A DNA stretch of 64,000 nt from a virus. Below the pieces are notes generated by a model. That model saw only the letters and a list, made by a program, of their open reading frames with translations, ran no database searches and was not told where the DNA came from. The translations under genes and the position numbers were made by a program. The DNA is taken from IMG/VR virus record IMGVR_UViG_3300046616_000314, positions 222,616 through 286,615 of that record; one strand, given 5' to 3'. This document shows positions 1-64,000 of this stretch, in pieces (position 1 is the first letter of the stretch; the number at the start of each line of letters is the position of its first letter).

Positions 1-94
1 AAACTACTGCGACACCCTGTTCGTGGTTCACGGCAACACTTCGATCAAGGCGCCGTTCGGTCTGACTGCCTACTACGAAGAAAAGGACGACTAA
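1..94 (+). CDS. C-terminal end of an unidentified protein (partial)
   Basis: Only the last 30 codons are in the window, ending ...AYYEEKDD and TAA at 92-94. Codons are strongly biased to C-ending forms (aac, tac, ttc, atc), as in the abundant-looking 489-residue protein at 17.8 kb, so this may be a well expressed structural protein. It is followed at once by a strong terminator. The fragment is too short to identify. Confidence 0.75.
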   Translation, partial: NYCDTLFVVHGNTSIKAPFGLTAYYEEKDD

Positions 95-114
95 GACCGT
101 CGTCTAGCTACGGA

Positions 115-143
115 AAAGGGCGGGAGCAATCCCGCCCTTTTTT
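115..143 (+). terminator. rho-independent terminator
   Basis: Stem GGGCGGGA / TCCCGCCC with loop GCAA followed by six T. It closes the transcript of the gene ending at 94. Confidence 0.9.
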
Positions 144-178
144 CTTGGAAAAGATACGAAAATTTTTCGAATAAATTA

Positions 179-207
179 TTGAATTTCGTCGCGCCATAGC
201 GTTATAT
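179..207 (+). promoter_or_regulatory. sigma70-like promoter giving a leaderless mRNA
   Basis: TTGAAT at 179-184, a 17-base spacer and TTATAT at 202-207. The start codon ATG lies at 214, six bases after the -10 box, so the predicted transcription start coincides with the ATG. No Shine-Dalgarno is present. Confidence 0.6.
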
Positions 208-213
208 AGACCT

Positions 214-489
214 ATGGACCCTGAATATTTCCCTTCAAATTTAGAAATTCAAATCCAAAATCATCAGTCAGTAATAGCTCGTTTGACCGCGTTGAAATCC
301 ATTGATCCCATGAAAATGATCGTCGTCACAGACCGCGTACAGCGCGTTCTAGGGGACGATGAGGCTTGGGGCTGGCTCACACGCCCGAACATCGCTCTAG
401 CCGGTCTGATGCCCTTGGAGGCGGTTCTAGAGGGGCAACGTGATGCGGTTTACGAGTTGATCGCGGCAATGGCGTATAATCTTAAATGA
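214..489 (+). CDS. ParS/MbcA/Xre-type antitoxin-like domain protein (DUF2384-like)
   Basis: The 91-residue protein has, from about residue 45, the pattern VLGDDEAWGWLTRPNIALAG, then MPLEAVLEG and a closing helix. This matches the toxin-binding C-terminal domain of Xre/MbcA/ParS antitoxins (partners of RES toxins): a helix, W-L, P-N-x-A-L-x-G, P-L-E. The family's N-terminal DNA-binding helix-turn-helix is not obvious. No RES-type toxin lies next to it; the next gene overlaps by four bases (ATGA) and belongs to a different family. An orphan antitoxin in a lytic phage could neutralise a host toxin, which is inference. The start is the ATG six bases after a promoter. Confidence 0.6.
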   Translation: MDPEYFPSNLEIQIQNHQSVIARLTALKSIDPMKMIVVTDRVQRVLGDDEAWGWLTRPNIALAGLMPLEAVLEGQRDAVYELIAAMAYNLK

Positions 490-782
490 TTAGGACAACC
501 GCCAATTTTACGGGTTTGGAAATAGACCTTACCCAGACAAGACGAAAAAAATTTCACCCAATCCCCGTTGATTGGACGAGACATCAGTTCTCGTGCAACT
601 CGACCGGTCTGCGACATCTGGACTCTTGGATGTCGAAGTACACCATTGGAAATTGGACAGTTCATAGAACCAACAAGATCGGTGGTATCACTGTTGTCCT
701 CGGATTTGAAAACGAAGATGACGCCGTAATGTTCCGCCTCAAGGATGCGGAAAAGTTTTTAAATAGTTTTGGAGAGTTTTAG
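486..782 (+). CDS. small protein of the dispersed C-terminal EDDAVMF-RLK family
   Basis: 98 residues, start overlapping the previous stop as ATGA. The C-terminus GFENEDDAVMFRLKD matches the ending of at least a dozen other small proteins in this window (for example those at 30.2 kb and 60.2-61.7 kb). Function unknown. A compact alpha/beta domain is likely, with the motif as the last strand and helix. It lies directly upstream of clpP and is probably cotranscribed with it. Confidence 0.7.
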   Translation: MIRTTANFTGLEIDLTQTRRKKFHPIPVDWTRHQFSCNSTGLRHLDSWMSKYTIGNWTVHRTNKIGGITVVLGFENEDDAVMFRLKDAEKFLNSFGEF

Positions 783-783
783 T

Positions 784-1374
784 ATGGCACTTGTTCCTAT
801 GGTTCTTGAACAAGATGGTCGCTCGGAACGTTCGTTCGACCTGTATTCCATGATGCTTCGTCAGCGCATTATCTTTTGTAATGGGCAAGTCGAAGACAAC
901 ATGGCGAACCTGATTGTCGCTCAGCTTCTTTATTTGGAAAGCCAGGACGACAAGGGTGATATCCATATGTATATCAACTCTCCCGGTGGTAGCGTGACGG
1001 CTGGTTTGGCGATTGCCTCGACCATGCAATTCATCAAGCCCGACGTGGCAACGACCTGTATGGGTCTGGCGGCGTCGATGGGTTCGTTCCTGCTGGCTGC
1101 TGGTGCCAAGGGCAAACGTTCTTCGCTGAAGGACACGAGCATCATGATCCACCAACCGTCTTCGGGTATGGGTCGTTCGTCGGTTACTGACATGGGCATC
1201 CACTTCAATGAAGTGCAGAAGACCAAGCAAAAGCTGACGCAGTATTACTCCGACTGGACTGGTCGTCCGTATGATGAACTGTTCCAGAAAATGGAGCGGG
1301 ATTGCTACATGACACCGGAAGAAGCCCTGGAACTGGGCTTGATTGATAAAATCATCACCAAGCGTGGCGAATAA
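784..1374 (+). CDS. clpP: ATP-dependent Clp protease proteolytic subunit ClpP
   Basis: 196 residues, the usual ClpP length. The serine-protease triad is intact: Ser98 in GLAASMGS, His123 in IMIHQPS, Asp173 in ERDCYMT. The oligomerisation and substrate-strand region YINSPGGSVTAGLAI is typical. The start is ATG 784 with GGAG at 771-774; an upstream ATG at 769 lies inside the preceding gene and gives a non-family N-terminus. No Clp ATPase is in the window, so the subunit would have to pair with a host or distant phage unfoldase. Roles in capsid maturation or in redirecting host proteolysis are possible but not shown. Confidence 0.96.
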   Translation: MALVPMVLEQDGRSERSFDLYSMMLRQRIIFCNGQVEDNMANLIVAQLLYLESQDDKGDIHMYINSPGGSVTAGLAIASTMQFIKPDVATTCMGLAASMGSFLLAAGAKGKRSSLKDTSIMIHQPSSGMGRSSVTDMGIHFNEVQKTKQKLTQYYSDWTGRPYDELFQKMERDCYMTPEEALELGLIDKIITKRGE

Positions 1375-1387
1375 ATACTAGGGAGAG

Positions 1388-1412
1388 GGGCGGCTATAAA
1401 AGCCGCCCTTTT
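1388..1412 (+). terminator. rho-independent terminator after clpP
   Basis: GGGCGGCT / AGCCGCCC stem with a five-base loop and a TTTTCTTTT tail, 13 bases after the clpP stop. Confidence 0.88.
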
Positions 1413-1450
1413 CTTTTATTGACTTATTTTAGAATTGGATTATTTTACAC

Positions 1451-1687
1451 ATGAAGATTGCATTTTTCTCGAAAAAGAAGCAGGCGAAATTCCAAGACCT
1501 GTTGACCAAGATCGGCTCTACCGTTGTGGCTTTGGAAGAAGCGATTGCGGCACTGCCGGATGGCGAAGAAAAAACGAAACTGCTCCGCTTGGTGATTGTT
1601 CACCACGGTTGGCTGACAAAGGGCGACGTTCTGGCGGCGGGTAACTTGGGTACGGCTCGTACCGGAGGCTCCGATAAGCCTGAGTAA
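1451..1687 (+). CDS. small protein of unknown function
   Basis: 78 residues: a basic N-terminus (KIAFFSKKKQAKFQDLL), a central amphipathic helix and a Gly/Thr-rich tail. TTGACT at 1419-1424 with a weak AT-rich -10 ends only a few bases before the ATG, and no Shine-Dalgarno is seen, so translation may be leaderless. A different-frame ORF from 1435 has no codon bias and is rejected. No family recognised. Confidence 0.6.
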   Translation: MKIAFFSKKKQAKFQDLLTKIGSTVVALEEAIAALPDGEEKTKLLRLVIVHHGWLTKGDVLAAGNLGTARTGGSDKPE

Positions 1688-1701
1688 CACGATGGGGTGA
1701 T

Positions 1702-2163
1702 ATGGGCTTTTGGGCAACCTTTTATGGATATCTAGCAGTTGCGGCGGTAGCCGTCGCGACTCTTGCTAGACTCCACAAAGGTCGCATCTTTAACGAAGCC
1801 GTCATCGCTGCCCACTTGCTTTGGTTCGCATGGTTGTTCACGAACGCGGTTCTTGACCTTAAGAACGTTCGTGGTTCCATAGCGAATTTCCCATATGTTG
1901 ATGCTTTCACTGCCGGAATCTTCGGGGTCTTGATGACCAAGAGGTTCCGATGGTGGAAGCTTTTTCTTTGGGTCCTGCTGATCTTCCAAGTCTATTGGTG
2001 GTTCAGATTTGCATACGATTATCGGATCACTCCGCGAACGTATGTCATCGTTCAGAACATTTCGTTCGGAATTGAAGTTTGTATCGTAAAATTAGGAATT
2101 TTTGCTTCATACGCGCGTAAATATCTTGTTTTGCGCCAAAAAATGCGCTTAGTTTCCGCATAA
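1702..2163 (+). CDS. polytopic membrane protein, unknown
   Basis: 153 residues with about four hydrophobic segments (near residues 5-22, 32-50, 70-105 and 115-135), many Trp and Phe, and a short basic C-terminus. Shine-Dalgarno GGGGTGA precedes the ATG. Probably an inner-membrane protein; no catalytic motif and no family recognised. Confidence 0.7.
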   Translation: MGFWATFYGYLAVAAVAVATLARLHKGRIFNEAVIAAHLLWFAWLFTNAVLDLKNVRGSIANFPYVDAFTAGIFGVLMTKRFRWWKLFLWVLLIFQVYWWFRFAYDYRITPRTYVIVQNISFGIEVCIVKLGIFASYARKYLVLRQKMRLVSA

Positions 2164-2199
2164 GGGAACAAAACTGCGCGGTTATCGTTAACCATCTAA

Positions 2200-2207
2200 T
2201 CTAAATA
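2200..2207 (+). promoter_or_regulatory. T4-late-like promoter octamer (TCTAAATA)
   Basis: TCTAAATA ends four bases before the ATG at 2212. T4 late promoters consist of TATAAATA around -10, so the transcript would start at or next to the start codon. One of a set of similarly placed octamers in the window. Confidence 0.5.
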
Positions 2208-2211
2208 CTAG

Positions 2212-2502
2212 ATGGTGACGCTAGTGCGATTCTCAGCCGGAAGTTTAACCGCAGACCGGAATATGATTAGCCTTGATTTGAAAAAGTCAGGCTTCAACGA
2301 TCTTCGCTCTGATGTCCTAAGTCGCCTTGTCGAGTTTTGGTGCATGGAAAATTGCGAAGGCGCGTGGCGAATTGAAGAGACAACTCATCGACTAACCGTA
2401 TGGTTCAATATGTCACAAGACGTGGTGACGTTTATGATCAGTCGAGAGTACCTGTACTTCAAATCAAATTACTGCGAAAAGCAGTTTATGCTTGCTGATT
2501 AA
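2212..2502 (+). CDS. small protein, probable divergent member of the dispersed family
   Basis: 96 residues. The tail WFNMSQDVVTFMISREYLYF resembles the family ending (aromatic, acidic, D-V-x-x-F). The N-terminus MVTLVRFSAGSLTADRN resembles the family member at 29887 (MTAGRFNVGSSDD). No ribosome binding site; the late-like octamer sits four bases upstream. Its end overlaps the convergent gene at 2486-2794. Confidence 0.6.
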   Translation: MVTLVRFSAGSLTADRNMISLDLKKSGFNDLRSDVLSRLVEFWCMENCEGAWRIEETTHRLTVWFNMSQDVVTFMISREYLYFKSNYCEKQFMLAD

Positions 2503-2794
2503 ACAGCCACGTCATCGTTTGCCAGTCAAGAATACCGGTTAGAAATTGGTCGTGCGCCAAACGGAGCGCAACGGCATCGTCTTCCGTTTCAACGAAGACC
2601 GACGTATTGACCATGACGTGATTGGGCGCCAGGGCGACAGCCTTGGCTTTGAGCCGCCGAGACCATTCGCTCGCTTCGATGCCCGTCAGATTCTCGCGAA
2701 TCTTTCGCTGGCTGTATTGCATTTCATAGCGGTGCGGCTTGCCCCGAAAGGGTTCAGAATCCATTTTCCGCAAATCTTCCAACACCGTAGACAT
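2486..2794 (-). CDS. small protein of the dispersed family (minus strand)
   Basis: 102 residues; family-type motif VETEDDAVALRLAHDQFL about 25 residues from the end. The ATG at 2794 (MSTVLEDL) is chosen because GGAG stands six bases upstream and a canonical promoter lies just ahead. A TTG at 2839 would put the promoter -10 box inside the gene. Function unknown. Confidence 0.7.
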   Translation of the reverse strand: MSTVLEDLRKMDSEPFRGKPHRYEMQYSQRKIRENLTGIEASEWSRRLKAKAVALAPNHVMVNTSVFVETEDDAVALRLAHDQFLTGILDWQTMTWLFNQQA

Positions 2795-2818
2795 GCAATA
2801 CTCCATAAAAGATTTCGA

Positions 2819-2846
2819 ATTATAAAATTTTAGCTCCAAAAGTCAA
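2819..2846 (-). promoter_or_regulatory. canonical sigma70 promoter
   Basis: On the minus strand TTGACT (2846-2841), a 16-base spacer and a perfect TATAAT (2824-2819), ahead of the gene starting at 2794. It lies back to back with the late-like promoter at 2851. Confidence 0.8.
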
Positions 2847-2850
2847 GCCA

Positions 2851-2858
2851 TATAAATA
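2851..2858 (+). promoter_or_regulatory. perfect T4 late promoter consensus TATAAATA
   Basis: TATAAATA then four bases and the ATG at 2863. It is the exact T4 late consensus. With the usual spacing the mRNA would start at the ATG, with no leader. Confidence 0.65.
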
Positions 2859-2862
2859 TAGT

Positions 2863-4056
2863 ATGCGCTGGCTAGAAATTATAAATGAAGCACCAATTGC
2901 CGATTTCGGTACAGAAGGTAATTTGGATCGTTATGGCTCGTTCAGAGATTCCGATCTCAAAGCCATTCGGAATCCCAAATGGGTAGAAAAAGTTCATAGT
3001 GCATTTTCCAAGACGCCCTATGATTTCAACATCTATGTGCATAACCGTGCTTATGGGATGGTTGAAATTGATGGCAAAGCATATGATTTGCGAAACCTAG
3101 AACATTACGCGGCGGGTAAGGTTGGCAATCAGCCCTGGTCCGTAGTTGCTGATTTCTTCCAAAAGCCAGCGAATGCCGCCAGCGCGATCACGTGTTTGCT
3201 GTTAGAAAATGAGGGTGATGAACAGTTTGCTTTCACACCCTGGATTTTGGCGCACCGATGCGCGCACGCGGCGGTGATCAATAATATTCAGCCCGCAACC
3301 GATTCCATGAATCCAGCGCGCGACCTTCAGGAAGATTTCTTTGCTGATTATAGATCGTTCATCGAACTGATGGATATGAAATTTTCATTTAATGATTATC
3401 CAGACTATGAACCCCGCCAAAATTTTACCTCGCAAGTATCTGCCATCGCCAAGATAGTCGGTAAAACTCGTGCGATGCGAACTGGAAATCTAGCCAATCC
3501 GGGTGAGTTTGTTATTGAAATGCTAACACAGTATTTGATCCAAGGAAAAATTACATTTAACAGACCCATTATGGACAATATTGGTTTTAGAAATCGCCCA
3601 TTGATCGATGCAAAAGATCACAAATTTTATGATCTTATCTTGGACAAATATGGATGGGGTATCAATCACGACACCGATAACACTATTTTGCAGATTGCTC
3701 GTATTCTAGTTCCAAAACCAAAATCCCGAATTATTCCACAATTCTTGGTGGTTGATAAAGACGGTGAAATTTTTGCATCTATGTCGGATGAAAAACGCGC
3801 CGCCGAATATCGCGCCAAGGGCTATACCGTTCAGGAAAAATACCCTTCGCGTCAAGCCATGACGGCTCATGCCAAATACCAAGCCGAAATAAAGCGCGTA
3901 ATTGAAATGATGCATTATTGGGTAGAGGAAGGTTTGTTTGCAAAAGCCACGGCTACCGAAGACGCTGCGAAGTTTCTTGATCTAGCGGAAACAAATTTCA
4001 ACCGCATGGCAAAGAAGATTTTCGATAACTGTGTTGGTAAACTTTTGATCCTGTAA
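2863..4056 (+). CDS. putative metallopeptidase-like virion protein with HRxAH motif
   Basis: 397 residues. Its N-terminus MRWLEIINEAPIADF resembles T4 capsid-targeting peptides cut by the prohead protease after I/L-x-E. PWILAHRCAHA (HRCAH at 131-135) and EFVIEMLTQYLIQGKITF near 215 are shared, in the same order, with the 967-residue protein at 57275-60178 (PWIIAHRMAHT and EWIHESFAQYIITGKITL). The H-x-x-x-H plus downstream Glu arrangement suggests a zinc site, although the usual HExxH glutamate is Arg, so catalysis is doubtful. A perfect late promoter precedes it. Packaging and injection is inference; the paralogy is directly visible. Confidence 0.65.
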   Translation: MRWLEIINEAPIADFGTEGNLDRYGSFRDSDLKAIRNPKWVEKVHSAFSKTPYDFNIYVHNRAYGMVEIDGKAYDLRNLEHYAAGKVGNQPWSVVADFFQKPANAASAITCLLLENEGDEQFAFTPWILAHRCAHAAVINNIQPATDSMNPARDLQEDFFADYRSFIELMDMKFSFNDYPDYEPRQNFTSQVSAIAKIVGKTRAMRTGNLANPGEFVIEMLTQYLIQGKITFNRPIMDNIGFRNRPLIDAKDHKFYDLILDKYGWGINHDTDNTILQIARILVPKPKSRIIPQFLVVDKDGEIFASMSDEKRAAEYRAKGYTVQEKYPSRQAMTAHAKYQAEIKRVIEMMHYWVEEGLFAKATATEDAAKFLDLAETNFNRMAKKIFDNCVGKLLIL

Positions 4057-4063
4057 AAATAAC

Positions 4064-4091
4064 TTGCCGAAGTGCAAAACGGTGCTATACT
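4064..4091 (+). promoter_or_regulatory. sigma70-like promoter of the RNA ligase gene
   Basis: TTGCCG at 4064-4069, 16-base spacer, TATACT at 4086-4091, followed by a leader with GGAGG at 4109-4113. Confidence 0.65.
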
Positions 4092-4120
4092 GTCCTTCAT
4101 AGATTTTTGGAGGCATATCC

Positions 4121-5368
4121 GTGTTTTACGAATTCCCGCACGATCTGACCATTGACGAAGTTCGCGAAGTCATCGCTCGCCACAATGAGCGCACGGGTAC
4201 CCGTGCCTTCATCGAAGCGGATCGCGGTGATTATTCGATCTTCAACTATCTGGTCGCGTTCGCGGATTCGTTCCCGACTCCGAACACGGGCGATGCGGCT
4301 CTCGACCGCGAATACGCGATCCTGCGCGAGTGCCGTGGTCTCACCATGTGCCGCAAGACCGGTCGCGTGCTGAATCGCAAGTATGCCAAGTTCTTCAACG
4401 TCAATGAAAAGCCGGAAACCCAAGTTGGTCTGATCGACTTTTCGCTTCCGCATGTTCTGATCGAAAAGCTCGATGGTTCGATGATCACTCCCCTGTACAC
4501 GGGTGAGCCGGATGACATCACCCCGGAGTCGCTGATCTGGTGTACCAAGATGGGTGCCACCGATGTCGCCATTCCGGTCATCGAATTCGTGGCGCAACAT
4601 CCGCATTACGCCAATTGGGCGGCAATGACCCTCGCGGCGGGTTACACCCCGATCTTTGAATGGTGCTCGCGCCAACAAAAGATCGTCGTGGATTACCCGG
4701 AAGATCGTCTGGTGCTGACGGCTATCCGTCATAACCGTACGGGCGAAATCCTCCCGTACAAGGCGTTGGAAGCGGCGGCTCGTTCGGGCATCGACATCGC
4801 ACGTGTTCTGCCGGGCTCGGCGGAAAACATCGAAAAATTCATGGCTGAAGTTCAGGACATGGAAGGCGAAGAAGGCTACATCATTCGCTTTGACACTGGG
4901 CACATGCTCAAGGTCAAGGGTGCGTGGTACTGCCAACTGCACCGTTCCAAGGAAATGCTTCAGTTCGAAAAGGACGTGCTTGCGCTGATCCTTGAAGATC
5001 GTTTGGACGACGCCAAGGCGTTCATGGACGACGCTGATCGGGATCGTGTGGACCGCTACGACACCGCCCTAGCGGTCGAAATCACCAAGACGGCTCAACG
5101 CCTCGCGGACATCGTTTCCGGGGCTCGTGAGGCTCTTGGGGGCGACAAGAAGGCGTTCGCGGTGGACTTCCTGCGCTCGCGCGACTGGGCGCCGCATGAG
5201 ACTCCGTTGCTGTTCACCCTCTGGGATGGTCACGACGCGGAACAAGCCGTTCGGACTCTGCTTGCGAAAAACGTGAGCACTCAGCCGAAGGTCGAAACCG
5301 TTCGTCACCTGATCGGCGGTCTGAATTGGAAGGACTATCGCGACTCGACCGTGAAGCTGGACGACTAG
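4121..5368 (+). CDS. rnlA: T4 Rnl1-type RNA ligase
   Basis: 415 residues (T4 Rnl1 has 374). The nucleotidyl-transferase motif I is EKLDGSM with the AMP-accepting Lys at 116. Just ahead is RECRGLTMCRKTG and AKFFNVNE, the Rnl1 signature, and later EEGYIIRFDTG and LKVKG (motifs IV and V). It joins 5'-phosphate and 3'-OH RNA ends; in T4 it repairs tRNA cut by host anticodon nucleases together with polynucleotide kinase. A PNK-like kinase (16818) and a CCA-adding enzyme (14686) are also present, supporting a tRNA-repair role. Start is GTG with a strong GGAGG seven bases upstream. Confidence 0.93.
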   Translation: MFYEFPHDLTIDEVREVIARHNERTGTRAFIEADRGDYSIFNYLVAFADSFPTPNTGDAALDREYAILRECRGLTMCRKTGRVLNRKYAKFFNVNEKPETQVGLIDFSLPHVLIEKLDGSMITPLYTGEPDDITPESLIWCTKMGATDVAIPVIEFVAQHPHYANWAAMTLAAGYTPIFEWCSRQQKIVVDYPEDRLVLTAIRHNRTGEILPYKALEAAARSGIDIARVLPGSAENIEKFMAEVQDMEGEEGYIIRFDTGHMLKVKGAWYCQLHRSKEMLQFEKDVLALILEDRLDDAKAFMDDADRDRVDRYDTALAVEITKTAQRLADIVSGAREALGGDKKAFAVDFLRSRDWAPHETPLLFTLWDGHDAEQAVRTLLAKNVSTQPKVETVRHLIGGLNWKDYRDSTVKLDD

Positions 5369-5370
5369 TC

Positions 5371-5742
5371 GTGAGCTTTCGGAACGAACTTCGATTGACG
5401 AAATCTTACCTTCAGCCACCCAAGCTGGTCGGAAACGAATTCCGTGTGGAATTGCGTGAAGACATTACTAAGTGGCTGAAGAGTAAGGGCATTCCGATCT
5501 GGTTCGAAGCCAATTTTCAGGAAATTACCGGCGGTAAGTACATAGCGGAGCATGATCACTACGCTCGCATCGACAACACGTACCTGATGTACACGTTCCA
5601 AGACCGTTTTGATAAGGTGGTCTGGAATGGTAATGGTCCTTTCGAGGATCATCGACCTAAGCCGCGCATCTATCAAGGTCGTGCCATTCTATACTTGTAC
5701 ACCGACGATTATGTTATGTGGAAGTTCAAGGACTTCAAGTAA
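5371..5742 (+). CDS. small protein of the dispersed family
   Basis: 123 residues from GTG 5371, two bases after the ligase stop; an open frame further upstream lies inside the ligase. The ending LYLYTDDYVMWKFKDFK matches the shared C-terminal pattern (aromatic, acidic pair, hydrophobics, F-K). The helix KWLKSKGIPIWFEANF resembles EWCKKHMRDTPVL in the member at 60247. Function unknown; start codon is the uncertain part. Confidence 0.65.
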   Translation: MSFRNELRLTKSYLQPPKLVGNEFRVELREDITKWLKSKGIPIWFEANFQEITGGKYIAEHDHYARIDNTYLMYTFQDRFDKVVWNGNGPFEDHRPKPRIYQGRAILYLYTDDYVMWKFKDFK

Positions 5743-5745
5743 CGC

Positions 5746-5773
5746 TTGACAGATCGAACATCTGTGATAGATT
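5746..5773 (+). promoter_or_regulatory. promoter with AACGCTTGACA -35 region and a small inverted repeat
   Basis: TTGACA 5746-5751, 16-base spacer, TAGATT 5768-5773. The spacer start carries the inverted repeat CAGAT-cgaac-ATCTG (5750-5764). The same AACGCTTGACA context, also with an inverted repeat, recurs at 31.4 and 61.7 kb. Confidence 0.65.
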
Positions 5774-5803
5774 ACCTTAATTGATTATTTCATGAGGTTT
5801 TTG

Positions 5804-6160
5804 ATGTTCGATCCTAAAGCCATCGTTGCTGCGAATAATGGTCGCGCCCGCCTGCTGGCGCGCTGCATTCTCTCCGATCTGGTCGAACCGGAAAAGAACG
5901 TCGAACCTCTGATTCAGGTTCTCGTCGCTCAAGAAATGGTTGCCGAGATCAAGCGCATCAAGCGCAAGGACGGTGCCACCCGCGCCCAATCTCGCGGCGT
6001 CCGCGCCCTGGCTTGGGCTCTGCGCGAGAGTGTTGAAGCCGAAATCGCCTTCATGATCGTGGTCAACGCGATTGCCGCTGCCCCTGGTCTGAAGAAGACC
6101 GAAGAGTACGGCGCCTTTAAGGTCCAATTCGCATCGATCTTGGATGCCCTGGATGATTAA
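5804..6160 (+). CDS. small alpha-helical protein of unknown function
   Basis: 118 residues, mostly predicted helix, with a basic centre (EIKRIKRKDGATRAQSRGVR). ATG 5804 is preferred over 5792 because TGAGG stands about seven bases ahead of it. It has its own promoter. Codons are C-ending, suggesting good expression. No family recognised. Confidence 0.72.
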   Translation: MFDPKAIVAANNGRARLLARCILSDLVEPEKNVEPLIQVLVAQEMVAEIKRIKRKDGATRAQSRGVRALAWALRESVEAEIAFMIVVNAIAAAPGLKKTEEYGAFKVQFASILDALDD

Positions 6161-6512
6161 ACGGAAGCCTTGGGAAAAGCCACCGGAAGCTTCGCGGATG
6201 GATTATATTGCGCGCGAGCGGGACGATCAGCGTATCTTGCGTCATACCCGCGCACGAGTAAACGAATCTCTGGGTTTCTTAGAGGATCGGGAATATCCAG
6301 ATACCAAGATTACTGAAACTTCGGTGGTGGTGTCGTGGGGTGAAAATCCCAAGGCATATACCGATATCTTGGACATTGCTCGTGAGATCGCCAAGAAGCA
6401 AAAGCTGACCATCGTGAATTACGAAGGTAGCCAAGATGGCTTGATTGTCCGATTCCGTAACTCGGATCAAGCCACAACTTTCCGGCTGTTCTTCAAGGGC
6501 GAGTTTGCATAA
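6153..6512 (+). CDS. small basic protein, probable member of the dispersed family
   Basis: 119 residues from ATG 6153, overlapping the previous gene by eight bases; an ATG at 6144 is the alternative. The end VRFRNSDQATTFRLFFKG fits the family ending. The N-terminus is rich in Lys and Arg. It overlaps the next gene by one base (TAATG). Function unknown. Confidence 0.65.
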   Translation: MIKRKPWEKPPEASRMDYIARERDDQRILRHTRARVNESLGFLEDREYPDTKITETSVVVSWGENPKAYTDILDIAREIAKKQKLTIVNYEGSQDGLIVRFRNSDQATTFRLFFKGEFA

Positions 6513-6922
6513 TGCCTATTGAGTTTGCAATCGGTCCACGCCATCGAGAAGCCTGCAAAGACCTTCTGCGTCAATGCAACATGGGTACATTTCTGGCTCC
6601 CCTGACCGTGGGTATGTTCTCGCACGCCAAGTTTTGCACGGCGACCGGCGGCATTGATTTCTATGACGGTTTCGCTTGGATTTCTGCGGTTGCTGTAAAC
6701 GACCTAGATCGCCGCCAGGGTCACGGGTCAACCATCATCAACGCACTTTTGGACATCGCCCGCTTGGAAGGCGTCAAGGAAGTGTGGCTTGAGACCATGT
6801 TCTGGAATAAGAAATTTTATGAACCACTTGGTTTCGAACTGATCAGAATCGGTGACGTACCACCTAACATCAAGCAACGTCGTCGCGTTTCAAGATGCTG
6901 TTTTTTCGTCTTTAAACTGTGA
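6512..6922 (+). CDS. GNAT-family N-acetyltransferase
   Basis: 136 residues. Acetyl-CoA binding motif A is visible as VNDLDRRQGHGSTIINALL (R-x-x-G-x-G, about residues 62-80), followed by motif B-like KKFYEPLGFELI. It would transfer an acetyl group to an amine; the substrate cannot be read from the sequence. Start overlaps the preceding stop. Confidence 0.85.
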   Translation: MPIEFAIGPRHREACKDLLRQCNMGTFLAPLTVGMFSHAKFCTATGGIDFYDGFAWISAVAVNDLDRRQGHGSTIINALLDIARLEGVKEVWLETMFWNKKFYEPLGFELIRIGDVPPNIKQRRRVSRCCFFVFKL

Positions 6923-6937
6923 ATTAAAGCGGTAGTT

Positions 6938-6945
6938 AATAAATA
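6938..6945 (+). promoter_or_regulatory. T4-late-like octamer (AATAAATA)
   Basis: AATAAATA five bases before the ATG at 6951; no Shine-Dalgarno is present. Confidence 0.45.
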
Positions 6946-6950
6946 GATGT

Positions 6951-7265
6951 ATGAAGTACATCTATGTTATTTGCGAAGCTGCGTCCGCCCCGGTGAAGAT
7001 TGGTTTTAGTGCTGATCCCGAGAAACGTGTCAAGCAATTACAGACAGGACATGCTAACGTGTTGACACTCTTCCACAAGGAAGAAGTGGAAGACGAGCAA
7101 GTTCGCGTACTAGAGCGCATGGTTCACAAAGCTATCCGGCATCTACGCCACACGGGCGAATGGTTCAACCTAACCCCGGAAGACGCTGTTCTGGAAATCA
7201 AGCTGGCGATCATGAAATATGGCGATGCCGCTTACGATAAAACGAGCGCGCTACTAAAAATTTAG
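6951..7265 (+). CDS. T5orf172/MUG113 (GIY-YIG-like) domain protein
   Basis: 104 residues spanning the domain: YIYVICEAASAPVKIGFSAD at the N-terminus (the GIY-YIG-like strand pair), KRVKQLQTGHANVL, a Glu in LERMVHKAI and the closing TGEWFNL. Proteins of this type are small phage nuclease-like proteins related to GIY-YIG endonucleases. No DNA-binding extension is present. Possibly a freestanding nuclease; target unknown. Confidence 0.85.
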   Translation: MKYIYVICEAASAPVKIGFSADPEKRVKQLQTGHANVLTLFHKEEVEDEQVRVLERMVHKAIRHLRHTGEWFNLTPEDAVLEIKLAIMKYGDAAYDKTSALLKI

Positions 7266-7320
7266 CATTGCAATTTTCGTCACCCATTGCTAATGTCCAA
7301 CATCGTTAATGGGCATTTAG

Positions 7321-7737
7321 ATGTTTCGTAAATTTTTCCAGCGTTGGCGACCCCAAAAGGGCGTGTTGCCTGAAGTCGTGCCTGACATTCCAGTTCCCAT
7401 TGCCCCACCCCCTCCGGTCTATCCGCCTGAGAATTTGGTGTGCGAATATGAAATTTCGCAAACGGCGAATGGGAACTACACAGTTCGTCGGCTCGAAAAC
7501 GAAGATAACGATTTCCCAGAAGCATGGATGACCTATGGCTATCAGGCTAATGAATGGTCCTCTGATTTCGGCGGCTCATACGATACCAAATGGGTTAAAA
7601 CACAATACTTTCCAACGCTTGGATACGCCCGTGAGGCGGTGATCGAAGATAACAGAGTTATGTTGCAAGTGTTGCGTGACGAAAAGAATGCAAAGAATTT
7701 TCCAAAAATTATTGAAACTGTAGGACCGCGTAAGTGA
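7321..7737 (+). CDS. unknown protein with proline-rich linker
   Basis: 138 residues: basic start MFRKFFQRWRPQKG, a linker with repeated proline (PDIPVPIAPPPPVYPP, residues 22-40), then a mixed domain rich in Tyr and Trp. The end overlaps the next start by four bases. No family recognised. Confidence 0.7.
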   Translation: MFRKFFQRWRPQKGVLPEVVPDIPVPIAPPPPVYPPENLVCEYEISQTANGNYTVRRLENEDNDFPEAWMTYGYQANEWSSDFGGSYDTKWVKTQYFPTLGYAREAVIEDNRVMLQVLRDEKNAKNFPKIIETVGPRK

Positions 7738-8288
7738 TCGATCCCTCTGACGTTATTAAGTACGACCGCACTGATAGTGAACTTCAAGAATGGTGGTTGT
7801 TTAGCATTGTGGTAGCCGGGAAGACGGCTCGCACCCAAGCTCAATTGCTAGATAATTTTTTGAACGCAATTGCTCACTACGGGGAAACACCTTTCGAAGC
7901 TATCCGTGCGGCTAATGTGGCGGGCGTCTTGGAAGATGAGCTTCGGGCGTCCCACCTGGGTCAGTACACCCGCATCATGAAATGCTTCCTGCAATCACTC
8001 GACGTTAACATTCGGGAAGCTAGCGTTGCCGAGCTAGAAACGATCCATGGCATCGGACCTAAGACCGCCCGTATGTTCGTAATGCATAGTCGCAAGGATG
8101 CGCGTTATGCCGCGCTAGATACGCACATTCTTAAGTTTCTAGCGGACGCCGGTCATGAAGTGCCGAAGACGACACCCTCTGGTGCTAAGTACGCGCTCTT
8201 GGAAGCTGCCTTCCTAGAGTTGGCGGACGAAGCCGGGATGTCGCCTTCGGAATACGATTTGGAAATCTGGAAAAGCTACGCGAAGTAG
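7734..8288 (+). CDS. HhH-GPD (endonuclease III-like) DNA glycosylase/AP lyase-like protein
   Basis: 184 residues from GTG 7734. The helix-hairpin-helix LETIHGIGPKTARMFVM carries the candidate catalytic Lys110 (GxGxKTA in endonuclease III) and the conserved Asp129 in ALDTHILKFL (VDTH in endonuclease III). The family's C-terminal iron-sulfur cysteines are missing, so this is a compact form. Roles could be repair or processing of modified phage or host bases. Confidence 0.8.
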   Translation: MIDPSDVIKYDRTDSELQEWWLFSIVVAGKTARTQAQLLDNFLNAIAHYGETPFEAIRAANVAGVLEDELRASHLGQYTRIMKCFLQSLDVNIREASVAELETIHGIGPKTARMFVMHSRKDARYAALDTHILKFLADAGHEVPKTTPSGAKYALLEAAFLELADEAGMSPSEYDLEIWKSYAK

Positions 8289-8702
8289 CTATTCCGCCAG
8301 GACACGATAATAATCGAAGGTGTCCATGATTTCATGGAAGGTCCCGATGACTTCATCAACGAATGCATCGGGATCGCCTTCGAACACGTCGTCAATGTCG
8401 GCAACGTCGTAGTCCTTGAGGGTTTCGATTTCCGCCCCAAGCTGTTCAAGGATTTCGGCGATAGCCTTTCGGTCATCGTCGTTGTACTTGGTCAGACCCG
8501 GTTCACCGGTCAGCCATTGATGCCAGCCTTCAAGACGCAAAATGGTCTTGTCCAAGGCAGTCTTCAAACGCGGAGCATCGCTCGTGGATTCGATCTGACC
8601 CTTTAGGGCGCCGAATTCCTTCATCCGGTCACTGATTTTGATGCGGAACTTCCACCCAAGACCGAACCGGCTGATGCCGTCGATAGCTGCTGCGCTAGCC
8701 AT
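8289..8702 (-). CDS. unknown alpha-helical acidic protein
   Basis: 137 residues from ATG 8702. Helical with heptad-like stretches (ALDKTILRLEGWHQWL) and an acidic C-terminal half (DYDVADIDDVFEGDPDAF). Its Shine-Dalgarno GGAGG lies inside an 11-base-pair hairpin (8705-8735). It follows infA, with which it may be cotranscribed. No family recognised. Confidence 0.72.
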   Translation of the reverse strand: MASAAAIDGISRFGLGWKFRIKISDRMKEFGALKGQIESTSDAPRLKTALDKTILRLEGWHQWLTGEPGLTKYNDDDRKAIAEILEQLGAEIETLKDYDVADIDDVFEGDPDAFVDEVIGTFHEIMDTFDYYRVLAE

Positions 8703-8704
8703 GA

Positions 8705-8735
8705 AAAATGCCTCCAAATAGATTGGAGGCATTTT
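8705..8735 (-). promoter_or_regulatory. terminator-like hairpin that sequesters the Shine-Dalgarno
   Basis: On the minus strand AAAATGCCTCC, nine-base loop, GGAGGCATTTT, then TTC and the ATG at 8702: eleven perfect pairs. GGAGG, the only Shine-Dalgarno, is in the 3' arm. It also resembles a terminator after infA. A TATAAA (8739-8734) with TTGACA 14 bases upstream could start transcripts within the 5' arm, which would free the site. Confidence 0.65.
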
Positions 8736-8759
8736 ATACATTACTCAAGTATTGTCAAA

Positions 8760-8975
8760 TCATTTGTGACGATATGCAATGCGACCCTTGGTCAAATCAT
8801 ATCCGCTGATTTCAACATCAACTCTGTCACCCATGAGAACACGAATATTATTCTTTCTCATCTTTCCGCTAAGATGACACATCGCGCAAATTTTGTCGAT
8901 CTGTACCTTAAACGTCGCATTGGGGAGAACGTCTACTACAACGCCTTCCAAGCGAATCATTTCTTCTTTAGCCAC
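8760..8975 (-). CDS. infA: translation initiation factor IF-1
   Basis: 71 residues, the standard IF-1 length. S1/OB-fold family features run throughout: MAKEEMIRLEGVVVDVLPNA, then HLSGKMRKNNIRVLMGD and YDLTKGRIAYRHK. IF-1 binds the ribosomal A site during initiation with IF-2 and IF-3. An extra CxxC (CAMC) sits in the L3-4 region, unlike most IF-1. Start GTG with AGG upstream. It sits between a lipase gene and an unknown gene in one minus-strand operon. A phage copy could bias initiation on phage mRNAs, including leaderless ones, but that is inference. Confidence 0.95.
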   Translation of the reverse strand: MAKEEMIRLEGVVVDVLPNATFKVQIDKICAMCHLSGKMRKNNIRVLMGDRVDVEISGYDLTKGRIAYRHK

Positions 8976-8982
8976 GTAAAAC

Positions 8983-9798
8983 CTAAGTTCCTTTCATTAA
9001 GCTCGCAAGTCGCGAGCAATATCTTGTTATCGAGTGATCGCGCACTCCTGCACGATATAATTTATCCAAAAGGCGACTGAAGAAACGCCCAATTGGTGTT
9101 CCGATGTTATCTTCAATTTCCCCATCGTGACCGATGTATTGTTCGGACCCGAAATGTTCATAGCCCCACCATTTTGTAGGGGTAAACGGAACGAAGTCCC
9201 GATAATTCACCCAACGATGATAGGGAGTCGTTATTCCGGCGCCATACGCCAGATTACCGCATCTTGGCTGTCCGTATGTGAACAACCCCGCGTAGGTCAG
9301 ATCGCTTGGCTTACGAGTGGCTTCCGCCAACACCATTGCACCAAACGCCCCGCCCATGGAATGACCGCACAACCAAATTTTCTTGGTCGGAGCGGTTAAT
9401 AGGCGGCTTCTAACATACGATTCGATTAGTTTCCAGATATATGACAGCCCCTTTTCGAAGCCAGAATGAACTTTACCACCATAAGCGACGGAAATCATTT
9501 TAAAAGTAAAGACTTCATTAAGATCGTCAGGACTGTGTACATTTAAGCCACGGAACGCAATAATTAGGTCATGATCGGTTTCGAAAATGAAGCCCACAAA
9601 TCCAGACCCGGAAATTCTTTTTAGTGTTACGTTACCAAGACTTGAAATTAATTTTTTGGCTTCTGGTACGTCGGTGTATGCTACTGCCGAACACTCTGCG
9701 AACAATAGGCTTTGAGCCAGAAAACCCATATTCGAAATGGGTCCGGTGATCCGGCTGACTAACGTTTCGAGTTGATTTGCAACAGGCTGGCTCACCAT
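8983..9798 (-). CDS. class 3 lipase-like alpha/beta hydrolase
   Basis: 271 residues. Catalytic triad candidates: Ser147 in the nucleophile elbow GHSMGGAFG, Asp201 in NYRDFVPF, His255 in VRDHSITRY; also IIAFRGL, the oxyanion-side segment of class 3 lipases. No signal peptide, so it would act in the cytoplasm or from the virion; membrane lipid attack at lysis is possible. A GATAAATA octamer ends two bases before the ATG, so initiation at the next codon GTG is also possible. First gene of the operon with infA. Confidence 0.88.
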   Translation of the reverse strand: MVSQPVANQLETLVSRITGPISNMGFLAQSLLFAECSAVAYTDVPEAKKLISSLGNVTLKRISGSGFVGFIFETDHDLIIAFRGLNVHSPDDLNEVFTFKMISVAYGGKVHSGFEKGLSYIWKLIESYVRSRLLTAPTKKIWLCGHSMGGAFGAMVLAEATRKPSDLTYAGLFTYGQPRCGNLAYGAGITTPYHRWVNYRDFVPFTPTKWWGYEHFGSEQYIGHDGEIEDNIGTPIGRFFSRLLDKLYRAGVRDHSITRYCSRLASLMKGT

Positions 9799-9800
9799 TT

Positions 9801-9808
9801 TATTTATC
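9801..9808 (-). promoter_or_regulatory. T4-late-like octamer (GATAAATA), minus strand
   Basis: GATAAATA ends two bases before ATGGTG of the lipase gene; transcription would start inside or at the first codons. Confidence 0.45.
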
Positions 9809-9872
9809 GGTTGACGTTAACCGTGAGCCGTGATTTACAGAAGCCTCGTAGTGAAATGGTGCGTGCGTAATT

Positions 9873-10076
9873 ATGCTCAATAGCCAAGTTAGGCTGTATG
9901 AAGGTGAGTGGTTCACCGAGGGGAAAGTTGTATCCGTTCTCGATGACATTGTAATCGTTGATTACTGTGATTGGAAACAGCAATACAAGCTTTCAGAGTT
10001 GCGCACTGAGTATATTTTTTACGTGGAAGTAATAATTCCTACCGCTCCTGGCACAACAATCGTTGATTATAGATGA
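9873..10076 (+). CDS. small beta-rich protein of unknown function
   Basis: 67 residues; alternating hydrophobics (VRLYEGEWFTEGKVVSVLDD, then IVIVDYCDW) suggest a small SH3/Tudor-like barrel. No clear Shine-Dalgarno. Its stop overlaps the start of the next gene. Probably cotranscribed with the rII genes. Confidence 0.65.
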   Translation: MLNSQVRLYEGEWFTEGKVVSVLDDIVIVDYCDWKQQYKLSELRTEYIFYVEVIIPTAPGTTIVDYR

Positions 10077-10690
10077 AAAACACCACACATAATTCATTAA
10101 TTGATCTATATAATCGTCTAATGCAGTCGAACGCAAATTATAGCGTTGGTTCCACCAAATGTGACGATGATGAAGACCTAGATTGGGGTGATGAGGACGA
10201 CGAAGAGGACGACGAAGAGGATGACAATGCCACCTGTTCTACCTCCAATTCGTATAGTTCATATAACTCTACGAAGTCATTCTATCCAACACCTGTGGCT
10301 CCTGTGACACAATCTGTGAATAACGACGACGAAGTTGCGGACGCTTATGTGTTCCTGTCCAGTCCGATTGCCAAATTGAAAAATTTGTCGTTGGACACCA
10401 TTGCTGACAACATTCTCACTTACGAAATTGACGAGATCGAAAAGCGTTTCACACTGTTCGCGCACGATTCCGCTTTGCTCTCTAAGGTGTTGAATTTGTT
10501 CGAAGGCAACGAGGACGATTTCACCCTATCGTACGACTTCCGAAATTATAACGGAGAATCGGTTCTGTTAACCGAATTTACCGGGTTGAAACTCGTTTCA
10601 AATATCGTACGATACGATAGTATGGCGGATGAAAATTCGAGCCGCCGCGTTGTGTTCTCCTACTCTCACAAGACCCCCGTGAAATCATGA
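10073..10690 (+). CDS. unknown protein with highly acidic tract, upstream of rIIA
   Basis: 205 residues. Residues 31-51 are almost all Asp and Glu, followed by a Ser/Thr/Asn-rich linker and a folded domain from about residue 85. The acidic and Ser-rich composition recalls the tail of the rIIB protein downstream. Overlaps by four bases with both neighbours, so it is part of the rII transcription unit. No family recognised. Confidence 0.75.
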   Translation: MKNTTHNSLIDLYNRLMQSNANYSVGSTKCDDDEDLDWGDEDDEEDDEEDDNATCSTSNSYSSYNSTKSFYPTPVAPVTQSVNNDDEVADAYVFLSSPIAKLKNLSLDTIADNILTYEIDEIEKRFTLFAHDSALLSKVLNLFEGNEDDFTLSYDFRNYNGESVLLTEFTGLKLVSNIVRYDSMADENSSRRVVFSYSHKTPVKS

Positions 10691-12876
10691 AACTTTTTGC
10701 TGAAGACCGCGTAATTGATCGGGTTGGAACCCAAAAGGAAACGGCTTATACGATTAAGCCGACCGGAAAGGCTTTCCGAATCCTGTCCAGCGGTCTCTAC
10801 AAAGAGAAGATTCACGCCATCGTTCGTGAGTTGTCGTGTAACGCCTATGACGCCCACATTGATGCGGGTAAGCTAGACGTTCCGTTTGATATCCATCTAC
10901 CCAACGCAATCGAGCCCTGGTTCACCGTGCGCGACAAGGGTAAGGGTTTGTCCCCTGAAGGGATGGAAACGACTTACACGCGCTATTTCGAGAGCACCAA
11001 GACCGACAGTGACGATTTCATCGGCGCCCTTGGTCTGGGTTCGAAGTCGCCTCTGAGCTATACCGATTCCTTCGACGTGGCTTCCTTCTTTGAAGGAATC
11101 AAGTCGATGTACACGGTCAGCATGGACGAAGACGGTACTCCGACACTTACCCACCGAAGCGACGAGCCTTCCGATGAGCCCTCTGGCTTGGAAGTCAAGA
11201 TTCCGGTTGGTAGCAGCTATGACTTCCGCGAATTCCGCGAAAAGGCAGAACGTGTGTTCCGCTATTTCCCGGTCAAGCCGAATATCGTTGGTTCCCCTGA
11301 TTATACCATCGAAGATCGCACCCCTGTTCTAGAGGGTGACGGTTGGAAGGTGTATCCCAGCGGTCCTAACTTTGCGATCATGGGCGTTGTCGCCTATCCT
11401 CTGTCGCTGCGTTCGGTGAGCCAAGCGGGAGCGGATGACACGGTTCGTCCGTTTGAAAATCTGTCCATCGAAATTGATTTTCCGATTGGTTCGCTGGATA
11501 TCACGGCTGGTCGCGAGGAACTGTCTTTCGACAAGCGCACCATCGCCAACATGACTGCGCGCCTGGGGAATATCCGACGCGAAATCATTCGAAAAATTCT
11601 TTTGGATTTTTCAAAGTGTGAAACCGAAGTCGAAGTTCGTAAGCTCTACGGTTCGACCTTGGGTTCGAATTCGGCTCTCGCCCGCTTCATGCCTTCGGGT
11701 AAAGTGCCGTGGAAGGGTCGTATGATCGACTCTGCGCACATGAAGTTCAAGCCGTCCGACTATAAGGGCGCCGAAATTACTATGTACTCCACCGGTTATG
11801 GTCGGAGCCATAAGGCGACGGTTACGCGCGACATCTTCACGGCGATGGCGGACACGTCGTCACTGAGCATCCCTCTTTCGGGCGTGACATTTGTTGAAGA
11901 TGATGGCGTCAAGACCCATCGTCTCGCGCGTTGCCGCAAATATGTTCTTGATGCAAAAAGCAGCCAAGAACGTCTGGTTGTTTTGGGCGGCGATCCCGAG
12001 ACCGAAGGCTACAAGAAAATGATGGAACGCTTTACCGGCGTTACCATGCGTAAGCTCTCGGAATTGGAAAAGCCGGATGCTCCGGTGCGTTCCAAGATCA
12101 CGCCTAAGCAACTCACCAATTCTCAATACGAGACCGCGCAATATCGTGCCTACAACTGGCAGGGTGTTGAAATTGAAGACATGGATGAGGGTTACTATTT
12201 CGTGACTAACGCCAGCCGCGTTGTTGTGAAAGATGCAGCCGGTGTTGACCAGTTCATCAACACCGATACCATGTGGTCGATGTATCGGAACGCAATCCAA
12301 GCGGGACTTTTCAATAACGATCCCAAGGCGCAAATCACTCTCTATACCGTGCCTACGAGTGTCGCGAAGGTCATCAAGGCTGATGCTCGTTTTGTGGATT
12401 TCTTCACCCACATTCGGGAACGTTGTGCGGAAATGATGGCGGGTGAGGTTGGTCAATCGATCACGCAACGCGAAATGCACAACACCGTTGAACGGAAGTA
12501 CGACATCAATAGCGGTCCTCTGGAACATTTGATGTCAGCGTTGACTTCGATGTTGCCCACGGATCACACCATCGTTAAGCTGATGGATGAAAAGAAAAAG
12601 CATCGCAGCCTGACGCCGATGCAAATTTCTCTGAGCAATCTGGCGATAAGTCTTGGTATTCAAGCGGCTGAAGCTATCGAGCCGCCGACCGAAGAACTGT
12701 GGCTAAACATCGAACAACGATATCCGTTGATGAAACAACTTCCCGAGACTTGGTATCGTCATTCCAAAGGATCGTTGCTGTCTAACGTGGTCGAATATTT
12801 CCGAGCCATGGATGCCATCAACGCGGGTCCTCAACGTCCCAAGATCGTCGTTGAAGAAGAAAACTCGCCCCTCTAA
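10687..12876 (+). CDS. rIIA: RIIA-like protein, GHKL-type ATPase
   Basis: 729 residues (T4 RIIA 725). The GHKL nucleotide-binding boxes are clear: N-box VRELSCNAYDAH with Glu48, Asn52 and Asp55; G1 VRDKGKG with Asp83; G2 GALGLGSKSPL at 113-123. RIIA is membrane-associated in T4 and with RIIB lets phage escape RexAB-type exclusion; its biochemical role is unresolved. Start overlaps the previous stop (ATGA). Confidence 0.94.
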   Translation: MKLFAEDRVIDRVGTQKETAYTIKPTGKAFRILSSGLYKEKIHAIVRELSCNAYDAHIDAGKLDVPFDIHLPNAIEPWFTVRDKGKGLSPEGMETTYTRYFESTKTDSDDFIGALGLGSKSPLSYTDSFDVASFFEGIKSMYTVSMDEDGTPTLTHRSDEPSDEPSGLEVKIPVGSSYDFREFREKAERVFRYFPVKPNIVGSPDYTIEDRTPVLEGDGWKVYPSGPNFAIMGVVAYPLSLRSVSQAGADDTVRPFENLSIEIDFPIGSLDITAGREELSFDKRTIANMTARLGNIRREIIRKILLDFSKCETEVEVRKLYGSTLGSNSALARFMPSGKVPWKGRMIDSAHMKFKPSDYKGAEITMYSTGYGRSHKATVTRDIFTAMADTSSLSIPLSGVTFVEDDGVKTHRLARCRKYVLDAKSSQERLVVLGGDPETEGYKKMMERFTGVTMRKLSELEKPDAPVRSKITPKQLTNSQYETAQYRAYNWQGVEIEDMDEGYYFVTNASRVVVKDAAGVDQFINTDTMWSMYRNAIQAGLFNNDPKAQITLYTVPTSVAKVIKADARFVDFFTHIRERCAEMMAGEVGQSITQREMHNTVERKYDINSGPLEHLMSALTSMLPTDHTIVKLMDEKKKHRSLTPMQISLSNLAISLGIQAAEAIEPPTEELWLNIEQRYPLMKQLPETWYRHSKGSLLSNVVEYFRAMDAINAGPQRPKIVVEEENSPL

Positions 12877-12890
12877 CACGAAAATTATTG

Positions 12891-12922
12891 CTGATCCTGC
12901 CATATTTTGGTAGGATCAGTTT
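12891..12922 (+). terminator. rho-independent terminator between rIIA and rIIB
   Basis: CTGATCCTGCC / GGTAGGATCAG, eleven pairs including one G-U, seven-base loop, short T tract. It implies rIIB can be uncoupled from rIIA. Confidence 0.75.
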
Positions 12923-12970
12923 AAGATATTTTATTAACCATATCTGCTAACCATATTTTTGGAATTTTAG

Positions 12971-14098
12971 ATGTCCGCCCCATTTTCTGGAATCGTGACA
13001 CCAACAACGGTGTCGTTTACATCGCGTGATGGTAAGTCCAACGTCATTGCGGTTGGACATCCCAATTTCGATAAGATTTGTGAAAAATTTAAAGAATATT
13101 CGCAAGCCTCGAAAGCCGCTGCTGATCCGGTTGCGCTAGACGCGATTCGAGACGAGCTTGACGCTCTCACTGATTTGGCGAAGCCCATCGCTGACCTAGC
13201 AGATGGTTCGGTTGAAATCCGTTCGGGTGTTATCTATTACGAAGATGAAGCTATCCATAATGCGATCACCGAACGCATTATTTGGGGACTTCGGGAAGGC
13301 TACGACATGCAGTCGTATATCCGCTTCCTGAACAACATTATGGAAAATCCGTCCAAGCGCGCTGTCGATGAAACCTATAAGTTCATCGAACGAAACAATA
13401 TGGGCATTACCGAAGACGGTATGATCCTGGCGTACAAGCGCGTCCGTGATGACTTCAAGGACATTTGGTCGGGTAAGTTTGACAACACCCCTGGCAACGT
13501 TGTGCAAATGAAGCGCAATCAGGTTGACGACAACAAAGAAAAGACTTGCTCAACAGGTCTGCATTTCTGTTCGATGCCTTATCTACCGTACTACGGTACC
13601 GGTCCTGGCAACACGATTGTTCTCGTGGAAGTCCATCCGAAGAACGTTGTTTCGGTCCCGGTTGACTATCATTTCGCCAAGGCACGCTGTTGCGAATATA
13701 AGGTTATTGCCGAGTACAAGGGCTCTGACAAAGACGATTTCCTGGCGACCCGCCCGGTTTGGAACGTCGATGAATTGACTCCTTCTGACGATGACGACGA
13801 TGATTGGTCTTCGTCTTCTTCGGAATATGAAGATTTTGAAGATGAAGCGGTCGCCCCCTCGATCACCACGGTTGATGGTTCGGTTGTCGTAACCGTTCCG
13901 GTTGACGATGCCGAATGGTCCTCTTCGTCTTCATCGGATGAATACGGCTTCGAAGAGTCGGATGGTGAAACCGTCGTGGAACCTGCTGCAAAGGTCCCGC
14001 CGGAAGAACTGGCTGAACTGGCTGAAATTGCCAAGCTGTATATGTATGACGCCACCACGGGACAATACATTCCCCACAACGAGAATGATCCCAAGTGA
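12971..14098 (+). CDS. rIIB: RIIB-like protein with acidic/serine tail
   Basis: 375 residues against 312 in T4 RIIB. The conserved core runs from about 85 to 265: ITEDGMILAYKRVRDDFKD, CSTGLHFCSMPYL, VVSVPVDYHFAKARCCEYKV. The extra C-terminal part holds two acidic/serine blocks (DDDDDDWSSSSSEYEDFEDE and a second WSSSSSSDEY), absent from T4. The 80-residue N-terminal portion is helical. Its stop overlaps the next start. Confidence 0.92.
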   Translation: MSAPFSGIVTPTTVSFTSRDGKSNVIAVGHPNFDKICEKFKEYSQASKAAADPVALDAIRDELDALTDLAKPIADLADGSVEIRSGVIYYEDEAIHNAITERIIWGLREGYDMQSYIRFLNNIMENPSKRAVDETYKFIERNNMGITEDGMILAYKRVRDDFKDIWSGKFDNTPGNVVQMKRNQVDDNKEKTCSTGLHFCSMPYLPYYGTGPGNTIVLVEVHPKNVVSVPVDYHFAKARCCEYKVIAEYKGSDKDDFLATRPVWNVDELTPSDDDDDDWSSSSSEYEDFEDEAVAPSITTVDGSVVVTVPVDDAEWSSSSSSDEYGFEESDGETVVEPAAKVPPEELAELAEIAKLYMYDATTGQYIPHNENDPK

Positions 14099-14382
14099 AT
14101 ATCGCACGTCAATCCGAGCTTCTAGGATTACTTCAGGAAGAATGCGCCGAGACCGTTCAAGTCGCCTCTAAGATTGGGCGTTTCGGAATGGAAAGTTGCC
14201 ATCCAAATGATTTGACTGTGAATAACCGTCAAATGCTTGAGCAAGAAATTGCTGACATTCAGGCAATCATCTATCTGCTGATTGACGAAGGATTTATTTC
14301 CTCGAACAACATTCAAGCAGGCTTCGTCAAGAAAATGGAAAAGTTGCGTGCATATGGAATCGTCACGGGCGACGAAGAATAA
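14095..14382 (+). CDS. MazG-like all-alpha nucleotide pyrophosphohydrolase
   Basis: 95 residues from GTG 14095. The metal-binding helix pattern is LLQEECAETVQVASKIGRFG with the E-E-x-x-E motif, followed by LEQEIADIQAIIYLL, which supplies the second E-x-x-D. Such enzymes hydrolyse (d)NTPs or ppGpp to monophosphates; phage MazG-like proteins are proposed to affect nucleotide pools or alarmones. Overlaps rIIB by four bases. Confidence 0.85.
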   Translation: MNIARQSELLGLLQEECAETVQVASKIGRFGMESCHPNDLTVNNRQMLEQEIADIQAIIYLLIDEGFISSNNIQAGFVKKMEKLRAYGIVTGDEE

Positions 14383-14410
14383 TACGGCTGTAATCCAGCA
14401 CGACAACACC

Positions 14411-14689
14411 ATGTCTCGAATGATGGCATATATTCGAGACGCTAAACAAATTGTACGAATAGCCGGTGACGAACTTCACATTCGATCCATTCTCGGCAAA
14501 GAGTTTCGTGTGTTAGTTATGCACAATCCGACTGTGTATGTAATGAACACAGATGATTGGAAGATGGTTCTTTCCCAAGGCGATATTATCAATCGAGCTA
14601 CATGGTTTTGGTTGATTGAAGGCGATATCGATATTTGGACTACCGATATCGCCACCTTCAAACTCTTGAATAGAACTGATGCGGGTTAG
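14411..14689 (+). CDS. small protein, possible divergent member of the dispersed family
   Basis: 92 residues from ATG 14411 (MSRMMAYIRDAKQIV); the frame is open further upstream but overlaps the MazG-like gene with no supported start. The C-terminus IDIWTTDIATFKLLNRT fits the pattern aromatic, acidic, A-x-F-K-L. Ends convergent with, and overlapping by four bases, the CCA enzyme gene. Confidence 0.6.
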   Translation: MSRMMAYIRDAKQIVRIAGDELHIRSILGKEFRVLVMHNPTVYVMNTDDWKMVLSQGDIINRATWFWLIEGDIDIWTTDIATFKLLNRTDAG

Positions 14690-15837
14690 AATTTCCGCAT
14701 CAGTTCTTCTTTTGTCATGGCGTAGTTGGTCTTAGCCCAAGCGTCCTTCATCGTCTTCAGACGCACACCCATTTCCTTGCCCTGTTTCATGGGCTTAACC
14801 GGGTCCGACATCAGGTCTTTACCCGTGACCGGAAACACCGGAACATCCCAGTTACGCAGATAGCCGACATAACCATGGTTGCCCCAATCGACGGTAGCCA
14901 GATCAACGACCCAATCCTTGCTGAAGCCATCCCGAGCCATCAGAGCATGATAGTTCGTGAAATGACCGTTCATGTGATTGGCGATGAACACCGCGCGATC
15001 ACGATCAGCCGCGCTCCACTTCCAATCAGCCGCGATCTTAGCGACAGCTTCCGCGTCGTTCAGATATGCAACGACCAGAACAACCGGGTCCTTGGAAGCA
15101 TCATAAGCCTTACGCAGGTTGTGCATGTCGCCCGTAGGCAGATCGATATACTCCGCGACGTTCAGACTGATGATAGCCTCGATCATTTCGGGACCAGCTT
15201 TGCCCGCGATGATCTTCGCCATTTCCATCCACACGCGCTCGCGCGAGATACCCACCAGACCTGGGGCATTGCGGGCGACCGCTTCGCGCGTGTCGCTGTC
15301 CATGGGACCAGCTTCCGCAATCCGAGCATGGAAGCGGAAGAAACGCAGGATGCGCAGATAGTCTTCGGTCAGCCGTTCGTCAGGATTGCCGACGAAACGA
15401 ACCACCTTATTCTTCAGGTCTTGGGCGCCATTGTACGGGTCGATCAGTTCGCCGTCGAACGTAATCGACATAGCGTTGATGGTCAGGTCCCGGCGGCTCA
15501 AATCCTCTAGCCAATCGCGCGTATAAGCCACCGTGGCATGACGACCATCGTGGTTGCTTTCGGTACGCAGGCTAGTGATTTCATAGATGCCGCTTTCCAG
15601 ACCAACGGAAATCGTACCGTGGTCCAGACCCGTTTCGTAATAGCGAATGCCGTATTTCTTGTAGATGGCGATTTGCTTATCGGGATCGGCATTCGTAGCC
15701 AGATCGATATCTTTGAACTGAACCTTCGCCATGATATCGCGAGGGAAACCACCCACGAAACGCAGATCATCGCCCTCGGCAACGAACAGGTCGCGCAGGT
15801 TCATCAGATCAGCGGGGATGATTTCATGAAGATTCAT
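14686..15837 (-). CDS. cca: CCA-adding tRNA nucleotidyltransferase
   Basis: 383 residues, class II CCA-adding enzyme/poly(A) polymerase family. Active-site head: FVGGFPRDIMAKVQFKDIDL (GG, and metal-binding DxD at 43-45). Then EITSLRTESNHDGRH, RRDLTINAM at 115-123, and the template motif EDYLRILRFFRFHARI. It adds or repairs the 3' CCA of tRNAs from CTP and ATP. AAGGA is about seven bases before the ATG. It complements the RNA ligase and kinase as a tRNA maintenance set. No tRNA gene was recognised in the window. Confidence 0.93.
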   Translation of the reverse strand: MNLHEIIPADLMNLRDLFVAEGDDLRFVGGFPRDIMAKVQFKDIDLATNADPDKQIAIYKKYGIRYYETGLDHGTISVGLESGIYEITSLRTESNHDGRHATVAYTRDWLEDLSRRDLTINAMSITFDGELIDPYNGAQDLKNKVVRFVGNPDERLTEDYLRILRFFRFHARIAEAGPMDSDTREAVARNAPGLVGISRERVWMEMAKIIAGKAGPEMIEAIISLNVAEYIDLPTGDMHNLRKAYDASKDPVVLVVAYLNDAEAVAKIAADWKWSAADRDRAVFIANHMNGHFTNYHALMARDGFSKDWVVDLATVDWGNHGYVGYLRNWDVPVFPVTGKDLMSDPVKPMKQGKEMGVRLKTMKDAWAKTNYAMTKEELMRKF

Positions 15838-15897
15838 AATGCAATCCTTGTTTGATCTTGATACAATACACTATAAAAATAATATGTCTAGGGAAAT

Positions 15898-16572
15898 ATG
15901 GCAACCTCTAACAATTTTAATAACAATATTAACAACACGCATAGTATTAAACAACTGACGGGTGCTGCACAAGGTCTAGTCGGCGGCTCATATGTTACTA
16001 TTGGTTCTGGTGCCGGATATACTATTGGTGGTGCTAGTATCCTGGGTAATGGCGCGGGATATTCGGGAGTTGGTAACTTCTCAATCGGCGGCATTCCTTC
16101 TCCAAAAATATCAATTGGTGGCGAAGACCTACCACGTGGTGACGCATTTAGTGCATTGAAAACGTTGTATCCTTCCGATTTTGTGATGAATGGCGTAGAT
16201 TCCATGCATCGTCATTTCTGTACGTGGCGTACGTTGAATAAAGAAATTCAAGACTACGGTGTGCTGTACGACAGTGGCAACGGGGCGATTGTTGTATTCA
16301 ATAGCGAAGATAGCTTGAAAGATTTCACCCTTTGGATTGAAAATTTCAAAGATACTTTCTTCGAAGGCGACACGACAAAAATGGCGACGTATCACTATCC
16401 CCAAATGCCGGAAGCCAAAACCGTTACCGGAACCACTGTTTCGAATCAGAAATTTGGCTTGGCTGAAGCGTGGGAAAAAATTGTTAGCCGTTGCAAACAT
16501 CCGGTGTATATGATGCAAGTCGGATGGTTCTTCACCGATCTAGATGAAGCCGTGCATTTTAGGATGTTGTGA
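15898..16572 (+). CDS. protein with Gly-rich N-terminus and family-type C-terminal domain
   Basis: 224 residues. The first 80 are low-complexity, rich in Asn then Gly/Ile/Ser (SNNFNNNINN, then G-x-G-A-G-Y repeats); the rest is a folded domain ending VGWFFTDLDEAVHFRML, the dispersed-family ending. AGGG is five bases from the ATG and a TTGATA / TAATAT promoter with a 16-base spacer lies just upstream. Possibly a virion protein; unknown. Confidence 0.72.
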   Translation: MATSNNFNNNINNTHSIKQLTGAAQGLVGGSYVTIGSGAGYTIGGASILGNGAGYSGVGNFSIGGIPSPKISIGGEDLPRGDAFSALKTLYPSDFVMNGVDSMHRHFCTWRTLNKEIQDYGVLYDSGNGAIVVFNSEDSLKDFTLWIENFKDTFFEGDTTKMATYHYPQMPEAKTVTGTTVSNQKFGLAEAWEKIVSRCKHPVYMMQVGWFFTDLDEAVHFRML

Positions 16573-16787
16573 TTTCTATATTTTGGGGAATCCTCTGTTT
16601 GATAGTCGCTGTTGTTTTCGCCATCCTGGCGGCAATGGCTTCTATCGTGTTGGTCCGTATCCTTTTGGGTGGTCCGAGAGCGGCTGTTGAGGCTTATAAG
16701 AATGGAGCCAATTTGCGTGATTGGTTCTACGGTCGCCCATTCAAACGACGAATATTTTATGTTGACGAAAAAGAATTTTGGTCGTAA
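16569..16787 (+). CDS. small membrane protein
   Basis: 72 residues from GTG 16569 overlapping the previous stop. One long hydrophobic helix at 3-34, then a basic cytoplasmic tail with RPFKRRIFYVDEKEFW. No signal-peptidase site obvious. Confidence 0.65.
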   Translation: MISIFWGILCLIVAVVFAILAAMASIVLVRILLGGPRAAVEAYKNGANLRDWFYGRPFKRRIFYVDEKEFWS

Positions 16788-16791
16788 ATTC

Positions 16792-16816
16792 ATCCTCTAG
16801 CTTTTAGAGGATTTTT
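16792..16816 (+). terminator. terminator-like hairpin overlapping the next Shine-Dalgarno
   Basis: ATCCTCTA, five-base loop, TAGAGGAT, five T, then CGTG: the 3' arm contains AGAGG, the Shine-Dalgarno of the GTG at 16818. It therefore can act both as terminator and as translational occluder. Confidence 0.7.
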
Positions 16817-16817
16817 C

Positions 16818-17402
16818 GTGCGAATTTTTGACTCCGTTTATGGCGCGCTGACTATCGACCGCCAAGAGCGTGTGTCGCAACGCGAAGATATCCAAGGTAA
16901 GGCTCGCAAGCCGGAAATTTCCGCCCTGATCGGTCTTCCTGGCGCGGGTAAGAGCACGTGGCGTGCCGAACACCTAAAGACCGTCGAACGCCCTCTCGTG
17001 GTCATCAGCACCGATGATCTGATTGACGATCTGGCGGCGAAGTCGGGTCTCACCTATACCGACGTGTTCTCGCAACTCACCGACGAAGGTCATAAGGAAT
17101 TGACCGCGCAAGCCTATCTGGCGACGCGCGAAGCCATTGCTCGTCGTGATGACGTGATAATTGACCGCACGAACATGACCGTTCGTGGTCGGGCTCGCTT
17201 CCTGTCGCTTGCGCCGCGCCATTACGTTCGTCGCGCAATTGTGTTGGTTACGCCGTTTGACGTGCTGTTCGACCGGCTCGAAACTCGCTATCGTGAGACG
17301 GGCAAGCGCATCCCGGCGGGTGTGGTCTACAATATGATGAATACCTACGTCGCTCCGTCGCTGGACGAGTTTGACGTTATTGACTACGTTAGGACTGCGT
17401 AA
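16818..17402 (+). CDS. polynucleotide kinase-like P-loop kinase
   Basis: 194 residues. Walker A GLPGAGKST at 39-47, followed by VISTDDLID (acceptor Asp region of T4 PNK), IIDRTNMTVRGRARFL, and the lid/arginine segment RYRETGKRIPAGVVYNMMNTY, in the order seen in the T4 PseT kinase domain. The PseT phosphatase domain is absent. Likely phosphorylates 5'-OH RNA or DNA ends, making substrates for the Rnl1-type ligase. GTG start with AGAGG inside a hairpin. Confidence 0.82.
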   Translation: MRIFDSVYGALTIDRQERVSQREDIQGKARKPEISALIGLPGAGKSTWRAEHLKTVERPLVVISTDDLIDDLAAKSGLTYTDVFSQLTDEGHKELTAQAYLATREAIARRDDVIIDRTNMTVRGRARFLSLAPRHYVRRAIVLVTPFDVLFDRLETRYRETGKRIPAGVVYNMMNTYVAPSLDEFDVIDYVRTA

Positions 17403-17803
17403 TGGCACTCTATCCGATTATCGAATTCGACTATCCGTCTTCGAACGCCCGATACGATCTGCCTTCGGGTAATTTGGGCGTCATCAAGCTTGATCTCCAA
17501 GCGGGTCAAAAAATCACGCTCGTCATGGGTATGCTGATTTATGACAACATGAAACTACCGGAAGACTTGGCGTTGCGCGCCTGGATCAGTAAAACGCAAG
17601 CGGGTTCGCCGTTTGTTGAACAACATTCGCTGACCTTTTGGCAACTATCCACTTTACTTCGTGACGTTGTTGTGCTACATGCTGATGATGTCACAGTGAC
17701 CGATGATCGGGCGATGTCTGCGGAACCCGGAATTTATTGGTTGAATATCTTGAATATGGTGAACGCGACGAACACGTTTACTGTAAACCTTATTGTAGAA
17801 TAA
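17402..17803 (+). CDS. unknown protein, possibly structural
   Basis: 133 residues, beta-rich, no Cys. Start overlaps the previous stop (TAATG). It lies directly before the abundant-looking 489-residue protein. No family recognised. Confidence 0.7.
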   Translation: MALYPIIEFDYPSSNARYDLPSGNLGVIKLDLQAGQKITLVMGMLIYDNMKLPEDLALRAWISKTQAGSPFVEQHSLTFWQLSTLLRDVVVLHADDVTVTDDRAMSAEPGIYWLNILNMVNATNTFTVNLIVE

Positions 17804-17813
17804 CGGAGACGCC

Positions 17814-19283
17814 ATGCGCTACGCTTACGTTCAAAACGATGTTGCGATTATCGGCGCCGCCGACTCGTTGGTCGAATTCGACGCCTTTCAGGCAGAGCTT
17901 TCGAACGCGAATGTCGCGTACAAGGAACCGTCCTTCAAGGACATGCTGACCGATCCGCTCTATTCGAGCCTGACGCGCCCGCCGCTCTTGGTCATTCATG
18001 CCACTGCCGAAGACCGTGCCGAATTCTTCAGCAAGTACGATATCTCGGAAGTCAAGAAGAACGCGCTGATCAACAAGCACGGTGACATGCTCGCCGAAGT
18101 TCAAGAAAACCCCTATGCCGCCGATTCTTCGACGGGCGGCAAGTCGATCTTCGATCTGCACAACCTGGGTACCAACGACCGTTGGGACAAGCGTACGGAA
18201 GCCGAGAAGGAAGCCGACGCCGAAATGAAGAAGCGTTACGACGAAGCCGCCAAGAAGGGCGAGCTTTCGGGCGGCGACAGCTTCAAGGGCGCCACGGCTG
18301 GCAACTCCAACCCGGCGGCTCCCAAGAAGGGTGGAGCCCAAATCACGGACATTCGTACGACCGTCAACGCTGATGGCAGCGTGACCATTGACAACATCCT
18401 GGGCGTCAAGGGTCTGTACGACAAGGAAGTCCTGTCGCGTTCGGACGCTATCGCCAAGCTGTCGGCTGTCGAAGGTGAAACCCGCGATCTGACGGCTCTG
18501 AGCAATGACGAACTGGGCGAAGCTCTGAAGACGGCTGAATTGGTCAAGGAAAACGACTTCGAAGGCGTCTTTGCCGACGAAGACCCGCGTTTCGTGCCGG
18601 AACCGGTGGACCCTGACAGCGAAGAATACGAAATCGACGCTGCTGGCATGATCGCGATCTATCACAAGGTCGATGTCATCGGTGACAAGCTGGACAAGGT
18701 TCGCACCGTCCTGCTGATCGGTGATATCACCCTGGACGACGAAGCGACCGTGGCTCGCAACTGCCCGCACGGCTCGTGGTTCGCCACGCCGCGCCAACTG
18801 CGCGCCGAAGAAATGGCGAAGGTTCTGACGGATGCCGGTCTGATGGTGAAGGTTTACGCCGTCAACGATAAGGGCGAACGTCTGGCGCCGGAAGGTGTGC
18901 AAGTCATCACCGAAGAAGCCGAAGCCGATGGTCCGCGACCCTGGAACAGCCGTTCCAAGGAACTGACCAAGATGTCGAAGGAAGAACTTGAAGAAGTTCT
19001 GAAGTCGTACGACCCGGCTGAATTCATCTATACCGGCAAGTATCGCGGTGCCCAAGACGGTACCATCGTCTACATCGCTCCGCGAAGCTACTTCGAAAAG
19101 AATGATGAACTGTACCCGTTCCCTCTGGGTATCAATCACATTCTTCCGGCTGACCTGAAGGAAGTTGAGCCGGGCGTGTACGTGTCGATGAGCCGCAACT
19201 TCACGAACATCCAGTTCGAACTTGCCCAAAAGGGCATGAAGGAAAGCATGTATCTTCGGTTGTTGATCAACAACAGCCGATGA
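17814..19283 (+). CDS. abundant unknown protein, possibly structural
   Basis: 489 residues with CGGAG ahead of the ATG. Codon use is the most biased in the window (gtc, ctg, gac, aag), indicating high expression; this bias also creates a long antisense ORF that is not a gene. Three parts can be seen: N-terminal domain to about 115, a charged linker with coiled-coil character (DKRTEAEKEADAEMKKRYDE) then Gly/Ser/Ala, and a C-terminal domain from about 185. Many Glu and Asp. No recognised family. Confidence 0.8.
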   Translation: MRYAYVQNDVAIIGAADSLVEFDAFQAELSNANVAYKEPSFKDMLTDPLYSSLTRPPLLVIHATAEDRAEFFSKYDISEVKKNALINKHGDMLAEVQENPYAADSSTGGKSIFDLHNLGTNDRWDKRTEAEKEADAEMKKRYDEAAKKGELSGGDSFKGATAGNSNPAAPKKGGAQITDIRTTVNADGSVTIDNILGVKGLYDKEVLSRSDAIAKLSAVEGETRDLTALSNDELGEALKTAELVKENDFEGVFADEDPRFVPEPVDPDSEEYEIDAAGMIAIYHKVDVIGDKLDKVRTVLLIGDITLDDEATVARNCPHGSWFATPRQLRAEEMAKVLTDAGLMVKVYAVNDKGERLAPEGVQVITEEAEADGPRPWNSRSKELTKMSKEELEEVLKSYDPAEFIYTGKYRGAQDGTIVYIAPRSYFEKNDELYPFPLGINHILPADLKEVEPGVYVSMSRNFTNIQFELAQKGMKESMYLRLLINNSR

Positions 19284-19663
19284 GCCTATTCCACCACGCA
19301 ACATTGTTGCGGATTGCTCGCGGCGTTGATTTTAGGATTTCTGAAATCAACGCCGGGGCGAAAAGCTACTCGGCGAATGCCGCGTTCCGATCCGAGACGA
19401 TGTTGACGTATCGATCAGTGGTTGATTGCTATCCAACCCTGGTCGCTGATTTGGAAAAGAATACCCAGCTTCGGGTGTCTCTGATCGAATATCTTACAGC
19501 GTTGTGTAAGCTGGATCGGCTCGCGTACAACAAACGCCCGAACAAAACATCGATAGAAGATTTGCGAACTGAGTGCGAAACTTTGTTCGAAAATTTTGAA
19601 GTCATTCGCAAGCTCTCGGGCGGTTGTGATGACATGCAAATCTCGCCGAACGTCGTTCGTTAA
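19280..19663 (+). CDS. unknown small helical protein
   Basis: 127 residues overlapping the previous stop (ATGA). Helical with several Leu-rich stretches. Last gene before a terminator. No family recognised. Confidence 0.7.
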   Translation: MSLFHHATLLRIARGVDFRISEINAGAKSYSANAAFRSETMLTYRSVVDCYPTLVADLEKNTQLRVSLIEYLTALCKLDRLAYNKRPNKTSIEDLRTECETLFENFEVIRKLSGGCDDMQISPNVVR

Positions 19664-19675
19664 AGTGATATTTAA

Positions 19676-19691
19676 TGTCGGATATCCGACA
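19676..19691. repeat. 16-base perfect palindrome
   Basis: TGTCGGATATCCGACA, unbroken, 12 bases after the stop at 19663 and 30 bases before a terminator. It has no loop, so it is a better protein-binding site than an RNA hairpin. Function unknown. Confidence 0.6.
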
Positions 19692-19720
19692 ATAAGTAGA
19701 ATCAGGACCCACCCTTTGTA

Positions 19721-19754
19721 AAACCCGAATCGATTTATTGATTCGGGTTTTATA
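19721..19754 (+). terminator. rho-independent terminator
   Basis: AAACCCGAATC / GATTCGGGTTT, eleven perfect pairs, eight-base loop, then TTTTATA. Symmetrical enough to work on either strand. Confidence 0.85.
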
Positions 19755-19771
19755 TTGCACCAGTACCAAAA

Positions 19772-19779
19772 TTTAAATA
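19772..19779 (+). promoter_or_regulatory. T4-late-like octamer (TTTAAATA)
   Basis: TTTAAATA nine bases before the ATG at 19789; CAGG lies between. Confidence 0.4.
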
Positions 19780-19788
19780 GTATCAGGT

Positions 19789-20307
19789 ATGCAGCTTTCA
19801 TCGCGGTTTTCGACTAGCAAGCACGGGATTCACGTCATCGGTGACGTGATGGTGCTGAACGGCGAATACGACCCCGATCAGCTTTGGCTTCCTTTTATGG
19901 ATCGCGTGATAGTCAATGCCGCGCCGCCGGTTCAAGAAAAGCCGGTAGTCCATCGTAAACCGAAGATAACAACGTTCGCATCGGTCCCCGTCCATTGCCA
20001 AGTTCCGTACGTCTACGATCCCGAAATCTGGCAAGAAATTTTACCGTTCGCAGAATTTAGACACGTAACGAATGCCCAACTCGATGTTTTGGAGAAGGCA
20101 CGGTTCCCGACCTGGGAACGCGAGACAAACGGTTGTCTTGCGCAATATGATTTCAAAAACAAACGCATTCACACCAACGAAGTGATCGAATGGTGTAAAA
20201 AATCGTGTGGATATCGTTTCCACATTCGATCTTCTTCGCAGTACGCGAAGATTATAACTTTTCAACGAGTAGCCGATCTAGTGCTTGCTAAATTGAAGTT
20301 TGGATAA
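19789..20307 (+). CDS. small protein of the dispersed family
   Basis: 172 residues. The C-terminal half shows the family order: a helix EWCKKSCGYRFHIRSSSQY, then a strand and the closing ITFQRVADLVLAKLKFG. EWCKK is shared with the member at 60247. A late-like octamer precedes it, and its stop overlaps the next start. Function unknown. Confidence 0.68.
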   Translation: MQLSSRFSTSKHGIHVIGDVMVLNGEYDPDQLWLPFMDRVIVNAAPPVQEKPVVHRKPKITTFASVPVHCQVPYVYDPEIWQEILPFAEFRHVTNAQLDVLEKARFPTWERETNGCLAQYDFKNKRIHTNEVIEWCKKSCGYRFHIRSSSQYAKIITFQRVADLVLAKLKFG

Positions 20308-20828
20308 TGAAAAGAATTACTTTTGATACGATGCTACAGCGGAGCCACGAATCCAGTCGTTCCGGTGGTCCGAAAATGGATTTTCCAGTTCGTATTAATA
20401 TTGGAAAGCATAAGGGTAAAACTGGTACCGCCCAAATTAGTTGGTACGGTACCAAAATGTCAGTTATCTTCCCCGGTGATACGGAAGACTACGATATTCC
20501 TTACAAGAACGTCGATTTGTTAGACGAAAATGGTGATGTCGTTGTTGACAAGTTGGTGGATTCAACTAGTCGCGAAATCGTAACGGGCTCTATCATTTGC
20601 TATTCAGCAAACTTCCGAAACTCACATAGTTTGTCGATTGGGCGAGTGGAAGGGATTTCCGACATCGGCACGCTGAAGGTCAAGGAAATTATTTTGAACG
20701 GCGAGAAATCCACCGCTCGAAAATCCAAGCAAATCGGCAATCCAGAGAAATGCATCATCCTCCCGATTTCGGATGAAGACATGGTGATCTGGCTTCTCAA
20801 CGGGTTCCAGTTCGACAAAAATAAATGA
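20307..20828 (+). CDS. unknown beta-rich protein
   Basis: 173 residues, overlapping the previous stop. Beta-rich with a KOW/SH3-like stretch (INIGKHKGKTGTAQISWYG at 31-49). The end PISDEDMVIWLLNGFQFD may be a distant family ending, not certain. Ends convergent with the giant gene at 20850. Confidence 0.65.
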   Translation: MKRITFDTMLQRSHESSRSGGPKMDFPVRINIGKHKGKTGTAQISWYGTKMSVIFPGDTEDYDIPYKNVDLLDENGDVVVDKLVDSTSREIVTGSIICYSANFRNSHSLSIGRVEGISDIGTLKVKEIILNGEKSTARKSKQIGNPEKCIILPISDEDMVIWLLNGFQFDKNK

Positions 20829-20850
20829 AGGCACACCGTGCCTTCACTTT
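20826..20850. terminator. bidirectional terminator between convergent genes
   Basis: GAAGGCAC / GTGCCTTC with a three-base loop, flanked by ACTTTT on the plus side and an AT-rich tract on the minus side. Confidence 0.75.
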
Positions 20851-23800
20851 TAAACTCCGTTCCAGTTGGGTACGAAGTTTGACGTATATTTTGCCGTGCT
20901 AGAGAAATTCAGATTACGATACTGGGTTTCTCTGGAATTTTGCGGAGTTGAACCACTAACGGTGAAATCAGCAAAGTTGTTTACCGCGAACACGATATTG
21001 TTGAATGCGGTCGATCCGGGGTCGATGACGGATGAAGTCGCGATCTGCGTGCCGTTCTGATAGACACGCATTGTCGTACCAGATTTAACAATAGCAAAGT
21101 GCGTCCATACGTTTAGACCGGCGAACGTACCCAAGTCAAACACCGTTCCGTTGTAGTAAGCATTCCAATTTCCGGTTCCGGTTGTTTGGAATAGACGGAA
21201 CAGATTGCTTGTTCCGAATGAGAACAAGTGTGGGCTGCTAGTGGCGGTTTGTACACCAACCTTGATCCACAATTCAGCCGTGAACGCCGACGATGCAAGA
21301 ACGCTGAAGCCAGTGCTCGTATTCGAGCGCAAGTACGATAGACCGTTGCACTGCATGACAGTATCGGTGTAGCCATTAGGCGCCGTGCTAGACACCAGAG
21401 CGTTCGTGCCTGCCATGGCAGTCAATGTGATCGTACCAACGGTGGCAACAAGCGGGCTTACCGTGGTATCATTGAAACGCCAGCTTTGAACCATATTGGG
21501 GTTCGTCACTTTGATTGGTTTCAGCAATACCGTACGCGACAGACCTGGGTTTTTATTGCTATCGTAGTTCTTAAGTAGAACAGAATAGTTTGAACCCTTA
21601 TATTCGGGCATTGCGCCACCGATATACTGAGCCGGATTACCACCAACGATGGCGTTAGATACGCCCGGTGGTCCTGTCACGACGACGTAGTTGACCGGTG
21701 TTGCTGAAGTATTTGAGTATACCGGAGCCACCAAGGCAGAACTTTCGTTCGCAATTGAAATGGTTTCACCACCACCAGTTTCCCATTGTGGCGGATTCAC
21801 ATATGCTTTCGTTTGCGGAATGAACGTAGCTGAGTAACGGCTAATTGTCGAAATGCGCAGTTCATCAATGAAGCAAGGCAACGCAGGACGGTCGTTTTCT
21901 CCCGAGCCAGGACCGAAACCACCGATTGTGAGCGGTTGAGACGACCCGGCGGCACCAGCACGAGCAACAGTAGATTGTTGCTCGCCGTTAACCCATAGGG
22001 TTAGGACCGAACCATTTACAGTGACCGCAATGTGATTCCATGTATTCAATGGCAACGGAGCAATAGAGCGCGCCGCTTGGCTATATGGATAGGCGGGACC
22101 AATGGCGTTAGCACCACCGTTATACGGTGCGCCACCGCCGATTCGACCGTCACCCTCTACGAACAATCCAAAGATTTCATAGACATAACCCGATCCTTGG
22201 GCATTTCCGGTGGTAACGATCCAACGTCGAGCGGGTGGATATGCAGTCATATACAGTTGCAGTTCAACAGTATATGCGCCTGCACTCGCGATGTCGAACC
22301 CATCGTGTGTACGGAAAATGTCAAAGCGATCCGAAACTGTAGAAATTTGAATAGAATTTCCACCAAATTTCGACACAATACTTGCTTGAGCCATACCCGT
22401 GACAATTTTACCACGGCGATCATTACCACTCCAATCGCGAATGCTTGTGGCATCCTTGAGACGAGCGGGCGTGAAGTTGGACGAATAAACCGCATTGCCG
22501 TTAGTGACGCGCAGTTCATTCATATTTCCGAGGAAGAAACATTCGGCGGTACCGATATTCGTTTTACCGATCCAACCATTGGAACCAGCCGGGAACGGAA
22601 TAGCACCGGAGAAAGTTGACGTTCCATAGAGAACGCCGTTCACGAAATAGCTGAATGTTGTTCCGTTGCGAACCCATGCGACGTGCGTCCATGTCTTGAG
22701 CGGAATATCAGCCCCAGTGATTCGAGAATTATGAACGACGAAGCCGTTACTTGTTTCACGGATATGCAGACCTAACCCATTAGGAACCGATGTACTATCC
22801 CCGGTGATCTGGAAAGAAATACCCCATCTAGCAACATCCGTCGAAGCCCCACCGACACCAACGTTGAGAACGGTTGAGGCGATACCGACACCGCCGCCGC
22901 CACTATTGCTTAAGCCGTCAAGATAAACCCATGCTTCGACCGTAAAGTTATTCGAAGCCAAGTTCAGGCGTGTAGCACTCGCATTGGTTACGATCCAGCT
23001 AGAGCCGGGGAAGTTATAGGAACCAGAGCCAGAGCGCATGACGTTAGCAGACGCTACGGTGCCAGACGTGCTCAAGGTGTGATTGCCCGTAAAGTCAACG
23101 AGATTATCACCTGGGAATAGCAACGCAGTATTTGCAGCCAGTGCATCGGTTATGCGATCAGCGTGCGACATGAACCAAATACGATCTGTGTTCAAATCGG
23201 TATTAGCCGGATCATCGTCGGCGTTGATGAAGAAATCACGGGACGTTGTTTTGGAATGGTTATTTGTTGCAATAACTCGTAGCGGCAGAGATTTCGATTC
23301 CGAGACATACGGAATCGTGCCCAAGATCAGACCATTTGAATACAGAGTCAGCGAGTTAGCGAGAACAGCATAATTTGAATCCAAAGAATAGTTGACTATG
23401 CCACCATAGTCTTCATCACGTGCATCAAATTGGAACGAGAACGCTCCGGTTTCAACAGTATTCGCCCCAATCTTGCCCGGTGGCGTATACCAAACCGGGT
23501 GCCCTTGGGGAGTAATCTTCATCGAAAATTCTTTATCGGTACGAATATATCCGTCCGAAACGCCCAATGTGAAATAGTATGTTGTTTCAATACTGTCGTC
23601 AGGAGCAATACCCGAAATATTTCCAGAATTTGCGAAGTCAGAATTGAACGTAATACCGTTAGGCAAAGCATTCGCGACCAAGGAATACTGAAGTGTTCCT
23701 TGGGGTTGTTGTTGGAAAGGCGTTCCTAGATTGACATCGTTATCCGGGTCCGTGGCTTTGAACGTAAACGACATAGTAGCATTGGCGCCAAAATTACCAA

Positions 23801-26800
23801 TGTAATCAGACGTAACCCATTGAGGCGAGCGGTTTTCATTCGTGGTAATTTGGAATGTTCGATCAGTGAACTTACCGGAATTGGTAATGACTGCGCGTAC
23901 GACGAACGTAAACGTTTCATTGCCTGTGACTAGAGGCATACGACCAGTGATACGACCGTTGCCTTGAACCTGTAGACTACCGGGAAGCTTACCACTCGCG
24001 CGGCTATAGCTGATAGTTGTCATGTTCGGTTCGTGAGCAACAACATTTGCCGAATAGATCATGTCTTCGGTTCCGCGAGGCAGAACCGGTCCAGTATCCC
24101 AAATCGGAAGATTTTCTAGAACGGTAGTCGAGAACGATTTGACACTATACGCGGGCGTTGCAGGCGGTGCAGCGGGATCGCGATCTAGTGTGGCACGAAC
24201 CGAGAACGAATAAACCGTAGGGGTATTGACGAGCGCGGGCGTGCCGTCGATCACGCCGTTGGCATGAAGAACCAAACCAGCCGGGAGCGTACCGGATTCC
24301 AGCGTATAAATGACATTGGTTTTTACCGTTTGTGTTTGCAATTGGAACGAATACGCAATGCTTTCAACCGGTTGGTCGATATGATCTGTCAACCAAACCG
24401 GCGGCGAATTGGACCATGAGCGAATTGAAAATTGACGATTGCGATACAACAACCCATCGGACGCTCTGATATATGCAGAATGTTCAATATACGGCGTAGC
24501 TGTAGGGCGACCACCTGGGGTGAATGCATCCACGGTGACGCCAGTACCCGTAATCAAACCATTTGTGTCAACGGTCCAACCTCTGAATGCAATACCAGAA
24601 GCGATGACATCTAGAGTATACTCGATAGTATAACCATCGGGGTCGTACGCTACTAATTGATAATTAATGGGATCGCGTTCATTGACTTCCAAGATCAAGC
24701 CAGCATTAGTAGTCCACTCAGGATAATGATTGGCAAGAACGCTGATGCTGTAGTTTTCGGTAGGAAGATTGACACCATCCGAAGCCAAAACAGTAAAATT
24801 ATACGTGACATCACTGCTAGAGTTTACGTCAGTTGTACCAGAGATTACGCCCGTATTGGTGTCGAAGCTCAAGCCCGGCGGAATACCATCGCCACCCGGA
24901 AGGATGGCATATTGGATTGTTGAACCGAATGGGTCGATGGCAAGCGGGCTACCATAGGAAGAATCCCAGTTATAACCCGACATGATCGTTCCCAAGTTGC
25001 CTTGGTTTTGGAATACGGGCGGCTCGTCGTGAACGATGTCCAGGGTATACGTCTTGGTATCGCGCGCACCATCTGGGTCTTCGACTTCAACCGTAAAGGT
25101 GTACGTGTCAAAGCCCGGTTGAGGATGCGGTGGCGTAGTACCCGTGATGGCGCCGTTGGATTCCAAGGTCATCAAGTTCGGTAATGAACCAGCGGTTCGG
25201 GTGAACGTGAGGGTTTGGTGTTCCGGGTCAACGGCGTTGATTTGATAGAACACAGGCTTGTTTTCGAGCAAACGAGTTAGCTGACCTTGAGGGGTGAGCA
25301 ATTCTGGGTCTTGGTTTCCGAGGCTCGTCAACGTAAATGTTTTATATGTTTTATTGACAGTATCGGTGACGTAAACAACCACCGAGTACGTTGTTTGAGT
25401 TGCCGTATAAGGCAAATCACCCGTCAACTTACCATCCAAGGACACAGACAGATGGCTTCCCGCTAGCGTAGTGCTATCGAGATAATATTCGAGTGGCGGT
25501 TGACCGTTGGCGTCCGTAGCCAACAGTTGAATGACAGGAAGGGCGTTATTAGAAATATACGATCCTAGATCGGCATCCGTTTGCCACACAGGCGGGAAGT
25601 TTTCTTCAACCACCAGATTGAAGGTACGATCCTTTTGCGTCGCGCCGCTGTCTGCCCGAATGGTGAAGGTATAGGTCTGAGAGCCGCCTTGTAGAGGCGT
25701 AGTGCCATCAATAAATGCAGGTTGTCCCGGTGCAGGATTTGGATTGAAGTTCAACCCAAGCGGAAGCGTGCCACTGATCATGGTGTAATTCATGTTCGCG
25801 GCATTATCACCACCGGCTTCAAATGTAAGCGGAGCAATGATTGAATTTTCCAGCACTTTTAGATCAATGGGCGTAATCCACTCAGGTTCACCCGTGTATA
25901 GAATAGTCAACGTGACGCTATGTGTACCGTCATCAACTAGGCTAAACTGCGAGCCGCTGTCTGAAGCCCATGTTCTATCCCACGCACCGATGTTGAACGA
26001 AACTGTTGTATTTTCGGTTACTGGCGGAAGTTTGCCGCGCATTTCACCCGAAATCATATTCAGTTCGACGCTACCGATGATGTCGGCTTTATCTCTGAAT
26101 ACGTACGTTGTCGCCCAATGATTTTGATCACCAATGCTCAAAATAGAACCTGGGGACATTCCTAAACCAGTGTATACGATTGCTTGTGCATTCCAGAAAC
26201 GTTGATCCGGGTCAAACTGTGTCGGGTCTTGGACACCATTGACCATTGCATCGACCGTATTATAGTCATATGCATTAAACGTAATATTGCTGAATGTTGA
26301 ATTCTCATTGAACGTAAAGTCGTAAACGTTGTTCGGATTAAGCTTGGGTCCAGTATTGAATAGGGCAGTATACGTCACCATCAACGGAACAGAATTATTA
26401 ATACCATCCGAAGCAACGATGATATCGTATGGTTGCAACGGCGGGATAGCCGCGCGCTCATCGTACTGAATACTTGAATTGGAAGTAAGTTTGTGACCCC
26501 ATGGCGGGAAACGCCCGTTCATGGTTTTAGCAACCTTGATGTCCAAATCTTGATTTTGCGACACGTAAGTCATACCCGACCCATTGTCTAAGACCAGATA
26601 GTCTATAACAGTCGTGTTAGTGAGATCATTGTATGGATCAAGATAGTAATTGATAGTATGCCCCTGGCTAATTGGCGCGGTCATGCCAATGTTTCCGGGT
26701 GTAACTAGCGTATTGTTTACATAATAATAAACAAAGTCTCCATTGGGGTCGATTGCATTAATAAGGTGTTCACCACTACGAATTTCGGTACGACCAAAAA

Positions 26801-28475
26801 TCGAACCCAAATCAAGAATATGCATTCCAAGCGCAGGATTATATGGAATGTTGCCTTGCCAAACCGGAGGCTTATCTTTATTGATGATTACTGTATAGGT
26901 AACAGTATTCGTGACGTTCACGCCATCGCTGGCAGTGAATACGAAATCATACGACTCAGAATCGGTATTGATAACCGAATTGTGGATTGTGCCCGCGCCC
27001 GTAGCAGCGTTGAACGTGTAAAGATTTACCGGTGCATTCGAGCTAACAAGGTGGTACGTGAAGACGTTGGTTTCGCGGTCAGTAACGGATACGGTGAACG
27101 AACTAGTTGCCGTGTCTTTCTTAGTCAAGATCACGCCACTATTAGCGGTCCAAGTCGGAACAGTGTTGAACCAAGCTGTAACTTTAGCGTTGGCGCGAAG
27201 AATGTGAACACCATCGGTAACTTCGACATCCATAATCATGTCAATGTCTTGGGACGGAGTAGCCGGAAGCGTGCCGCTGACCATGCCGGTGTTGGCATCA
27301 AACACCATCGGCGACCATGTTGACGAATGGACAGTGTAAATTAGATTTGTGCCGTTAGGATCGGTTGCCAGCGGTAATGTAAATGATGGCGTCACGCCGC
27401 CCAAATATGAGCCCAACGACACGAAACCGTTAACAATGGGGTAGTTCCATTCAGGCGGATAGTTCTTGAGAACCCGGAACCAGCCTTGCGTGGATGATTT
27501 CTTCAAACCATCGTTGGCGGTAACAGTGAACTTATAAACGTTAGGGTCGATTTTCACGCCCGGCTCAAGCTCAACGTATGCATTGGCGAGTGCGGTAATG
27601 ACAACCGAGTTGGTGACAGCATTCAGGGTTGCGTCATACGCGGTCGAAGCCGTGTACGTTGCGCCAGCCGGAAGGCTGTTTGCGGTATACGTAACGAATT
27701 GATCGTCTTCAGGCGCCAGTGCAATGTATTCCAGATTCACTAATGTATTTTCAAGGAATTCATTAGTGACTGGGTATGTAGAAAAATACGGAGGTAGATT
27801 GTTCTTTGTTGTGATCGTGAACAATTGTGTATTGTAGTTATTGAAATCGCATGTGATCGCAATAGCAAACGTATACGTTTCCGTGTTGATGACTTCGGGA
27901 AGAATACCAGCCAACCGCCCGGTGTTTGGATTCAGGAACACGCCTTCGGTGATATCATTCGGCTTCGTCGGCGGTGAGCCCGCGCGAATGACAAACGTGA
28001 TAGGGCGCATGGCGTCGTCGTGTGCCAACAGGCTGAAGTCAAAAAACTCACCTTCGTATTTCGCAAGACCAAGCGGACCTTGGGGAGTATCCCAGATAGG
28101 CGGCGGAACAGAATATGTGTTATCAACCAAAATGGTAAAATCGCGGGGAGACGACCACAGACCATTCGAAGCAGTAACGGTGAAATCAAAAATTTGCGTG
28201 TTATCGACGCTTGGGAGATCACCGGTGATTTCGCCCGTGTCTTGATTAAGCTCAAGAGTATAGGGGAATTCGCCACCGGTCAGATAGTATTTGATGGGAC
28301 GTGCTTGCGGATCGGTTGCAACGAGTGTGAAGTTAAATGCAGTAAATTCCACGCCGACGCCAATAACACCAATGGGCGTAACCCACTGGGGAGCATCGGG
28401 ATTACCGACTGTAGATTTGACAAAATTCAAATTTACAGGACCGATCAAACTGATTTTCTTCAAATTGACAGACAA
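20850..28475 (-). CDS. giant Ig-like/LamG repeat adhesin or tail fibre, 2541 residues
   Basis: Residues 1-1760 are about 17 Ig-like (putative-Ig, cadherin-like) repeats of about 95 residues. Each begins near P-x-W-x-T-x-x-G-x-L-G and contains an acidic DP-x-G-x-x-[IL]-x-Y stretch, SGxLPxGL and a closing F-x-V-x-A-x-DG. Then come three LamG/concanavalin-like domains (about 1770-2000, 2000-2225 and 2330-2541) with TVEAWVYLDG, NTWNHIAVTVNGS and RYSxxFxP signatures. Start is TTG with GGAG eight bases ahead and a CATAAATA late-like box 24 bases upstream. No signal peptide. Architecture suits a receptor- or glycan-binding virion fibre. Paralogue of the 3445-residue protein at 45.4-55.8 kb. Confidence 0.88.
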   Translation of the reverse strand: MSVNLKKISLIGPVNLNFVKSTVGNPDAPQWVTPIGVIGVGVEFTAFNFTLVATDPQARPIKYYLTGGEFPYTLELNQDTGEITGDLPSVDNTQIFDFTVTASNGLWSSPRDFTILVDNTYSVPPPIWDTPQGPLGLAKYEGEFFDFSLLAHDDAMRPITFVIRAGSPPTKPNDITEGVFLNPNTGRLAGILPEVINTETYTFAIAITCDFNNYNTQLFTITTKNNLPPYFSTYPVTNEFLENTLVNLEYIALAPEDDQFVTYTANSLPAGATYTASTAYDATLNAVTNSVVITALANAYVELEPGVKIDPNVYKFTVTANDGLKKSSTQGWFRVLKNYPPEWNYPIVNGFVSLGSYLGGVTPSFTLPLATDPNGTNLIYTVHSSTWSPMVFDANTGMVSGTLPATPSQDIDMIMDVEVTDGVHILRANAKVTAWFNTVPTWTANSGVILTKKDTATSSFTVSVTDRETNVFTYHLVSSNAPVNLYTFNAATGAGTIHNSVINTDSESYDFVFTASDGVNVTNTVTYTVIINKDKPPVWQGNIPYNPALGMHILDLGSIFGRTEIRSGEHLINAIDPNGDFVYYYVNNTLVTPGNIGMTAPISQGHTINYYLDPYNDLTNTTVIDYLVLDNGSGMTYVSQNQDLDIKVAKTMNGRFPPWGHKLTSNSSIQYDERAAIPPLQPYDIIVASDGINNSVPLMVTYTALFNTGPKLNPNNVYDFTFNENSTFSNITFNAYDYNTVDAMVNGVQDPTQFDPDQRFWNAQAIVYTGLGMSPGSILSIGDQNHWATTYVFRDKADIIGSVELNMISGEMRGKLPPVTENTTVSFNIGAWDRTWASDSGSQFSLVDDGTHSVTLTILYTGEPEWITPIDLKVLENSIIAPLTFEAGGDNAANMNYTMISGTLPLGLNFNPNPAPGQPAFIDGTTPLQGGSQTYTFTIRADSGATQKDRTFNLVVEENFPPVWQTDADLGSYISNNALPVIQLLATDANGQPPLEYYLDSTTLAGSHLSVSLDGKLTGDLPYTATQTTYSVVVYVTDTVNKTYKTFTLTSLGNQDPELLTPQGQLTRLLENKPVFYQINAVDPEHQTLTFTRTAGSLPNLMTLESNGAITGTTPPHPQPGFDTYTFTVEVEDPDGARDTKTYTLDIVHDEPPVFQNQGNLGTIMSGYNWDSSYGSPLAIDPFGSTIQYAILPGGDGIPPGLSFDTNTGVISGTTDVNSSSDVTYNFTVLASDGVNLPTENYSISVLANHYPEWTTNAGLILEVNERDPINYQLVAYDPDGYTIEYTLDVIASGIAFRGWTVDTNGLITGTGVTVDAFTPGGRPTATPYIEHSAYIRASDGLLYRNRQFSIRSWSNSPPVWLTDHIDQPVESIAYSFQLQTQTVKTNVIYTLESGTLPAGLVLHANGVIDGTPALVNTPTVYSFSVRATLDRDPAAPPATPAYSVKSFSTTVLENLPIWDTGPVLPRGTEDMIYSANVVAHEPNMTTISYSRASGKLPGSLQVQGNGRITGRMPLVTGNETFTFVVRAVITNSGKFTDRTFQITTNENRSPQWVTSDYIGNFGANATMSFTFKATDPDNDVNLGTPFQQQPQGTLQYSLVANALPNGITFNSDFANSGNISGIAPDDSIETTYYFTLGVSDGYIRTDKEFSMKITPQGHPVWYTPPGKIGANTVETGAFSFQFDARDEDYGGIVNYSLDSNYAVLANSLTLYSNGLILGTIPYVSESKSLPLRVIATNNHSKTTSRDFFINADDDPANTDLNTDRIWFMSHADRITDALAANTALLFPGDNLVDFTGNHTLSTSGTVASANVMRSGSGSYNFPGSSWIVTNASATRLNLASNNFTVEAWVYLDGLSNSGGGGVGIASTVLNVGVGGASTDVARWGISFQITGDSTSVPNGLGLHIRETSNGFVVHNSRITGADIPLKTWTHVAWVRNGTTFSYFVNGVLYGTSTFSGAIPFPAGSNGWIGKTNIGTAECFFLGNMNELRVTNGNAVYSSNFTPARLKDATSIRDWSGNDRRGKIVTGMAQASIVSKFGGNSIQISTVSDRFDIFRTHDGFDIASAGAYTVELQLYMTAYPPARRWIVTTGNAQGSGYVYEIFGLFVEGDGRIGGGAPYNGGANAIGPAYPYSQAARSIAPLPLNTWNHIAVTVNGSVLTLWVNGEQQSTVARAGAAGSSQPLTIGGFGPGSGENDRPALPCFIDELRISTISRYSATFIPQTKAYVNPPQWETGGGETISIANESSALVAPVYSNTSATPVNYVVVTGPPGVSNAIVGGNPAQYIGGAMPEYKGSNYSVLLKNYDSNKNPGLSRTVLLKPIKVTNPNMVQSWRFNDTTVSPLVATVGTITLTAMAGTNALVSSTAPNGYTDTVMQCNGLSYLRSNTSTGFSVLASSAFTAELWIKVGVQTATSSPHLFSFGTSNLFRLFQTTGTGNWNAYYNGTVFDLGTFAGLNVWTHFAIVKSGTTMRVYQNGTQIATSSVIDPGSTAFNNIVFAVNNFADFTVSGSTPQNSRETQYRNLNFSSTAKYTSNFVPNWNGV

Positions 28476-28499
28476 GTTACTACTCCACGAATGATAAGG

Positions 28500-28507
28500 T
28501 ATTTATG
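28500..28507 (-). promoter_or_regulatory. T4-late-like octamer (CATAAATA), minus strand
   Basis: Reads CATAAATA on the minus strand, 24 bases before the TTG start of the 2541-residue adhesin; the leader carries GGAG. Confidence 0.55.
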
Positions 28508-28559
28508 CCTTGTAAAAATTGGAGTTTTTAAAAAACTTTCGTAGATCGGCATTTTTATG

Positions 28560-28588
28560 TTGCATCCCGCCCCGGTATTCGGTATTCT
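28560..28588 (+). promoter_or_regulatory. promoter of the giant structured RNA
   Basis: TTGCAT at 28560-28565, 17-base spacer, TATTCT at 28583-28588; predicted transcription start near 28596. Confidence 0.55.
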
Positions 28589-28595
28589 ATAAAAA

Positions 28596-29871
28596 GAGTG
28601 AGGCGACAGAGAAATCCGAACCAAACCGAACCAAACTCGTCAGTAACAAATAGCGTTTTTGACGAAATTTATTATTGACACCGAGCCGTGGAAACGGTAA
28701 GGTACAAATCCTAGCCCACTTAGGCAGAAGGTCTTTGGTTCGCCGAAGATTGCGTAGTGGAAGTAGCCTCACCCGCAAGGGGTGTACTCGTTGGATCGAG
28801 AAAGGCGAAAATAGGTAATCAACTTCGGTTGATTCGATGAATTGATAAACAAAAGTTCCCTGGTGGGGGAGTACCGCAGTAAACGCGAGGTTTATCTATT
28901 CATCCAATCATCTGAGGATGGTACAGAATTGCAGCTTGGGCTAGATAGTGTGAGGGAAACCTTACATGAAAGGGGCGAGGGATCACACGACCCCCTACCA
29001 GTAATGGTCAATTCAAGCAAGTCCAGACTTGCCCGAAAGGGTTCTTCTAGTATCGCAAGGTATTAGGAGATAGGTCGGAAAGTGATGTATGGGTTTCCTG
29101 AGAGGGAAATGTTGAGTGGCTGGACGTTCCGGCTTCTGGCTTGCCAGGGGTTGTAAACGGGCTCTCATAAATTGGGTTCGCATCCGATGCCTTACGCGAA
29201 AATCACTCATGACGGATAGTCAATGGATAGTCGAAGGGTTCAAGCCTTAGCGGGCGAGGGCGTTCGGCAGTTTGAAGGTTGGTGGGACACCCTAATCCGG
29301 TGGCACACATGACCTGAAAAACACCCAGAAGTCTCTTAGCGGAGACGAGGGAAGAGGCGTAAATGTATTAGCTTGGGAAACCGAGTTAGCATTTGTCGAT
29401 ATGGCACGTCTTGTGATCTTGGGAAACATACAGATGGTATCTTAACCAACTTGGTGGCTAATACCCACTACGTTTTGAAAGCCCAAGTCTGTATCGGACT
29501 CATGTCTGAAGTTGCTTAAGCTCTGACCGAAAGGAATCAGGGGACGCGGTAGCTGCAAGGCGAAACGTTTGATGGTGAAGAAACTCATAATCGGGCAAGC
29601 ACCCGACGAACTGGCTCGCAAGGCTTGGTGGGGATTACGGTAGCCGTCGAAAGGACATGAGGTACGCGGGAATTCGCCACCCAATCACCCGTAATGGGCG
29701 CGATGAAAGGCAGCAACGGTGAATACGGTTTGACCCGCAAGGGCAGATCGTGGATAAGGCGAAGAAACCAGACTCCCAAAGTTTGGCATAATATCGCCCA
29801 AAGATCACCACGATACGCGGTAGTCTCACGCTATCAAAACAAAAAGGCGTCCTTCGGGGCGCCTTTTTTGT
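28596..29871 (+). ncRNA. giant structured non-coding RNA, about 1.27 kb (GOLLD/ROOL-class candidate)
   Basis: A 1.4-kb stretch between a divergent fibre gene and a small gene has no credible ORF on either strand, but carries a promoter at its 5' end and a strong terminator at its 3' end. It is packed with short perfect stems closed by stable tetraloops. UUCG: AATCAAC-ttcg-GTTGATT (28819-28836). GNRA: CACCC-gcaa-GGGGTG (28780s), GTGAGG-gaaa-CCTTAC (28950s), ACCA-gtaa-TGGT (28997-29008), CCC-gaaa-GGG (29032-29041), CTAGTATC-gcaa-GGTATTAG (29047-29066), GCTTGG-gaaa-CCGAGT (29370s), CC-gaaa-GG inside CTGA/TCAG (29520s), CCC-gcaa-GGG (29734-29743). A long-range helix ATCGTGG (29748) / CCACGAT (29808) closes the 3' domain. 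Group II domain V, group I core, RNase P, rRNA and tmRNA signatures were not seen. Size, phage location and tetraloop density resemble ornate large RNAs such as GOLLD and ROOL; identity is inference. Confidence 0.8.
29842..29869 (+). terminator. terminator of the giant structured RNA
   Basis: AAGGCG, short inner stem, CGCCTT and six T, ending the RNA immediately before the next late-like octamer. Confidence 0.88.
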
Positions 29872-29873
29872 TG

Positions 29874-29881
29874 TCTAAATA
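29874..29881 (+). promoter_or_regulatory. T4-late-like octamer (TCTAAATA)
   Basis: TCTAAATA five bases before the ATG at 29887, no Shine-Dalgarno. Confidence 0.5.
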
Positions 29882-29886
29882 TGTGC

Positions 29887-30288
29887 ATGAGGGTGCATAT
29901 GACAGCGGGAAGATTTAACGTCGGAAGTTCGGACGATGGTCCGATGATCCTGTACTATGCCCCGCCAAGCCGAACCTGCGTCGGTGTTCCGATGATGGTT
30001 CTCGCACCCGATGAAATTGGAATGAATGGCGGGCGCCTGACCAATTTCCACGACGAAGATTTGGATTTTCCTATTCGCGTAATGGTTGGCTCCGATGATG
30101 AATTCGCCGCCATCGTAACTTGGGTTGCGCAGAACACCGGACCATGGTCTTTTTCGGAAGGTGTATTGGACACCACATTTAATAGATTTTTATCTTGGGG
30201 TTGGGATCGCGGTAGACCGCTCCCAATCCTTTTTTCGTTTTTAAGTGATGACGACGCCGCCATATTCAAATTGAAATGGTCGAAATAA
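29887..30288 (+). CDS. small protein of the dispersed family
   Basis: 133 residues from ATG 29887; ATG 29899 (MTAGRFNVG) is the alternative, and the octamer spacing favours 29887. The C-terminus LFSFLSDDDAAIFKLKWSK is one of the clearest copies of the family ending. Function unknown. Confidence 0.72.
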   Translation: MRVHMTAGRFNVGSSDDGPMILYYAPPSRTCVGVPMMVLAPDEIGMNGGRLTNFHDEDLDFPIRVMVGSDDEFAAIVTWVAQNTGPWSFSEGVLDTTFNRFLSWGWDRGRPLPILFSFLSDDDAAIFKLKWSK

Positions 30289-30299
30289 TTTCGTATGAT
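30271..30299 (+). promoter_or_regulatory. sigma70-like promoter
   Basis: TTGAAA 30271-30276, 17-base spacer, TATGAT 30294-30299, partly inside the end of the preceding gene. Confidence 0.65.
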
Positions 30300-30324
30300 C
30301 CCTAGGCAATTTTGGGGAACCGCA

Positions 30325-30585
30325 ATGCTTTACACCATGGGTAATCGCGAAAGTTACGAAACGTATTTCGCTACCGATCCCAAGCCCATGAAACTTGGCA
30401 TTCGGGATGATTACAAAGGCGGCATCGTGTTTTCCTCCGTCAAGGAAGCCGAAGGCTACATCCAAAAACATAATCACACCACGTATGCGGTCTATGGATT
30501 GGATTGCACCTGGGAAGATGCGTATTGGTCAGCCGACGATCAATTTTTCCGACTGACCAATACGGTGCCGCTAGTCCAGATTTGA
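30325..30585 (+). CDS. small protein of unknown function
   Basis: 86 residues from ATG 30325, chosen because GGGGAA stands five bases ahead and the promoter -10 box overlaps the upstream ATG at 30295. Rich in Tyr and Asp. Overlaps a convergent small gene by 15 bases. No family recognised. Confidence 0.65.
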   Translation: MLYTMGNRESYETYFATDPKPMKLGIRDDYKGGIVFSSVKEAEGYIQKHNHTTYAVYGLDCTWEDAYWSADDQFFRLTNTVPLVQI

Positions 30586-30747
30586 CAATCGTCTTAGCTT
30601 GGCGATCATCGCAGTTAGTTCGGTGTAGCGGCGATACTCGTCAAAATTTTCATATTTTGTGACGTTGCAGCACGCGCATACATCCTTGTTGATGTTGAGC
30701 GTGTCAACGTACGCCTGAATGGCATCAGCGGCTTGTGAGAGGTTCAT
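30571..30747 (-). CDS. small Cys-containing protein (58 residues)
   Basis: Reads MNLSQAADAIQAYVDTLN, then a DVCACCNVT cysteine cluster and a charged helix. AGGAG stands just ahead of the ATG at 30747 on the minus strand, which supports a real gene despite its size. CxCC could bind zinc or iron, but no partner ligands are clear. Confidence 0.65.
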   Translation of the reverse strand: MNLSQAADAIQAYVDTLNINKDVCACCNVTKYENFDEYRRYTELTAMIAKLRRLSNLD

Positions 30748-30865
30748 GGTGTGCTCCTGGCTACCCCCTTACTAAGGGCAAGATTTGGGTCTCATGTGCG
30801 CCGAAACTGAGAAATATTTTTTATGGTTAAACGATATTTAATTTGTGCAGTGCAGCATGAAGTGG

Positions 30866-30873
30866 TATAAATA
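30866..30873 (+). promoter_or_regulatory. T4 late promoter consensus TATAAATA
   Basis: Exact TATAAATA 29 bases before the ATG at 30903; the leader holds a TGAG Shine-Dalgarno. Confidence 0.6.
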
Positions 30874-30902
30874 AGGCTCTAAACAAAGAGTGAAATGAGA
30901 AA

Positions 30903-31007
30903 ATGAAAACGAGTCCTACAGAACGAGTGATGAAGTTCATCGCTCCTGCCACCCTTGGCATTACCGCTTTGATGACTTTGGCGATTATCTTTACCGCCGC
31001 TCACTAA
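30903..31007 (+). CDS. 34-residue membrane peptide
   Basis: Reads MKTSPTERVMKFIAPATL and continues as one hydrophobic helix ending IIFTAAH. It has its own late promoter and is followed by a terminator, so it is a monocistronic unit. Size and topology would suit a small membrane-active peptide, but no function can be assigned. Confidence 0.65.
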   Translation: MKTSPTERVMKFIAPATLGITALMTLAIIFTAAH

Positions 31008-31033
31008 GCACAAAAACTAAATTTGATAGTGTG

Positions 31034-31062
31034 AAGCCCCTATGCCTGCATGGGGGCTTTTT
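31034..31062 (+). terminator. rho-independent terminator
   Basis: AAGCCCC / GGGGCTT stem with T run, 27 bases after the small membrane peptide gene. Confidence 0.85.
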
Positions 31063-31115
31063 GCTTGACTAAAATTAAAATCGTGGGATAGTTTAGAGAT
31101 ATAAGGATTCAGTTC

Positions 31116-31280
31116 ATGCTCATCGGTACGGCTATTCAGTTGTTTGCAGTTCTTGGTTTCACGGCGGGGCTCATCGGGCACATTCGCGGGATCAAGAAAT
31201 GGTGGTCGGGGAGCACATGGTATGGTGCTCTTTGGGCGATCTTGATAACCGGAACGGTCCTGGCAGCAAATAATATCTAG
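31116..31280 (+). CDS. 54-residue two-helix membrane protein
   Basis: ATG 31116 to TAG. Helix 1 MLIGTAIQLFAVLGFTAGLI, a basic loop GHIRGIKKWWSGS, helix 2 to the end, ending TVLAANNI. No strong Shine-Dalgarno (AAGGA at 31103). Position in a small-gene cluster supports it. Unknown function. Confidence 0.6.
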   Translation: MLIGTAIQLFAVLGFTAGLIGHIRGIKKWWSGSTWYGALWAILITGTVLAANNI

Positions 31281-31290
31281 GAGACATGAT

Positions 31291-31404
31291 ATGCGCGGAT
31301 ATTTGATTAACGGTTTCTGGTGGATTGGTTTCCGTCATGAAGGTAAGTTGCTCTTGCTGCGCAAGGTCGGCAAGTCTGGCGACTGTATTTCGCTCGAAAA
31401 CTAA
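31291..31404 (+). CDS. 37-residue small protein
   Basis: Reads MRGYLINGFWWIGFRHEGKL and LLLRKVGKSGDCISLEN. GGAGAC is seven bases ahead of the ATG. It follows the previous small gene by ten bases. Unknown. Confidence 0.55.
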   Translation: MRGYLINGFWWIGFRHEGKLLLLRKVGKSGDCISLEN

Positions 31405-31408
31405 ACGC

Positions 31409-31441
31409 TTGACATATACTCTTAATGTGAGAGTATATGTC
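31409..31441 (+). promoter_or_regulatory. promoter with 11-bp inverted repeat (operator candidate)
   Basis: AACGCTTGACA again supplies the -35 box (TTGACA 31409-31414). GACATATACTC / GAGTATATGTC (31411-31421 and 31431-31441) is a perfect 11-base inverted repeat spanning -35 to -10. Downstream, TTATAA-GGAC-TTATAA (31452-31467) puts the Shine-Dalgarno AAGGA of the 31470 gene in a small hairpin. Confidence 0.65.
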
Positions 31442-31469
31442 ATCGTTTGATTTATAAGGACTTATAACC

Positions 31470-31679
31470 ATGTCGGTACCTATCGTCGTTGTGATCGAAC
31501 AGACCGAAGATCATTTCGTTGTCTCGGACAACGGCGGTGCCTATGACATGCGGGAATACGATCCCGAGTATTACGACACCTACGAGGAAGCCGAAGAAGA
31601 CGCGGATGACCGTAAGGTGGAATACGAACGCCTGGGTGCCAACGTCAGCATCGACAACCAAGTTCCGGGGAAGAACTAA
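31470..31679 (+). CDS. small acidic protein
   Basis: 69 residues, strongly acidic (YDMREYDPEYYDTYEEAEED in the middle), which suggests a possible nucleic-acid mimic or inhibitor role, by analogy only. AAGGA ahead of ATG. Overlaps the next start. Confidence 0.7.
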   Translation: MSVPIVVVIEQTEDHFVVSDNGGAYDMREYDPEYYDTYEEAEEDADDRKVEYERLGANVSIDNQVPGKN

Positions 31680-32140
31680 TGTCCCATTACGCTTTCTATC
31701 TCGCGACTCAAGACGCTTTGGCGTCTCTGAAGGCGCGTCATGAAGCCATTGTTGCGCTGTATGCCAGCAACAGAAATGGCATCGAAAATTCCCCGGAACG
31801 CATTCAATGGCTGGCGGATGGCGATGACGTGGTGAAGCTCATGGTCGATTACGGAAGTAGCCCGCATGACGAAGAAAAGGCGCGAAAGCAAGTCCGAGAA
31901 ATTTTCAATGGATATGTGCTAGACGCTGCGAAGCCATATGATCGCGTGATGTCACTAGTGTACGTTTCCGGTCTGACCCCGGCTCAACTTCTGACCTATA
32001 TCGATAGCTTGGAAGCCCCGGCGGTATCTATTTTGCTGGCAAAATCGTCAATTGGCGAATACAAGCTTCCGTTTTCGCCCCGTCGAATGAAGAATTTCGA
32101 TCTGTTCGCAACGCAATTCCGCCAATACATCTTGGATTAG
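31679..32140 (+). CDS. unknown protein, tandem paralogue A
   Basis: 153 residues. Aligns over its whole length with the next gene: PERIQWLADGD against AERVQWLLDAD, VREIFNGY against TKEIFEGF, SILLAKSSIGEYKLPF against VILLAKQSISTYKLPW, MKNFDLF against MNFDVF. A tandem duplication that has since diverged. Helical, function unknown. Confidence 0.75.
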   Translation: MSHYAFYLATQDALASLKARHEAIVALYASNRNGIENSPERIQWLADGDDVVKLMVDYGSSPHDEEKARKQVREIFNGYVLDAAKPYDRVMSLVYVSGLTPAQLLTYIDSLEAPAVSILLAKSSIGEYKLPFSPRRMKNFDLFATQFRQYILD

Positions 32141-32144
32141 ACCC

Positions 32145-32648
32145 ATGACCAAATACGAACTGTACAAGCAAGCCATCGCTGGTCTCCACGCTCTGGTAAA
32201 CAGCGCGGCATTTGTCGATGGTCTGTTCACCGGTGAACGCACCGCAGATCGTGGTTATAAGGTTCATGGACCTGAATTCGACGCTTGGAATATCTCTGCC
32301 GAGCGCGTTCAATGGCTTCTGGATGCCGATGCTTGGTTTGCGAAGACCATGCAAGACATTGATCCGACCGCAACGGACGGTGCCGAAAATCCCGTTGCTC
32401 GCGCTCAGACCAAGGAAATTTTCGAAGGTTTCAAATCGCAAACCAAGCATCCTTCGTCGCCACCCGAGTATTTTGCCTCGTTGAGCGAGCAAGAATTCGA
32501 AGATTTTATCAACAATCTCGAATTGCCGTCCATCGTCATCTTGCTTGCTAAGCAATCGATCTCGACTTACAAGCTTCCGTGGGACACGCAGCGGGTGATG
32601 AATTTCGATGTCTTCACGAAGCGGTATCGTAATCTGATCATGGGCTAG
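32145..32648 (+). CDS. unknown protein, tandem paralogue B
   Basis: 167 residues, second copy of the pair, four bases after the first. It has a 15-residue insertion in its first half (GLFTGERTADRGYKVHG region). The conserved C-terminal half (LLAKQSISTYKLPW) is probably the functional part. Unknown function. Confidence 0.75.
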   Translation: MTKYELYKQAIAGLHALVNSAAFVDGLFTGERTADRGYKVHGPEFDAWNISAERVQWLLDADAWFAKTMQDIDPTATDGAENPVARAQTKEIFEGFKSQTKHPSSPPEYFASLSEQEFEDFINNLELPSIVILLAKQSISTYKLPWDTQRVMNFDVFTKRYRNLIMG

Positions 32649-32651
32649 TTG

Positions 32652-33398
32652 ATGTACGGGTATCGTGGTAAGCCGCTTAAAGAACTAACGTGCCCGTGGT
32701 GTGGTGAGAGCCCGTCTGTCATCACACACAATAACGAGCACAACCCGTACGACGATTATGCCTCATATTCGGACACGACCCGGTATTGGATCACTTTGGG
32801 ATGCAACAAATACCCGAAGTGTAATACGAGTGTTTACACGCAACCGAGTGTTACGATTGATTCGCATAGTCGTAGAGGCAATCACGTAAACGACCTGATT
32901 CAACAAGGGATCGAGCAATGGCAACGTGGCGAGATCGTCATTCCGTTCCGCCTGGAATTGCCTAAAAATATCAAACTTCTTTCCAAGATACCCAAGGTCG
33001 GTCCCAGTTGGGTTAAGAAAACCGAACTGAAGTTTTGGATTTCCAATGAACGCGGGATCATGAAACATATTCATGATGCTCTAGAATTCATGTCCATAAC
33101 AGACCATACGGGCAAGCACACCGGGTACCATCCCTATGCTTTCACATTGTCTTATCCGGTTGGGTACGGCAATGAACAAATGTTCCGTGCGAGAATTACG
33201 GATTACAACTGGGGGCGTAGCGAGTTTACGTTCACGGGTGATGAAAGTTCGTCTTATCCTTATCGCGGCAACAAAGCCGATGGAGGATGGCTCAAAAAAG
33301 AGGCATCGAACGGGCATATGGCGCCGATAAACGATTTTCTCTTGAATAAAATTCGTGATAGTGTAGCTCACGAAGAGGACGAAGACGATGACGCTTAG
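32652..33398 (+). CDS. zinc-ribbon protein of unknown function
   Basis: 248 residues from ATG 32652. The N-terminus carries a zinc-ribbon: TCPWCGESP near residue 12 and GCNKYPKCNTSVY near 45, like the CxxC pairs of topoisomerase-type zinc fingers. The remainder is a Trp/Tyr-rich domain, with an acidic tail EEDEDDDA. Overlaps the next gene by eleven bases. Confidence 0.7.
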   Translation: MYGYRGKPLKELTCPWCGESPSVITHNNEHNPYDDYASYSDTTRYWITLGCNKYPKCNTSVYTQPSVTIDSHSRRGNHVNDLIQQGIEQWQRGEIVIPFRLELPKNIKLLSKIPKVGPSWVKKTELKFWISNERGIMKHIHDALEFMSITDHTGKHTGYHPYAFTLSYPVGYGNEQMFRARITDYNWGRSEFTFTGDESSSYPYRGNKADGGWLKKEASNGHMAPINDFLLNKIRDSVAHEEDEDDDA

Positions 33399-33660
33399 CC
33401 CGAGTTTTAAAGCACTATACGACGCATTCGAATCGCCTGGGGCTAAAGACGTTGTGCCAGCCAAAGAGGGGGCAACTGACATTGCCTATGCCATTTTGGA
33501 ACTGATCAGAACTGACAAGGCTTTGGATAAAGCCAAGGACAAAGTTCCGTCTTACACCGGGCAATACGACCCGCCTGATTACTACGCCCGAGAGCAAGAA
33601 GAATTCAACAGGGCTTGTGACGAATTTCTAGAAGCTCTGACTAAAATCGTACAAAAATAA
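33388..33660 (+). CDS. unknown small helical protein
   Basis: 90 residues, helical, with a YTGQYDPPDYYAREQEEF loop. Start overlaps the acidic tail of the preceding gene. No family recognised. Confidence 0.65.
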   Translation: MTLSPSFKALYDAFESPGAKDVVPAKEGATDIAYAILELIRTDKALDKAKDKVPSYTGQYDPPDYYAREQEEFNRACDEFLEALTKIVQK

Positions 33661-33677
33661 AAAATATAGGTGAGGAA

Positions 33678-33890
33678 ATGCTAGGAAGAACACTCGCGGT
33701 TTACGCCGTGATCGGACTCGTGCTTGCTCTGTTTACCGAACTGCGCGCTTGGAGACGTGCTCCAAGAGGTAATTTGGTTTTGAACATTCTGTATAGCATG
33801 TCGCTATTTTCGTTTGGGTGGTTCCCAATCTTTGTAATTGCTGGATATTTTAGGCTCATCGATGGACGTTCAATCCCTAAGCATTCATAG
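33678..33890 (+). CDS. small membrane protein, two helices
   Basis: 70 residues with hydrophobic segments at about 5-20 and 33-58 separated by a basic loop (RAWRRAPRGN). GAGGAA precedes the ATG. Its C-terminus overlaps the next start. Confidence 0.68.
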   Translation: MLGRTLAVYAVIGLVLALFTELRAWRRAPRGNLVLNILYSMSLFSFGWFPIFVIAGYFRLIDGRSIPKHS

Positions 33891-34179
33891 TCAGCGATAC
33901 CTTGTACAACTAGAAGCGATGATGTCGCCCGAACGGCATCGCAAAGCTGCACGCATCATGGAAAAGAAAAACGACAAGGGCGAGCCGATGTTCTATTTCA
34001 TGCCCTTCGATGTTTTAGGCGTGAAAGGTTTCTACGCGACTGCGACCACTATGGCGGGCGTCAACTGGACACTCCAAGGGCAAGTAGCCAGCTATCGGAC
34101 AACCACCGCGCATTTCCCTGGTGGCGAGCATTCACCTATCCCTGACATGGAAAAATTCACGGGTATCCAGTGGTGCTAG
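33862..34179 (+). CDS. unknown small protein
   Basis: 105 residues from ATG 33862 (MDVQSLSIHSQRYLVQL), overlapping the previous gene by 29 bases; the frame is open from 33838. Middle part MFYFMPFDVLGVKGFY is hydrophobic. No family recognised. Confidence 0.62.
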   Translation: MDVQSLSIHSQRYLVQLEAMMSPERHRKAARIMEKKNDKGEPMFYFMPFDVLGVKGFYATATTMAGVNWTLQGQVASYRTTTAHFPGGEHSPIPDMEKFTGIQWC

Positions 34180-34676
34180 TTCGTCCAAAATTTTCCCACC
34201 ACCATTCTAAGTTTGAGCTATCGGTGGAGAGCATCGACACCGCGCCCGTAGGCGGGAGATTTGCCACCGATTTTCAAAAGCGTGCAAAGCGTCTCTGGCG
34301 TAGTGGTTGGATCGGTGTGTACATCGGTTGTGTGTCCAGTTTTGAACACGATGCCATTGTGGCGTGGACGAATACGCAAGATCGTCGGCATATGATGCGA
34401 TCACAACGCTTGGTCTCTAGTGATGGTTATTCGAACCCTCACATGCTGGTCTGGTTTAAGAAACTAGACATTCATAATGCCTTTGTAGAATATGTGAAAA
34501 CATTACGGCGCCCAAATCGTGTTTATCTTAAACCCGATAAAATGGACCGTGCTGTTGACTATCTAACAACAAACGGCGCAAATTTCTTAACGGTGAATTG
34601 GTACGCCACGAATCAGCAATTTAATATGACGATTGGTGATGATGACCATGCCGCGATGGTACGGCTACTGTCCTAG
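34170..34676 (+). CDS. small protein, probable member of the dispersed family
   Basis: 168 residues from GTG 34170 or 34173, overlapping the previous gene. The C-terminus NMTIGDDDHAAMVRLLS follows the family pattern but lacks the final K-W. A helix then strand with NGANFLTVNWYATN precedes it, as in other members. Converges on the PcfJ-like gene with a four-base overlap. Confidence 0.62.
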   Translation: MVLVRPKFSHHHSKFELSVESIDTAPVGGRFATDFQKRAKRLWRSGWIGVYIGCVSSFEHDAIVAWTNTQDRRHMMRSQRLVSSDGYSNPHMLVWFKKLDIHNAFVEYVKTLRRPNRVYLKPDKMDRAVDYLTTNGANFLTVNWYATNQQFNMTIGDDDHAAMVRLLS

Positions 34677-35842
34677 TAGCCGTACCGCTTGATGTTCAAG
34701 CCATTGTCGCGAGCCCATTGACGAAGGGCTTGTTCTTCATACGGACGCATCAGGCGATTCGCGTAGCCACGAATCTGAACGATGTTGCGATCCACATTGT
34801 TGATTTCCAGAGTCAACGCGCGCTCGTAATCGAGAGCCTTACCGGGCTTCACCATGACAGACCAAATGCTGGTCTTGCCGCTGATGCATTGCGACTGATA
34901 GGAGTAGACGCAATGGTGCATCTTGCTCCCTTCTTCGGCGAGAGCCTTACTCGTCTTGATTTGAACGAAACGCCAGGAATTTTTCTTCCCGGTGATCTTG
35001 TCTTCAAGGTCTGGGATCATATCATCCGATACGTCCAGACCAATCCACGTCGCGTTACCCATGCGGCGCGCACGCGCCAAGGTGCGGTGCCAGATTTCCA
35101 TACCGGTTTCTAGCGAAGACAGGGTACGCCCTTGGATGACCCATTCACGATTCTCTTGACGAGCCGTCGTGATGTAGTCGATCAAGTCATTCATTTTGTT
35201 GATCGGAACGGGATTGACGCAGAAGAAACGGCACACGTCGCGCCAGAATTCGGTCTTGTAATCCTTGCTGATCAGTTTGGACTTATAGATGCGCGTAATA
35301 ACGCCCACGTCGCTAGTGTGCGACTTAGCCAGGGCATACCAGATCGCTTCGTCAAAGGTCAGTTTCATCGAGCAATTCAAGAAGGCGTGCGTTTCCTTCT
35401 TGGTCATAAAGCCCTTGGTGCGTTCCTTATACAGCGAGCCACCCGAGGCGACGATCACGTACCACATGCGGCGTTCAGCCACCGGATCAACGGTGTTCGG
35501 ATTCGCCGCGACTTCTTCATACGAGCGATAGCGATTGTCTTTACGCAGATCGGAATACCACGTCGCTTGAAGATGGTAGGGCGCGCTGTACTTACCGAAC
35601 AAGTGAGCGGCGTAAGCAAGACGCATCTTGCCTTCATCCTTGGTCTTCAGGGAATGGTTGAAGGTCGAAAGAGGGCGAACCACGTGGTTCGGAAAGTTGC
35701 GAGCAATCGCCTCACCGATAGCCTTCGGCGTGCGCGATTCTTCGGCGGGTTTGTGTTTTTGGGTTTTCAGAGAAGCGACATAGCGCGCATCAAATTCCGC
35801 GCGTTGTTCTTGTGCTTCGCGAAGTCTGCTACGAGCTTTCAT
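34673..35842 (-). CDS. PcfJ-like protein
   Basis: 389 residues from ATG 35842. The diagnostic part is near the C-terminus: SKMHHCVYSYQSQCISGKTSIWSV, followed by ALTLEINNVDRNIVQIRGYANR, characteristic of the PcfJ-like family found on conjugative plasmids and phages; the His/Cys pair is its hallmark. Function in phages is unknown. Strong codon bias. An ATG is preferred to the TTG six bases upstream. Confidence 0.78.
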   Translation of the reverse strand: MKARSRLREAQEQRAEFDARYVASLKTQKHKPAEESRTPKAIGEAIARNFPNHVVRPLSTFNHSLKTKDEGKMRLAYAAHLFGKYSAPYHLQATWYSDLRKDNRYRSYEEVAANPNTVDPVAERRMWYVIVASGGSLYKERTKGFMTKKETHAFLNCSMKLTFDEAIWYALAKSHTSDVGVITRIYKSKLISKDYKTEFWRDVCRFFCVNPVPINKMNDLIDYITTARQENREWVIQGRTLSSLETGMEIWHRTLARARRMGNATWIGLDVSDDMIPDLEDKITGKKNSWRFVQIKTSKALAEEGSKMHHCVYSYQSQCISGKTSIWSVMVKPGKALDYERALTLEINNVDRNIVQIRGYANRLMRPYEEQALRQWARDNGLNIKRYGY

Positions 35843-35968
35843 ATCCAAACCAATCTAACGAATAATACCTACTGTATATCAATAATTTAGGAATGGCAAG
35901 TACAAATATATTGATTAATGCCCCGAAACTACGTTAAACTTTGATTATAAATTTTTGATTGAGTTTTC

Positions 35969-36802
35969 ATGTCCAACATTACTATAGTTTCCGCTTTCTT
36001 CGATATTGGGCGAGGAAACTGGAAACAAAACGTTTCCAAGAACGGTGGACCGCTCCCACATTATCTAGAACGAAGCGCAGAAACCTATATCGAGCGTTTC
36101 TCGTTCCTCTGTCAACTGGAAAACGAAGTCATCGTTTACACCAGTCCAGAATACGCGCCCAAGCTTGAAAAGATCAAGACCGATCTCAATAAACAAAATA
36201 TGACCGTGGTTCCGATTGACTTCCCTGGTCATTATTCTGATTTGCGCGCCAAGATCGAAAAAATCCAACAAGACCCGGAATTCCTTCCGAAGATCAATCC
36301 CCAACAAGTTCGGAACCCGGAATACTGGTCCCCGGATTATGTGTTGGTGACTTCACTCAAGGCGCATTTTGTTGCTGATGCTATTGATCGTGGCATGGTT
36401 ACAAATGAAATGGTCGCATGGATCGACTTCGGTTATTGTCGCGATGGTGCAGCCCTGAACAAGACGAAGAAGTGGGATTACGATTTCAATCCCGACAAGA
36501 TTCATTTCTTCAATTGTAAGCCGGTCGATCTAGACAATTCGAACGCCCAAATCGGTCATGCAGTCGTCAACAACGACGTGATCATTTTCGGCGCCAAAGT
36601 GGTTGCCGCGAAGAAATTTTGGAAGCCTCTCGCCAACAACATGCATCAATGCCTAGATATCCTGATGGAATCGGGGCTGGTGGATGATGACCAAGGTTTG
36701 TGGCTCATGAGCTATTTTTCAAATCCGGCTCTGTTTGAGCTACATGCCATCGACTACAACAACCCCTTTATCGTGTTCAACAAATTTAACAAATATGAAT
36801 AA
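35969..36802 (+). CDS. HtrL/YibB family protein (putative glycosyltransferase-like)
   Basis: 277 residues. N-terminus ITIVSAFFDIGRGNW, then HYLERSAETYIERFSFL and VIVYTSPEY, the typical HtrL_YibB opening, with DQGLWLMSYFSNPALFEL near the end. The family neighbours LPS/capsule genes and has a glycosyltransferase-like fold. First gene of the glycan cassette. TATAAATT (35946-35953), close to the late octamer, lies upstream. Overlaps the next gene by eight bases. Confidence 0.8.
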   Translation: MSNITIVSAFFDIGRGNWKQNVSKNGGPLPHYLERSAETYIERFSFLCQLENEVIVYTSPEYAPKLEKIKTDLNKQNMTVVPIDFPGHYSDLRAKIEKIQQDPEFLPKINPQQVRNPEYWSPDYVLVTSLKAHFVADAIDRGMVTNEMVAWIDFGYCRDGAALNKTKKWDYDFNPDKIHFFNCKPVDLDNSNAQIGHAVVNNDVIIFGAKVVAAKKFWKPLANNMHQCLDILMESGLVDDDQGLWLMSYFSNPALFELHAIDYNNPFIVFNKFNKYE

Positions 36803-38174
36803 GCTTATTATTTTCGACCTTGATGGCGTCCTTATTGAAAGTCGTGATCTCCATTACGAAACACTGAACGATGCCTTGCGTGAAGTTGCAGGGCAAGATT
36901 TTGTGATTTCCAGAGAAGAACATCTGAGTTTGTTTGATGGTCTAAACACCACGCGCAAGCTCGATATGCTCACTGAACGCAAGGGTCTGTCCAAGAAACT
37001 TCACAAGGCGATCTGGGAAGCCAAGCAACAGGCGACCTTCAAGTTCGTGAAGGCTTTCCCTCAAGATCAGAAAGCCATGAGTGTCTTCGCTGCGATCAAG
37101 GATCGTGGGTGGAAAATCGGCGTAGCGTCGAATAGCATTCGTGAAACCCTGAAGCTTTCGCTCATGGCGATTGGTGTTCTAGAATTCGTTGACCTGTTTG
37201 TCAGCAACGAAGACGTGAAGCGCACAAAGCCTTATCCCGAAATGTATTGGAAGTGCATGACCGAATTGAATGCCCTTCCTAAGAACACAATCATCGTTGA
37301 GGACTCGCATATTGGTCGCCAAGGTGCCGTAGATTCCGGGGCTCATCTGCTAGCAGTTGAGAACGTTTCAGATTGGGACCACGACAGAATTTTTGAAGAG
37401 ATTAATAAAATGGAAAACAAAGAACACAAGTCCGTGCCGTGGCGCGATAAGAAGCTGAACGTTCTGATCCCGATGGCGGGTGCAGGTAGCCGCTTCGCAC
37501 AAGCTGGCTACACCTTCCCCAAGCCTCTGATCGAAGTTCGCGGCAAGCCGATGATCGAAGTCGTTGTTCGCAACCTCAACATCGAAGCCAACTACATTTT
37601 CGTGTGCCAAAAAGAACACTACGAAAAGTACGACCTAGAGCATGTCCTGAACAACATCGCCCCTGGCTGTAAGATCGTGTTAACCGAAGGTATGACAGAA
37701 GGTGCCGCTTGTACGGCTCTGTTGGCTAAGGAACATATCGATAGCGAAGCTCCGCTGTTCTTCGCCAACTCCGATCAGTTCGTTGAGTGGAACGCCAACG
37801 AATGCATGTATGCTTTCAAGGCTGATGGTGTTGACGGTGGTATCATGACTTTCACGGCATCGCACCCGAAATGGTCGTATGCCAAGTTGGGCGAAGATGG
37901 TTTCGTGTCGGAAGTCGCTGAAAAGAAAGTGATTTCGGATCAAGCCACCGTTGGCTTCTACTATTGGAAGCACGGCGCGGATTTCGTCAAGTATGCCGAA
38001 CAGATGATCGAAAAAGACATTCGCGTAAACGGTGAATTCTACGTCGCGCCCGTTTTCAATGAAGCCATTGGCGATGGTAAGAAGATTCGCGTGAAGACTA
38101 TTGATTCCATGGCGGGGATCGGCACGCCGGAAGATTTGAACGCTTTCTTGCAAAATTACAAGGGCGAAGTCTAA
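36795..38174 (+). CDS. fusion of HAD phosphatase and sugar nucleotidyltransferase
   Basis: 459 residues from ATG 36795 (MNKLIIFDLDGV). Residues 1-205 are a HAD hydrolase: DLDGV (motif I), ASNS (II), KRTKPYP (III), VEDSHIG (IV). Residues about 212-455 are a nucleotidyltransferase: VLIPMAGAGSRFAQAGYTF then PKPLIEVRGKPMI, and SDQFVEWN for the metal Asp. The pair could dephosphorylate a sugar-phosphate and activate it with CTP or UTP; the substrate cannot be told. Central to the glycan cassette. Confidence 0.87.
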   Translation: MNKLIIFDLDGVLIESRDLHYETLNDALREVAGQDFVISREEHLSLFDGLNTTRKLDMLTERKGLSKKLHKAIWEAKQQATFKFVKAFPQDQKAMSVFAAIKDRGWKIGVASNSIRETLKLSLMAIGVLEFVDLFVSNEDVKRTKPYPEMYWKCMTELNALPKNTIIVEDSHIGRQGAVDSGAHLLAVENVSDWDHDRIFEEINKMENKEHKSVPWRDKKLNVLIPMAGAGSRFAQAGYTFPKPLIEVRGKPMIEVVVRNLNIEANYIFVCQKEHYEKYDLEHVLNNIAPGCKIVLTEGMTEGAACTALLAKEHIDSEAPLFFANSDQFVEWNANECMYAFKADGVDGGIMTFTASHPKWSYAKLGEDGFVSEVAEKKVISDQATVGFYYWKHGADFVKYAEQMIEKDIRVNGEFYVAPVFNEAIGDGKKIRVKTIDSMAGIGTPEDLNAFLQNYKGEV

Positions 38175-38503
38175 TGTTGGATCGGTATTGGGTCATCAAA
38201 CATGCGCTCAATACCGAGTCCTACAGATTTGGTGAAATTCGCGAAGACATTGAAGCTATGAAGGAAAAGGCGATTCGTCTTAGTCCTGAAGGCGTCACGT
38301 TCTACGATTTCTATGTGAATTTCGGACCAGATAAAGTTGAGCGTATGGTCGTTTGGTATACGCTCAACGAAAACGCTGCGATTAGTTTTTCACTCTATGT
38401 CGGCGGCGAAGTATCGGAGTATCTGATTGATGATGACGTTCCCGAGAAATATCGCGAGAGTTTGATACCAGCATTTATTTTTGAAGTATTGCACAATGAC
38501 TGA
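38174..38503 (+). CDS. unknown protein, paralogue pair with the next gene
   Basis: 109 residues, overlapping the previous stop by one base. Resembles the next protein: LDRYWVIKHALN against [21 protein letters not shown] against [23 protein letters not shown] against [13 protein letters not shown]. Function unknown. Confidence 0.68.
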   Translation: MLDRYWVIKHALNTESYRFGEIREDIEAMKEKAIRLSPEGVTFYDFYVNFGPDKVERMVVWYTLNENAAISFSLYVGGEVSEYLIDDDVPEKYRESLIPAFIFEVLHND

Positions 38504-38834
38504 ACTGAAAGAATATTGGATTATTCGAAAAGAGATTAAAAAAGAGCGTGGCATACTAACGGATGATATGCTGACGGCAATGGAAGAAAAAGCTTACGAA
38601 CGTTTTGGGGCTCCTATTATTCGTTCGTGGATGCAAGACTACATTGGTGAATCTCAAGAATATAGATATTGGTACACATTCGTTGAGGAACATGGTGTTG
38701 CTTTTATATTGCAAAATGGTGGCGATATAGCACATAATGTAATTCCTGAAGATATACTTCCCGAAGATAGAATGTACTATCCAGAGAAAGTAATGCGCCA
38801 AATAACAAGTAAACATTGGAATAAAAACAAATGA
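38481..38834 (+). CDS. unknown protein, paralogue of the preceding gene
   Basis: 117 residues; the ATG preferred by alignment is internal to the previous frame ([10 protein letters not shown] at 38496), the open frame begins at 38481. Markedly richer in A+T than its neighbours (codons aaa, gaa, ata), so it may be diverging or recently acquired. Its stop overlaps groES. Confidence 0.65.
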
Positions 38835-39133
38835 ATTTTCGTCCCCTAGCTGACCGTATTGTGGTCCGTCGTGTAGAAGAAATGGCTCAAACCAAGGGTG
38901 GTATTTTCATCCCTGAAGTCGCCAAGGAAAAGCCCCAAGAAGGCGAAATTCTGGCTGTTGGTGCTGGTGCCTATGAGAATGGCAATCTGGTCCCGATGAC
39001 GTTGAATGTCGGTGACAAGGTTCTGTTCGGTAAGTGGGCAGGTACCGAGATCACCGTTGACGGTGAGAAGGTCATGATTATGCAGGAAAAGGATGTCCTG
39101 GGTATCATCACTAAGCCGGTGGAAGCCGTCTAA
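38831..39133 (+). CDS. groES: co-chaperonin GroES
   Basis: 100 residues, standard Cpn10 length. [13 protein letters not shown], the mobile loop [20 protein letters not shown] and [16 protein letters not shown] match bacterial GroES; FGKW-GTE is common in alphaproteobacteria. T4 uses gp31 in this role to fold the capsid protein in GroEL. No GroEL here, so it should work with host GroEL. Start overlaps the previous stop. Confidence 0.95.
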
Positions 39134-39134
39134 A

Positions 39135-39338
39135 ATGAATCCGAATCTCCGCTTTTGCCGAGAGAATTTTGAATGGACTTACCTTCATGAAGGGGAACAC
39201 CTTTCATTGAAGGAAGCCATTCAACTTGGTCTCTATGAACCGGGTCCGCCAAATCCCGCGCCTCAACGTGGTGGACCCGCGATTGTTCGTTCGTATCATG
39301 AATGCCCAACATGCGGGCATCGCACATTTGGTGATTAA
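39135..39338 (+). CDS. small zinc-finger protein
   Basis: 67 residues from ATG 39135, directly after groES. The C-terminus ECPTCGHRTFGD has one CxxC and a His, a half zinc knuckle. Pro-rich centre. Overlaps the next start. Confidence 0.65.
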   Translation: MNPNLRFCRENFEWTYLHEGEHLSLKEAIQLGLYEPGPPNPAPQRGGPAIVRSYHECPTCGHRTFGD

Positions 39339-39583
39339 TGACATACGTGATGACATTAAATAATGGCGACCAAATTGAGGTTGACAAGAGAGATTCGGAA
39401 CCCGTTGGTCTTTGGGTAACGTTAGTCAAGGGTCATCGTGATATGGAAGCCATTTCTGCCGCCATGCAGAGATATATTGATACACAAGAAATTCTTCACC
39501 TTCAAGTTCAACTTGGTGGCATTACTAGAACCATTTCTCAATGCAAATATTACCCCAAGAGTCAAGTATATCTATATAAATGA
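39338..39583 (+). CDS. small unknown protein
   Basis: 81 residues, beta then helix then beta pattern, overlapping both neighbours by one and four bases in the glycan operon. Unknown. Confidence 0.65.
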   Translation: MTYVMTLNNGDQIEVDKRDSEPVGLWVTLVKGHRDMEAISAAMQRYIDTQEILHLQVQLGGITRTISQCKYYPKSQVYLYK

Positions 39584-40368
39584 AGACAGCCGTTATTATT
39601 ACTGGGTTTCTGCGTAGAAACCAACCTGCCGACAAAGCATTCAAACAATTTGCTGAACTACCGAATACAGATTTCTACTTAACATGCTGGGACCTTATGT
39701 CTACTCGTGCCCCTGGTGGGTTGTCGATGGACATTGACGAAATTGTCACCGAACAGCACGTCCGCGATAGATACCCAGTCAACATCAAGGATATCAATAT
39801 TGTATCCTATGATGACTACCTCAATAATCGTCCCTTCGTCCCAGTTTTCCAAAACCGACCAATGGACATTCTACGGGATGCTCCGCGTGCGCGAGCACAC
39901 TATGATGGTGGGTACGCTCAACGAATTCCAGATATGTTCTATCTGAACCAACTGGCTGCGGATCGTGTGCCGATGGATGAATACGACCGGATCATCAAGC
40001 TTCGACATGATATGTCATTTACTGGACCCATCCCGATTGATGCCATGGGTGACGTTCTCAATATTGATGATCACCAGCAAGTAAACAGCATCAACTCTAA
40101 CAGTAGCTACCATGGTGCTAAATCTGTAAACCTAACGCATACTGACCTTGCGCCCTATGGTTTGAGCTATCAATTGGCTTGGGGTAAACCTGCCGTTATG
40201 AAACCATACATGCGAACTTTCGATAGTATTCGCAAGATGTATGAAGAAGATAACGTTGATATCTCGGCATATGAACACACCATGTCATACTATATTCAGC
40301 GTGTGGCTAAATTACCTTATAAAGCTCATTACGTTCAACATCATTATAGTTTCATAAGGCAATCATGA
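39580..40368 (+). CDS. glycosyltransferase-like protein, paralogue 1
   Basis: 262 residues. KTAVIITGFLRRNQPADKAF and LTCWDLMSTRAPGG at the N-terminus parallel KTAIVLTGHMRCWQQVFPNF and IHTWKDEAWWAP in the next gene. IIKLRHDMSFTG aligns with VIRMRPDMILHD, a probable nucleotide-sugar/metal region. Such proteins occur in capsule and phage glycan loci; donor and acceptor unknown. Overlaps the next gene (ATGA). Confidence 0.72.
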   Translation: MKTAVIITGFLRRNQPADKAFKQFAELPNTDFYLTCWDLMSTRAPGGLSMDIDEIVTEQHVRDRYPVNIKDINIVSYDDYLNNRPFVPVFQNRPMDILRDAPRARAHYDGGYAQRIPDMFYLNQLAADRVPMDEYDRIIKLRHDMSFTGPIPIDAMGDVLNIDDHQQVNSINSNSSYHGAKSVNLTHTDLAPYGLSYQLAWGKPAVMKPYMRTFDSIRKMYEEDNVDISAYEHTMSYYIQRVAKLPYKAHYVQHHYSFIRQS

Positions 40369-41078
40369 AAACTGCAATTGTACTCACGGGGCACATGCGC
40401 TGCTGGCAACAAGTGTTCCCAAATTTCAAAGAACGGATTATCGACCGTTACAAGAACCCTGACATCTTCATCCATACGTGGAAAGATGAGGCATGGTGGG
40501 CTCCCCAAGAGGGCGCAAAGGGTTTCGTTGAAGGAACCCCTAACATCGATATCCAGGGTGTCAAAGCCCACTACAACCCGGTTGAAATGGTTGTCGAAGA
40601 CTTCGATGAGTATCTACCAATCTTTGAATCCAGAACCGGTGATTTCCCGAATTTCTACCACCGTCCTAAGAACATCATGTCCATGTTCTACAAGATCGGT
40701 GCTGGCTTAAATCTTCTGGAAAATCATGTACTTAAGACTGGGACCGAATATGATCTAGTAATTCGTATGCGTCCCGACATGATCCTGCATGATTACTTGC
40801 CTGCGTTCGACTTGAACAAGTTCTATACGCTGGCTCATCGTAATCACATGGGCGGCGGCACGGGTGATATGTTCCAGATTGGTAGCCTTGAGAACGTATC
40901 CAAGTTCTCTCGCATTGGTCTAGAGCTTGGTTCTCTCTATCGGGACACCGACTTGCTTTGCCCGCACGTGTTGTCGCAGCATTACATATCTAAGTACCAA
41001 ATGCCGTGGCAAGAATTCATGGTCAACAAGACCCTTCAACATACGCCAGCGGGGCAATACCAAGCGGTGCGCGTATGA
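40365..41078 (+). CDS. glycosyltransferase-like protein, paralogue 2
   Basis: 237 residues, second member of the tandem pair, with RMRPDMILHDYLP at about 138-150. Its stop overlaps the next start (ATGA). Confidence 0.72.
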   Translation: MKTAIVLTGHMRCWQQVFPNFKERIIDRYKNPDIFIHTWKDEAWWAPQEGAKGFVEGTPNIDIQGVKAHYNPVEMVVEDFDEYLPIFESRTGDFPNFYHRPKNIMSMFYKIGAGLNLLENHVLKTGTEYDLVIRMRPDMILHDYLPAFDLNKFYTLAHRNHMGGGTGDMFQIGSLENVSKFSRIGLELGSLYRDTDLLCPHVLSQHYISKYQMPWQEFMVNKTLQHTPAGQYQAVRV

Positions 41079-41536
41079 AATTCATTGCTCACCGAGGATT
41101 GACCGAAGGTCCGAGTGAGACTTTGGAAAATAACGTGTTGCAGATCAATCGAGCAATAGCCGATGGCTTCGATTGTGAAATTGATCTGCGATACGATGGT
41201 GTTGATTTTTGGCTAGGTCACGACGAAGCTACGTATAAGATTGATTATGCGTGGTTGATTGAGCGGTCCAAATATCTCTGGGTTCATTGTAAGAATTATG
41301 AAGCTTTGCTAGAGTTGAAGCGACGTAATTCTAATCTGAATTATTTCTGGCATCAAGAAGACGACTATACCATCACCAGTCACGGGCGCATCTGGGTTTA
41401 CCCTGGTAAGGTAGTTTCCAAGGAAGCTGTTTGCGTCATGCCCGAATGGGATGACGATTGGCGACATCAATGCCCCTTCACCGGATACGGTGTTTGTAGC
41501 GATTATATTCGCGAAATCCGAGAACGTTCTATTTGA
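41075..41536 (+). CDS. short GDPD/PI-PLC-like phosphodiesterase
   Basis: 153 residues from ATG 41075, which overlaps the previous stop; an upstream ATG at 41006 would read through the neighbour out of frame. IAHRGLTEGPSETLENN (catalytic His6-Arg7), FDCEIDLRYDG (metal Glu/Asp) and FWLGHDEA are the glycerophosphodiester phosphodiesterase signature. Shorter than usual (about 250), so perhaps a reduced enzyme acting on a phosphodiester-linked glycan. Confidence 0.82.
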   Translation: MKFIAHRGLTEGPSETLENNVLQINRAIADGFDCEIDLRYDGVDFWLGHDEATYKIDYAWLIERSKYLWVHCKNYEALLELKRRNSNLNYFWHQEDDYTITSHGRIWVYPGKVVSKEAVCVMPEWDDDWRHQCPFTGYGVCSDYIREIRERSI

Positions 41537-41588
41537 ATTTCTTCCTAAACCATTGTACAATGCGTACTTGGTTTAGGAAGAAATTACT
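41533..41588 (+). promoter_or_regulatory. promoter nested in a 16-bp hairpin that hides the thrS Shine-Dalgarno
   Basis: AATTTCTTCCTAAACC (41536-41551) and GGTTTAGGAAGAAATT (41570-41585) pair perfectly over 16 bases with an 18-base loop. The Shine-Dalgarno AGGAAG is in the 3' arm. A sigma70 promoter, TTGAAT (41533-41538), 17 bases, TACAAT (41556-41561), would start RNA near 41568, inside the loop, so its own mRNA lacks the 5' arm and has a free Shine-Dalgarno; read-through mRNA from the glycan operon would be occluded. Confidence 0.7.
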
Positions 41589-42854
41589 ATGAGTGACCTG
41601 TCGGAAAATGATCACCGTCGTATTGGGCGTGATCTGAAGTTGTTCCACGTTCAAGAAGAAGCCGCCGGAAGCGTTTTCTGGCACGCGAACGGCTGGACAC
41701 TTTTCCGAACTATCGAAAATTATATTCGCGCCAAGCTGGACGCCCGTGGCTATTTCGAAGTCCGCACTCCGCAGTTGTTCACCCGTAAGCTGTTCCAGCA
41801 ATCGGGGCACTGGGACAATTATTCGGACAAGATGTTCTGCACGGGCGATCTTCATAGCTCGTATGAAGACCTGTATCCAGAAATGGCAGACGAACAGTAT
41901 TCGTACGGCGTCAGTGATGCAACTCATGCCATCAAGCCGATGAATTGCCCGGCGCACGTTCAGATTTTCAACGCCGACAATGTGAGCCATAAACAGCTTC
42001 CGATGCGGATGGCTGAATTTGGATGCTGTCACCGTAACGAGCCTTCGGGCTCGCTGCATGGCATCATGCGCGTTCGTCAGTTCACTCAGGATGACGCCCA
42101 CATTTTCTGTACCGAGGATCAGATCAAGAGCGAAACCGCTGCGTTCTGTCGCTTGCTCCTGGGCGTCTACGAGGACTTCGGGTTCACTGATGTCAAGATT
42201 GGCTTCTCAACTCGTCCCGAAGTTCGGGCGGGTGACGATGCCACTTGGGATCGTGCCGAAGCTGCGTTGGCTGAAGCCGTCGAGTTTTGCGGTCTGGAAT
42301 ACGAAGTGTATCCCGGCGAGGGCGCCTTCTATGGTCCGAAGCTGGAATTCGCTTTGAAGGACAGCAAGGGTCGTGAATGGCAATGCGGAACCCTTCAGTT
42401 GGATTTCGTTCTGCCGGAATCGCTGAATGCTCGATATATGGGCGAGGATGGCACTCATCACCGCCCGGTCATGCTGCACCGTGCGATCCTGGGTTCGTTT
42501 GAGCGTTTCATCGGGATTTTGCTTGAACACTATGACGGTGTTCTGCCTAAGTGGCTGGCTCCGGTTCAAGTTGCCGTGGTCGCCATCCGTCAGGATTCGG
42601 TGGGCTATGCGAAGGAAGTTGCGGAGAAATTTAAGTCGTTGGGTCTTCGGGTTGAACTGGATATCCGTGACGAAAATGTCTCGCAAAAAATCAAAGAGCA
42701 TAGTAACATGGCTGTTCCATATATCGTGGCGGTTGGTCCTCGTGACGAAGCGGCACGAAACGTTTCTGTGAGAGAATTTGGTTCTCCGCAACAACGTGTG
42801 GTTAGTTTAGATCAAGGAATGTTTGAAATCGGAAGTGCCTGTAAAACAAAATAA
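41589..42854 (+). CDS. thrS: threonyl-tRNA synthetase lacking TGS and editing domains
   Basis: 421 residues; bacterial ThrRS is about 640. The protein begins at the catalytic domain: DHRRIGRDLKLFHVQEEA and VFWHANGWTLFR. Zinc ligands Cys120 (MNCPAH), His171 (DDAHIF) and His297 (MLHRAILGS) are present, as is motif 2 CCHRNEPSGSLHG. The C-terminal anticodon-binding domain follows from about 315. The N-terminal TGS and the N2 editing domains are missing, so mischarged Ser-tRNA would not be cleared in cis. Preceded by the hairpin/promoter element. Confidence 0.95.
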   Translation: MSDLSENDHRRIGRDLKLFHVQEEAAGSVFWHANGWTLFRTIENYIRAKLDARGYFEVRTPQLFTRKLFQQSGHWDNYSDKMFCTGDLHSSYEDLYPEMADEQYSYGVSDATHAIKPMNCPAHVQIFNADNVSHKQLPMRMAEFGCCHRNEPSGSLHGIMRVRQFTQDDAHIFCTEDQIKSETAAFCRLLLGVYEDFGFTDVKIGFSTRPEVRAGDDATWDRAEAALAEAVEFCGLEYEVYPGEGAFYGPKLEFALKDSKGREWQCGTLQLDFVLPESLNARYMGEDGTHHRPVMLHRAILGSFERFIGILLEHYDGVLPKWLAPVQVAVVAIRQDSVGYAKEVAEKFKSLGLRVELDIRDENVSQKIKEHSNMAVPYIVAVGPRDEAARNVSVREFGSPQQRVVSLDQGMFEIGSACKTK

Positions 42855-42864
42855 GTGAGGTATC

Positions 42865-43137
42865 ATGAGTGCGCCTAACCGTCGAAACGGGAAGACCAAC
42901 GAAGCCTGGGATAAAATGTGTACCAGTAAGACCCGATACTCTGAAGAGTTTTCGGCTCGTGCTGGCGCCTTTCATCTTTTCGAAGTGGGCGAAAAGCACC
43001 GTGATGCTGAAATGTATGTTTATCAGTGTCCAAACTGTCGTGGATGGCACATGACAGGAAAACGAAATCACCTTCCTGCAATCACGTTCTTCGGAATGTG
43101 GGGCGAAACTGAAGAGACCGTGAAAACCACGGCATAG
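42865..43137 (+). CDS. small zinc-binding protein
   Basis: 90 residues with YQCPNCRGWHMTGKRNH near residues 51-68, a Cys-Cys-His-His type site. Basic N-terminus. GTGAGG precedes the ATG. May bind RNA or the ribosome, but nothing proves this. Confidence 0.72.
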   Translation: MSAPNRRNGKTNEAWDKMCTSKTRYSEEFSARAGAFHLFEVGEKHRDAEMYVYQCPNCRGWHMTGKRNHLPAITFFGMWGETEETVKTTA

Positions 43138-43147
43138 GGGTAATAAA

Positions 43148-43612
43148 ATGTCTGTTCTGGAAACAATTAAGGCTGATCAACTCAAGGCGCGTCTGGCTAA
43201 GGACAAGGAAGCAACCTCGTTGCTGACGACTCTGATCGGCGAAGCGTCGAAAATTTCTGAAGAAGATTTCAAGGCTGGTGTGACCGAAGTGTCGGACAAG
43301 CAAGTTCTCGCGGTCATCACGAAGTTCCTCAAGAACGTGACGCAACTGCGCGAATTGCAAGAAGCCGAACTGGTGAAGAAGCCGGGCGACGAGAAGTTGC
43401 AAATTGCCATCGTGACTGCGATGCGCGAGCAAAATATCCTGTCCGGTTATCTGCCGACGAAGCTGACTCGTGAAGCTCTGACGGAAATCATCGCCCGTTT
43501 CAAGTCGGAAACTCCCGAGGCGAACATGGGTCAGATCATGACGTTCCTGAAGACGAACTACGAAGACCAATACGAAGGCAAGATCGCTAGCGAAGTTGCC
43601 CGCTCCGTATGA
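43148..43612 (+). CDS. GatB/YqeY-like protein
   Basis: 154 residues. DQLKARLAKDKEATSLLTTL, AMREQNILSGYLPTKLT and the helical C-terminus NMGQIMTFLKTNYEDQYEGK follow the YqeY/GatB C-terminal family, which in GatB contacts tRNA in the amidotransferase. Standalone YqeY function is uncertain. Next to thrS, in line with a translation-related group. Confidence 0.85.
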   Translation: MSVLETIKADQLKARLAKDKEATSLLTTLIGEASKISEEDFKAGVTEVSDKQVLAVITKFLKNVTQLRELQEAELVKKPGDEKLQIAIVTAMREQNILSGYLPTKLTREALTEIIARFKSETPEANMGQIMTFLKTNYEDQYEGKIASEVARSV

Positions 43613-43815
43613 TGGCTACACGTCTAATCTTGGTTATGTTTGCGGCGAGTCTGGTGATGTTTGTCACCGGACTCGTTCTGCAAATTTTTTGGAACAACGA
43701 CATTCCACGTCTACTAGCTCTCGCGGGAGCCTGTGGATGGTGGATGTCAGCTAGTGCGGCTGAGAGTTTGCATCACTTACGTAGTGATGATACAGACGAT
43801 AAAACCGCCGATTGA
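43609..43815 (+). CDS. small membrane protein
   Basis: 68 residues, two hydrophobic helices (about 5-27 and 33-52) and an acidic tail. Start ATGATG overlaps the previous stop. Ends inside the convergent metallopeptidase gene (65-base overlap). Confidence 0.62.
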   Translation: MMATRLILVMFAASLVMFVTGLVLQIFWNNDIPRLLALAGACGWWMSASAAESLHHLRSDDTDDKTAD

Positions 43816-44509
43816 GTTTCTTCGTATATTCGTCGTTTAATGCCAGGAAGAAATTCTTCGGCATTTCCGGCATGAAACGTCTGGCAAAATTCCCAAAGCT
43901 TTTCAAGACTTCGGTCTTATATTCATCTTTCATGCGTGCCATAGCCGCATCAATATGAGCCACGCCTTGTTGATAGTGGGCGTTGAATTCCACCGGATTG
44001 TTGTAGTATTCTTCGGCTGTCTGACCCTTGTAGGTCTTCCCATCGGCGCCTTTGGCTGAACGTTGCTTGGCAACAGCTTCCAAGCCACGACGATAGTCGA
44101 AGAAGTGAATAATTTCGTGGATCATGGATGACCATGAAATTGAGTACGCAACGTCTACTTCATGCGAGGGGTCGTAATCGACCATTCCAAGCACATAATA
44201 TGTCGAATCTAGAAGTTGCGGATGCTTCGACATCATCAAGCCCTTGGTGCCTGGGCGTTTGGGATCATAACCAAAACCGATGTTGAGTTTCTTGAACGAC
44301 GGCGAGCGCAATCCTAATACGGCGGCTGGGACCGTAAACGTGCTCACACCCTGAATGTATTCCAGATTGATTTCTGGAATTTCCCCTAGTGGAGTATCTT
44401 CGTTGTTTTCGTGAATCCACTTCGCAAACGCAGCCTCAACATGCTTAGCTTGCTTGATCGCGATCAAATCTTGCGCGGGACCTTCGGTAAGGAAATCAGA
44501 TATCTTCAT
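43751..44509 (-). CDS. putative zinc metallopeptidase with prohead-protease-like N-terminus
   Basis: 252 residues. HEIIHFFDY at 131-135 is the HExxH zinc site; YNNPVEFNAHYQQG near 178-190 supplies a likely third ligand Glu. The N-terminus MKISDFLTEGPAQDL resembles T4 internal-protein targeting peptides cut after L/I-x-E before G/A. The zinc site is visible; packaging and injection is inference. Start overlaps the small gene upstream by 14 bases. Confidence 0.75.
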   Translation of the reverse strand: MKISDFLTEGPAQDLIAIKQAKHVEAAFAKWIHENNEDTPLGEIPEINLEYIQGVSTFTVPAAVLGLRSPSFKKLNIGFGYDPKRPGTKGLMMSKHPQLLDSTYYVLGMVDYDPSHEVDVAYSISWSSMIHEIIHFFDYRRGLEAVAKQRSAKGADGKTYKGQTAEEYYNNPVEFNAHYQQGVAHIDAAMARMKDEYKTEVLKSFGNFARRFMPEMPKNFFLALNDEYTKKLNRRFYRLYHHYVSDANSQPH

Positions 44510-44615
44510 AGATGGTCAGCACGCTATTCAAATAGGTCTTGGCTTGTTTTAGGAGTAGCATCCATAAGCCAAAGATACCTGCCGCGATACCAACACCAAG
44601 AAGAATTTGTAACAT
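44496..44615 (-). CDS. 39-residue membrane peptide
   Basis: Reads MLQILLGVGIAAGIFGLWML and LLLKQAKTYLNS before a short charged end. Begins one base after the stop of the upstream gene and overlaps the metallopeptidase start, so it is embedded in an operon. Single transmembrane helix. Confidence 0.62.
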   Translation of the reverse strand: MLQILLGVGIAAGIFGLWMLLLKQAKTYLNSVLTIYEDI

Positions 44616-44616
44616 A

Positions 44617-45159
44617 CTAAACCTCAAACTTGGCATCAGTGTCTAAGTTATATTTAGGCTTAGGTGCTTCAATTTCGGACCAATACTCAATCTCGCCACG
44701 CGCGTATACGCGAGTATTAAAGATCGTTGCTTCTTCAACCGATTTCACGGCGCGACCATCATCCGCTCTCACAAACAAATGCCCGGTTTTCGGATTGAAA
44801 CGCAATTCTACACCGTCCAGGGATGGGTCTGTATGGCTCAGAGAGCCCGCTACAGCCGCCATAGGAAATTTGGCATGTCCGTTCACGATGGACACTCTAG
44901 CGGTCTGGTTGACCACGAAATAGGCTTCTGTGAGGGTGACTGCGATGTCGTACCCTACTGCCTTCGCGGTTGGCGATCCATTCGCGTGAACTGTTTGGAG
45001 AAAATAAAATTTTTCATCTTTTTCGATGCGAGAATTCAAATTTAGCCGAACAGCAACATGGGTTCCTGTAGCCAAATCTCGATTATGAAAAAGTTTCTTG
45101 CGTAAGCGTGATGCAACCACACGGGAGTTGGTCACGTCGGAATCTACAATGGGCAACAC
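44617..45159 (-). CDS. unknown protein, first gene of minus-strand operon
   Basis: 180 residues from GTG 45159 without a convincing Shine-Dalgarno. Beta-rich, with N-terminal basic part SRLRKKLFHNRDLATG. It lies 14 bases after a structured small RNA with its own promoter, which may also serve as its leader. Confidence 0.68.
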   Translation of the reverse strand: MLPIVDSDVTNSRVVASRLRKKLFHNRDLATGTHVAVRLNLNSRIEKDEKFYFLQTVHANGSPTAKAVGYDIAVTLTEAYFVVNQTARVSIVNGHAKFPMAAVAGSLSHTDPSLDGVELRFNPKTGHLFVRADDGRAVKSVEEATIFNTRVYARGEIEYWSEIEAPKPKYNLDTDAKFEV

Positions 45160-45172
45160 GGTAAAATACTTT

Positions 45173-45348
45173 CAAAAAATCTACCTGACAGTAGGGATCG
45201 GTCCATCCCATAGCCTTCCGGTAATATAACCGAAGGGGGTAGTCTCCTACGACCATCGCTCTACGGATTAGGTCAGCCATCCGAGAGCCCTATACGGGGG
45301 CTCCGTCCGCTCGTTTGGTATTCTGCGTCAAACGTATCGCAGACCAAA
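45173..45348 (-). ncRNA. structured small RNA of about 175 bases
   Basis: On the minus strand a TTGTCG (45380-45375), 17-base spacer, TACAAA (45357-45352) promoter starts RNA near 45346. At least five perfect or nearly perfect hairpins follow: TTTGGT-CTGCG paired with CGCAG-ACCAAA (45314-45348), GAGCCC/GGGCTC (45285-45303), CGGAT/ATCCG (45264-45283), CCTTCGGT/ACCGGAAGG (45214-45236), GGGAT/ATCCC (45194-45209), then CTAC/GTAG and six U. No ORF; not a tRNA. It may act alone or as a leader of the gene at 45159. Confidence 0.7.
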
Positions 45349-45383
45349 TTTTTTGTACGATATTTTTTGGTAAACGACAAGGC

Positions 45384-45412
45384 AAAAAAGAGCCCGCCGA
45401 AGCGGGCTCTTT
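45384..45412 (-). terminator. terminator of the 3445-residue adhesin gene
   Basis: AAAGAGCCCGC / GCGGGCTCTTT, eleven pairs, and a T6 run on the minus strand. Confidence 0.9.
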
Positions 45413-45415
45413 CCT

Positions 45416-48400
45416 TTAGAAGTTGCCGAGTTGTCCCGGCGGTGTGAATGGTGTGACATAACGAGCCACGCCCTTTGTGATTCTGATGTCATCCAAATAA
45501 CCGTTGAGGTTAGCGGTATAGGATGCAACCGGATTACCACCTAGCAATAGCGCGCTTCCGGTTCCGCTTGGGAACGAGAATGACGATGTTTGTGAACCGA
45601 CGAGATTTCCATTCAAGTAGCAACGGAAAACGCCCGATTGTCTGACAATGGCAATGTGATGCCATGTATTAACAGGGATGCTTGCCGATGGGCTGAACGT
45701 AAACGTGCTGCCCGAACCGCTATAGAACGAGATAGCAGTTCCCGCCGAAGCAGTAGGACCGCCGACGTGTAAGCTCCAAACGCTTGCAGTGGAAACGTTT
45801 GTTGCAGCAGGCGGTGAATAGTGCAGTAGTTGTGAACGATAGTCGCCGCCGCCAGCAGCAGTCAGTGCAGTAATATTGAACCATGTTTCCATGGTGAAAT
45901 CACCGGTTCCGAAATCTAGACCAGCGGTAGGGTTGGTCTGGCTTTGAGTGATAGTTTGAGTAACGGTACCTGGGAAGGATACCGAAGAGTTACCAAACTG
46001 CTTCTTAACCGTCGAGATCGATGCGCCATTGGCGGTAAAGGTACAGTTGCCAGTAGAATCGGTAAGAGTGCCTTCACCGTTTACGAGAACGCTAACGCTC
46101 GCGTATTGCGGATCATCATTCGGAAGCAATGTGAATTGTTGCGTCGGTGGTGTGAAGGTTCCGCTATAACGAGATACGCCATTGGTGATACGAAGATCGG
46201 TAATGGCTCCGTTATATCCGTAGTTCGCCGGGACTTGTTCATAACCACCAAGACCGATGCGCGCGGAGGTTTGACCCCAATCCGATACTGTTCCGTTTGT
46301 TGAACCGACCGCGACACCATTGACCCAAAGGGTAGAAAGTGTACCCGAGCGAGTAAGAGCAATGTGAGTCCACGTGTTGAGCGGGATAACCGGACCAACG
46401 ATGCGGTCAACCGCTGATTCGCGCAGAACCAATTGTTGCGAAGCATTGACACCGATGAAGTAACCCGGTCCTGAACCGTTCGGGTTGTTGGACAGATAGA
46501 AACTATACAGACCGTTCGGTGGCGCCGCCGACGCTGGTTGAATTTGGTGAATCCACGCTTCGATGGTATAGGCGCCAGTCATTTGAGGAATGCCGCCGAC
46601 ATACGAGAAATTACCAAACGAGAAACCAGCCGTTGTTTGATTGCCCCACTTGCTTACCAATTGGGTCAATACACCGCCACCGCCTTGAATGGTGATAGCC
46701 TTGCCCGAAGAACGTTCGGTCAATTGTGCGCCTGGGTTGCCGATCATTGGCATCTGAACAATAGTATTCGCCAGATACGGGTCAACGACAACGTTATATG
46801 TAACAACCGCATTTGACGTAGAAGATGCATTGGTCGCGGATACCGTGGTATTGTAAACCGTAGTATTCGATAGGAATGGCATCTTGCCTGTCAGCAACGA
46901 ACCGTTGGCAATAAGACCGGTTGGTTCATTTGCCAACGTGAACGAGTTAGCATTGAACGTTGCGCTATAGTTCAAGACGGCGTTCGAATACGCTGTTGTA
47001 TTGTTCAACAGGATTTGCGGAGCCGTGTTTGGTTTGTTAGGCAACGGTTGTGTCGGCGGTGTGAAGTTCGCTGTATAGCGACCAACGCCCTTCGTATAGC
47101 GGAAGTCATTGGTGAAACCAACGTGACCAGCGGACGCGGCTTGACCTTCATAACCACCAACTGTCAGTCGTTGTGTGCTGGGGCAGAACGTTCCAACGTA
47201 TACTTGGCTCGTACCGATCAAGTTACCATTCATGAAGAAATAGCTGGTGCCCGCAACACGTGACCATGCAAGGTGGACCCATTGATTCAGCGGGAAGGTA
47301 ACGCCAGCGCCGCCACCGATAATGTAATCGGTCGTCGGAACGTAGAAGCGCAATTGACCAGCCAAGTTAGTATACATCAGTGTATCGTTTGCAGTAGTAG
47401 TAGTGTAGGAGCCAAAGAACGCATCATATGCTGTAGCATACGCGGTTTTGTAGAACCAACCTTCAACAGTGAAGTTACCGGGTGAAGACAGTACGCCACC
47501 AGTATTGGTAACGAATGCATAGTTGTTAGCCAATGTTTGGAACGACTGTGTTCCCCACTTGCTTTGTGTTGCAGACAACACCGGAGTACCGGTTGTGGTA
47601 ACGGACTTACCAGTAAGTTCGGCTGGGACAGTTCCAACAGTACCGTACATCGGCATCATAGCAACGACGTTAGCATAATAGGTGTCGAGAATTTCCGAAT
47701 CGACCGCTTGGAAATTAATAACACGGTCGGTGTAGAATACGTCAGCAAGAGCGCGAACCGTTACGTTAGCAGTAGCCGCAGTAGTATTTGCGAATGTTAC
47801 AGCCATTGTACCGGTAGTGCTGTTAATTGTAGCAACGCCCGGCGGCGTGCTTGAAGCAATCGTATAGGTGATCGCAGCCGAAGTATCAACCGATGTCGCG
47901 GCAATAGTCTTTTGAATAACCGAGTTTGCGTAACCAACCGCAGTATTAGCCGAAGGAGTATTCGTAAAGATCGGGTTCTTGATGATACCACCCAAGCGAC
48001 CTGGGGGAGTGAAGTTCGTAGTATAACGAGCATTGCCGTTAGTAATACGAGCATCATCCATGAAGCCGTTGTACGGAGAAGTCCAGCTAGTTACGTTAAT
48101 TCCACCAAACTGAATGAAACCGTTGGGCGGGAAATACATAGAAGCCGTAGGACCGGTGAATGCATTGGTTGTGGTTCCAACGTTTACGCCGTTGAGGAAG
48201 TGCAACATATTTGCACCGCTACGAACGAACGCAACGTGATGCCATGTGTTCAACGGGAATGTCGCTTCGGAGAACGTAGCCGCCGTATTGAGCATCGCCG
48301 CGCCACTATTGGATTGGTCACGGGCTTGGAAACCCAGACCGCTAACACCGGTAGCAGTACCGCTTAGGTAGAAGCCCATTGCGTTATATGTATTTACGGT

Positions 48401-51400
48401 CGATCCATCGGTTAGATTCCACAGACAGCCAGAATAACCCGCATTCGATGTATTGGTCAGACCGGGTGTATAAACCCACGCTTCGAAAGTCCAATCGTTT
48501 GAGCCAAAGCTGAAGCGTGGGCTTGGTGTTGTGCGAGCAATAGTTCCGACTTGGCCATTGAAGGACAAGCTTGCTGTGCCATATTTGTATGTCGATGTCG
48601 AACGTGTGGCAGTGAACAACGTGATTGTTTTACCAGTAGCGTCAACCAGATCATCTTGATAGAGCAAGACAACGTTGGAATAGAACGGATCGGCTGTTTC
48701 GGCAATAACGGTGATGTCTCGAATTGGCGCGGTACGTGACTTGCTGTCTGTCGCCATAAAGCTAACAGTTGAAGCATTGCCAACGGTCGCGGGAGCATTA
48801 CCGGTCAGTGCGCCAGTGGAGTCAATACCGATACCCGAAGTCGTGGCATTGGCTAGACCGTAGGACACTGTAGTATTTCCAAACGAAGCAGCGGTATATG
48901 CCACCTGAATTGGAGCATTGTTCGCAACGTATACTGTTGTGCTTTTCGAATTCCAGTACGGTTGAACGAAAGAATTCCAGCTTGGGGTGAAGTTGGTATT
49001 GTACTTCACGGTTGACCAAATATTCATCGAACGAATCAAGAGGTTCGAAATGTTATTGATAGTACCAGCGTTGCCGTTGTTGTAGTTACCGATAGTCATG
49101 GTATCACTATCGAAATATGTCAATGCAGGCGTGGTAACAGCACTTGATGCCACGTTTACACCATCGGCGTACAGATAGATCGTTGAGTTAATTTTGACCA
49201 CGGCAAGGTGATGCCAAGTATTCAGAGACAATGTTCCGAACGAATTGGTAACGTTGTTGTAAACGTTCTTCCATTGGTTATCCGCTGGATCATAATAGAC
49301 GAAGAATTTAGCTGTAGAACCAATACCGAATACAAAGCGAGTATTAGTAGCACCCGGCGATGCCAGTGGGTTCAACCATACTTCGTAAGTGAAATCGCCA
49401 ACCAGCGCACGGATAGAAGAAGTATCCGTGGTCATTTTGGTGACGGTTTGGTTGTAGTAAGCAGCGGTATCGCCCGAATAACCTGGGGCGGCAACCATGG
49501 TCGGACCAGTGGCATAAGTAGTGACCGCCGCAGTACCAACGTCAGGAGCCAAGTTAGTATAGGTGACTCCGGTCGCGCGGTTCAAACGCCAGCTAAGAGC
49601 AAGAGCCGGGGTTGGGAACACGGACGGGATTACGCTAAAGGTACGAGTAGATGATTTGTTACCGTTGCCTTCTGTTTTCTGAATACCAAAGGCATAGCCA
49701 GTTGGACCAGCCGCGTATGGCAAGGTCCCGGTGATAGCACCGGTGTTGGCGTTCAAAGTCAGAGTGGACGGAAGGGCGCCGCTTGTAACTTCGTATAGTG
49801 CGTAGCCGAGGTTGTAAGGATCGGTAGCGGAGACAACAACGTTCGCTGTCGATTCTTCGGTAGTTGTCGCCAGGGCGCCCGCCGGGGTGTTCCACAACGG
49901 AGCATTACCATATGGGAATTCAGGTACGACATACGACGCGCCCGAATAACGAGCAACATCTGTCAAACGAACATCATCGGTGTAACCACGGAATGTCCAA
50001 CGCGGGCTTGCACCCGTACCGCCGATGTTGAGACCGGCAGTAGATGTTGCGCGTGTAATGGCTGCGTTGGAAACACGAGTGCCATTGACGTAGGTTTGGA
50101 CAGTAGAGTTACTTACGGAATATGAAACATTAAACCATGTATTCAGTGGAACAGCAGCAGCCGAGTTACCAATGCTTACTGCACTTGTGCCATTGTATGT
50201 GAAGAATTCAACCTTGCTTGTAGCATTGCTGACACGTGCGCTGAAGTATTCACCGACGCTAGCTGTTTTGTAGAACAAATAGTTGTAGCTTTCAGCAGCG
50301 GTCGGATAGGCAGTGAGATAGAACCAACCTTCAACGGTGAAACTACCCGATGTGGTATTTTGATTTGTACCTGTCGCAGCCGCCGGAATAACCATCGCAG
50401 TTGCATTAGACATGCGAGCCGAAGCAGCACCAAACTTGGAAACAGCCGACGAAGTATTAACCGCGCCAATTTGTTGAGTATAAGTGCCGTAATAATCTTG
50501 TAACGGCATTTGATTTTGAGACGGCGTGAAATTAGATGAATAACGCGACGTGCCTACGGTCATACGAATGTCATCGAATTTACCGAGGAAATTGAAATTC
50601 GATAGACCAGTTCCACCAGCAACGAATGTTGTCGCACTAGTCAAAGTACCATCATAGTAATTGGCTGGGGCTCCTTGCGAAACACCATCAACGAACAAAG
50701 TAACCGCCGTTCCGTTGGAACACATTGCCACATGGTGCCAATCCGTAATATCCGAAATTGCAGCATTCGATACCAAGATACCAACGGTATTTTCCAGAAT
50801 GCGAATGGTGTTATTAGTTAGGAATTCCATACTAATAGTATTCGGAAGACCCTGACCGCCAACAGCCACAATACCTTCACGGTTTACACCCAAGCGGTCG
50901 CGCTTAAGCCAGAATTCTATTGTAAATGGCTTATTATCCAACGATGATGGTAGAGCAACGACCGCAGTCGAGCTATTTTCCGCAGCAATAAGGCAACCAC
51001 TACCGTATTTGGGAGCCGTGGTCCCGACTGTACCAACACCCGAGTTTGTATATCCGGCGTAGTTTATGGTATCGCCATTGAAAGGTAGGAACACGACGAC
51101 ATTTGCCCACTCAGAATCGGGCATCGAATCGAAGTGGTTGAGATATGTAACTTTGTCAGAATTTTGGTCGAGATAGCTTGTGTCGTTCTTGACTGTGAAG
51201 TTGAATGTCTTTTCAGACCACTTGCCCCAAACGTCAGTAGCGCGGGCAGTGAATTCCGCTCCAAGATCGTTGTTTGTGCTAGGAGCCAGACCACGAACGG
51301 CGCCATTCGAATACAGGGTAATCGTGCCCGGCAATGCAGGGCTGTTGACCATGGTATAAGTGACAGCATCACCATCGGGATCGGTGGCAAGTAATGTAAC

Positions 51401-54400
51401 CGAATATTGCGAGCTTTCGTTCGCATCGGCAAGAACAGTGTTAGTAATCCAAACCGGGGCTTGGTTTTGCGTCAATGCAATCGTGAAGGTACGACCGGTC
51501 GAGAAGTGACCATCCGATGCGGCGATGTCGAAATTATACGACGAACCATTAGAGTAAGCCGGAAGAGTACCACGAATTGCACCGTTAGAATACAGAGTCA
51601 ATGCACCGGGTAGGCTTGTGCCGTTGTCCAGAGCATAGGTTACTGTATTACCATTGGGGTCAACCGCCAAGACAGAAGTATTGGCATACGAAGCTTCAAT
51701 TTGTGTGAGAATAACACCAGCATTGGTAATCCAAACAGCCGGGGTATCTAGCTTAGATGTCAGCGTGAAATCACGGTCAACGCGAGTGAAGCCATCCGAA
51801 GCACCAACGCGGATGGTGTATGTGGTGTCTTCGGTGACAGCAGGTAGAGTACCGTAGATAGCCGCCGAATTTCCAACGTCCAGTGTAACGCCAGGAGGAA
51901 CGGTACCCGAGACGTGTTCATAAGTCAGAGGCGTTCCATTCGGATCAGTGGCGACCAACGGGAAGTTAAATGTTGTTCCAGCCAACGCAGTGATTAGACC
52001 CGCGTCTGTAGTCCAGACCGGCGGGATATTGTTGATAACCGAGAACGTGAAGGTACGATCAGTTGTCTTGCCTTGCGGATTATGAGCAGTAGCCAGGAAG
52101 CTATAAGGAGTATCCGAACCAACCGAAGGCAACATACCGGTCAACGCACCATTGGCATTCAGGGTCAAGAATGCCGGTAGGTTGTTAGATGTATAGGTGA
52201 CTTGATCGCCGTTGCTTGTTGCAACGAGGGTCTTCGAATACGGAGACGATTCCAATTCGTTACCCAGAGCGGATGCTGTAGTCCAAGCAGGAGGCGAATT
52301 GAAGGTGGAAACCAACGAGAAGGAACGCGGAACCGAACGACGCGAATCCGAAGCGGTGATCGTGAAGTTATAAGTCGTGTCTGTAGCAATCGGGGGAAGA
52401 GTACCCGAAATCTGTCCAGTGTTATTGTTCAACGAAACGTTGGCAGGCAACGCACCACCAGTAACGGTATACGTAATAGTCAAACCTTCAGGATCGTTTG
52501 CATGAACCGTTGCCGAGAATGCAGAACCCTCCGGTTGCGTACCCAAGCTACCAGCAGGAGTAGTCCAGACCGGAAGCAGGTTCTTCAGAACAGTGATAGA
52601 GAACGTACGTTCAGGACCAGTCAGCGTGCCATCGCTTGCGGTGACAGTGAAGGTGTAGGTCTGATCGGTGTCGCTAACTGGGGTACCATTGATATCAACG
52701 GTATGAACCGCGCCGCTAGTATTGAATGTGGAATTCGGAGGAAGTGTGCCTGAAGTCATAGTATAGCTGACGGGCAAACCTTCTGGGTCATGTGCCGAGA
52801 AATTAAAGTTGAAAGTGTAACCGCTCAGAGTGTTACCCAAGGTACCAGCCGGGGTATCCCAGATTGGAACCGTGTCAACATTCACGTCGATGCTGAATTC
52901 ACGTTCGACAGGCGCGGCGCTGCCATCGGTGACAGTCATCGTGAACGGATAATTTGTGTTGCTCGAAACGTTTGGAGCCAAACCAGTAATGCGACCAGTT
53001 GACGAATTCAACGACAGACCGGTTGGCAACGTTGAACCAACAGCCAGGGCGTAAGTCAGTGCAGAATTTTCAAGATCAGTTGCGACAACGCCCGTGTTTA
53101 CCGGCTTGTTCTTTTGACCAGTGAAAATCGAACCAGAAGGTGTGACCCAGTTCGGAAGTTGGTTCGAATAAGCCGTGACCGAGAACGCGCGATCAACACG
53201 GGATTGACCATCGGAAGCCCCAACTTCAAAATTATACGTTGTAGCATTGGCAACGATTGCCAGCTTACCAGCGATACGACCCGACGTTGACATAGTAACG
53301 CCAGCCGGAAGAGTAGTGCTGTTTACGAGAGTATACGTTAGCGGAGTACCGTTGGCATCAGAAGCAACGAGTTGTACTTCGAATGTATTATTGCCGTAGA
53401 ACGAACCGATTGTGCCAGCGTTGCTAACCCAAACCGGCGGAACATTGTGTTGAACAGTCAGTGTGAAGGATTGATCGGCGCCCTTAATACCGTTGAAAGC
53501 ATTGATAGTGAAATTGAATACAGTGTCGCTAGCGACAGCAGGGGACACGCCCGAGAGCATACCAGCCTTAGTCAGAGTCCAACCAGCCGGTAGAGCACCA
53601 GACTTCAGGGTGTAGACCATAGGACCATTGCCAACGCCGGTTGCCGACAGTTGGTTGGAGTACGCTGCATTTTCAATAATATTTCCGAGGTTCGAACCTG
53701 TGATCCAAACCGGAGCCGAATTGAACATAACATCGATAGTGAAATTGCGTTCGACTTCGTTATAATTATCCAACGAGCCATCCGACAGAACAACGTCAAA
53801 TGACGGATGAGCATCTTGAAGAACAGTCGGAAGCGTGCCCGAGATACGACCAGTGCCCGACAGGTAAAGACCGAAGGGCAATGAACCCGGATATTTCAGA
53901 CGATACGAAACCGCATAACCATCGGGATCGTAGCCTTGAAGTTGATAGCTGAATGGAGTTTGTTCGAACCCGCCACCAATCGAACCCGCCGCCGTCAACC
54001 ACACCGGGGCGGCATTGACGCGATTGATGATCGAGAAAGTACGAGCAACGGTGTTGTAACCGTCGAACAAGTTGACGGTGAATTCAGATTCGGTATCCGA
54101 AACAACAGCAGGTAGTGTACCCGAGATACGACCAGCAGCCGACAAGGTAATACCAGCCGGGAGTGTTCCGCTTTCCAGCGAATAGCTCACTGGCAAGCCA
54201 TTGGGGTCATAGCCTTCCAATTGAACGGAAATGGCAGTCTTAGCCAGGGCGTTAGCGATCAGACCAGAAGCAGTATTCCAGATCGGGTCCAGATTTTCCT
54301 TAACGATCAAGCTGAAATCACGCGGAGTGGTCAGTACGCCATCCGAAGCGTCGATAGTCAGATCAAAGGTGAAGTCGCTACCGTAGTTAGCCGGTGTGCC

Positions 54401-55753
54401 CGAAATAACACCAGTTGCACCATTCAACGATAGACCGGAAGGCAGGGTGCTTGCGTTCAGAGCATACGAAATATCCGAGAAAGCTTCGGGATCGACTGCG
54501 CTTAGGGTAAAGGTATAAGGAACGCTCGAAATCGCATTCGACAAATTCAGAGTATTCCAAACCGGCGGCGTGTTCAGGACGGCGCGAATCTTCAGTGTAC
54601 GCGGCGAAGGGTTGACACCATCAAATGCGTCAATAGTGAACGTATAGTCGGTAGATTCTTCGACTTGCGGTAGGAAGCCATAGATAGCACCCGCGCTTGT
54701 GAGAGTGACACCATCAGGCAGGGTGCCCGAAGTCAGCGAGAACGTCAGTGGCAAACCGTTGGGATCATAGGCTTGCAATTGGGTATTGATGTAATTGCCG
54801 CCGAGATCGGTAACGATAGTACCTTGCGAAATCCAAACAGCCGGAAGATTTTTATCAACGGCAATGGAGAAATCACGATTCAGACCGCGCAGACCATCCG
54901 AGGCGCGCAGGGTGAAGCGACGTTCTTGGCTATAACCAACTTGGCTGACAACACCGTTGATCCAACCAGTGTTGGAGTTTAGGGACATACCAACCGGCAA
55001 TGAACCGCTAACCAACGAATAGCTAACAACATCACCGTTATCGGCATCCGTTGCCACGACAGCATAATTGGCAGTTGCGTATTCAACCGCATGACCAAGC
55101 AAGCCCGCCGGGGTTTGCCATGTGGGCGGCGCGTTGTAATCGACGGTGAAGCTGAATGCACGGTTGAGGGAAAGAATTCCGTCCGACGCAGCAATAGTGA
55201 AGAAGAAGGTAGTATCACCACCAACGCCCGAAAGAATACCGCTGATAACACCCGTGTCAGTGTTCAGGGTCAAACCATCAGGAAGCGAACCGGCTGCAAC
55301 GCTATACGTGACCGGCTCACCCTCTGGATCGGTGGCGACCACGACGACGTTTGCAAAAGTACCATCGCGTTGAGTACCCAAGGTACCAGCAGGAGTAGTC
55401 CAAACCGGAGCCGAGTTTTGAGTGACATCAAGCGAGAATTCGCGAGAAACCGAAGCCGTGTTGCTTGTGCAGGTAATCGTAAACGCATACGATTGAGCGA
55501 CGTTATCTAGAACGCCCGACAAAGCACCGGTTTGATTATTGAAAGATAGACCATCGGGAATAGTACCCGAGGTAATGGAGAAGGTAGGCGCGGGACCGCT
55601 TACAACGCGGACCTTAACGGGTAGATAGACGGTCGATCCACCCAAGAAAGAACCCAACGATCCTTCGTCGGGGCTTAGCCAAGTCAAAAAGGTGTCATCT
55701 GATGCGTTTTGCTTAATCCAAACGAGCTTCAGACCGTCATACTTAATTCCCAT
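45416..55753 (-). CDS. giant Ig-like/LamG repeat adhesin or tail fibre, 3445 residues
   Basis: Residues 1-1540 hold about 16 Ig-like repeats (for example PVWTTPAGTLG ... DPEGEPVTYSV ... SLPDGLTLN ... FTIAASDG). Residues 1540-3445 hold seven LamG-like domains, each with a [TV]xExWxY strand, NTWHHxA strand, VNGxxVG and a closing DDxRxTxGxxRYxxxFTP; four short Ig-like units lie between them. The last residues are PPGQLGNF. No signal peptide or membrane helix. Late-like CATAAATA 43 bases upstream. Paralogue of the 2541-residue protein; domains have been shuffled and expanded. Likely host receptor or glycan binding. It is the largest gene here. Confidence 0.88.
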   Translation of the reverse strand: MGIKYDGLKLVWIKQNASDDTFLTWLSPDEGSLGSFLGGSTVYLPVKVRVVSGPAPTFSITSGTIPDGLSFNNQTGALSGVLDNVAQSYAFTITCTSNTASVSREFSLDVTQNSAPVWTTPAGTLGTQRDGTFANVVVVATDPEGEPVTYSVAAGSLPDGLTLNTDTGVISGILSGVGGDTTFFFTIAASDGILSLNRAFSFTVDYNAPPTWQTPAGLLGHAVEYATANYAVVATDADNGDVVSYSLVSGSLPVGMSLNSNTGWINGVVSQVGYSQERRFTLRASDGLRGLNRDFSIAVDKNLPAVWISQGTIVTDLGGNYINTQLQAYDPNGLPLTFSLTSGTLPDGVTLTSAGAIYGFLPQVEESTDYTFTIDAFDGVNPSPRTLKIRAVLNTPPVWNTLNLSNAISSVPYTFTLSAVDPEAFSDISYALNASTLPSGLSLNGATGVISGTPANYGSDFTFDLTIDASDGVLTTPRDFSLIVKENLDPIWNTASGLIANALAKTAISVQLEGYDPNGLPVSYSLESGTLPAGITLSAAGRISGTLPAVVSDTESEFTVNLFDGYNTVARTFSIINRVNAAPVWLTAAGSIGGGFEQTPFSYQLQGYDPDGYAVSYRLKYPGSLPFGLYLSGTGRISGTLPTVLQDAHPSFDVVLSDGSLDNYNEVERNFTIDVMFNSAPVWITGSNLGNIIENAAYSNQLSATGVGNGPMVYTLKSGALPAGWTLTKAGMLSGVSPAVASDTVFNFTINAFNGIKGADQSFTLTVQHNVPPVWVSNAGTIGSFYGNNTFEVQLVASDANGTPLTYTLVNSTTLPAGVTMSTSGRIAGKLAIVANATTYNFEVGASDGQSRVDRAFSVTAYSNQLPNWVTPSGSIFTGQKNKPVNTGVVATDLENSALTYALAVGSTLPTGLSLNSSTGRITGLAPNVSSNTNYPFTMTVTDGSAAPVEREFSIDVNVDTVPIWDTPAGTLGNTLSGYTFNFNFSAHDPEGLPVSYTMTSGTLPPNSTFNTSGAVHTVDINGTPVSDTDQTYTFTVTASDGTLTGPERTFSITVLKNLLPVWTTPAGSLGTQPEGSAFSATVHANDPEGLTITYTVTGGALPANVSLNNNTGQISGTLPPIATDTTYNFTITASDSRRSVPRSFSLVSTFNSPPAWTTASALGNELESSPYSKTLVATSNGDQVTYTSNNLPAFLTLNANGALTGMLPSVGSDTPYSFLATAHNPQGKTTDRTFTFSVINNIPPVWTTDAGLITALAGTTFNFPLVATDPNGTPLTYEHVSGTVPPGVTLDVGNSAAIYGTLPAVTEDTTYTIRVGASDGFTRVDRDFTLTSKLDTPAVWITNAGVILTQIEASYANTSVLAVDPNGNTVTYALDNGTSLPGALTLYSNGAIRGTLPAYSNGSSYNFDIAASDGHFSTGRTFTIALTQNQAPVWITNTVLADANESSQYSVTLLATDPDGDAVTYTMVNSPALPGTITLYSNGAVRGLAPSTNNDLGAEFTARATDVWGKWSEKTFNFTVKNDTSYLDQNSDKVTYLNHFDSMPDSEWANVVVFLPFNGDTINYAGYTNSGVGTVGTTAPKYGSGCLIAAENSSTAVVALPSSLDNKPFTIEFWLKRDRLGVNREGIVAVGGQGLPNTISMEFLTNNTIRILENTVGILVSNAAISDITDWHHVAMCSNGTAVTLFVDGVSQGAPANYYDGTLTSATTFVAGGTGLSNFNFLGKFDDIRMTVGTSRYSSNFTPSQNQMPLQDYYGTYTQQIGAVNTSSAVSKFGAASARMSNATAMVIPAAATGTNQNTTSGSFTVEGWFYLTAYPTAAESYNYLFYKTASVGEYFSARVSNATSKVEFFTYNGTSAVSIGNSAAAVPLNTWFNVSYSVSNSTVQTYVNGTRVSNAAITRATSTAGLNIGGTGASPRWTFRGYTDDVRLTDVARYSGASYVVPEFPYGNAPLWNTPAGALATTTEESTANVVVSATDPYNLGYALYEVTSGALPSTLTLNANTGAITGTLPYAAGPTGYAFGIQKTEGNGNKSSTRTFSVIPSVFPTPALALSWRLNRATGVTYTNLAPDVGTAAVTTYATGPTMVAAPGYSGDTAAYYNQTVTKMTTDTSSIRALVGDFTYEVWLNPLASPGATNTRFVFGIGSTAKFFVYYDPADNQWKNVYNNVTNSFGTLSLNTWHHLAVVKINSTIYLYADGVNVASSAVTTPALTYFDSDTMTIGNYNNGNAGTINNISNLLIRSMNIWSTVKYNTNFTPSWNSFVQPYWNSKSTTVYVANNAPIQVAYTAASFGNTTVSYGLANATTSGIGIDSTGALTGNAPATVGNASTVSFMATDSKSRTAPIRDITVIAETADPFYSNVVLLYQDDLVDATGKTITLFTATRSTSTYKYGTASLSFNGQVGTIARTTPSPRFSFGSNDWTFEAWVYTPGLTNTSNAGYSGCLWNLTDGSTVNTYNAMGFYLSGTATGVSGLGFQARDQSNSGAAMLNTAATFSEATFPLNTWHHVAFVRSGANMLHFLNGVNVGTTTNAFTGPTASMYFPPNGFIQFGGINVTSWTSPYNGFMDDARITNGNARYTTNFTPPGRLGGIIKNPIFTNTPSANTAVGYANSVIQKTIAATSVDTSAAITYTIASSTPPGVATINSTTGTMAVTFANTTAATANVTVRALADVFYTDRVINFQAVDSEILDTYYANVVAMMPMYGTVGTVPAELTGKSVTTTGTPVLSATQSKWGTQSFQTLANNYAFVTNTGGVLSSPGNFTVEGWFYKTAYATAYDAFFGSYTTTTANDTLMYTNLAGQLRFYVPTTDYIIGGGAGVTFPLNQWVHLAWSRVAGTSYFFMNGNLIGTSQVYVGTFCPSTQRLTVGGYEGQAASAGHVGFTNDFRYTKGVGRYTANFTPPTQPLPNKPNTAPQILLNNTTAYSNAVLNYSATFNANSFTLANEPTGLIANGSLLTGKMPFLSNTTVYNTTVSATNASSTSNAVVTYNVVVDPYLANTIVQMPMIGNPGAQLTERSSGKAITIQGGGGVLTQLVSKWGNQTTAGFSFGNFSYVGGIPQMTGAYTIEAWIHQIQPASAAPPNGLYSFYLSNNPNGSGPGYFIGVNASQQLVLRESAVDRIVGPVIPLNTWTHIALTRSGTLSTLWVNGVAVGSTNGTVSDWGQTSARIGLGGYEQVPANYGYNGAITDLRITNGVSRYSGTFTPPTQQFTLLPNDDPQYASVSVLVNGEGTLTDSTGNCTFTANGASISTVKKQFGNSSVSFPGTVTQTITQSQTNPTAGLDFGTGDFTMETWFNITALTAAGGGDYRSQLLHYSPPAATNVSTASVWSLHVGGPTASAGTAISFYSGSGSTFTFSPSASIPVNTWHHIAIVRQSGVFRCYLNGNLVGSQTSSFSFPSGTGSALLLGGNPVASYTANLNGYLDDIRITKGVARYVTPFTPPGQLGNF

Positions 55754-55795
55754 GAGATTTTTCCAGATGCTTGTGTCAAACGACAGTGTGTTTGA

Positions 55796-55803
55796 TATTT
55801 ATG
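55796..55803 (-). promoter_or_regulatory. T4-late-like octamer (CATAAATA), minus strand
   Basis: Reads CATAAATA on the minus strand, 42 bases before the adhesin ATG at 55753. Same octamer as for the other adhesin. Confidence 0.55.
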
Positions 55804-55867
55804 CATCTGAAATTGGGTATATTCTGGATTTAACTCCGTTTCAGAAAATACGTCTACAGGTTGCTTA

Positions 55868-56242
55868 TTACTGTTTTTCAACAACTTTTAGGTTGCCTCC
55901 GGTGCGTTCGAACAGCGTGCAAATCATATTGATGTCGCGCTTAGGAACGTCGCGAAGAACGGGACCGGTCGTTGACATTTCGATCATATCCTTGGCTTCC
56001 TTGAGCCCCAAAGACAAATCGCCCGTATATACACGGGAAAGCTCACGAAGAATCTTGATAGCGTTGATCTTCTTGTCGGGGATCGAGCCCATATAGATGT
56101 CGTAAACCGCATCTTGCCTGGGAAGAGTGGGGTTGCCGTGTTCGGGAAAACCGAACTTGTTGTACAGTCGTAGATAGAGCGCATACGCATCTTTTGTATC
56201 GAGACCATCAACAAACGTGTTCATATCGATATTAACGTGCAT
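55868..56242 (-). CDS. protein with ribosomal L7/L12 C-terminal-like domain
   Basis: 124 residues from ATG 56242 (GAGAGGAC upstream). Residues 59-121 match the bL12 CTD: KINAIKILRELSRVYTGDL, then LGLKEAKDMIEMS (bL12 GLGLKEAKDLVE) and ERTGGNLKVVEK. The bL12 CTD recruits translation GTPases to the ribosome. The N-terminal 55 residues are not the bL12 dimerisation domain. The copy may therefore dock factors elsewhere or compete with host bL12; inference. Confidence 0.85.
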   Translation of the reverse strand: MHVNIDMNTFVDGLDTKDAYALYLRLYNKFGFPEHGNPTLPRQDAVYDIYMGSIPDKKINAIKILRELSRVYTGDLSLGLKEAKDMIEMSTTGPVLRDVPKRDINMICTLFERTGGNLKVVEKQ

Positions 56243-56276
56243 GGCTGTCCTCTCTAGCAATACCAACTTGTATAGC

Positions 56277-56284
56277 AATAAATA
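56277..56284 (+). promoter_or_regulatory. T4-late-like octamer (AATAAATA)
   Basis: AATAAATA ends five bases before ATG 56290; no Shine-Dalgarno. Confidence 0.5.
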
Positions 56285-56289
56285 ACACT

Positions 56290-57105
56290 ATGTGCAACGA
56301 TATTCGCAAACATCTTAATTTATTTGAGAACGTAGAGTTTTTGGAAGAGACCAAAGCCGCTCAATATAATCTCAAAGCTCGTTACGACGAATTCAATCAG
56401 AAATTCTTCAACAACGAATTGCCTGAAATTCCCCTGAAATTCGGTACCCTAAAGAATTCCGGCGGCGTTGTGAAATTCAAGGTGAGCCGCGTCGGTCCCA
56501 AGCCAACTGCACGAACTATTCGTTATGGTCTAAACACACCCAATACGACGACTACGTTGATCCCCGGTACATTGACGATGGTTATCTCGGATGCCTATCA
56601 GCGTAGTGAAGCCGAATTTGACGGTTTGTTGTTGCATGAAATGATCCATGTCTATTTTGCTCATACTGGAAAGTATTATGAGAGCCATGGTCCATTGTTC
56701 ATGAAAATGTTACGAGAGTTATCGCAACGTAGTGGAATGGATATTCCTCTGACCGATGACACCAGCACGGCTTTACTCTCAAACGATGCCGTCAAACCTG
56801 TTGGTGTTGTGATTGTTGAAAAGAAGTCGGGTGGTTTCTCGTTTGCGATGTATAATCCGAACGTTCTCACCACAAAAATTGAAGAATTCAAAGCAGTATG
56901 GGAACGTTACAATCCAAGTTATGCAAAGGAAGTCCGTGCATACTTGGTGACGGGACCAGCTTGGACGAGAATGGCAATGGAAGTCCCGGTTGGGCGCCTT
57001 CCTAAGAAAGGTAATTTTTACCGGCTAGACGACGAAGACAAAGAAAAATTGTTCGCTGAAATAGCAGAGCATGGCGAAGTGGTCGCAGAACTTAAAATAT
57101 CATAA
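56290..57105 (+). CDS. SprT-like zinc metalloprotease
   Basis: 271 residues. HEMIH at 116-120 and the third ligand His133 in YYESHGPLF follow the SprT/SPRTN pattern; the upstream YDEFNQKFFNNELPEIPL is the family opening. The C-terminal 110 residues have no zinc ribbon. SprT-like proteases cut DNA-linked proteins, which could help at DNA injection or repair. N-terminus LNLFENVEFLEETKA is a weak L-x-E site. Leaderless late-like promoter. Confidence 0.87.
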   Translation: MCNDIRKHLNLFENVEFLEETKAAQYNLKARYDEFNQKFFNNELPEIPLKFGTLKNSGGVVKFKVSRVGPKPTARTIRYGLNTPNTTTTLIPGTLTMVISDAYQRSEAEFDGLLLHEMIHVYFAHTGKYYESHGPLFMKMLRELSQRSGMDIPLTDDTSTALLSNDAVKPVGVVIVEKKSGGFSFAMYNPNVLTTKIEEFKAVWERYNPSYAKEVRAYLVTGPAWTRMAMEVPVGRLPKKGNFYRLDDEDKEKLFAEIAEHGEVVAELKIS

Positions 57106-57239
57106 AAAAGAACCCGGCGGGCAACCACCGGGTTCTCTCAACAACAGAACAACCTTCAACATACTATGTCGAGACGTTGAAGACCAATGCCCAACCACCC
57201 GGTCAGTTCCAACGAGGTTGCCTACTGGGTCTCGTTGAC
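57104..57239 (-). ncRNA. small RNA with own promoter and terminator, about 136 bases
   Basis: Minus-strand promoter TTGACA (57273-57268), 16-base spacer, TAATCT (57251-57246) begins immediately after the stop of the 967-residue gene. Hairpins: GGGTC/GACCC just inside the 5' end (or the alternative CAACGAG/CTCGTTG), CTTCAAC/GTTGAAG with a 15-base loop, and the terminator AGAACCCGG/CCGGGTTCT with T6. No ORF longer than a few codons. The terminator also serves the SprT-like gene from the other side. Confidence 0.7.
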
Positions 57240-57274
57240 CCGCGTAGATTACAAACCCGGTTTGGGTTGTCAAG

Positions 57275-60178
57275 CTACATGATCCAAATTTTTCCAGTAG
57301 CTTCCTCAAGCAACTCATCGAAGGCTTGCTTGACCTGATTCGGTAATTCCGACCAAAGGTGTTGAGCCGCAGCACGTCTCTCAGGATCGGTTGTCAAATC
57401 CATGCCTTCGTCAAAGTGATCCGGCAACGGGTTCAGAGTAATTTTTCCAGTAATGATATACTGCGCAAAGCTTTCGTGAATCCATTCAGATGCCGTGACC
57501 AGTTTATTCGACCGCGCCGAACGCATAGTACCCAAATAATGACCCATCATCTTAGTATAGATTTCATGGTGATCATGATAAATGATATGTCCATACTGTG
57601 TATCTTGATCTGGCCACTCGTGATCATAGCCAATTTCCAAGATGTTATGGACAAAATTTTCAAAGACATAGGCTGCACTATAGGACGACGCTAGCTTGTT
57701 ACGTCCACTGATCAGAGTATGCGCCATTCGGTGAGCAATGATCCATGGGCTACGCAAGCTGATGTAGTCTTGATCCGACATATTGCTTCCGAGGATCATC
57801 GTAATATGGTTCGGATTTGCCTTGCTCAAATATTCATAGGCTTCCTTACCGAGTTTCTTTTGAACCCATTCCAAATCTACGTAACCCTTTTGTGTCGTGG
57901 GATCATAGTCGGGATTGGTCGATTGCCAAAAATACATATCGAATGTGAATAGGGTTTTCATGAAAGCATTTTGGGCTTTCTTGATTACGCCAGGATCACG
58001 CATGGCTTTCTTATCGACGGCTGACCAGTGTGGAGCTTCCATTTCGTAGCCAGTGAATTTCGACATCATTTCTTTTTCATTGGAGTCGAAATTCGGATCA
58101 ACCTGCCAATCACCAATCGGGGCTTCGGTTAAACCAGCACCAAATTGATGAATGTCTTGTAATTTCCAAGTTTCGTGATCTTTAAAATATACTTGCCATC
58201 CCTTCAAGAATTTTTGAAGATACGGATTATTAATCAAATTATCCGATGATTGATACTTAGAATAAAATTCTAGTTCTAGATTACTTCCTCGCCAACCCAA
58301 GCTAATACAGTTTACCAATCCTTGAACATTAAAATGTGTTTTAAGATCATGATGAGTAGCATTGGCTGCATCCCATGCAATAATACCATCTGGCATTACA
58401 AACATTCGAACCCAACCAAAATTTTGCAATAAACGTTCTAATTCGCCGTGAGAACCAATCTTATAAGTTTGCAAGTTAGAATTTTTCAGTTCCACTTTAT
58501 CGAATGGAGCTTCGTCCAGAATTTCTTCCTCTATCGGTTCAGACGCCGTGATCAATTCTGTTAAGTTACCGAAGTATCTAATGAATTTTGCTTGCTTGTC
58601 GGGAGATTCGATACCGTATTCGTTCTCGCCCATGACGATAACAAACAATCCAAGCGACGTTTTCCAAACTTCTCCTGCACCCGCCCAATCATTGCTTTCA
58701 AGCATTTCATCTGAATTCGTAGCTGCAATAAAGGGTTCCCAACGGTTGGACGCGGAGACATACAGCGCGTCACGCGCGTCCGCGTGCGAACTGTCCATGG
58801 CATCCCACATATAGATGTCCCCGGTGGAAGCATCATAGGCGCCCCGAATACCAGACGTTGCCGAATTCAACAGAGATTGGAATTCACCACGGGTCGGATC
58901 GATGAAAAATTTTACGTTATTATTCCAAACCGAAGTCTCTTCGAAACGTTCGGTCAACTCGTCATCGGTCTCTTCATCTTCGTCATCAAGCATCGTCCAA
59001 TCGCCATAGATATCTTGGTCATAGTAATCGACTTCGATTTCTGGGAAATTGTTGACTAGCCAATCGCAACCGTGCGCCAATTCGGCGCCAACTTTATCAC
59101 TATGCCACCAGATTGTGTTCAGTGAAGCATCTGTGACCGTGAGCATGATCGGTTGACCAAATTTGGTGCTATAAGCGTAAACTGGAATAGCATCCTTTGG
59201 AAGATTCAATTCCGCATGAACTGTGTTGTGGACAGCATCATAGGCAGACCATGCATAAAAATCTTTCCCAACGGCATAGCCGCGCGCCATCTGGTGTTTG
59301 CCTAAGCATTCCCGCCATTCTTTGGAATTGGGATTGATAAAGACGGTGACGATATGTTCTTTGCGCGGACCATATTGCGGCTTGAAAGCGTGGGCAAAGG
59401 CTTCCTTGACCGGCTCTGGATCGGAATGAACGGGTTGTTCGGGGAAATCCAGAACATCCGAGTAGTGCGCCTTGAAGTCTACGACCGCGTGACCATTGCG
59501 ACCAATGGCGTTGAATTTTACATTCGGTGGTAGCGTGATAGGCGCACGCCGACGCTTGCCCCAAGATGCTTTATACCCTTCGTTTCCGTAGACGGTTCCT
59601 GCCATGATATCGAACAAAAGTTCTTGGTCATCGCGCGTAGTTGATTGAATATTGCTGAAGGGCTCATCATCCCAATCGACCTGCGACGGGTGCATTGTTA
59701 CGTCTACGTGACGCATTTCTACGGAAATACTTGTGACATATTTCCAAATATTTGTCAGATCACCGATCAAAAACTCTTCGGATTCATCCGACGAGACATC
59801 GCGCATACCAAGTGTACCCGCAATGGTGTCGATAGGTTCACGATAGGTTTGGTTACGCGGTTTGTTGCGATATGGCGCATAGCGCATCGGAACAACCTTA
59901 TGATTGTGCTTCAGACGTTGCAGGCTGAAGCCGATACGCCAAGCCTTGATCCCGCCTCTAGCGTAGGTATCTTGGATATCGAAGAATGCATTGCGGGTAA
60001 GGCTGACGCCCTGGACAGTGGCATCATTGATCGTGTGGGGTGTTCGCCCGGTGATCGTCTGTGTCTTGAAAATCATCCGCAGAGCATCAGCCGTAGTCCA
60101 GTGATAGACTTGTTGATCTGGTGCATTGACTAGTTCGTCAATACGGTCTTCGTTTAATAGGTCCATAAGGTCGCGCAT
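57275..60178 (-). CDS. multidomain virion-candidate: ADP-ribosyltransferase-like N-terminus, three repeats, HRxAH domain
   Basis: 967 residues from ATG 60178. Residues 1-10 MRDLMDLLNE fit a prohead-protease type cut site. Residues 24-140 look like an ART fold: VYHWT (His26), GVSLTRN (Ser59), DESEEF (Glu132/134). A repeat of about 110-150 residues recurs three times, marked by FYAWSAYDAVH (about 312), IYMWDAMDSSH (about 459) and IIAWDAANATHHD (about 602). Near 816 comes PWIIAHRMAHT and near 905 HESFAQYIITGKITL, shared with the protein at 2863. By analogy with T4 Alt it may be injected and modify host proteins. The ART call rests on motifs only. Confidence 0.62.
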   Translation of the reverse strand: MRDLMDLLNEDRIDELVNAPDQQVYHWTTADALRMIFKTQTITGRTPHTINDATVQGVSLTRNAFFDIQDTYARGGIKAWRIGFSLQRLKHNHKVVPMRYAPYRNKPRNQTYREPIDTIAGTLGMRDVSSDESEEFLIGDLTNIWKYVTSISVEMRHVDVTMHPSQVDWDDEPFSNIQSTTRDDQELLFDIMAGTVYGNEGYKASWGKRRRAPITLPPNVKFNAIGRNGHAVVDFKAHYSDVLDFPEQPVHSDPEPVKEAFAHAFKPQYGPRKEHIVTVFINPNSKEWRECLGKHQMARGYAVGKDFYAWSAYDAVHNTVHAELNLPKDAIPVYAYSTKFGQPIMLTVTDASLNTIWWHSDKVGAELAHGCDWLVNNFPEIEVDYYDQDIYGDWTMLDDEDEETDDELTERFEETSVWNNNVKFFIDPTRGEFQSLLNSATSGIRGAYDASTGDIYMWDAMDSSHADARDALYVSASNRWEPFIAATNSDEMLESNDWAGAGEVWKTSLGLFVIVMGENEYGIESPDKQAKFIRYFGNLTELITASEPIEEEILDEAPFDKVELKNSNLQTYKIGSHGELERLLQNFGWVRMFVMPDGIIAWDAANATHHDLKTHFNVQGLVNCISLGWRGSNLELEFYSKYQSSDNLINNPYLQKFLKGWQVYFKDHETWKLQDIHQFGAGLTEAPIGDWQVDPNFDSNEKEMMSKFTGYEMEAPHWSAVDKKAMRDPGVIKKAQNAFMKTLFTFDMYFWQSTNPDYDPTTQKGYVDLEWVQKKLGKEAYEYLSKANPNHITMILGSNMSDQDYISLRSPWIIAHRMAHTLISGRNKLASSYSAAYVFENFVHNILEIGYDHEWPDQDTQYGHIIYHDHHEIYTKMMGHYLGTMRSARSNKLVTASEWIHESFAQYIITGKITLNPLPDHFDEGMDLTTDPERRAAAQHLWSELPNQVKQAFDELLEEATGKIWIM

Positions 60179-60183
60179 ACGGT

Positions 60184-60191
60184 TATTTATG
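60184..60191 (-). promoter_or_regulatory. T4-late-like octamer (CATAAATA), minus strand
   Basis: CATAAATA on the minus strand ending five bases before ATG 60178, again leaderless in layout. A divergent TTGACA promoter for the 60247 gene lies just beyond (60194-60199). Confidence 0.55.
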
Positions 60192-60246
60192 GCTTGACAT
60201 TTGGTAGTGTTTTGGTACGGTCCCAATAATTGTTTGGAGATATCTT

Positions 60247-60774
60247 TTGACTTCTGATCGTCCTAAAATCCGAATTGGTCAACGCGATAAGCATCGTCAT
60301 ACGATGCCGATCTATAAGGATGATGTTCCGGTTGCAGAATTGTATTGGCGCATTGATCGCCAGTATCTACGCACGTGGCGTGGAGCCTTCGGTAAGAAAT
60401 CAACCGAATACAAGACCACGCGCATCGGCAAGCTGACGATTTTCCCGATCTTGGGTCCGCTTGATATTTCGAACCTATCGGATGCTCATACCGCGAAGCG
60501 TTACGCTCGCATGGTGGTCGAATACGGCTATGAAAACCTGATTCGGTATGAATATAAGAAAGATACTTTCACCAAAAATGACATCGTGATCGGTTGGACG
60601 CATCCGACTTTTGTATCCGAAGTTAACGAATGGTGTAAAAAACACATGCGGGATACGCCCGTGCTCAATGCTATGAAAAAGCAAGTGTCGCCGCTCTACA
60701 AAACGACGTGCATTTACGAAGTGGTTTTCTCTTGCGAAGAGGATGCCCTGATGTTCAAGTTGAAGTGGCTATGA
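60247..60774 (+). CDS. dispersed-family protein, tandem member 1
   Basis: 175 residues from TTG 60247 with GGAG ahead; ATG 60304 is an alternative. Helix NEWCKKHMRDTPVLNAM and ending EVVFSCEEDALMFKLKWL. First of three tandem overlapping members, all ending M-F-K-[LM]-K-W-L. Function unknown. Confidence 0.78.
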   Translation: MTSDRPKIRIGQRDKHRHTMPIYKDDVPVAELYWRIDRQYLRTWRGAFGKKSTEYKTTRIGKLTIFPILGPLDISNLSDAHTAKRYARMVVEYGYENLIRYEYKKDTFTKNDIVIGWTHPTFVSEVNEWCKKHMRDTPVLNAMKKQVSPLYKTTCIYEVVFSCEEDALMFKLKWL

Positions 60775-61244
60775 AAGTAACGTTCACCAAGCTAAATCCC
60801 GATGGATACAACACCCGTTTCATCCTGTACGAGGGTGAACGGGTCGGGAAGGTCACGTTCTATCGCAATCGCAAGCGCGATGGAAACAGGGACGTGTCGT
60901 TCACTGGGGGAGATTTTGTAAATTATCTTCACAAGTCTTCTATGGGTTTGTCTAAGTTCGACACGTGGATCGAAGTAAAGCGTTTCATCAAAGCATCGTA
61001 CGCTTCAGGTGGTAAGCTACTCGTGATGCGATTTTCTCAAGACCCAAAGTGTCTTGTGAATATTGCTTTCATCAAACATAATCATACGGCGCATTTCTAT
61101 GATCATGTGAAGGATTGGCTTGCCACGAAAGAAATCTCTGCTTATCTTGTCTCCCGGTCGCGGTTTGACGATCCGAAACACCAATATGATATTTTCTTTT
61201 CAAGCATGGATGATGCAACTATGTTCAAGATGAAGTGGTTGTAA
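60771..61244 (+). CDS. dispersed-family protein, tandem member 2
   Basis: 157 residues from ATG 60771 overlapping the previous stop. Starts MKVTFTKLNPDG like member 3 (MTKVTFTRSDD); ends IFFSSMDDATMFKMKWL. Helix VKDWLATKEISAYLVSRS precedes the last strand. Confidence 0.8.
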   Translation: MKVTFTKLNPDGYNTRFILYEGERVGKVTFYRNRKRDGNRDVSFTGGDFVNYLHKSSMGLSKFDTWIEVKRFIKASYASGGKLLVMRFSQDPKCLVNIAFIKHNHTAHFYDHVKDWLATKEISAYLVSRSRFDDPKHQYDIFFSSMDDATMFKMKWL

Positions 61245-61729
61245 TGACCAAAGTCACCTTCACTCGTTCCGATGACATCTATGCCGATGGTCAGCATGTG
61301 GGCTATTTTTCGTATAGCGCATCCCGTTGGTACATTAATAGTTTCAAGACTATGGGTGGTAGCAGGATTGCTCGATACGGGACCGAAGTTATTTGCACGG
61401 TATATTGCTCAGATGGTGAGAGCAAAGAATTGTCGCAGTTCTTTTCTAAGTCCCATGTAAAGCAATTCCTTCGGGTCTATTTTGGGGGAGGCAGGGGTAT
61501 TCCGCCCATCAAAATCCACGTGGTGCGCGAGCATTCTTTGTTCCGCCATATCGATTTCTTTACCGACAAACCGCCGGTCATTCGCGATAGCTTGCTAGAA
61601 TGGATCGGGCAAAATCTTAGTGCCACGCCGTTTTTCAAGCGAGTAGGATCGACTTCAACTGGTGGATACTGGAATATCTATTTCGCCAGTGAAGAAGATG
61701 CGATGATATTCAAGATGAAGTGGCTATAA
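61244..61729 (+). CDS. dispersed-family protein, tandem member 3
   Basis: 161 residues from ATG 61244 (TAATG). Ends IYFASEEDAMIFKMKWL. LEWIGQNLSATPFFKRVGS is the family helix. Probably arose by duplication of member 2. Confidence 0.8.
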   Translation: MTKVTFTRSDDIYADGQHVGYFSYSASRWYINSFKTMGGSRIARYGTEVICTVYCSDGESKELSQFFSKSHVKQFLRVYFGGGRGIPPIKIHVVREHSLFRHIDFFTDKPPVIRDSLLEWIGQNLSATPFFKRVGSTSTGGYWNIYFASEEDAMIFKMKWL

Positions 61730-61732
61730 CGC

Positions 61733-61770
61733 TTGACAATCTAATACACTGTGGTATCTATAGTGTATTA
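61733..61770 (+). promoter_or_regulatory. promoter with 9-bp inverted repeat (operator candidate)
   Basis: AACGCTTGACA context; TTGACA 61733-61738, 16-base spacer, TATCTA 61755-61760. TAATACACT / AGTGTATTA (61742-61750, 61762-61770) flanks the -10 box symmetrically. A TATAGTGTATT sequence also occurs upstream of the CCA enzyme gene on the minus strand. Confidence 0.65.
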
Positions 61771-61790
61771 TTTGATTGATCGGAGTCACC

Positions 61791-61997
61791 ATGAGCCGCG
61801 AACAAGAAATCCGCCAAGCCATTATCGCTCATATCCAAAAGAAGGGCTCGTGCCCTGCTTTTGAAAGCGTCGGTACGGATTGGACCGAAGGTAATCCTAT
61901 CTTCGAAGCGATGCTCGCTGAAGGTGTTCTGGTCGAGACCATTCGCATGAGCCCGAAGGGGCGTCGCATGACCGTCATTCGCCTGGGAGAAATCTAA
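61791..61997 (+). CDS. small helix-turn-helix-like protein
   Basis: 68 residues from ATG 61791 (GGAG seven bases ahead). Helices REQEIRQAIIAHIQKKG and PIFEAMLAEGVLVETI followed by a beta hairpin KGRRMTVIRL suggest a small winged helix. It could bind the adjacent inverted repeat, which is inference. Overlaps the next start. Confidence 0.68.
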   Translation: MSREQEIRQAIIAHIQKKGSCPAFESVGTDWTEGNPIFEAMLAEGVLVETIRMSPKGRRMTVIRLGEI

Positions 61998-62212
61998 TGA
62001 TTCAAGCTTGGGCTGCAAAGAAGAAAAATGGCGGGCTGTATCTGTATACGGTCGCCGGTTCGAAGAAGGTTGCGATGGCTCGTTTCATCGACAATTACAC
62101 TCAGACTAAGATGCGCGACATGCGCGGTCTGCCCCTGGCGGACATTCAAGCCCGGTTCGACGCTTTGCCCTATGGGCAGACCGTGACGCTGATCGACATT
62201 AAGGAACGCTAA
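61997..62212 (+). CDS. small basic protein
   Basis: 71 residues, basic, strand-rich start MIQAWAAKKKNGGLYLYTVA then helix. One base overlap with the previous stop. Unknown. Confidence 0.65.
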   Translation: MIQAWAAKKKNGGLYLYTVAGSKKVAMARFIDNYTQTKMRDMRGLPLADIQARFDALPYGQTVTLIDIKER

Positions 62213-62473
62213 ATGGAAACGATGTTCAAAATCGGCGGCGGTCTGGTGATTGTCGTTATCGTTTCTGTCATCGTGGCAGGCGCCCAAGCGGCGGCAAAGC
62301 AAGACGCTATCGACGCAATCACGTCGCGTGGCTATCACGTTGCTTCGGTGACGCCGCGCGTGTTCGGCTGCATGAAGCATCGATATCACTACGATATCGT
62401 GACCACCGAGGGTCCGAGCTACAAGGTGTGCGCTGGCAGCTTCATTGGTCCTTCGGTGGAACCGCTACGCTAG
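62213..62473 (+). CDS. small membrane-anchored or secreted protein
   Basis: 86 residues with a hydrophobic helix at 8-25 ending GAQAAAK, which resembles a signal peptide, and an outer domain with two Cys (FGCMKHRYHY and YKVCAGS) that could form a disulphide. A periplasmic role would fit superinfection exclusion or lysis control, not proven. Last four bases overlap the convergent gene. Confidence 0.66.
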   Translation: METMFKIGGGLVIVVIVSVIVAGAQAAAKQDAIDAITSRGYHVASVTPRVFGCMKHRYHYDIVTTEGPSYKVCAGSFIGPSVEPLR

Positions 62474-62805
62474 TTTTTCTTGTGGGAATCTTCCCACTCC
62501 ATCACTAGTTCCATCGCAACTTCGTCGTTGCGAGCCTTGGAAAGACGACGATAGAAGTCCTTAGAAGCCTCTAAGTCATCGACAGGTCGAACACCACACC
62601 CCGCGCCGCAAGTGCCCTTAAAACCGCTTACAAGCCCTTCAGTGGCATAGGTGAACGTGTGGGTTCGGTTGTCACGGGTAATACCCGTGATGCGACTGGG
62701 CTCATAACGACAATCTTCGATGAGATCACCGATGGCGTAGTCTGATTTTACGGACTGCCACTTAAAGTTTTCGATGGCTTCCGCGAGAGGACGAAACATT
62801 TTCAT
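62470..62805 (-). CDS. small unknown protein
   Basis: 111 residues from ATG 62805 (GAGGAC ahead). Cys-containing loop KGTCGAGCGVRPVDD and an acidic helical end. Convergent with the membrane protein gene. No family recognised. Confidence 0.66.
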   Translation of the reverse strand: MKMFRPLAEAIENFKWQSVKSDYAIGDLIEDCRYEPSRITGITRDNRTHTFTYATEGLVSGFKGTCGAGCGVRPVDDLEASKDFYRRLSKARNDEVAMELVMEWEDSHKKN

Positions 62806-62856
62806 GTAAGTCCTCTATCACAACACAACAAAGATGTCCACAGGCATGAAAAGGCG

Positions 62857-62884
62857 TTGACGCCTTTCTTGGATTTGGTATTAT
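62857..62884 (+). promoter_or_regulatory. promoter of a short structured RNA
   Basis: TTGACG 62857-62862, 16-base spacer, TATTAT 62879-62884; predicted start at 62891. The -35 box lies inside the hairpin AAAGGCG/CGCCTTT (62850-62867). Confidence 0.6.
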
Positions 62885-62890
62885 GACGTT

Positions 62891-62975
62891 GGTCATTGCC
62901 CCCAATGACCAGACGCCCGGTTGTGTTGAGCCCCGCCCCCGTTGGGTTCCGCGACCGGGCGTCAAATATTTTGAT
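62891..62975 (+). ncRNA. two-hairpin small RNA or leader
   Basis: Starts exactly at a perfect hairpin GGTCATTG-cccc-CAATGACC (62891-62910), followed by GACGCCCGGT / ACCGGGCGTC (62912-62921 and 62954-62963), ten perfect pairs, with a smaller AGCCC/GGGTT stem inside. No clear T-run terminator, so it may also run into the 63004 gene. Confidence 0.6.
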
Positions 62976-62998
62976 TTCCGAAAATAATTTGGTATGAT
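62971..62998 (+). promoter_or_regulatory. sigma70-like promoter giving a leaderless mRNA
   Basis: TTGATT 62971-62976, 16-base spacer, TATGAT 62993-62998; ATG 63004 follows after five bases without a Shine-Dalgarno. Confidence 0.6.
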
Positions 62999-63003
62999 GC
63001 CTG

Positions 63004-63627
63004 ATGTATTTTTTGTCCATCCCCGGTGATCTCATCGACCGAAATGAAGAATGTACTTTCTCAGATTTGCTGGGATTGACCTTCGTCACGGCTGAGTCTT
63101 CAGAAAAGCGCGTTGATTTCGTCGCGGATTTCGGCGCGCGAATCACCATGTATCACGAACAAAACTGTTGTGAGAGCGTGTACGTCGAAGATATTAACGG
63201 CGATCTAAACGATTTGGTGGGAAGCCCGATTCTGCGCGCTGATGAGCGGACAAACGTCAAGAAGTACGGGCGGGACGTAAACGAAGACGGCGACCCTATT
63301 GGCGACCCGCCTCCCGAAAACGATGACGACTATCTTCCCGAACTTCAGCAATGGACGTTCTATGGTCTTTCGACCATCAAGGGCTCCGTTGATTTCCGGT
63401 TCTATGGATCGTCAAACGGATATTATTCAGTGAGCGTCACCACCCGAATGGTCCGTTTCACCCCAGAAGTCATGCAATTCTGTAAGGAAAAGCAAATCAC
63501 CGCTTGGCTGATGGGCAACCATCCCAACGACGAAGATTTCGACCATGACTTTGTTGCGACATTCCAAAACGAAGAAGACCTTCTAGTCTTCAAGCTAAAG
63601 TTTGGTGGGGACTTGTGTAAGGTGTAG
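63004..63627 (+). CDS. dispersed-family protein with acidic middle
   Basis: 207 residues. Middle part is acidic (DVNEDGDPIGDPPPENDDDY). Helix MQFCKEKQITAWLMGNH and ending ATFQNEEDLLVFKLKFGG place it in the dispersed family. Leaderless-type promoter. Its stop lies in a hairpin. Confidence 0.75.
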   Translation: MYFLSIPGDLIDRNEECTFSDLLGLTFVTAESSEKRVDFVADFGARITMYHEQNCCESVYVEDINGDLNDLVGSPILRADERTNVKKYGRDVNEDGDPIGDPPPENDDDYLPELQQWTFYGLSTIKGSVDFRFYGSSNGYYSVSVTTRMVRFTPEVMQFCKEKQITAWLMGNHPNDEDFDHDFVATFQNEEDLLVFKLKFGGDLCKV

Positions 63628-63764
63628 CCATGTGCTATGCCTTACACTTCGCATGATCGTCCCTGGACGATGAAGACGTAAGTGGTAGAGTCTGAACGAC
63701 CCAAAGGGAATTAACCTTTGCAGATCATCCACCCCCTGATGATGGTTATCTAAGGGGGATTTTT
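63615..63764 (+). ncRNA. structured 3' region with terminator, possible small RNA
   Basis: GTGTAAGG / CCTTACAC hairpin spans the stop codon (63615-63647), followed by ATCGTC/GACGAT, AAAGG/CCTTT, and the terminator CCCCCT / AGGGGG plus T5 (63732-63764). It may be a 3'-UTR-derived small RNA or only a structured trailer. From 63765 to 63843 only a weak GGCGGT/ATCGCC pairing was seen. Confidence 0.5.
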
Positions 63765-63843
63765 GGCGGTGATTGAGGGAGCCGAGATAACTGGCATCGC
63801 CACCATGCGAATTAATTTGCTATCATTAACCAAATTTGGTAAG

Positions 63844-63873
63844 AATGGTTCATAAATTTTATGAGCCATTTTT
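63844..63873 (+). promoter_or_regulatory. hairpin directly before a start codon
   Basis: AATGGTTCAT, seven-base loop, ATGAGCCATT, TTT, then ATG 63874. The only Shine-Dalgarno-like bases (TGAG) are in the 3' arm. CATAAATT, near the late octamer, sits across arm and loop, so the nested layout recalls the thrS element. Confidence 0.5.
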
Positions 63874-64000
63874 ATGCCGATCAAGAAGGCGACCAAGCGC
63901 GTCGCATCTACCGACAGCACGTTCAAGTATGCCCTGCGCGTAATCGAGACGGGTAAATTCTGGACCGGGAATGTTCGTTCCCCAAACCGCTACGCCCGTA
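63874..64000 (+). CDS. N-terminus of an unidentified protein (partial)
   Basis: 42 codons to the window end, MPIKKATKRVASTDSTFKYA then LRVIETGKFWTGN. Basic N-terminus. Too short to identify. Confidence 0.65.
   Translation, partial: MPIKKATKRVASTDSTFKYALRVIETGKFWTGNVRSPNRYAR

Follow-up and report, generated by a model that had tools for sequence, protein, structure and literature searches.

A region without protein genes in a 561-kb phage very probably encodes a highly divergent GOLLD RNA

The window analysed here is a stretch of 64,000 nucleotides from a virus record of 561,116 bases (IMGVR_UViG_3300046616_000314). Between 28596 and 29871 of the window (record positions 251211-252486), a preliminary description of the sequence had seen no protein gene and had compared the region with GOLLD and ROOL, large ornate RNAs of phages, and this raised the question of what the region encodes. 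Both strands considered, its longest ORFs were 63-80 aa. The best Pfam match of the ORFs inside the region had an E-value of only 0.059, so the region is gene-free as described and a coding explanation was rejected. When the DNA was compared with annotated phage and plasmid records, the terminator alone matched. The carrier is a phage, and genes resembling rIIA and rIIB occur in the same window, as does a baseplate-wedge-like segment. We conclude that 28596-29871 is very probably one non-coding RNA gene of this 561-kb phage, a highly divergent GOLLD, with the features listed in Table 1.

Table 1. Features of the RNA locus, in coordinates of the window
Feature	Position	Strand	Evidence
Possible T4-like late promoter TATAAAAA, weak	28588..28595	+	Motif match; no commoner than in shuffles
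Private 5' segment	28596..28915	+	Fold z -4.0; relatives none found
GOLLD 5' domain (cage cap domain in env-38)	28916..29351	+	nhmmer profile homology and leave-one-out pairs
GOLLD 3' domain (cage ring domain in env-38)	29352..29832	+	RF02032 match and leave-one-out pairs
Variable linker, tRNA-free	29413..29473	+	ARAGORN, Rfam E<=10; place of a tRNA in 17/28 relatives
Long-range closing helix, arms and enclosed part	29498..29663	+	Square-bracket helix of the Rfam model
L21a-like and L21b-like hairpins	29591..29632	+	Alignment with relatives; naming of the hairpins is our own
Intrinsic terminator	29841..29868	+	12-pair stem, UUCG loop, T run

All 4227 Rfam models were scanned against 28400-30000 at E<=10, and GOLLD was the sole significant match. 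In this permissive scan, 29352-29832 matched positions 1-416 of 416 of RF02032 with 98.1 bits (E 4e-26); the Infernal search with the GOLLD model that had been proposed as a check was therefore positive over the full length of the model. The same check with the ROOL, OLE and HEARO models was negative: ROOL (RF03087) had no match in 28400-30000 at E<=10, while OLE, HEARO and other Rfam models gave merely short chance-level matches at that threshold, mostly to the terminator. At the default gathering threshold of Rfam nothing was found in the region. The gathering score for GOLLD is 150, a curation threshold, and the undoubted divergent group of GOLLDs spans approximately 115-220 bits. Since 98.1 bits lies below 150, automatic annotation misses this GOLLD. 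It was the only GOLLD found in the 561-kb record, and no ROOL was found in the whole record in a search run without a positive control.

The long-range helix that had been described for the 3' part is real; it is the GOLLD model's closing helix, approximately 29498-29506 with 29654-29663, which is paired here save for one mismatch. In the L21a-like hairpin the loop is CAAGCA, whose conserved GC is kept by the relatives aligned there; in the L21b-like hairpin the loop is CGCAA, likewise kept by the aligned relatives. An imperfect 22-nt direct repeat (CGAAAGG...ACGCGG, 73%) was also observed in the 3' domain, at 29528-29549 and 29648-29669, 120 bases apart.

In our survey, IMG/VR was scanned for the conserved 3'-end signature and the contigs were then scored with the GOLLD family. 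Canonical GOLLDs scored approximately 250-340 bits, above the divergent group, and two outliers were obtained, this RNA with 98 bits and a locus of record G133 with 81 bits. This RNA sits on the continuum of GOLLD scores. The G133 locus (G133:30754-31238, L372) is a GOLLD-like match that is yet more divergent. Two GOLLD matches were present in some records (G159 contig C7:366610-368046, L397; G088:19736-20149 and 36280-36673; G154:167864-168218 and 215867-216331), and in one record the paired matches were arranged in tandem approximately 500 nt apart. The second match of G154 was weak (40 bits) and may or may not be a member of GOLLD.

By direct nucleotide search, the closest relative was the GOLLD of IMGVR_UViG_3300031957_002643 (L402/L405), which matched 29174-29841 of the window (E 1e-19) and shared 61.5% identity over a 369-nt segment. 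It differs in having a linker tRNA with anticodon UCA, whereas none is present here, and in having no counterpart to the 5' segment. The phage carrying it also differs in that a 479-aa marker protein of the present phage (36735-38174) was not found there in a search run without a positive control. Relatives of this protein were detected in 46 other records, many of them as short fragments, and a GOLLD was present in 2 of the 46; in addition, the protein was not found in eight phages with divergent-group GOLLDs, again in a search run without a positive control. GOLLD is therefore not tied to the gene for the 479-aa protein.

The 5' part was connected to GOLLD independently of the Rfam model. 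An iterated nhmmer profile seeded by the 5' part of this RNA recruited 5' domains that sit at the right distance from the GOLLD core in over 25 further phage GOLLDs, and in later rounds the profile also reached a segment of canonical GOLLDs. The left edge of the homology was common to the relatives and lay near 28909-28933, with no match to the left of approximately 28909 and most matches starting at 28909-28963. The 5' domain here is approximately 430 nt long and forms a separate and less conserved region of GOLLD (28916-29351). An exact scan with a 32-nt piece of it gave no match. The T-loop-like GTTCGCAT at 29171-29185, previously taken as a further hint, falls in the alignment on one of the hairpins that vary in the GOLLD 5' domain, and is no part of a tRNA. 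A tRNA remnant at this position was dismissed on the basis of that alignment and because neither ARAGORN nor Rfam detected a tRNA.

The check for covariation in homologues, which had also been proposed, was positive. In an alignment of 29 sequences that was made with a sequence profile only and not fitted to structure, 76 of the 101 consensus pairs had changes on both sides. RNAalifold gave -108.8 for the full alignment of 29 sequences, compared to -2.9 +/- 1.8 for shuffled columns, and -87 kcal/mol for the 20 recruited 5' domains, compared to -4.9 +/- 2.1 for shuffled columns. In the leave-one-out analysis, the consensus structure was predicted without this sequence and its pairs were then counted; in the slid control the pairing partners were shifted by 1-3 columns. 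Both domains taken together, 75 of 99 pairs were formed here (33-44 of 99 in the slid control). The corresponding numbers were 34 of 36 (slid, 12-17) for the 5' domain and 40 of 61 (slid, 20-30) for the 3' domain. About one third of the 3'-domain consensus pairs was thus unformed in the sequence-only alignment, a part of them because of misalignment at hairpins of unequal length. At fifteen pairs, both bases differ here from those of the commonest pair, yet pairing is preserved. Helices covary in both GOLLD domains, the homologous 5' domain and the 3' domain that matches the full model.

These results bear on two other explanations. The RNA might belong to a new class of large ornate RNAs with a superficial likeness to GOLLD, as its score under the Rfam gathering threshold, with nothing found at that cut-off, and its private 5' segment without relatives would suggest. 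However, the GOLLD model was matched end to end (E ~1e-25), the 5' domain is independently homologous to other GOLLDs and the leave-one-out pairs agree in both domains. We give this explanation next to no probability for the RNA as a whole, and for 28916-29832 it is refuted. The statement that the RNA may be a new class was therefore wrong, since it is a GOLLD that has diverged to approximately 47-57% identity from its relatives; the broader claim, which placed it among the large ornate RNAs of phages such as GOLLD and ROOL, was right, both the GOLLD model and covariation being positive. The RNA is a new divergent member of GOLLD, ordinary in kind and unusual in divergence, and only its private 5' segment could be new. 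It is also very unlikely that a decayed, non-functional copy, with a low score and a lost linker tRNA, is present here. Only one of the GOLLD loci scored as main matches has a lower score, and 22-24% of the consensus pairs are unformed. In contrast, the 15 pairs that were changed on both sides and still pair, together with the 34 of 36 pairs kept in the 5' domain, indicate that changes were compensated, as expected under selection. The terminator is intact, and the linker tRNA is likewise absent in several relatives.

In the linker (29413-29473), no tRNA was detected by ARAGORN or by Rfam at E<=10, which led us to dismiss the idea of a tRNA remnant there. The linker is approximately 60 nt long in this RNA. 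A tRNA was found at its place in 17 of 28 aligned relatives, with several relatives having none, and the linker tRNAs of the divergent group comprised 19 sequences of many isotypes. The presence of tRNAs within GOLLD linkers has been reported before (PMC12286853). As this GOLLD is without a linker tRNA, carriage of its own tRNA is not an obligatory function. The record contained 37 tRNA matches, the nearest approximately 48 kb upstream of the RNA, which is thus not located in a tRNA island, a frequent position of GOLLD (PMC12286853).

Hairpins with GNRA or UNCG loops and a stem of 4 or more contiguous pairs, G-U included, numbered 10 in 28596-29871. Dinucleotide shuffles counted in the same way averaged 1.7 with at most 6, and 189 equal-sized windows elsewhere averaged 2.1, again with at most 6. 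With Watson-Crick pairs only, 3 tetraloop hairpins were found where 0.3 were expected; the earlier count of at least nine perfect hairpins therefore stands if G-U pairs are included and fails with Watson-Crick pairs only. The folding z-scores against shuffles were -4.0 (28596-28920), -2.6 (28921-29351) and -3.0 (29352-29835). The strong terminator that had been described is present, whereas the promoter was not confirmed. No sigma-70-like site was found there when searched for, and TATAAAAA at 28588, which resembles a T4 late promoter, is a motif not above chance (TATAAAWA in the window, 4 observed and 4.4 expected in shuffles).

Among GOLLDs, the 14-mer cage is known for env-38 only, which forms a closed homo-14-mer of RNA, 380 angstroms across, with the linker inside, the 5' regions as caps and the 3' regions as rings (PMC12286853). 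The loops L21a and L21b of env-38 make the cage contacts B8 and B9, joining two half-shells (PMC12286853). The phage RNA retains the two domains as well as the closing helix and the L21a/L21b loop features. The best inference is therefore that it assembles in the same way, and by analogy self-assembly into an RNA cage is its most likely mechanism, which we consider probable, if by no means assured. Transcription would proceed rightwards, probably late in infection, and would end near 29868. As in env-38, the RNA would fold into two separate domains, and many copies would dock via kissing loops and A-minor contacts to give a closed RNA-only cage, the interior of which the tRNA-free linker of about 60 nt would face. 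Expression that rises in lytic growth has been reported for other GOLLDs (PMC12286853), and according to PMC7567579, phage production did not require the GOLLD of a Lactobacillus brevis prophage. Tentatively, we favour a role in which the cage encloses or shields a cellular component during lytic growth.

The private 5' segment, 320 nt long and well folded on its own (z -4.0), had no match in 161 GOLLD loci (28596-28915, nhmmer, E<=1) and none in Rfam. One of its hairpins, used in an exact scan, returned six chance matches with no further alignment. The region had been described as being at the large end for such RNAs, but its size is not exceptional for a GOLLD locus. Approximately 780-1510 ORF-free bases were found upstream of the ~400-nt 3' core in 13 of 20 sampled better-matching GOLLD loci, and six of the remaining seven were interrupted merely by minus-strand ORFs of 114-139 aa. 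Another possibility, to which we give roughly one chance in three, is that the region yields two RNAs, GOLLD proper from approximately 28910 as in env-38 and 28596-28915 as a separate small RNA, processed leader or inserted element. The sharp end of homology at 28909-28933 leaves a 5' domain of ~430 nt, like the 5' region of env-38 (420 nt, PMC12286853), and in several relatives (L275, L277, L386) that boundary closely follows the end of a tRNA gene. However, searches for a terminator between the two parts and for a sigma-70-like promoter near 28900 found neither, and the long helix of the 5' segment extends to approximately 28917, abutting the 5' domain. A single RNA gene is the reading we prefer. 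That the 320-nt segment constitutes a third structural domain of this RNA, resulting in an appendage or in a cage larger than or differently shaped from the 14-mer, appears unlikely.

In comparison with RF02032 and env-38, the present RNA has a full 3' domain, a homologous ~430-nt 5' domain, a variable linker and the L21a/L21b features, and it is likewise located in a phage genome, in an ORF-free locus with a terminator at the end. It differs from RF02032 in its ~47-57% identity to the nearest sequences, its 98 bits (115-340 in nearly all others), the extra 320-nt 5' segment, its lack of the linker tRNA found in 17 of 28 aligned relatives, and its distance of ~48 kb from the nearest tRNA gene. 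ROOL is also a large phage-borne ornate RNA, and the studied ROOL member is an RNA-only cage (PMC12286853), but its model, RF03087, has no match here at E<=10. By description, the abundant orf-less transcript of ICP1 (~800 nt, PMC7567579) is similar in being long, ORF-free, from a lytic phage and away from tRNA genes.

Few natural RNAs are known to build a cage without protein, and GOLLD is among them; a 561-kb phage is hereby added to its carriers, at a divergence missed under the Rfam cut-off. A homologue at approximately 50% identity with its pairing kept is useful for finding the essential cage contacts. The absent linker tRNA implies that such RNAs need not carry a tRNA within the cage. 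Whether cages of this type can become more elaborate could be tested concretely on the 5' extension.

In the surroundings of the RNA, the rIIA-like and rIIB-like genes are adjacent (window 10687-14098), and giant minus-strand ORFs occupy 20850-28475 (2541 aa) and 45416-55753 (3445 aa). The baseplate-wedge-like segment lies within the scanned part 20850-23150 of the 2541-aa ORF; no PHROG match was found in 23150-28475 of the same ORF. Relatives of the gene downstream of the RNA (29881-30288) were searched for and none were found.

Linker tRNAs of other GOLLDs included Asn, Gln, Pro, Leu, His, Ser, Cys, Tyr, Asp or Lys tRNAs. In a 100-kb contig (G071, L267), the linker tRNA had the anticodon CUA of an amber suppressor, and in the 335-kb contig IMGVR_UViG_3300031957_002643 (L405) the anticodon UCA is that of an opal suppressor. 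It is possible that the L405 phage reassigns TGA and that its GOLLD houses the suppressor tRNA. Against this, its tail-sheath gene is without TGA. With TGA read through, ORF coverage of two fetched stretches increased from 0.70 to 0.90 and from 0.71 to 0.99. The same phage has a release-factor-like gene (PCRF and RF-1 domains) with, in our own reading, one in-frame TGA where Trp fits and a PxT-like motif.
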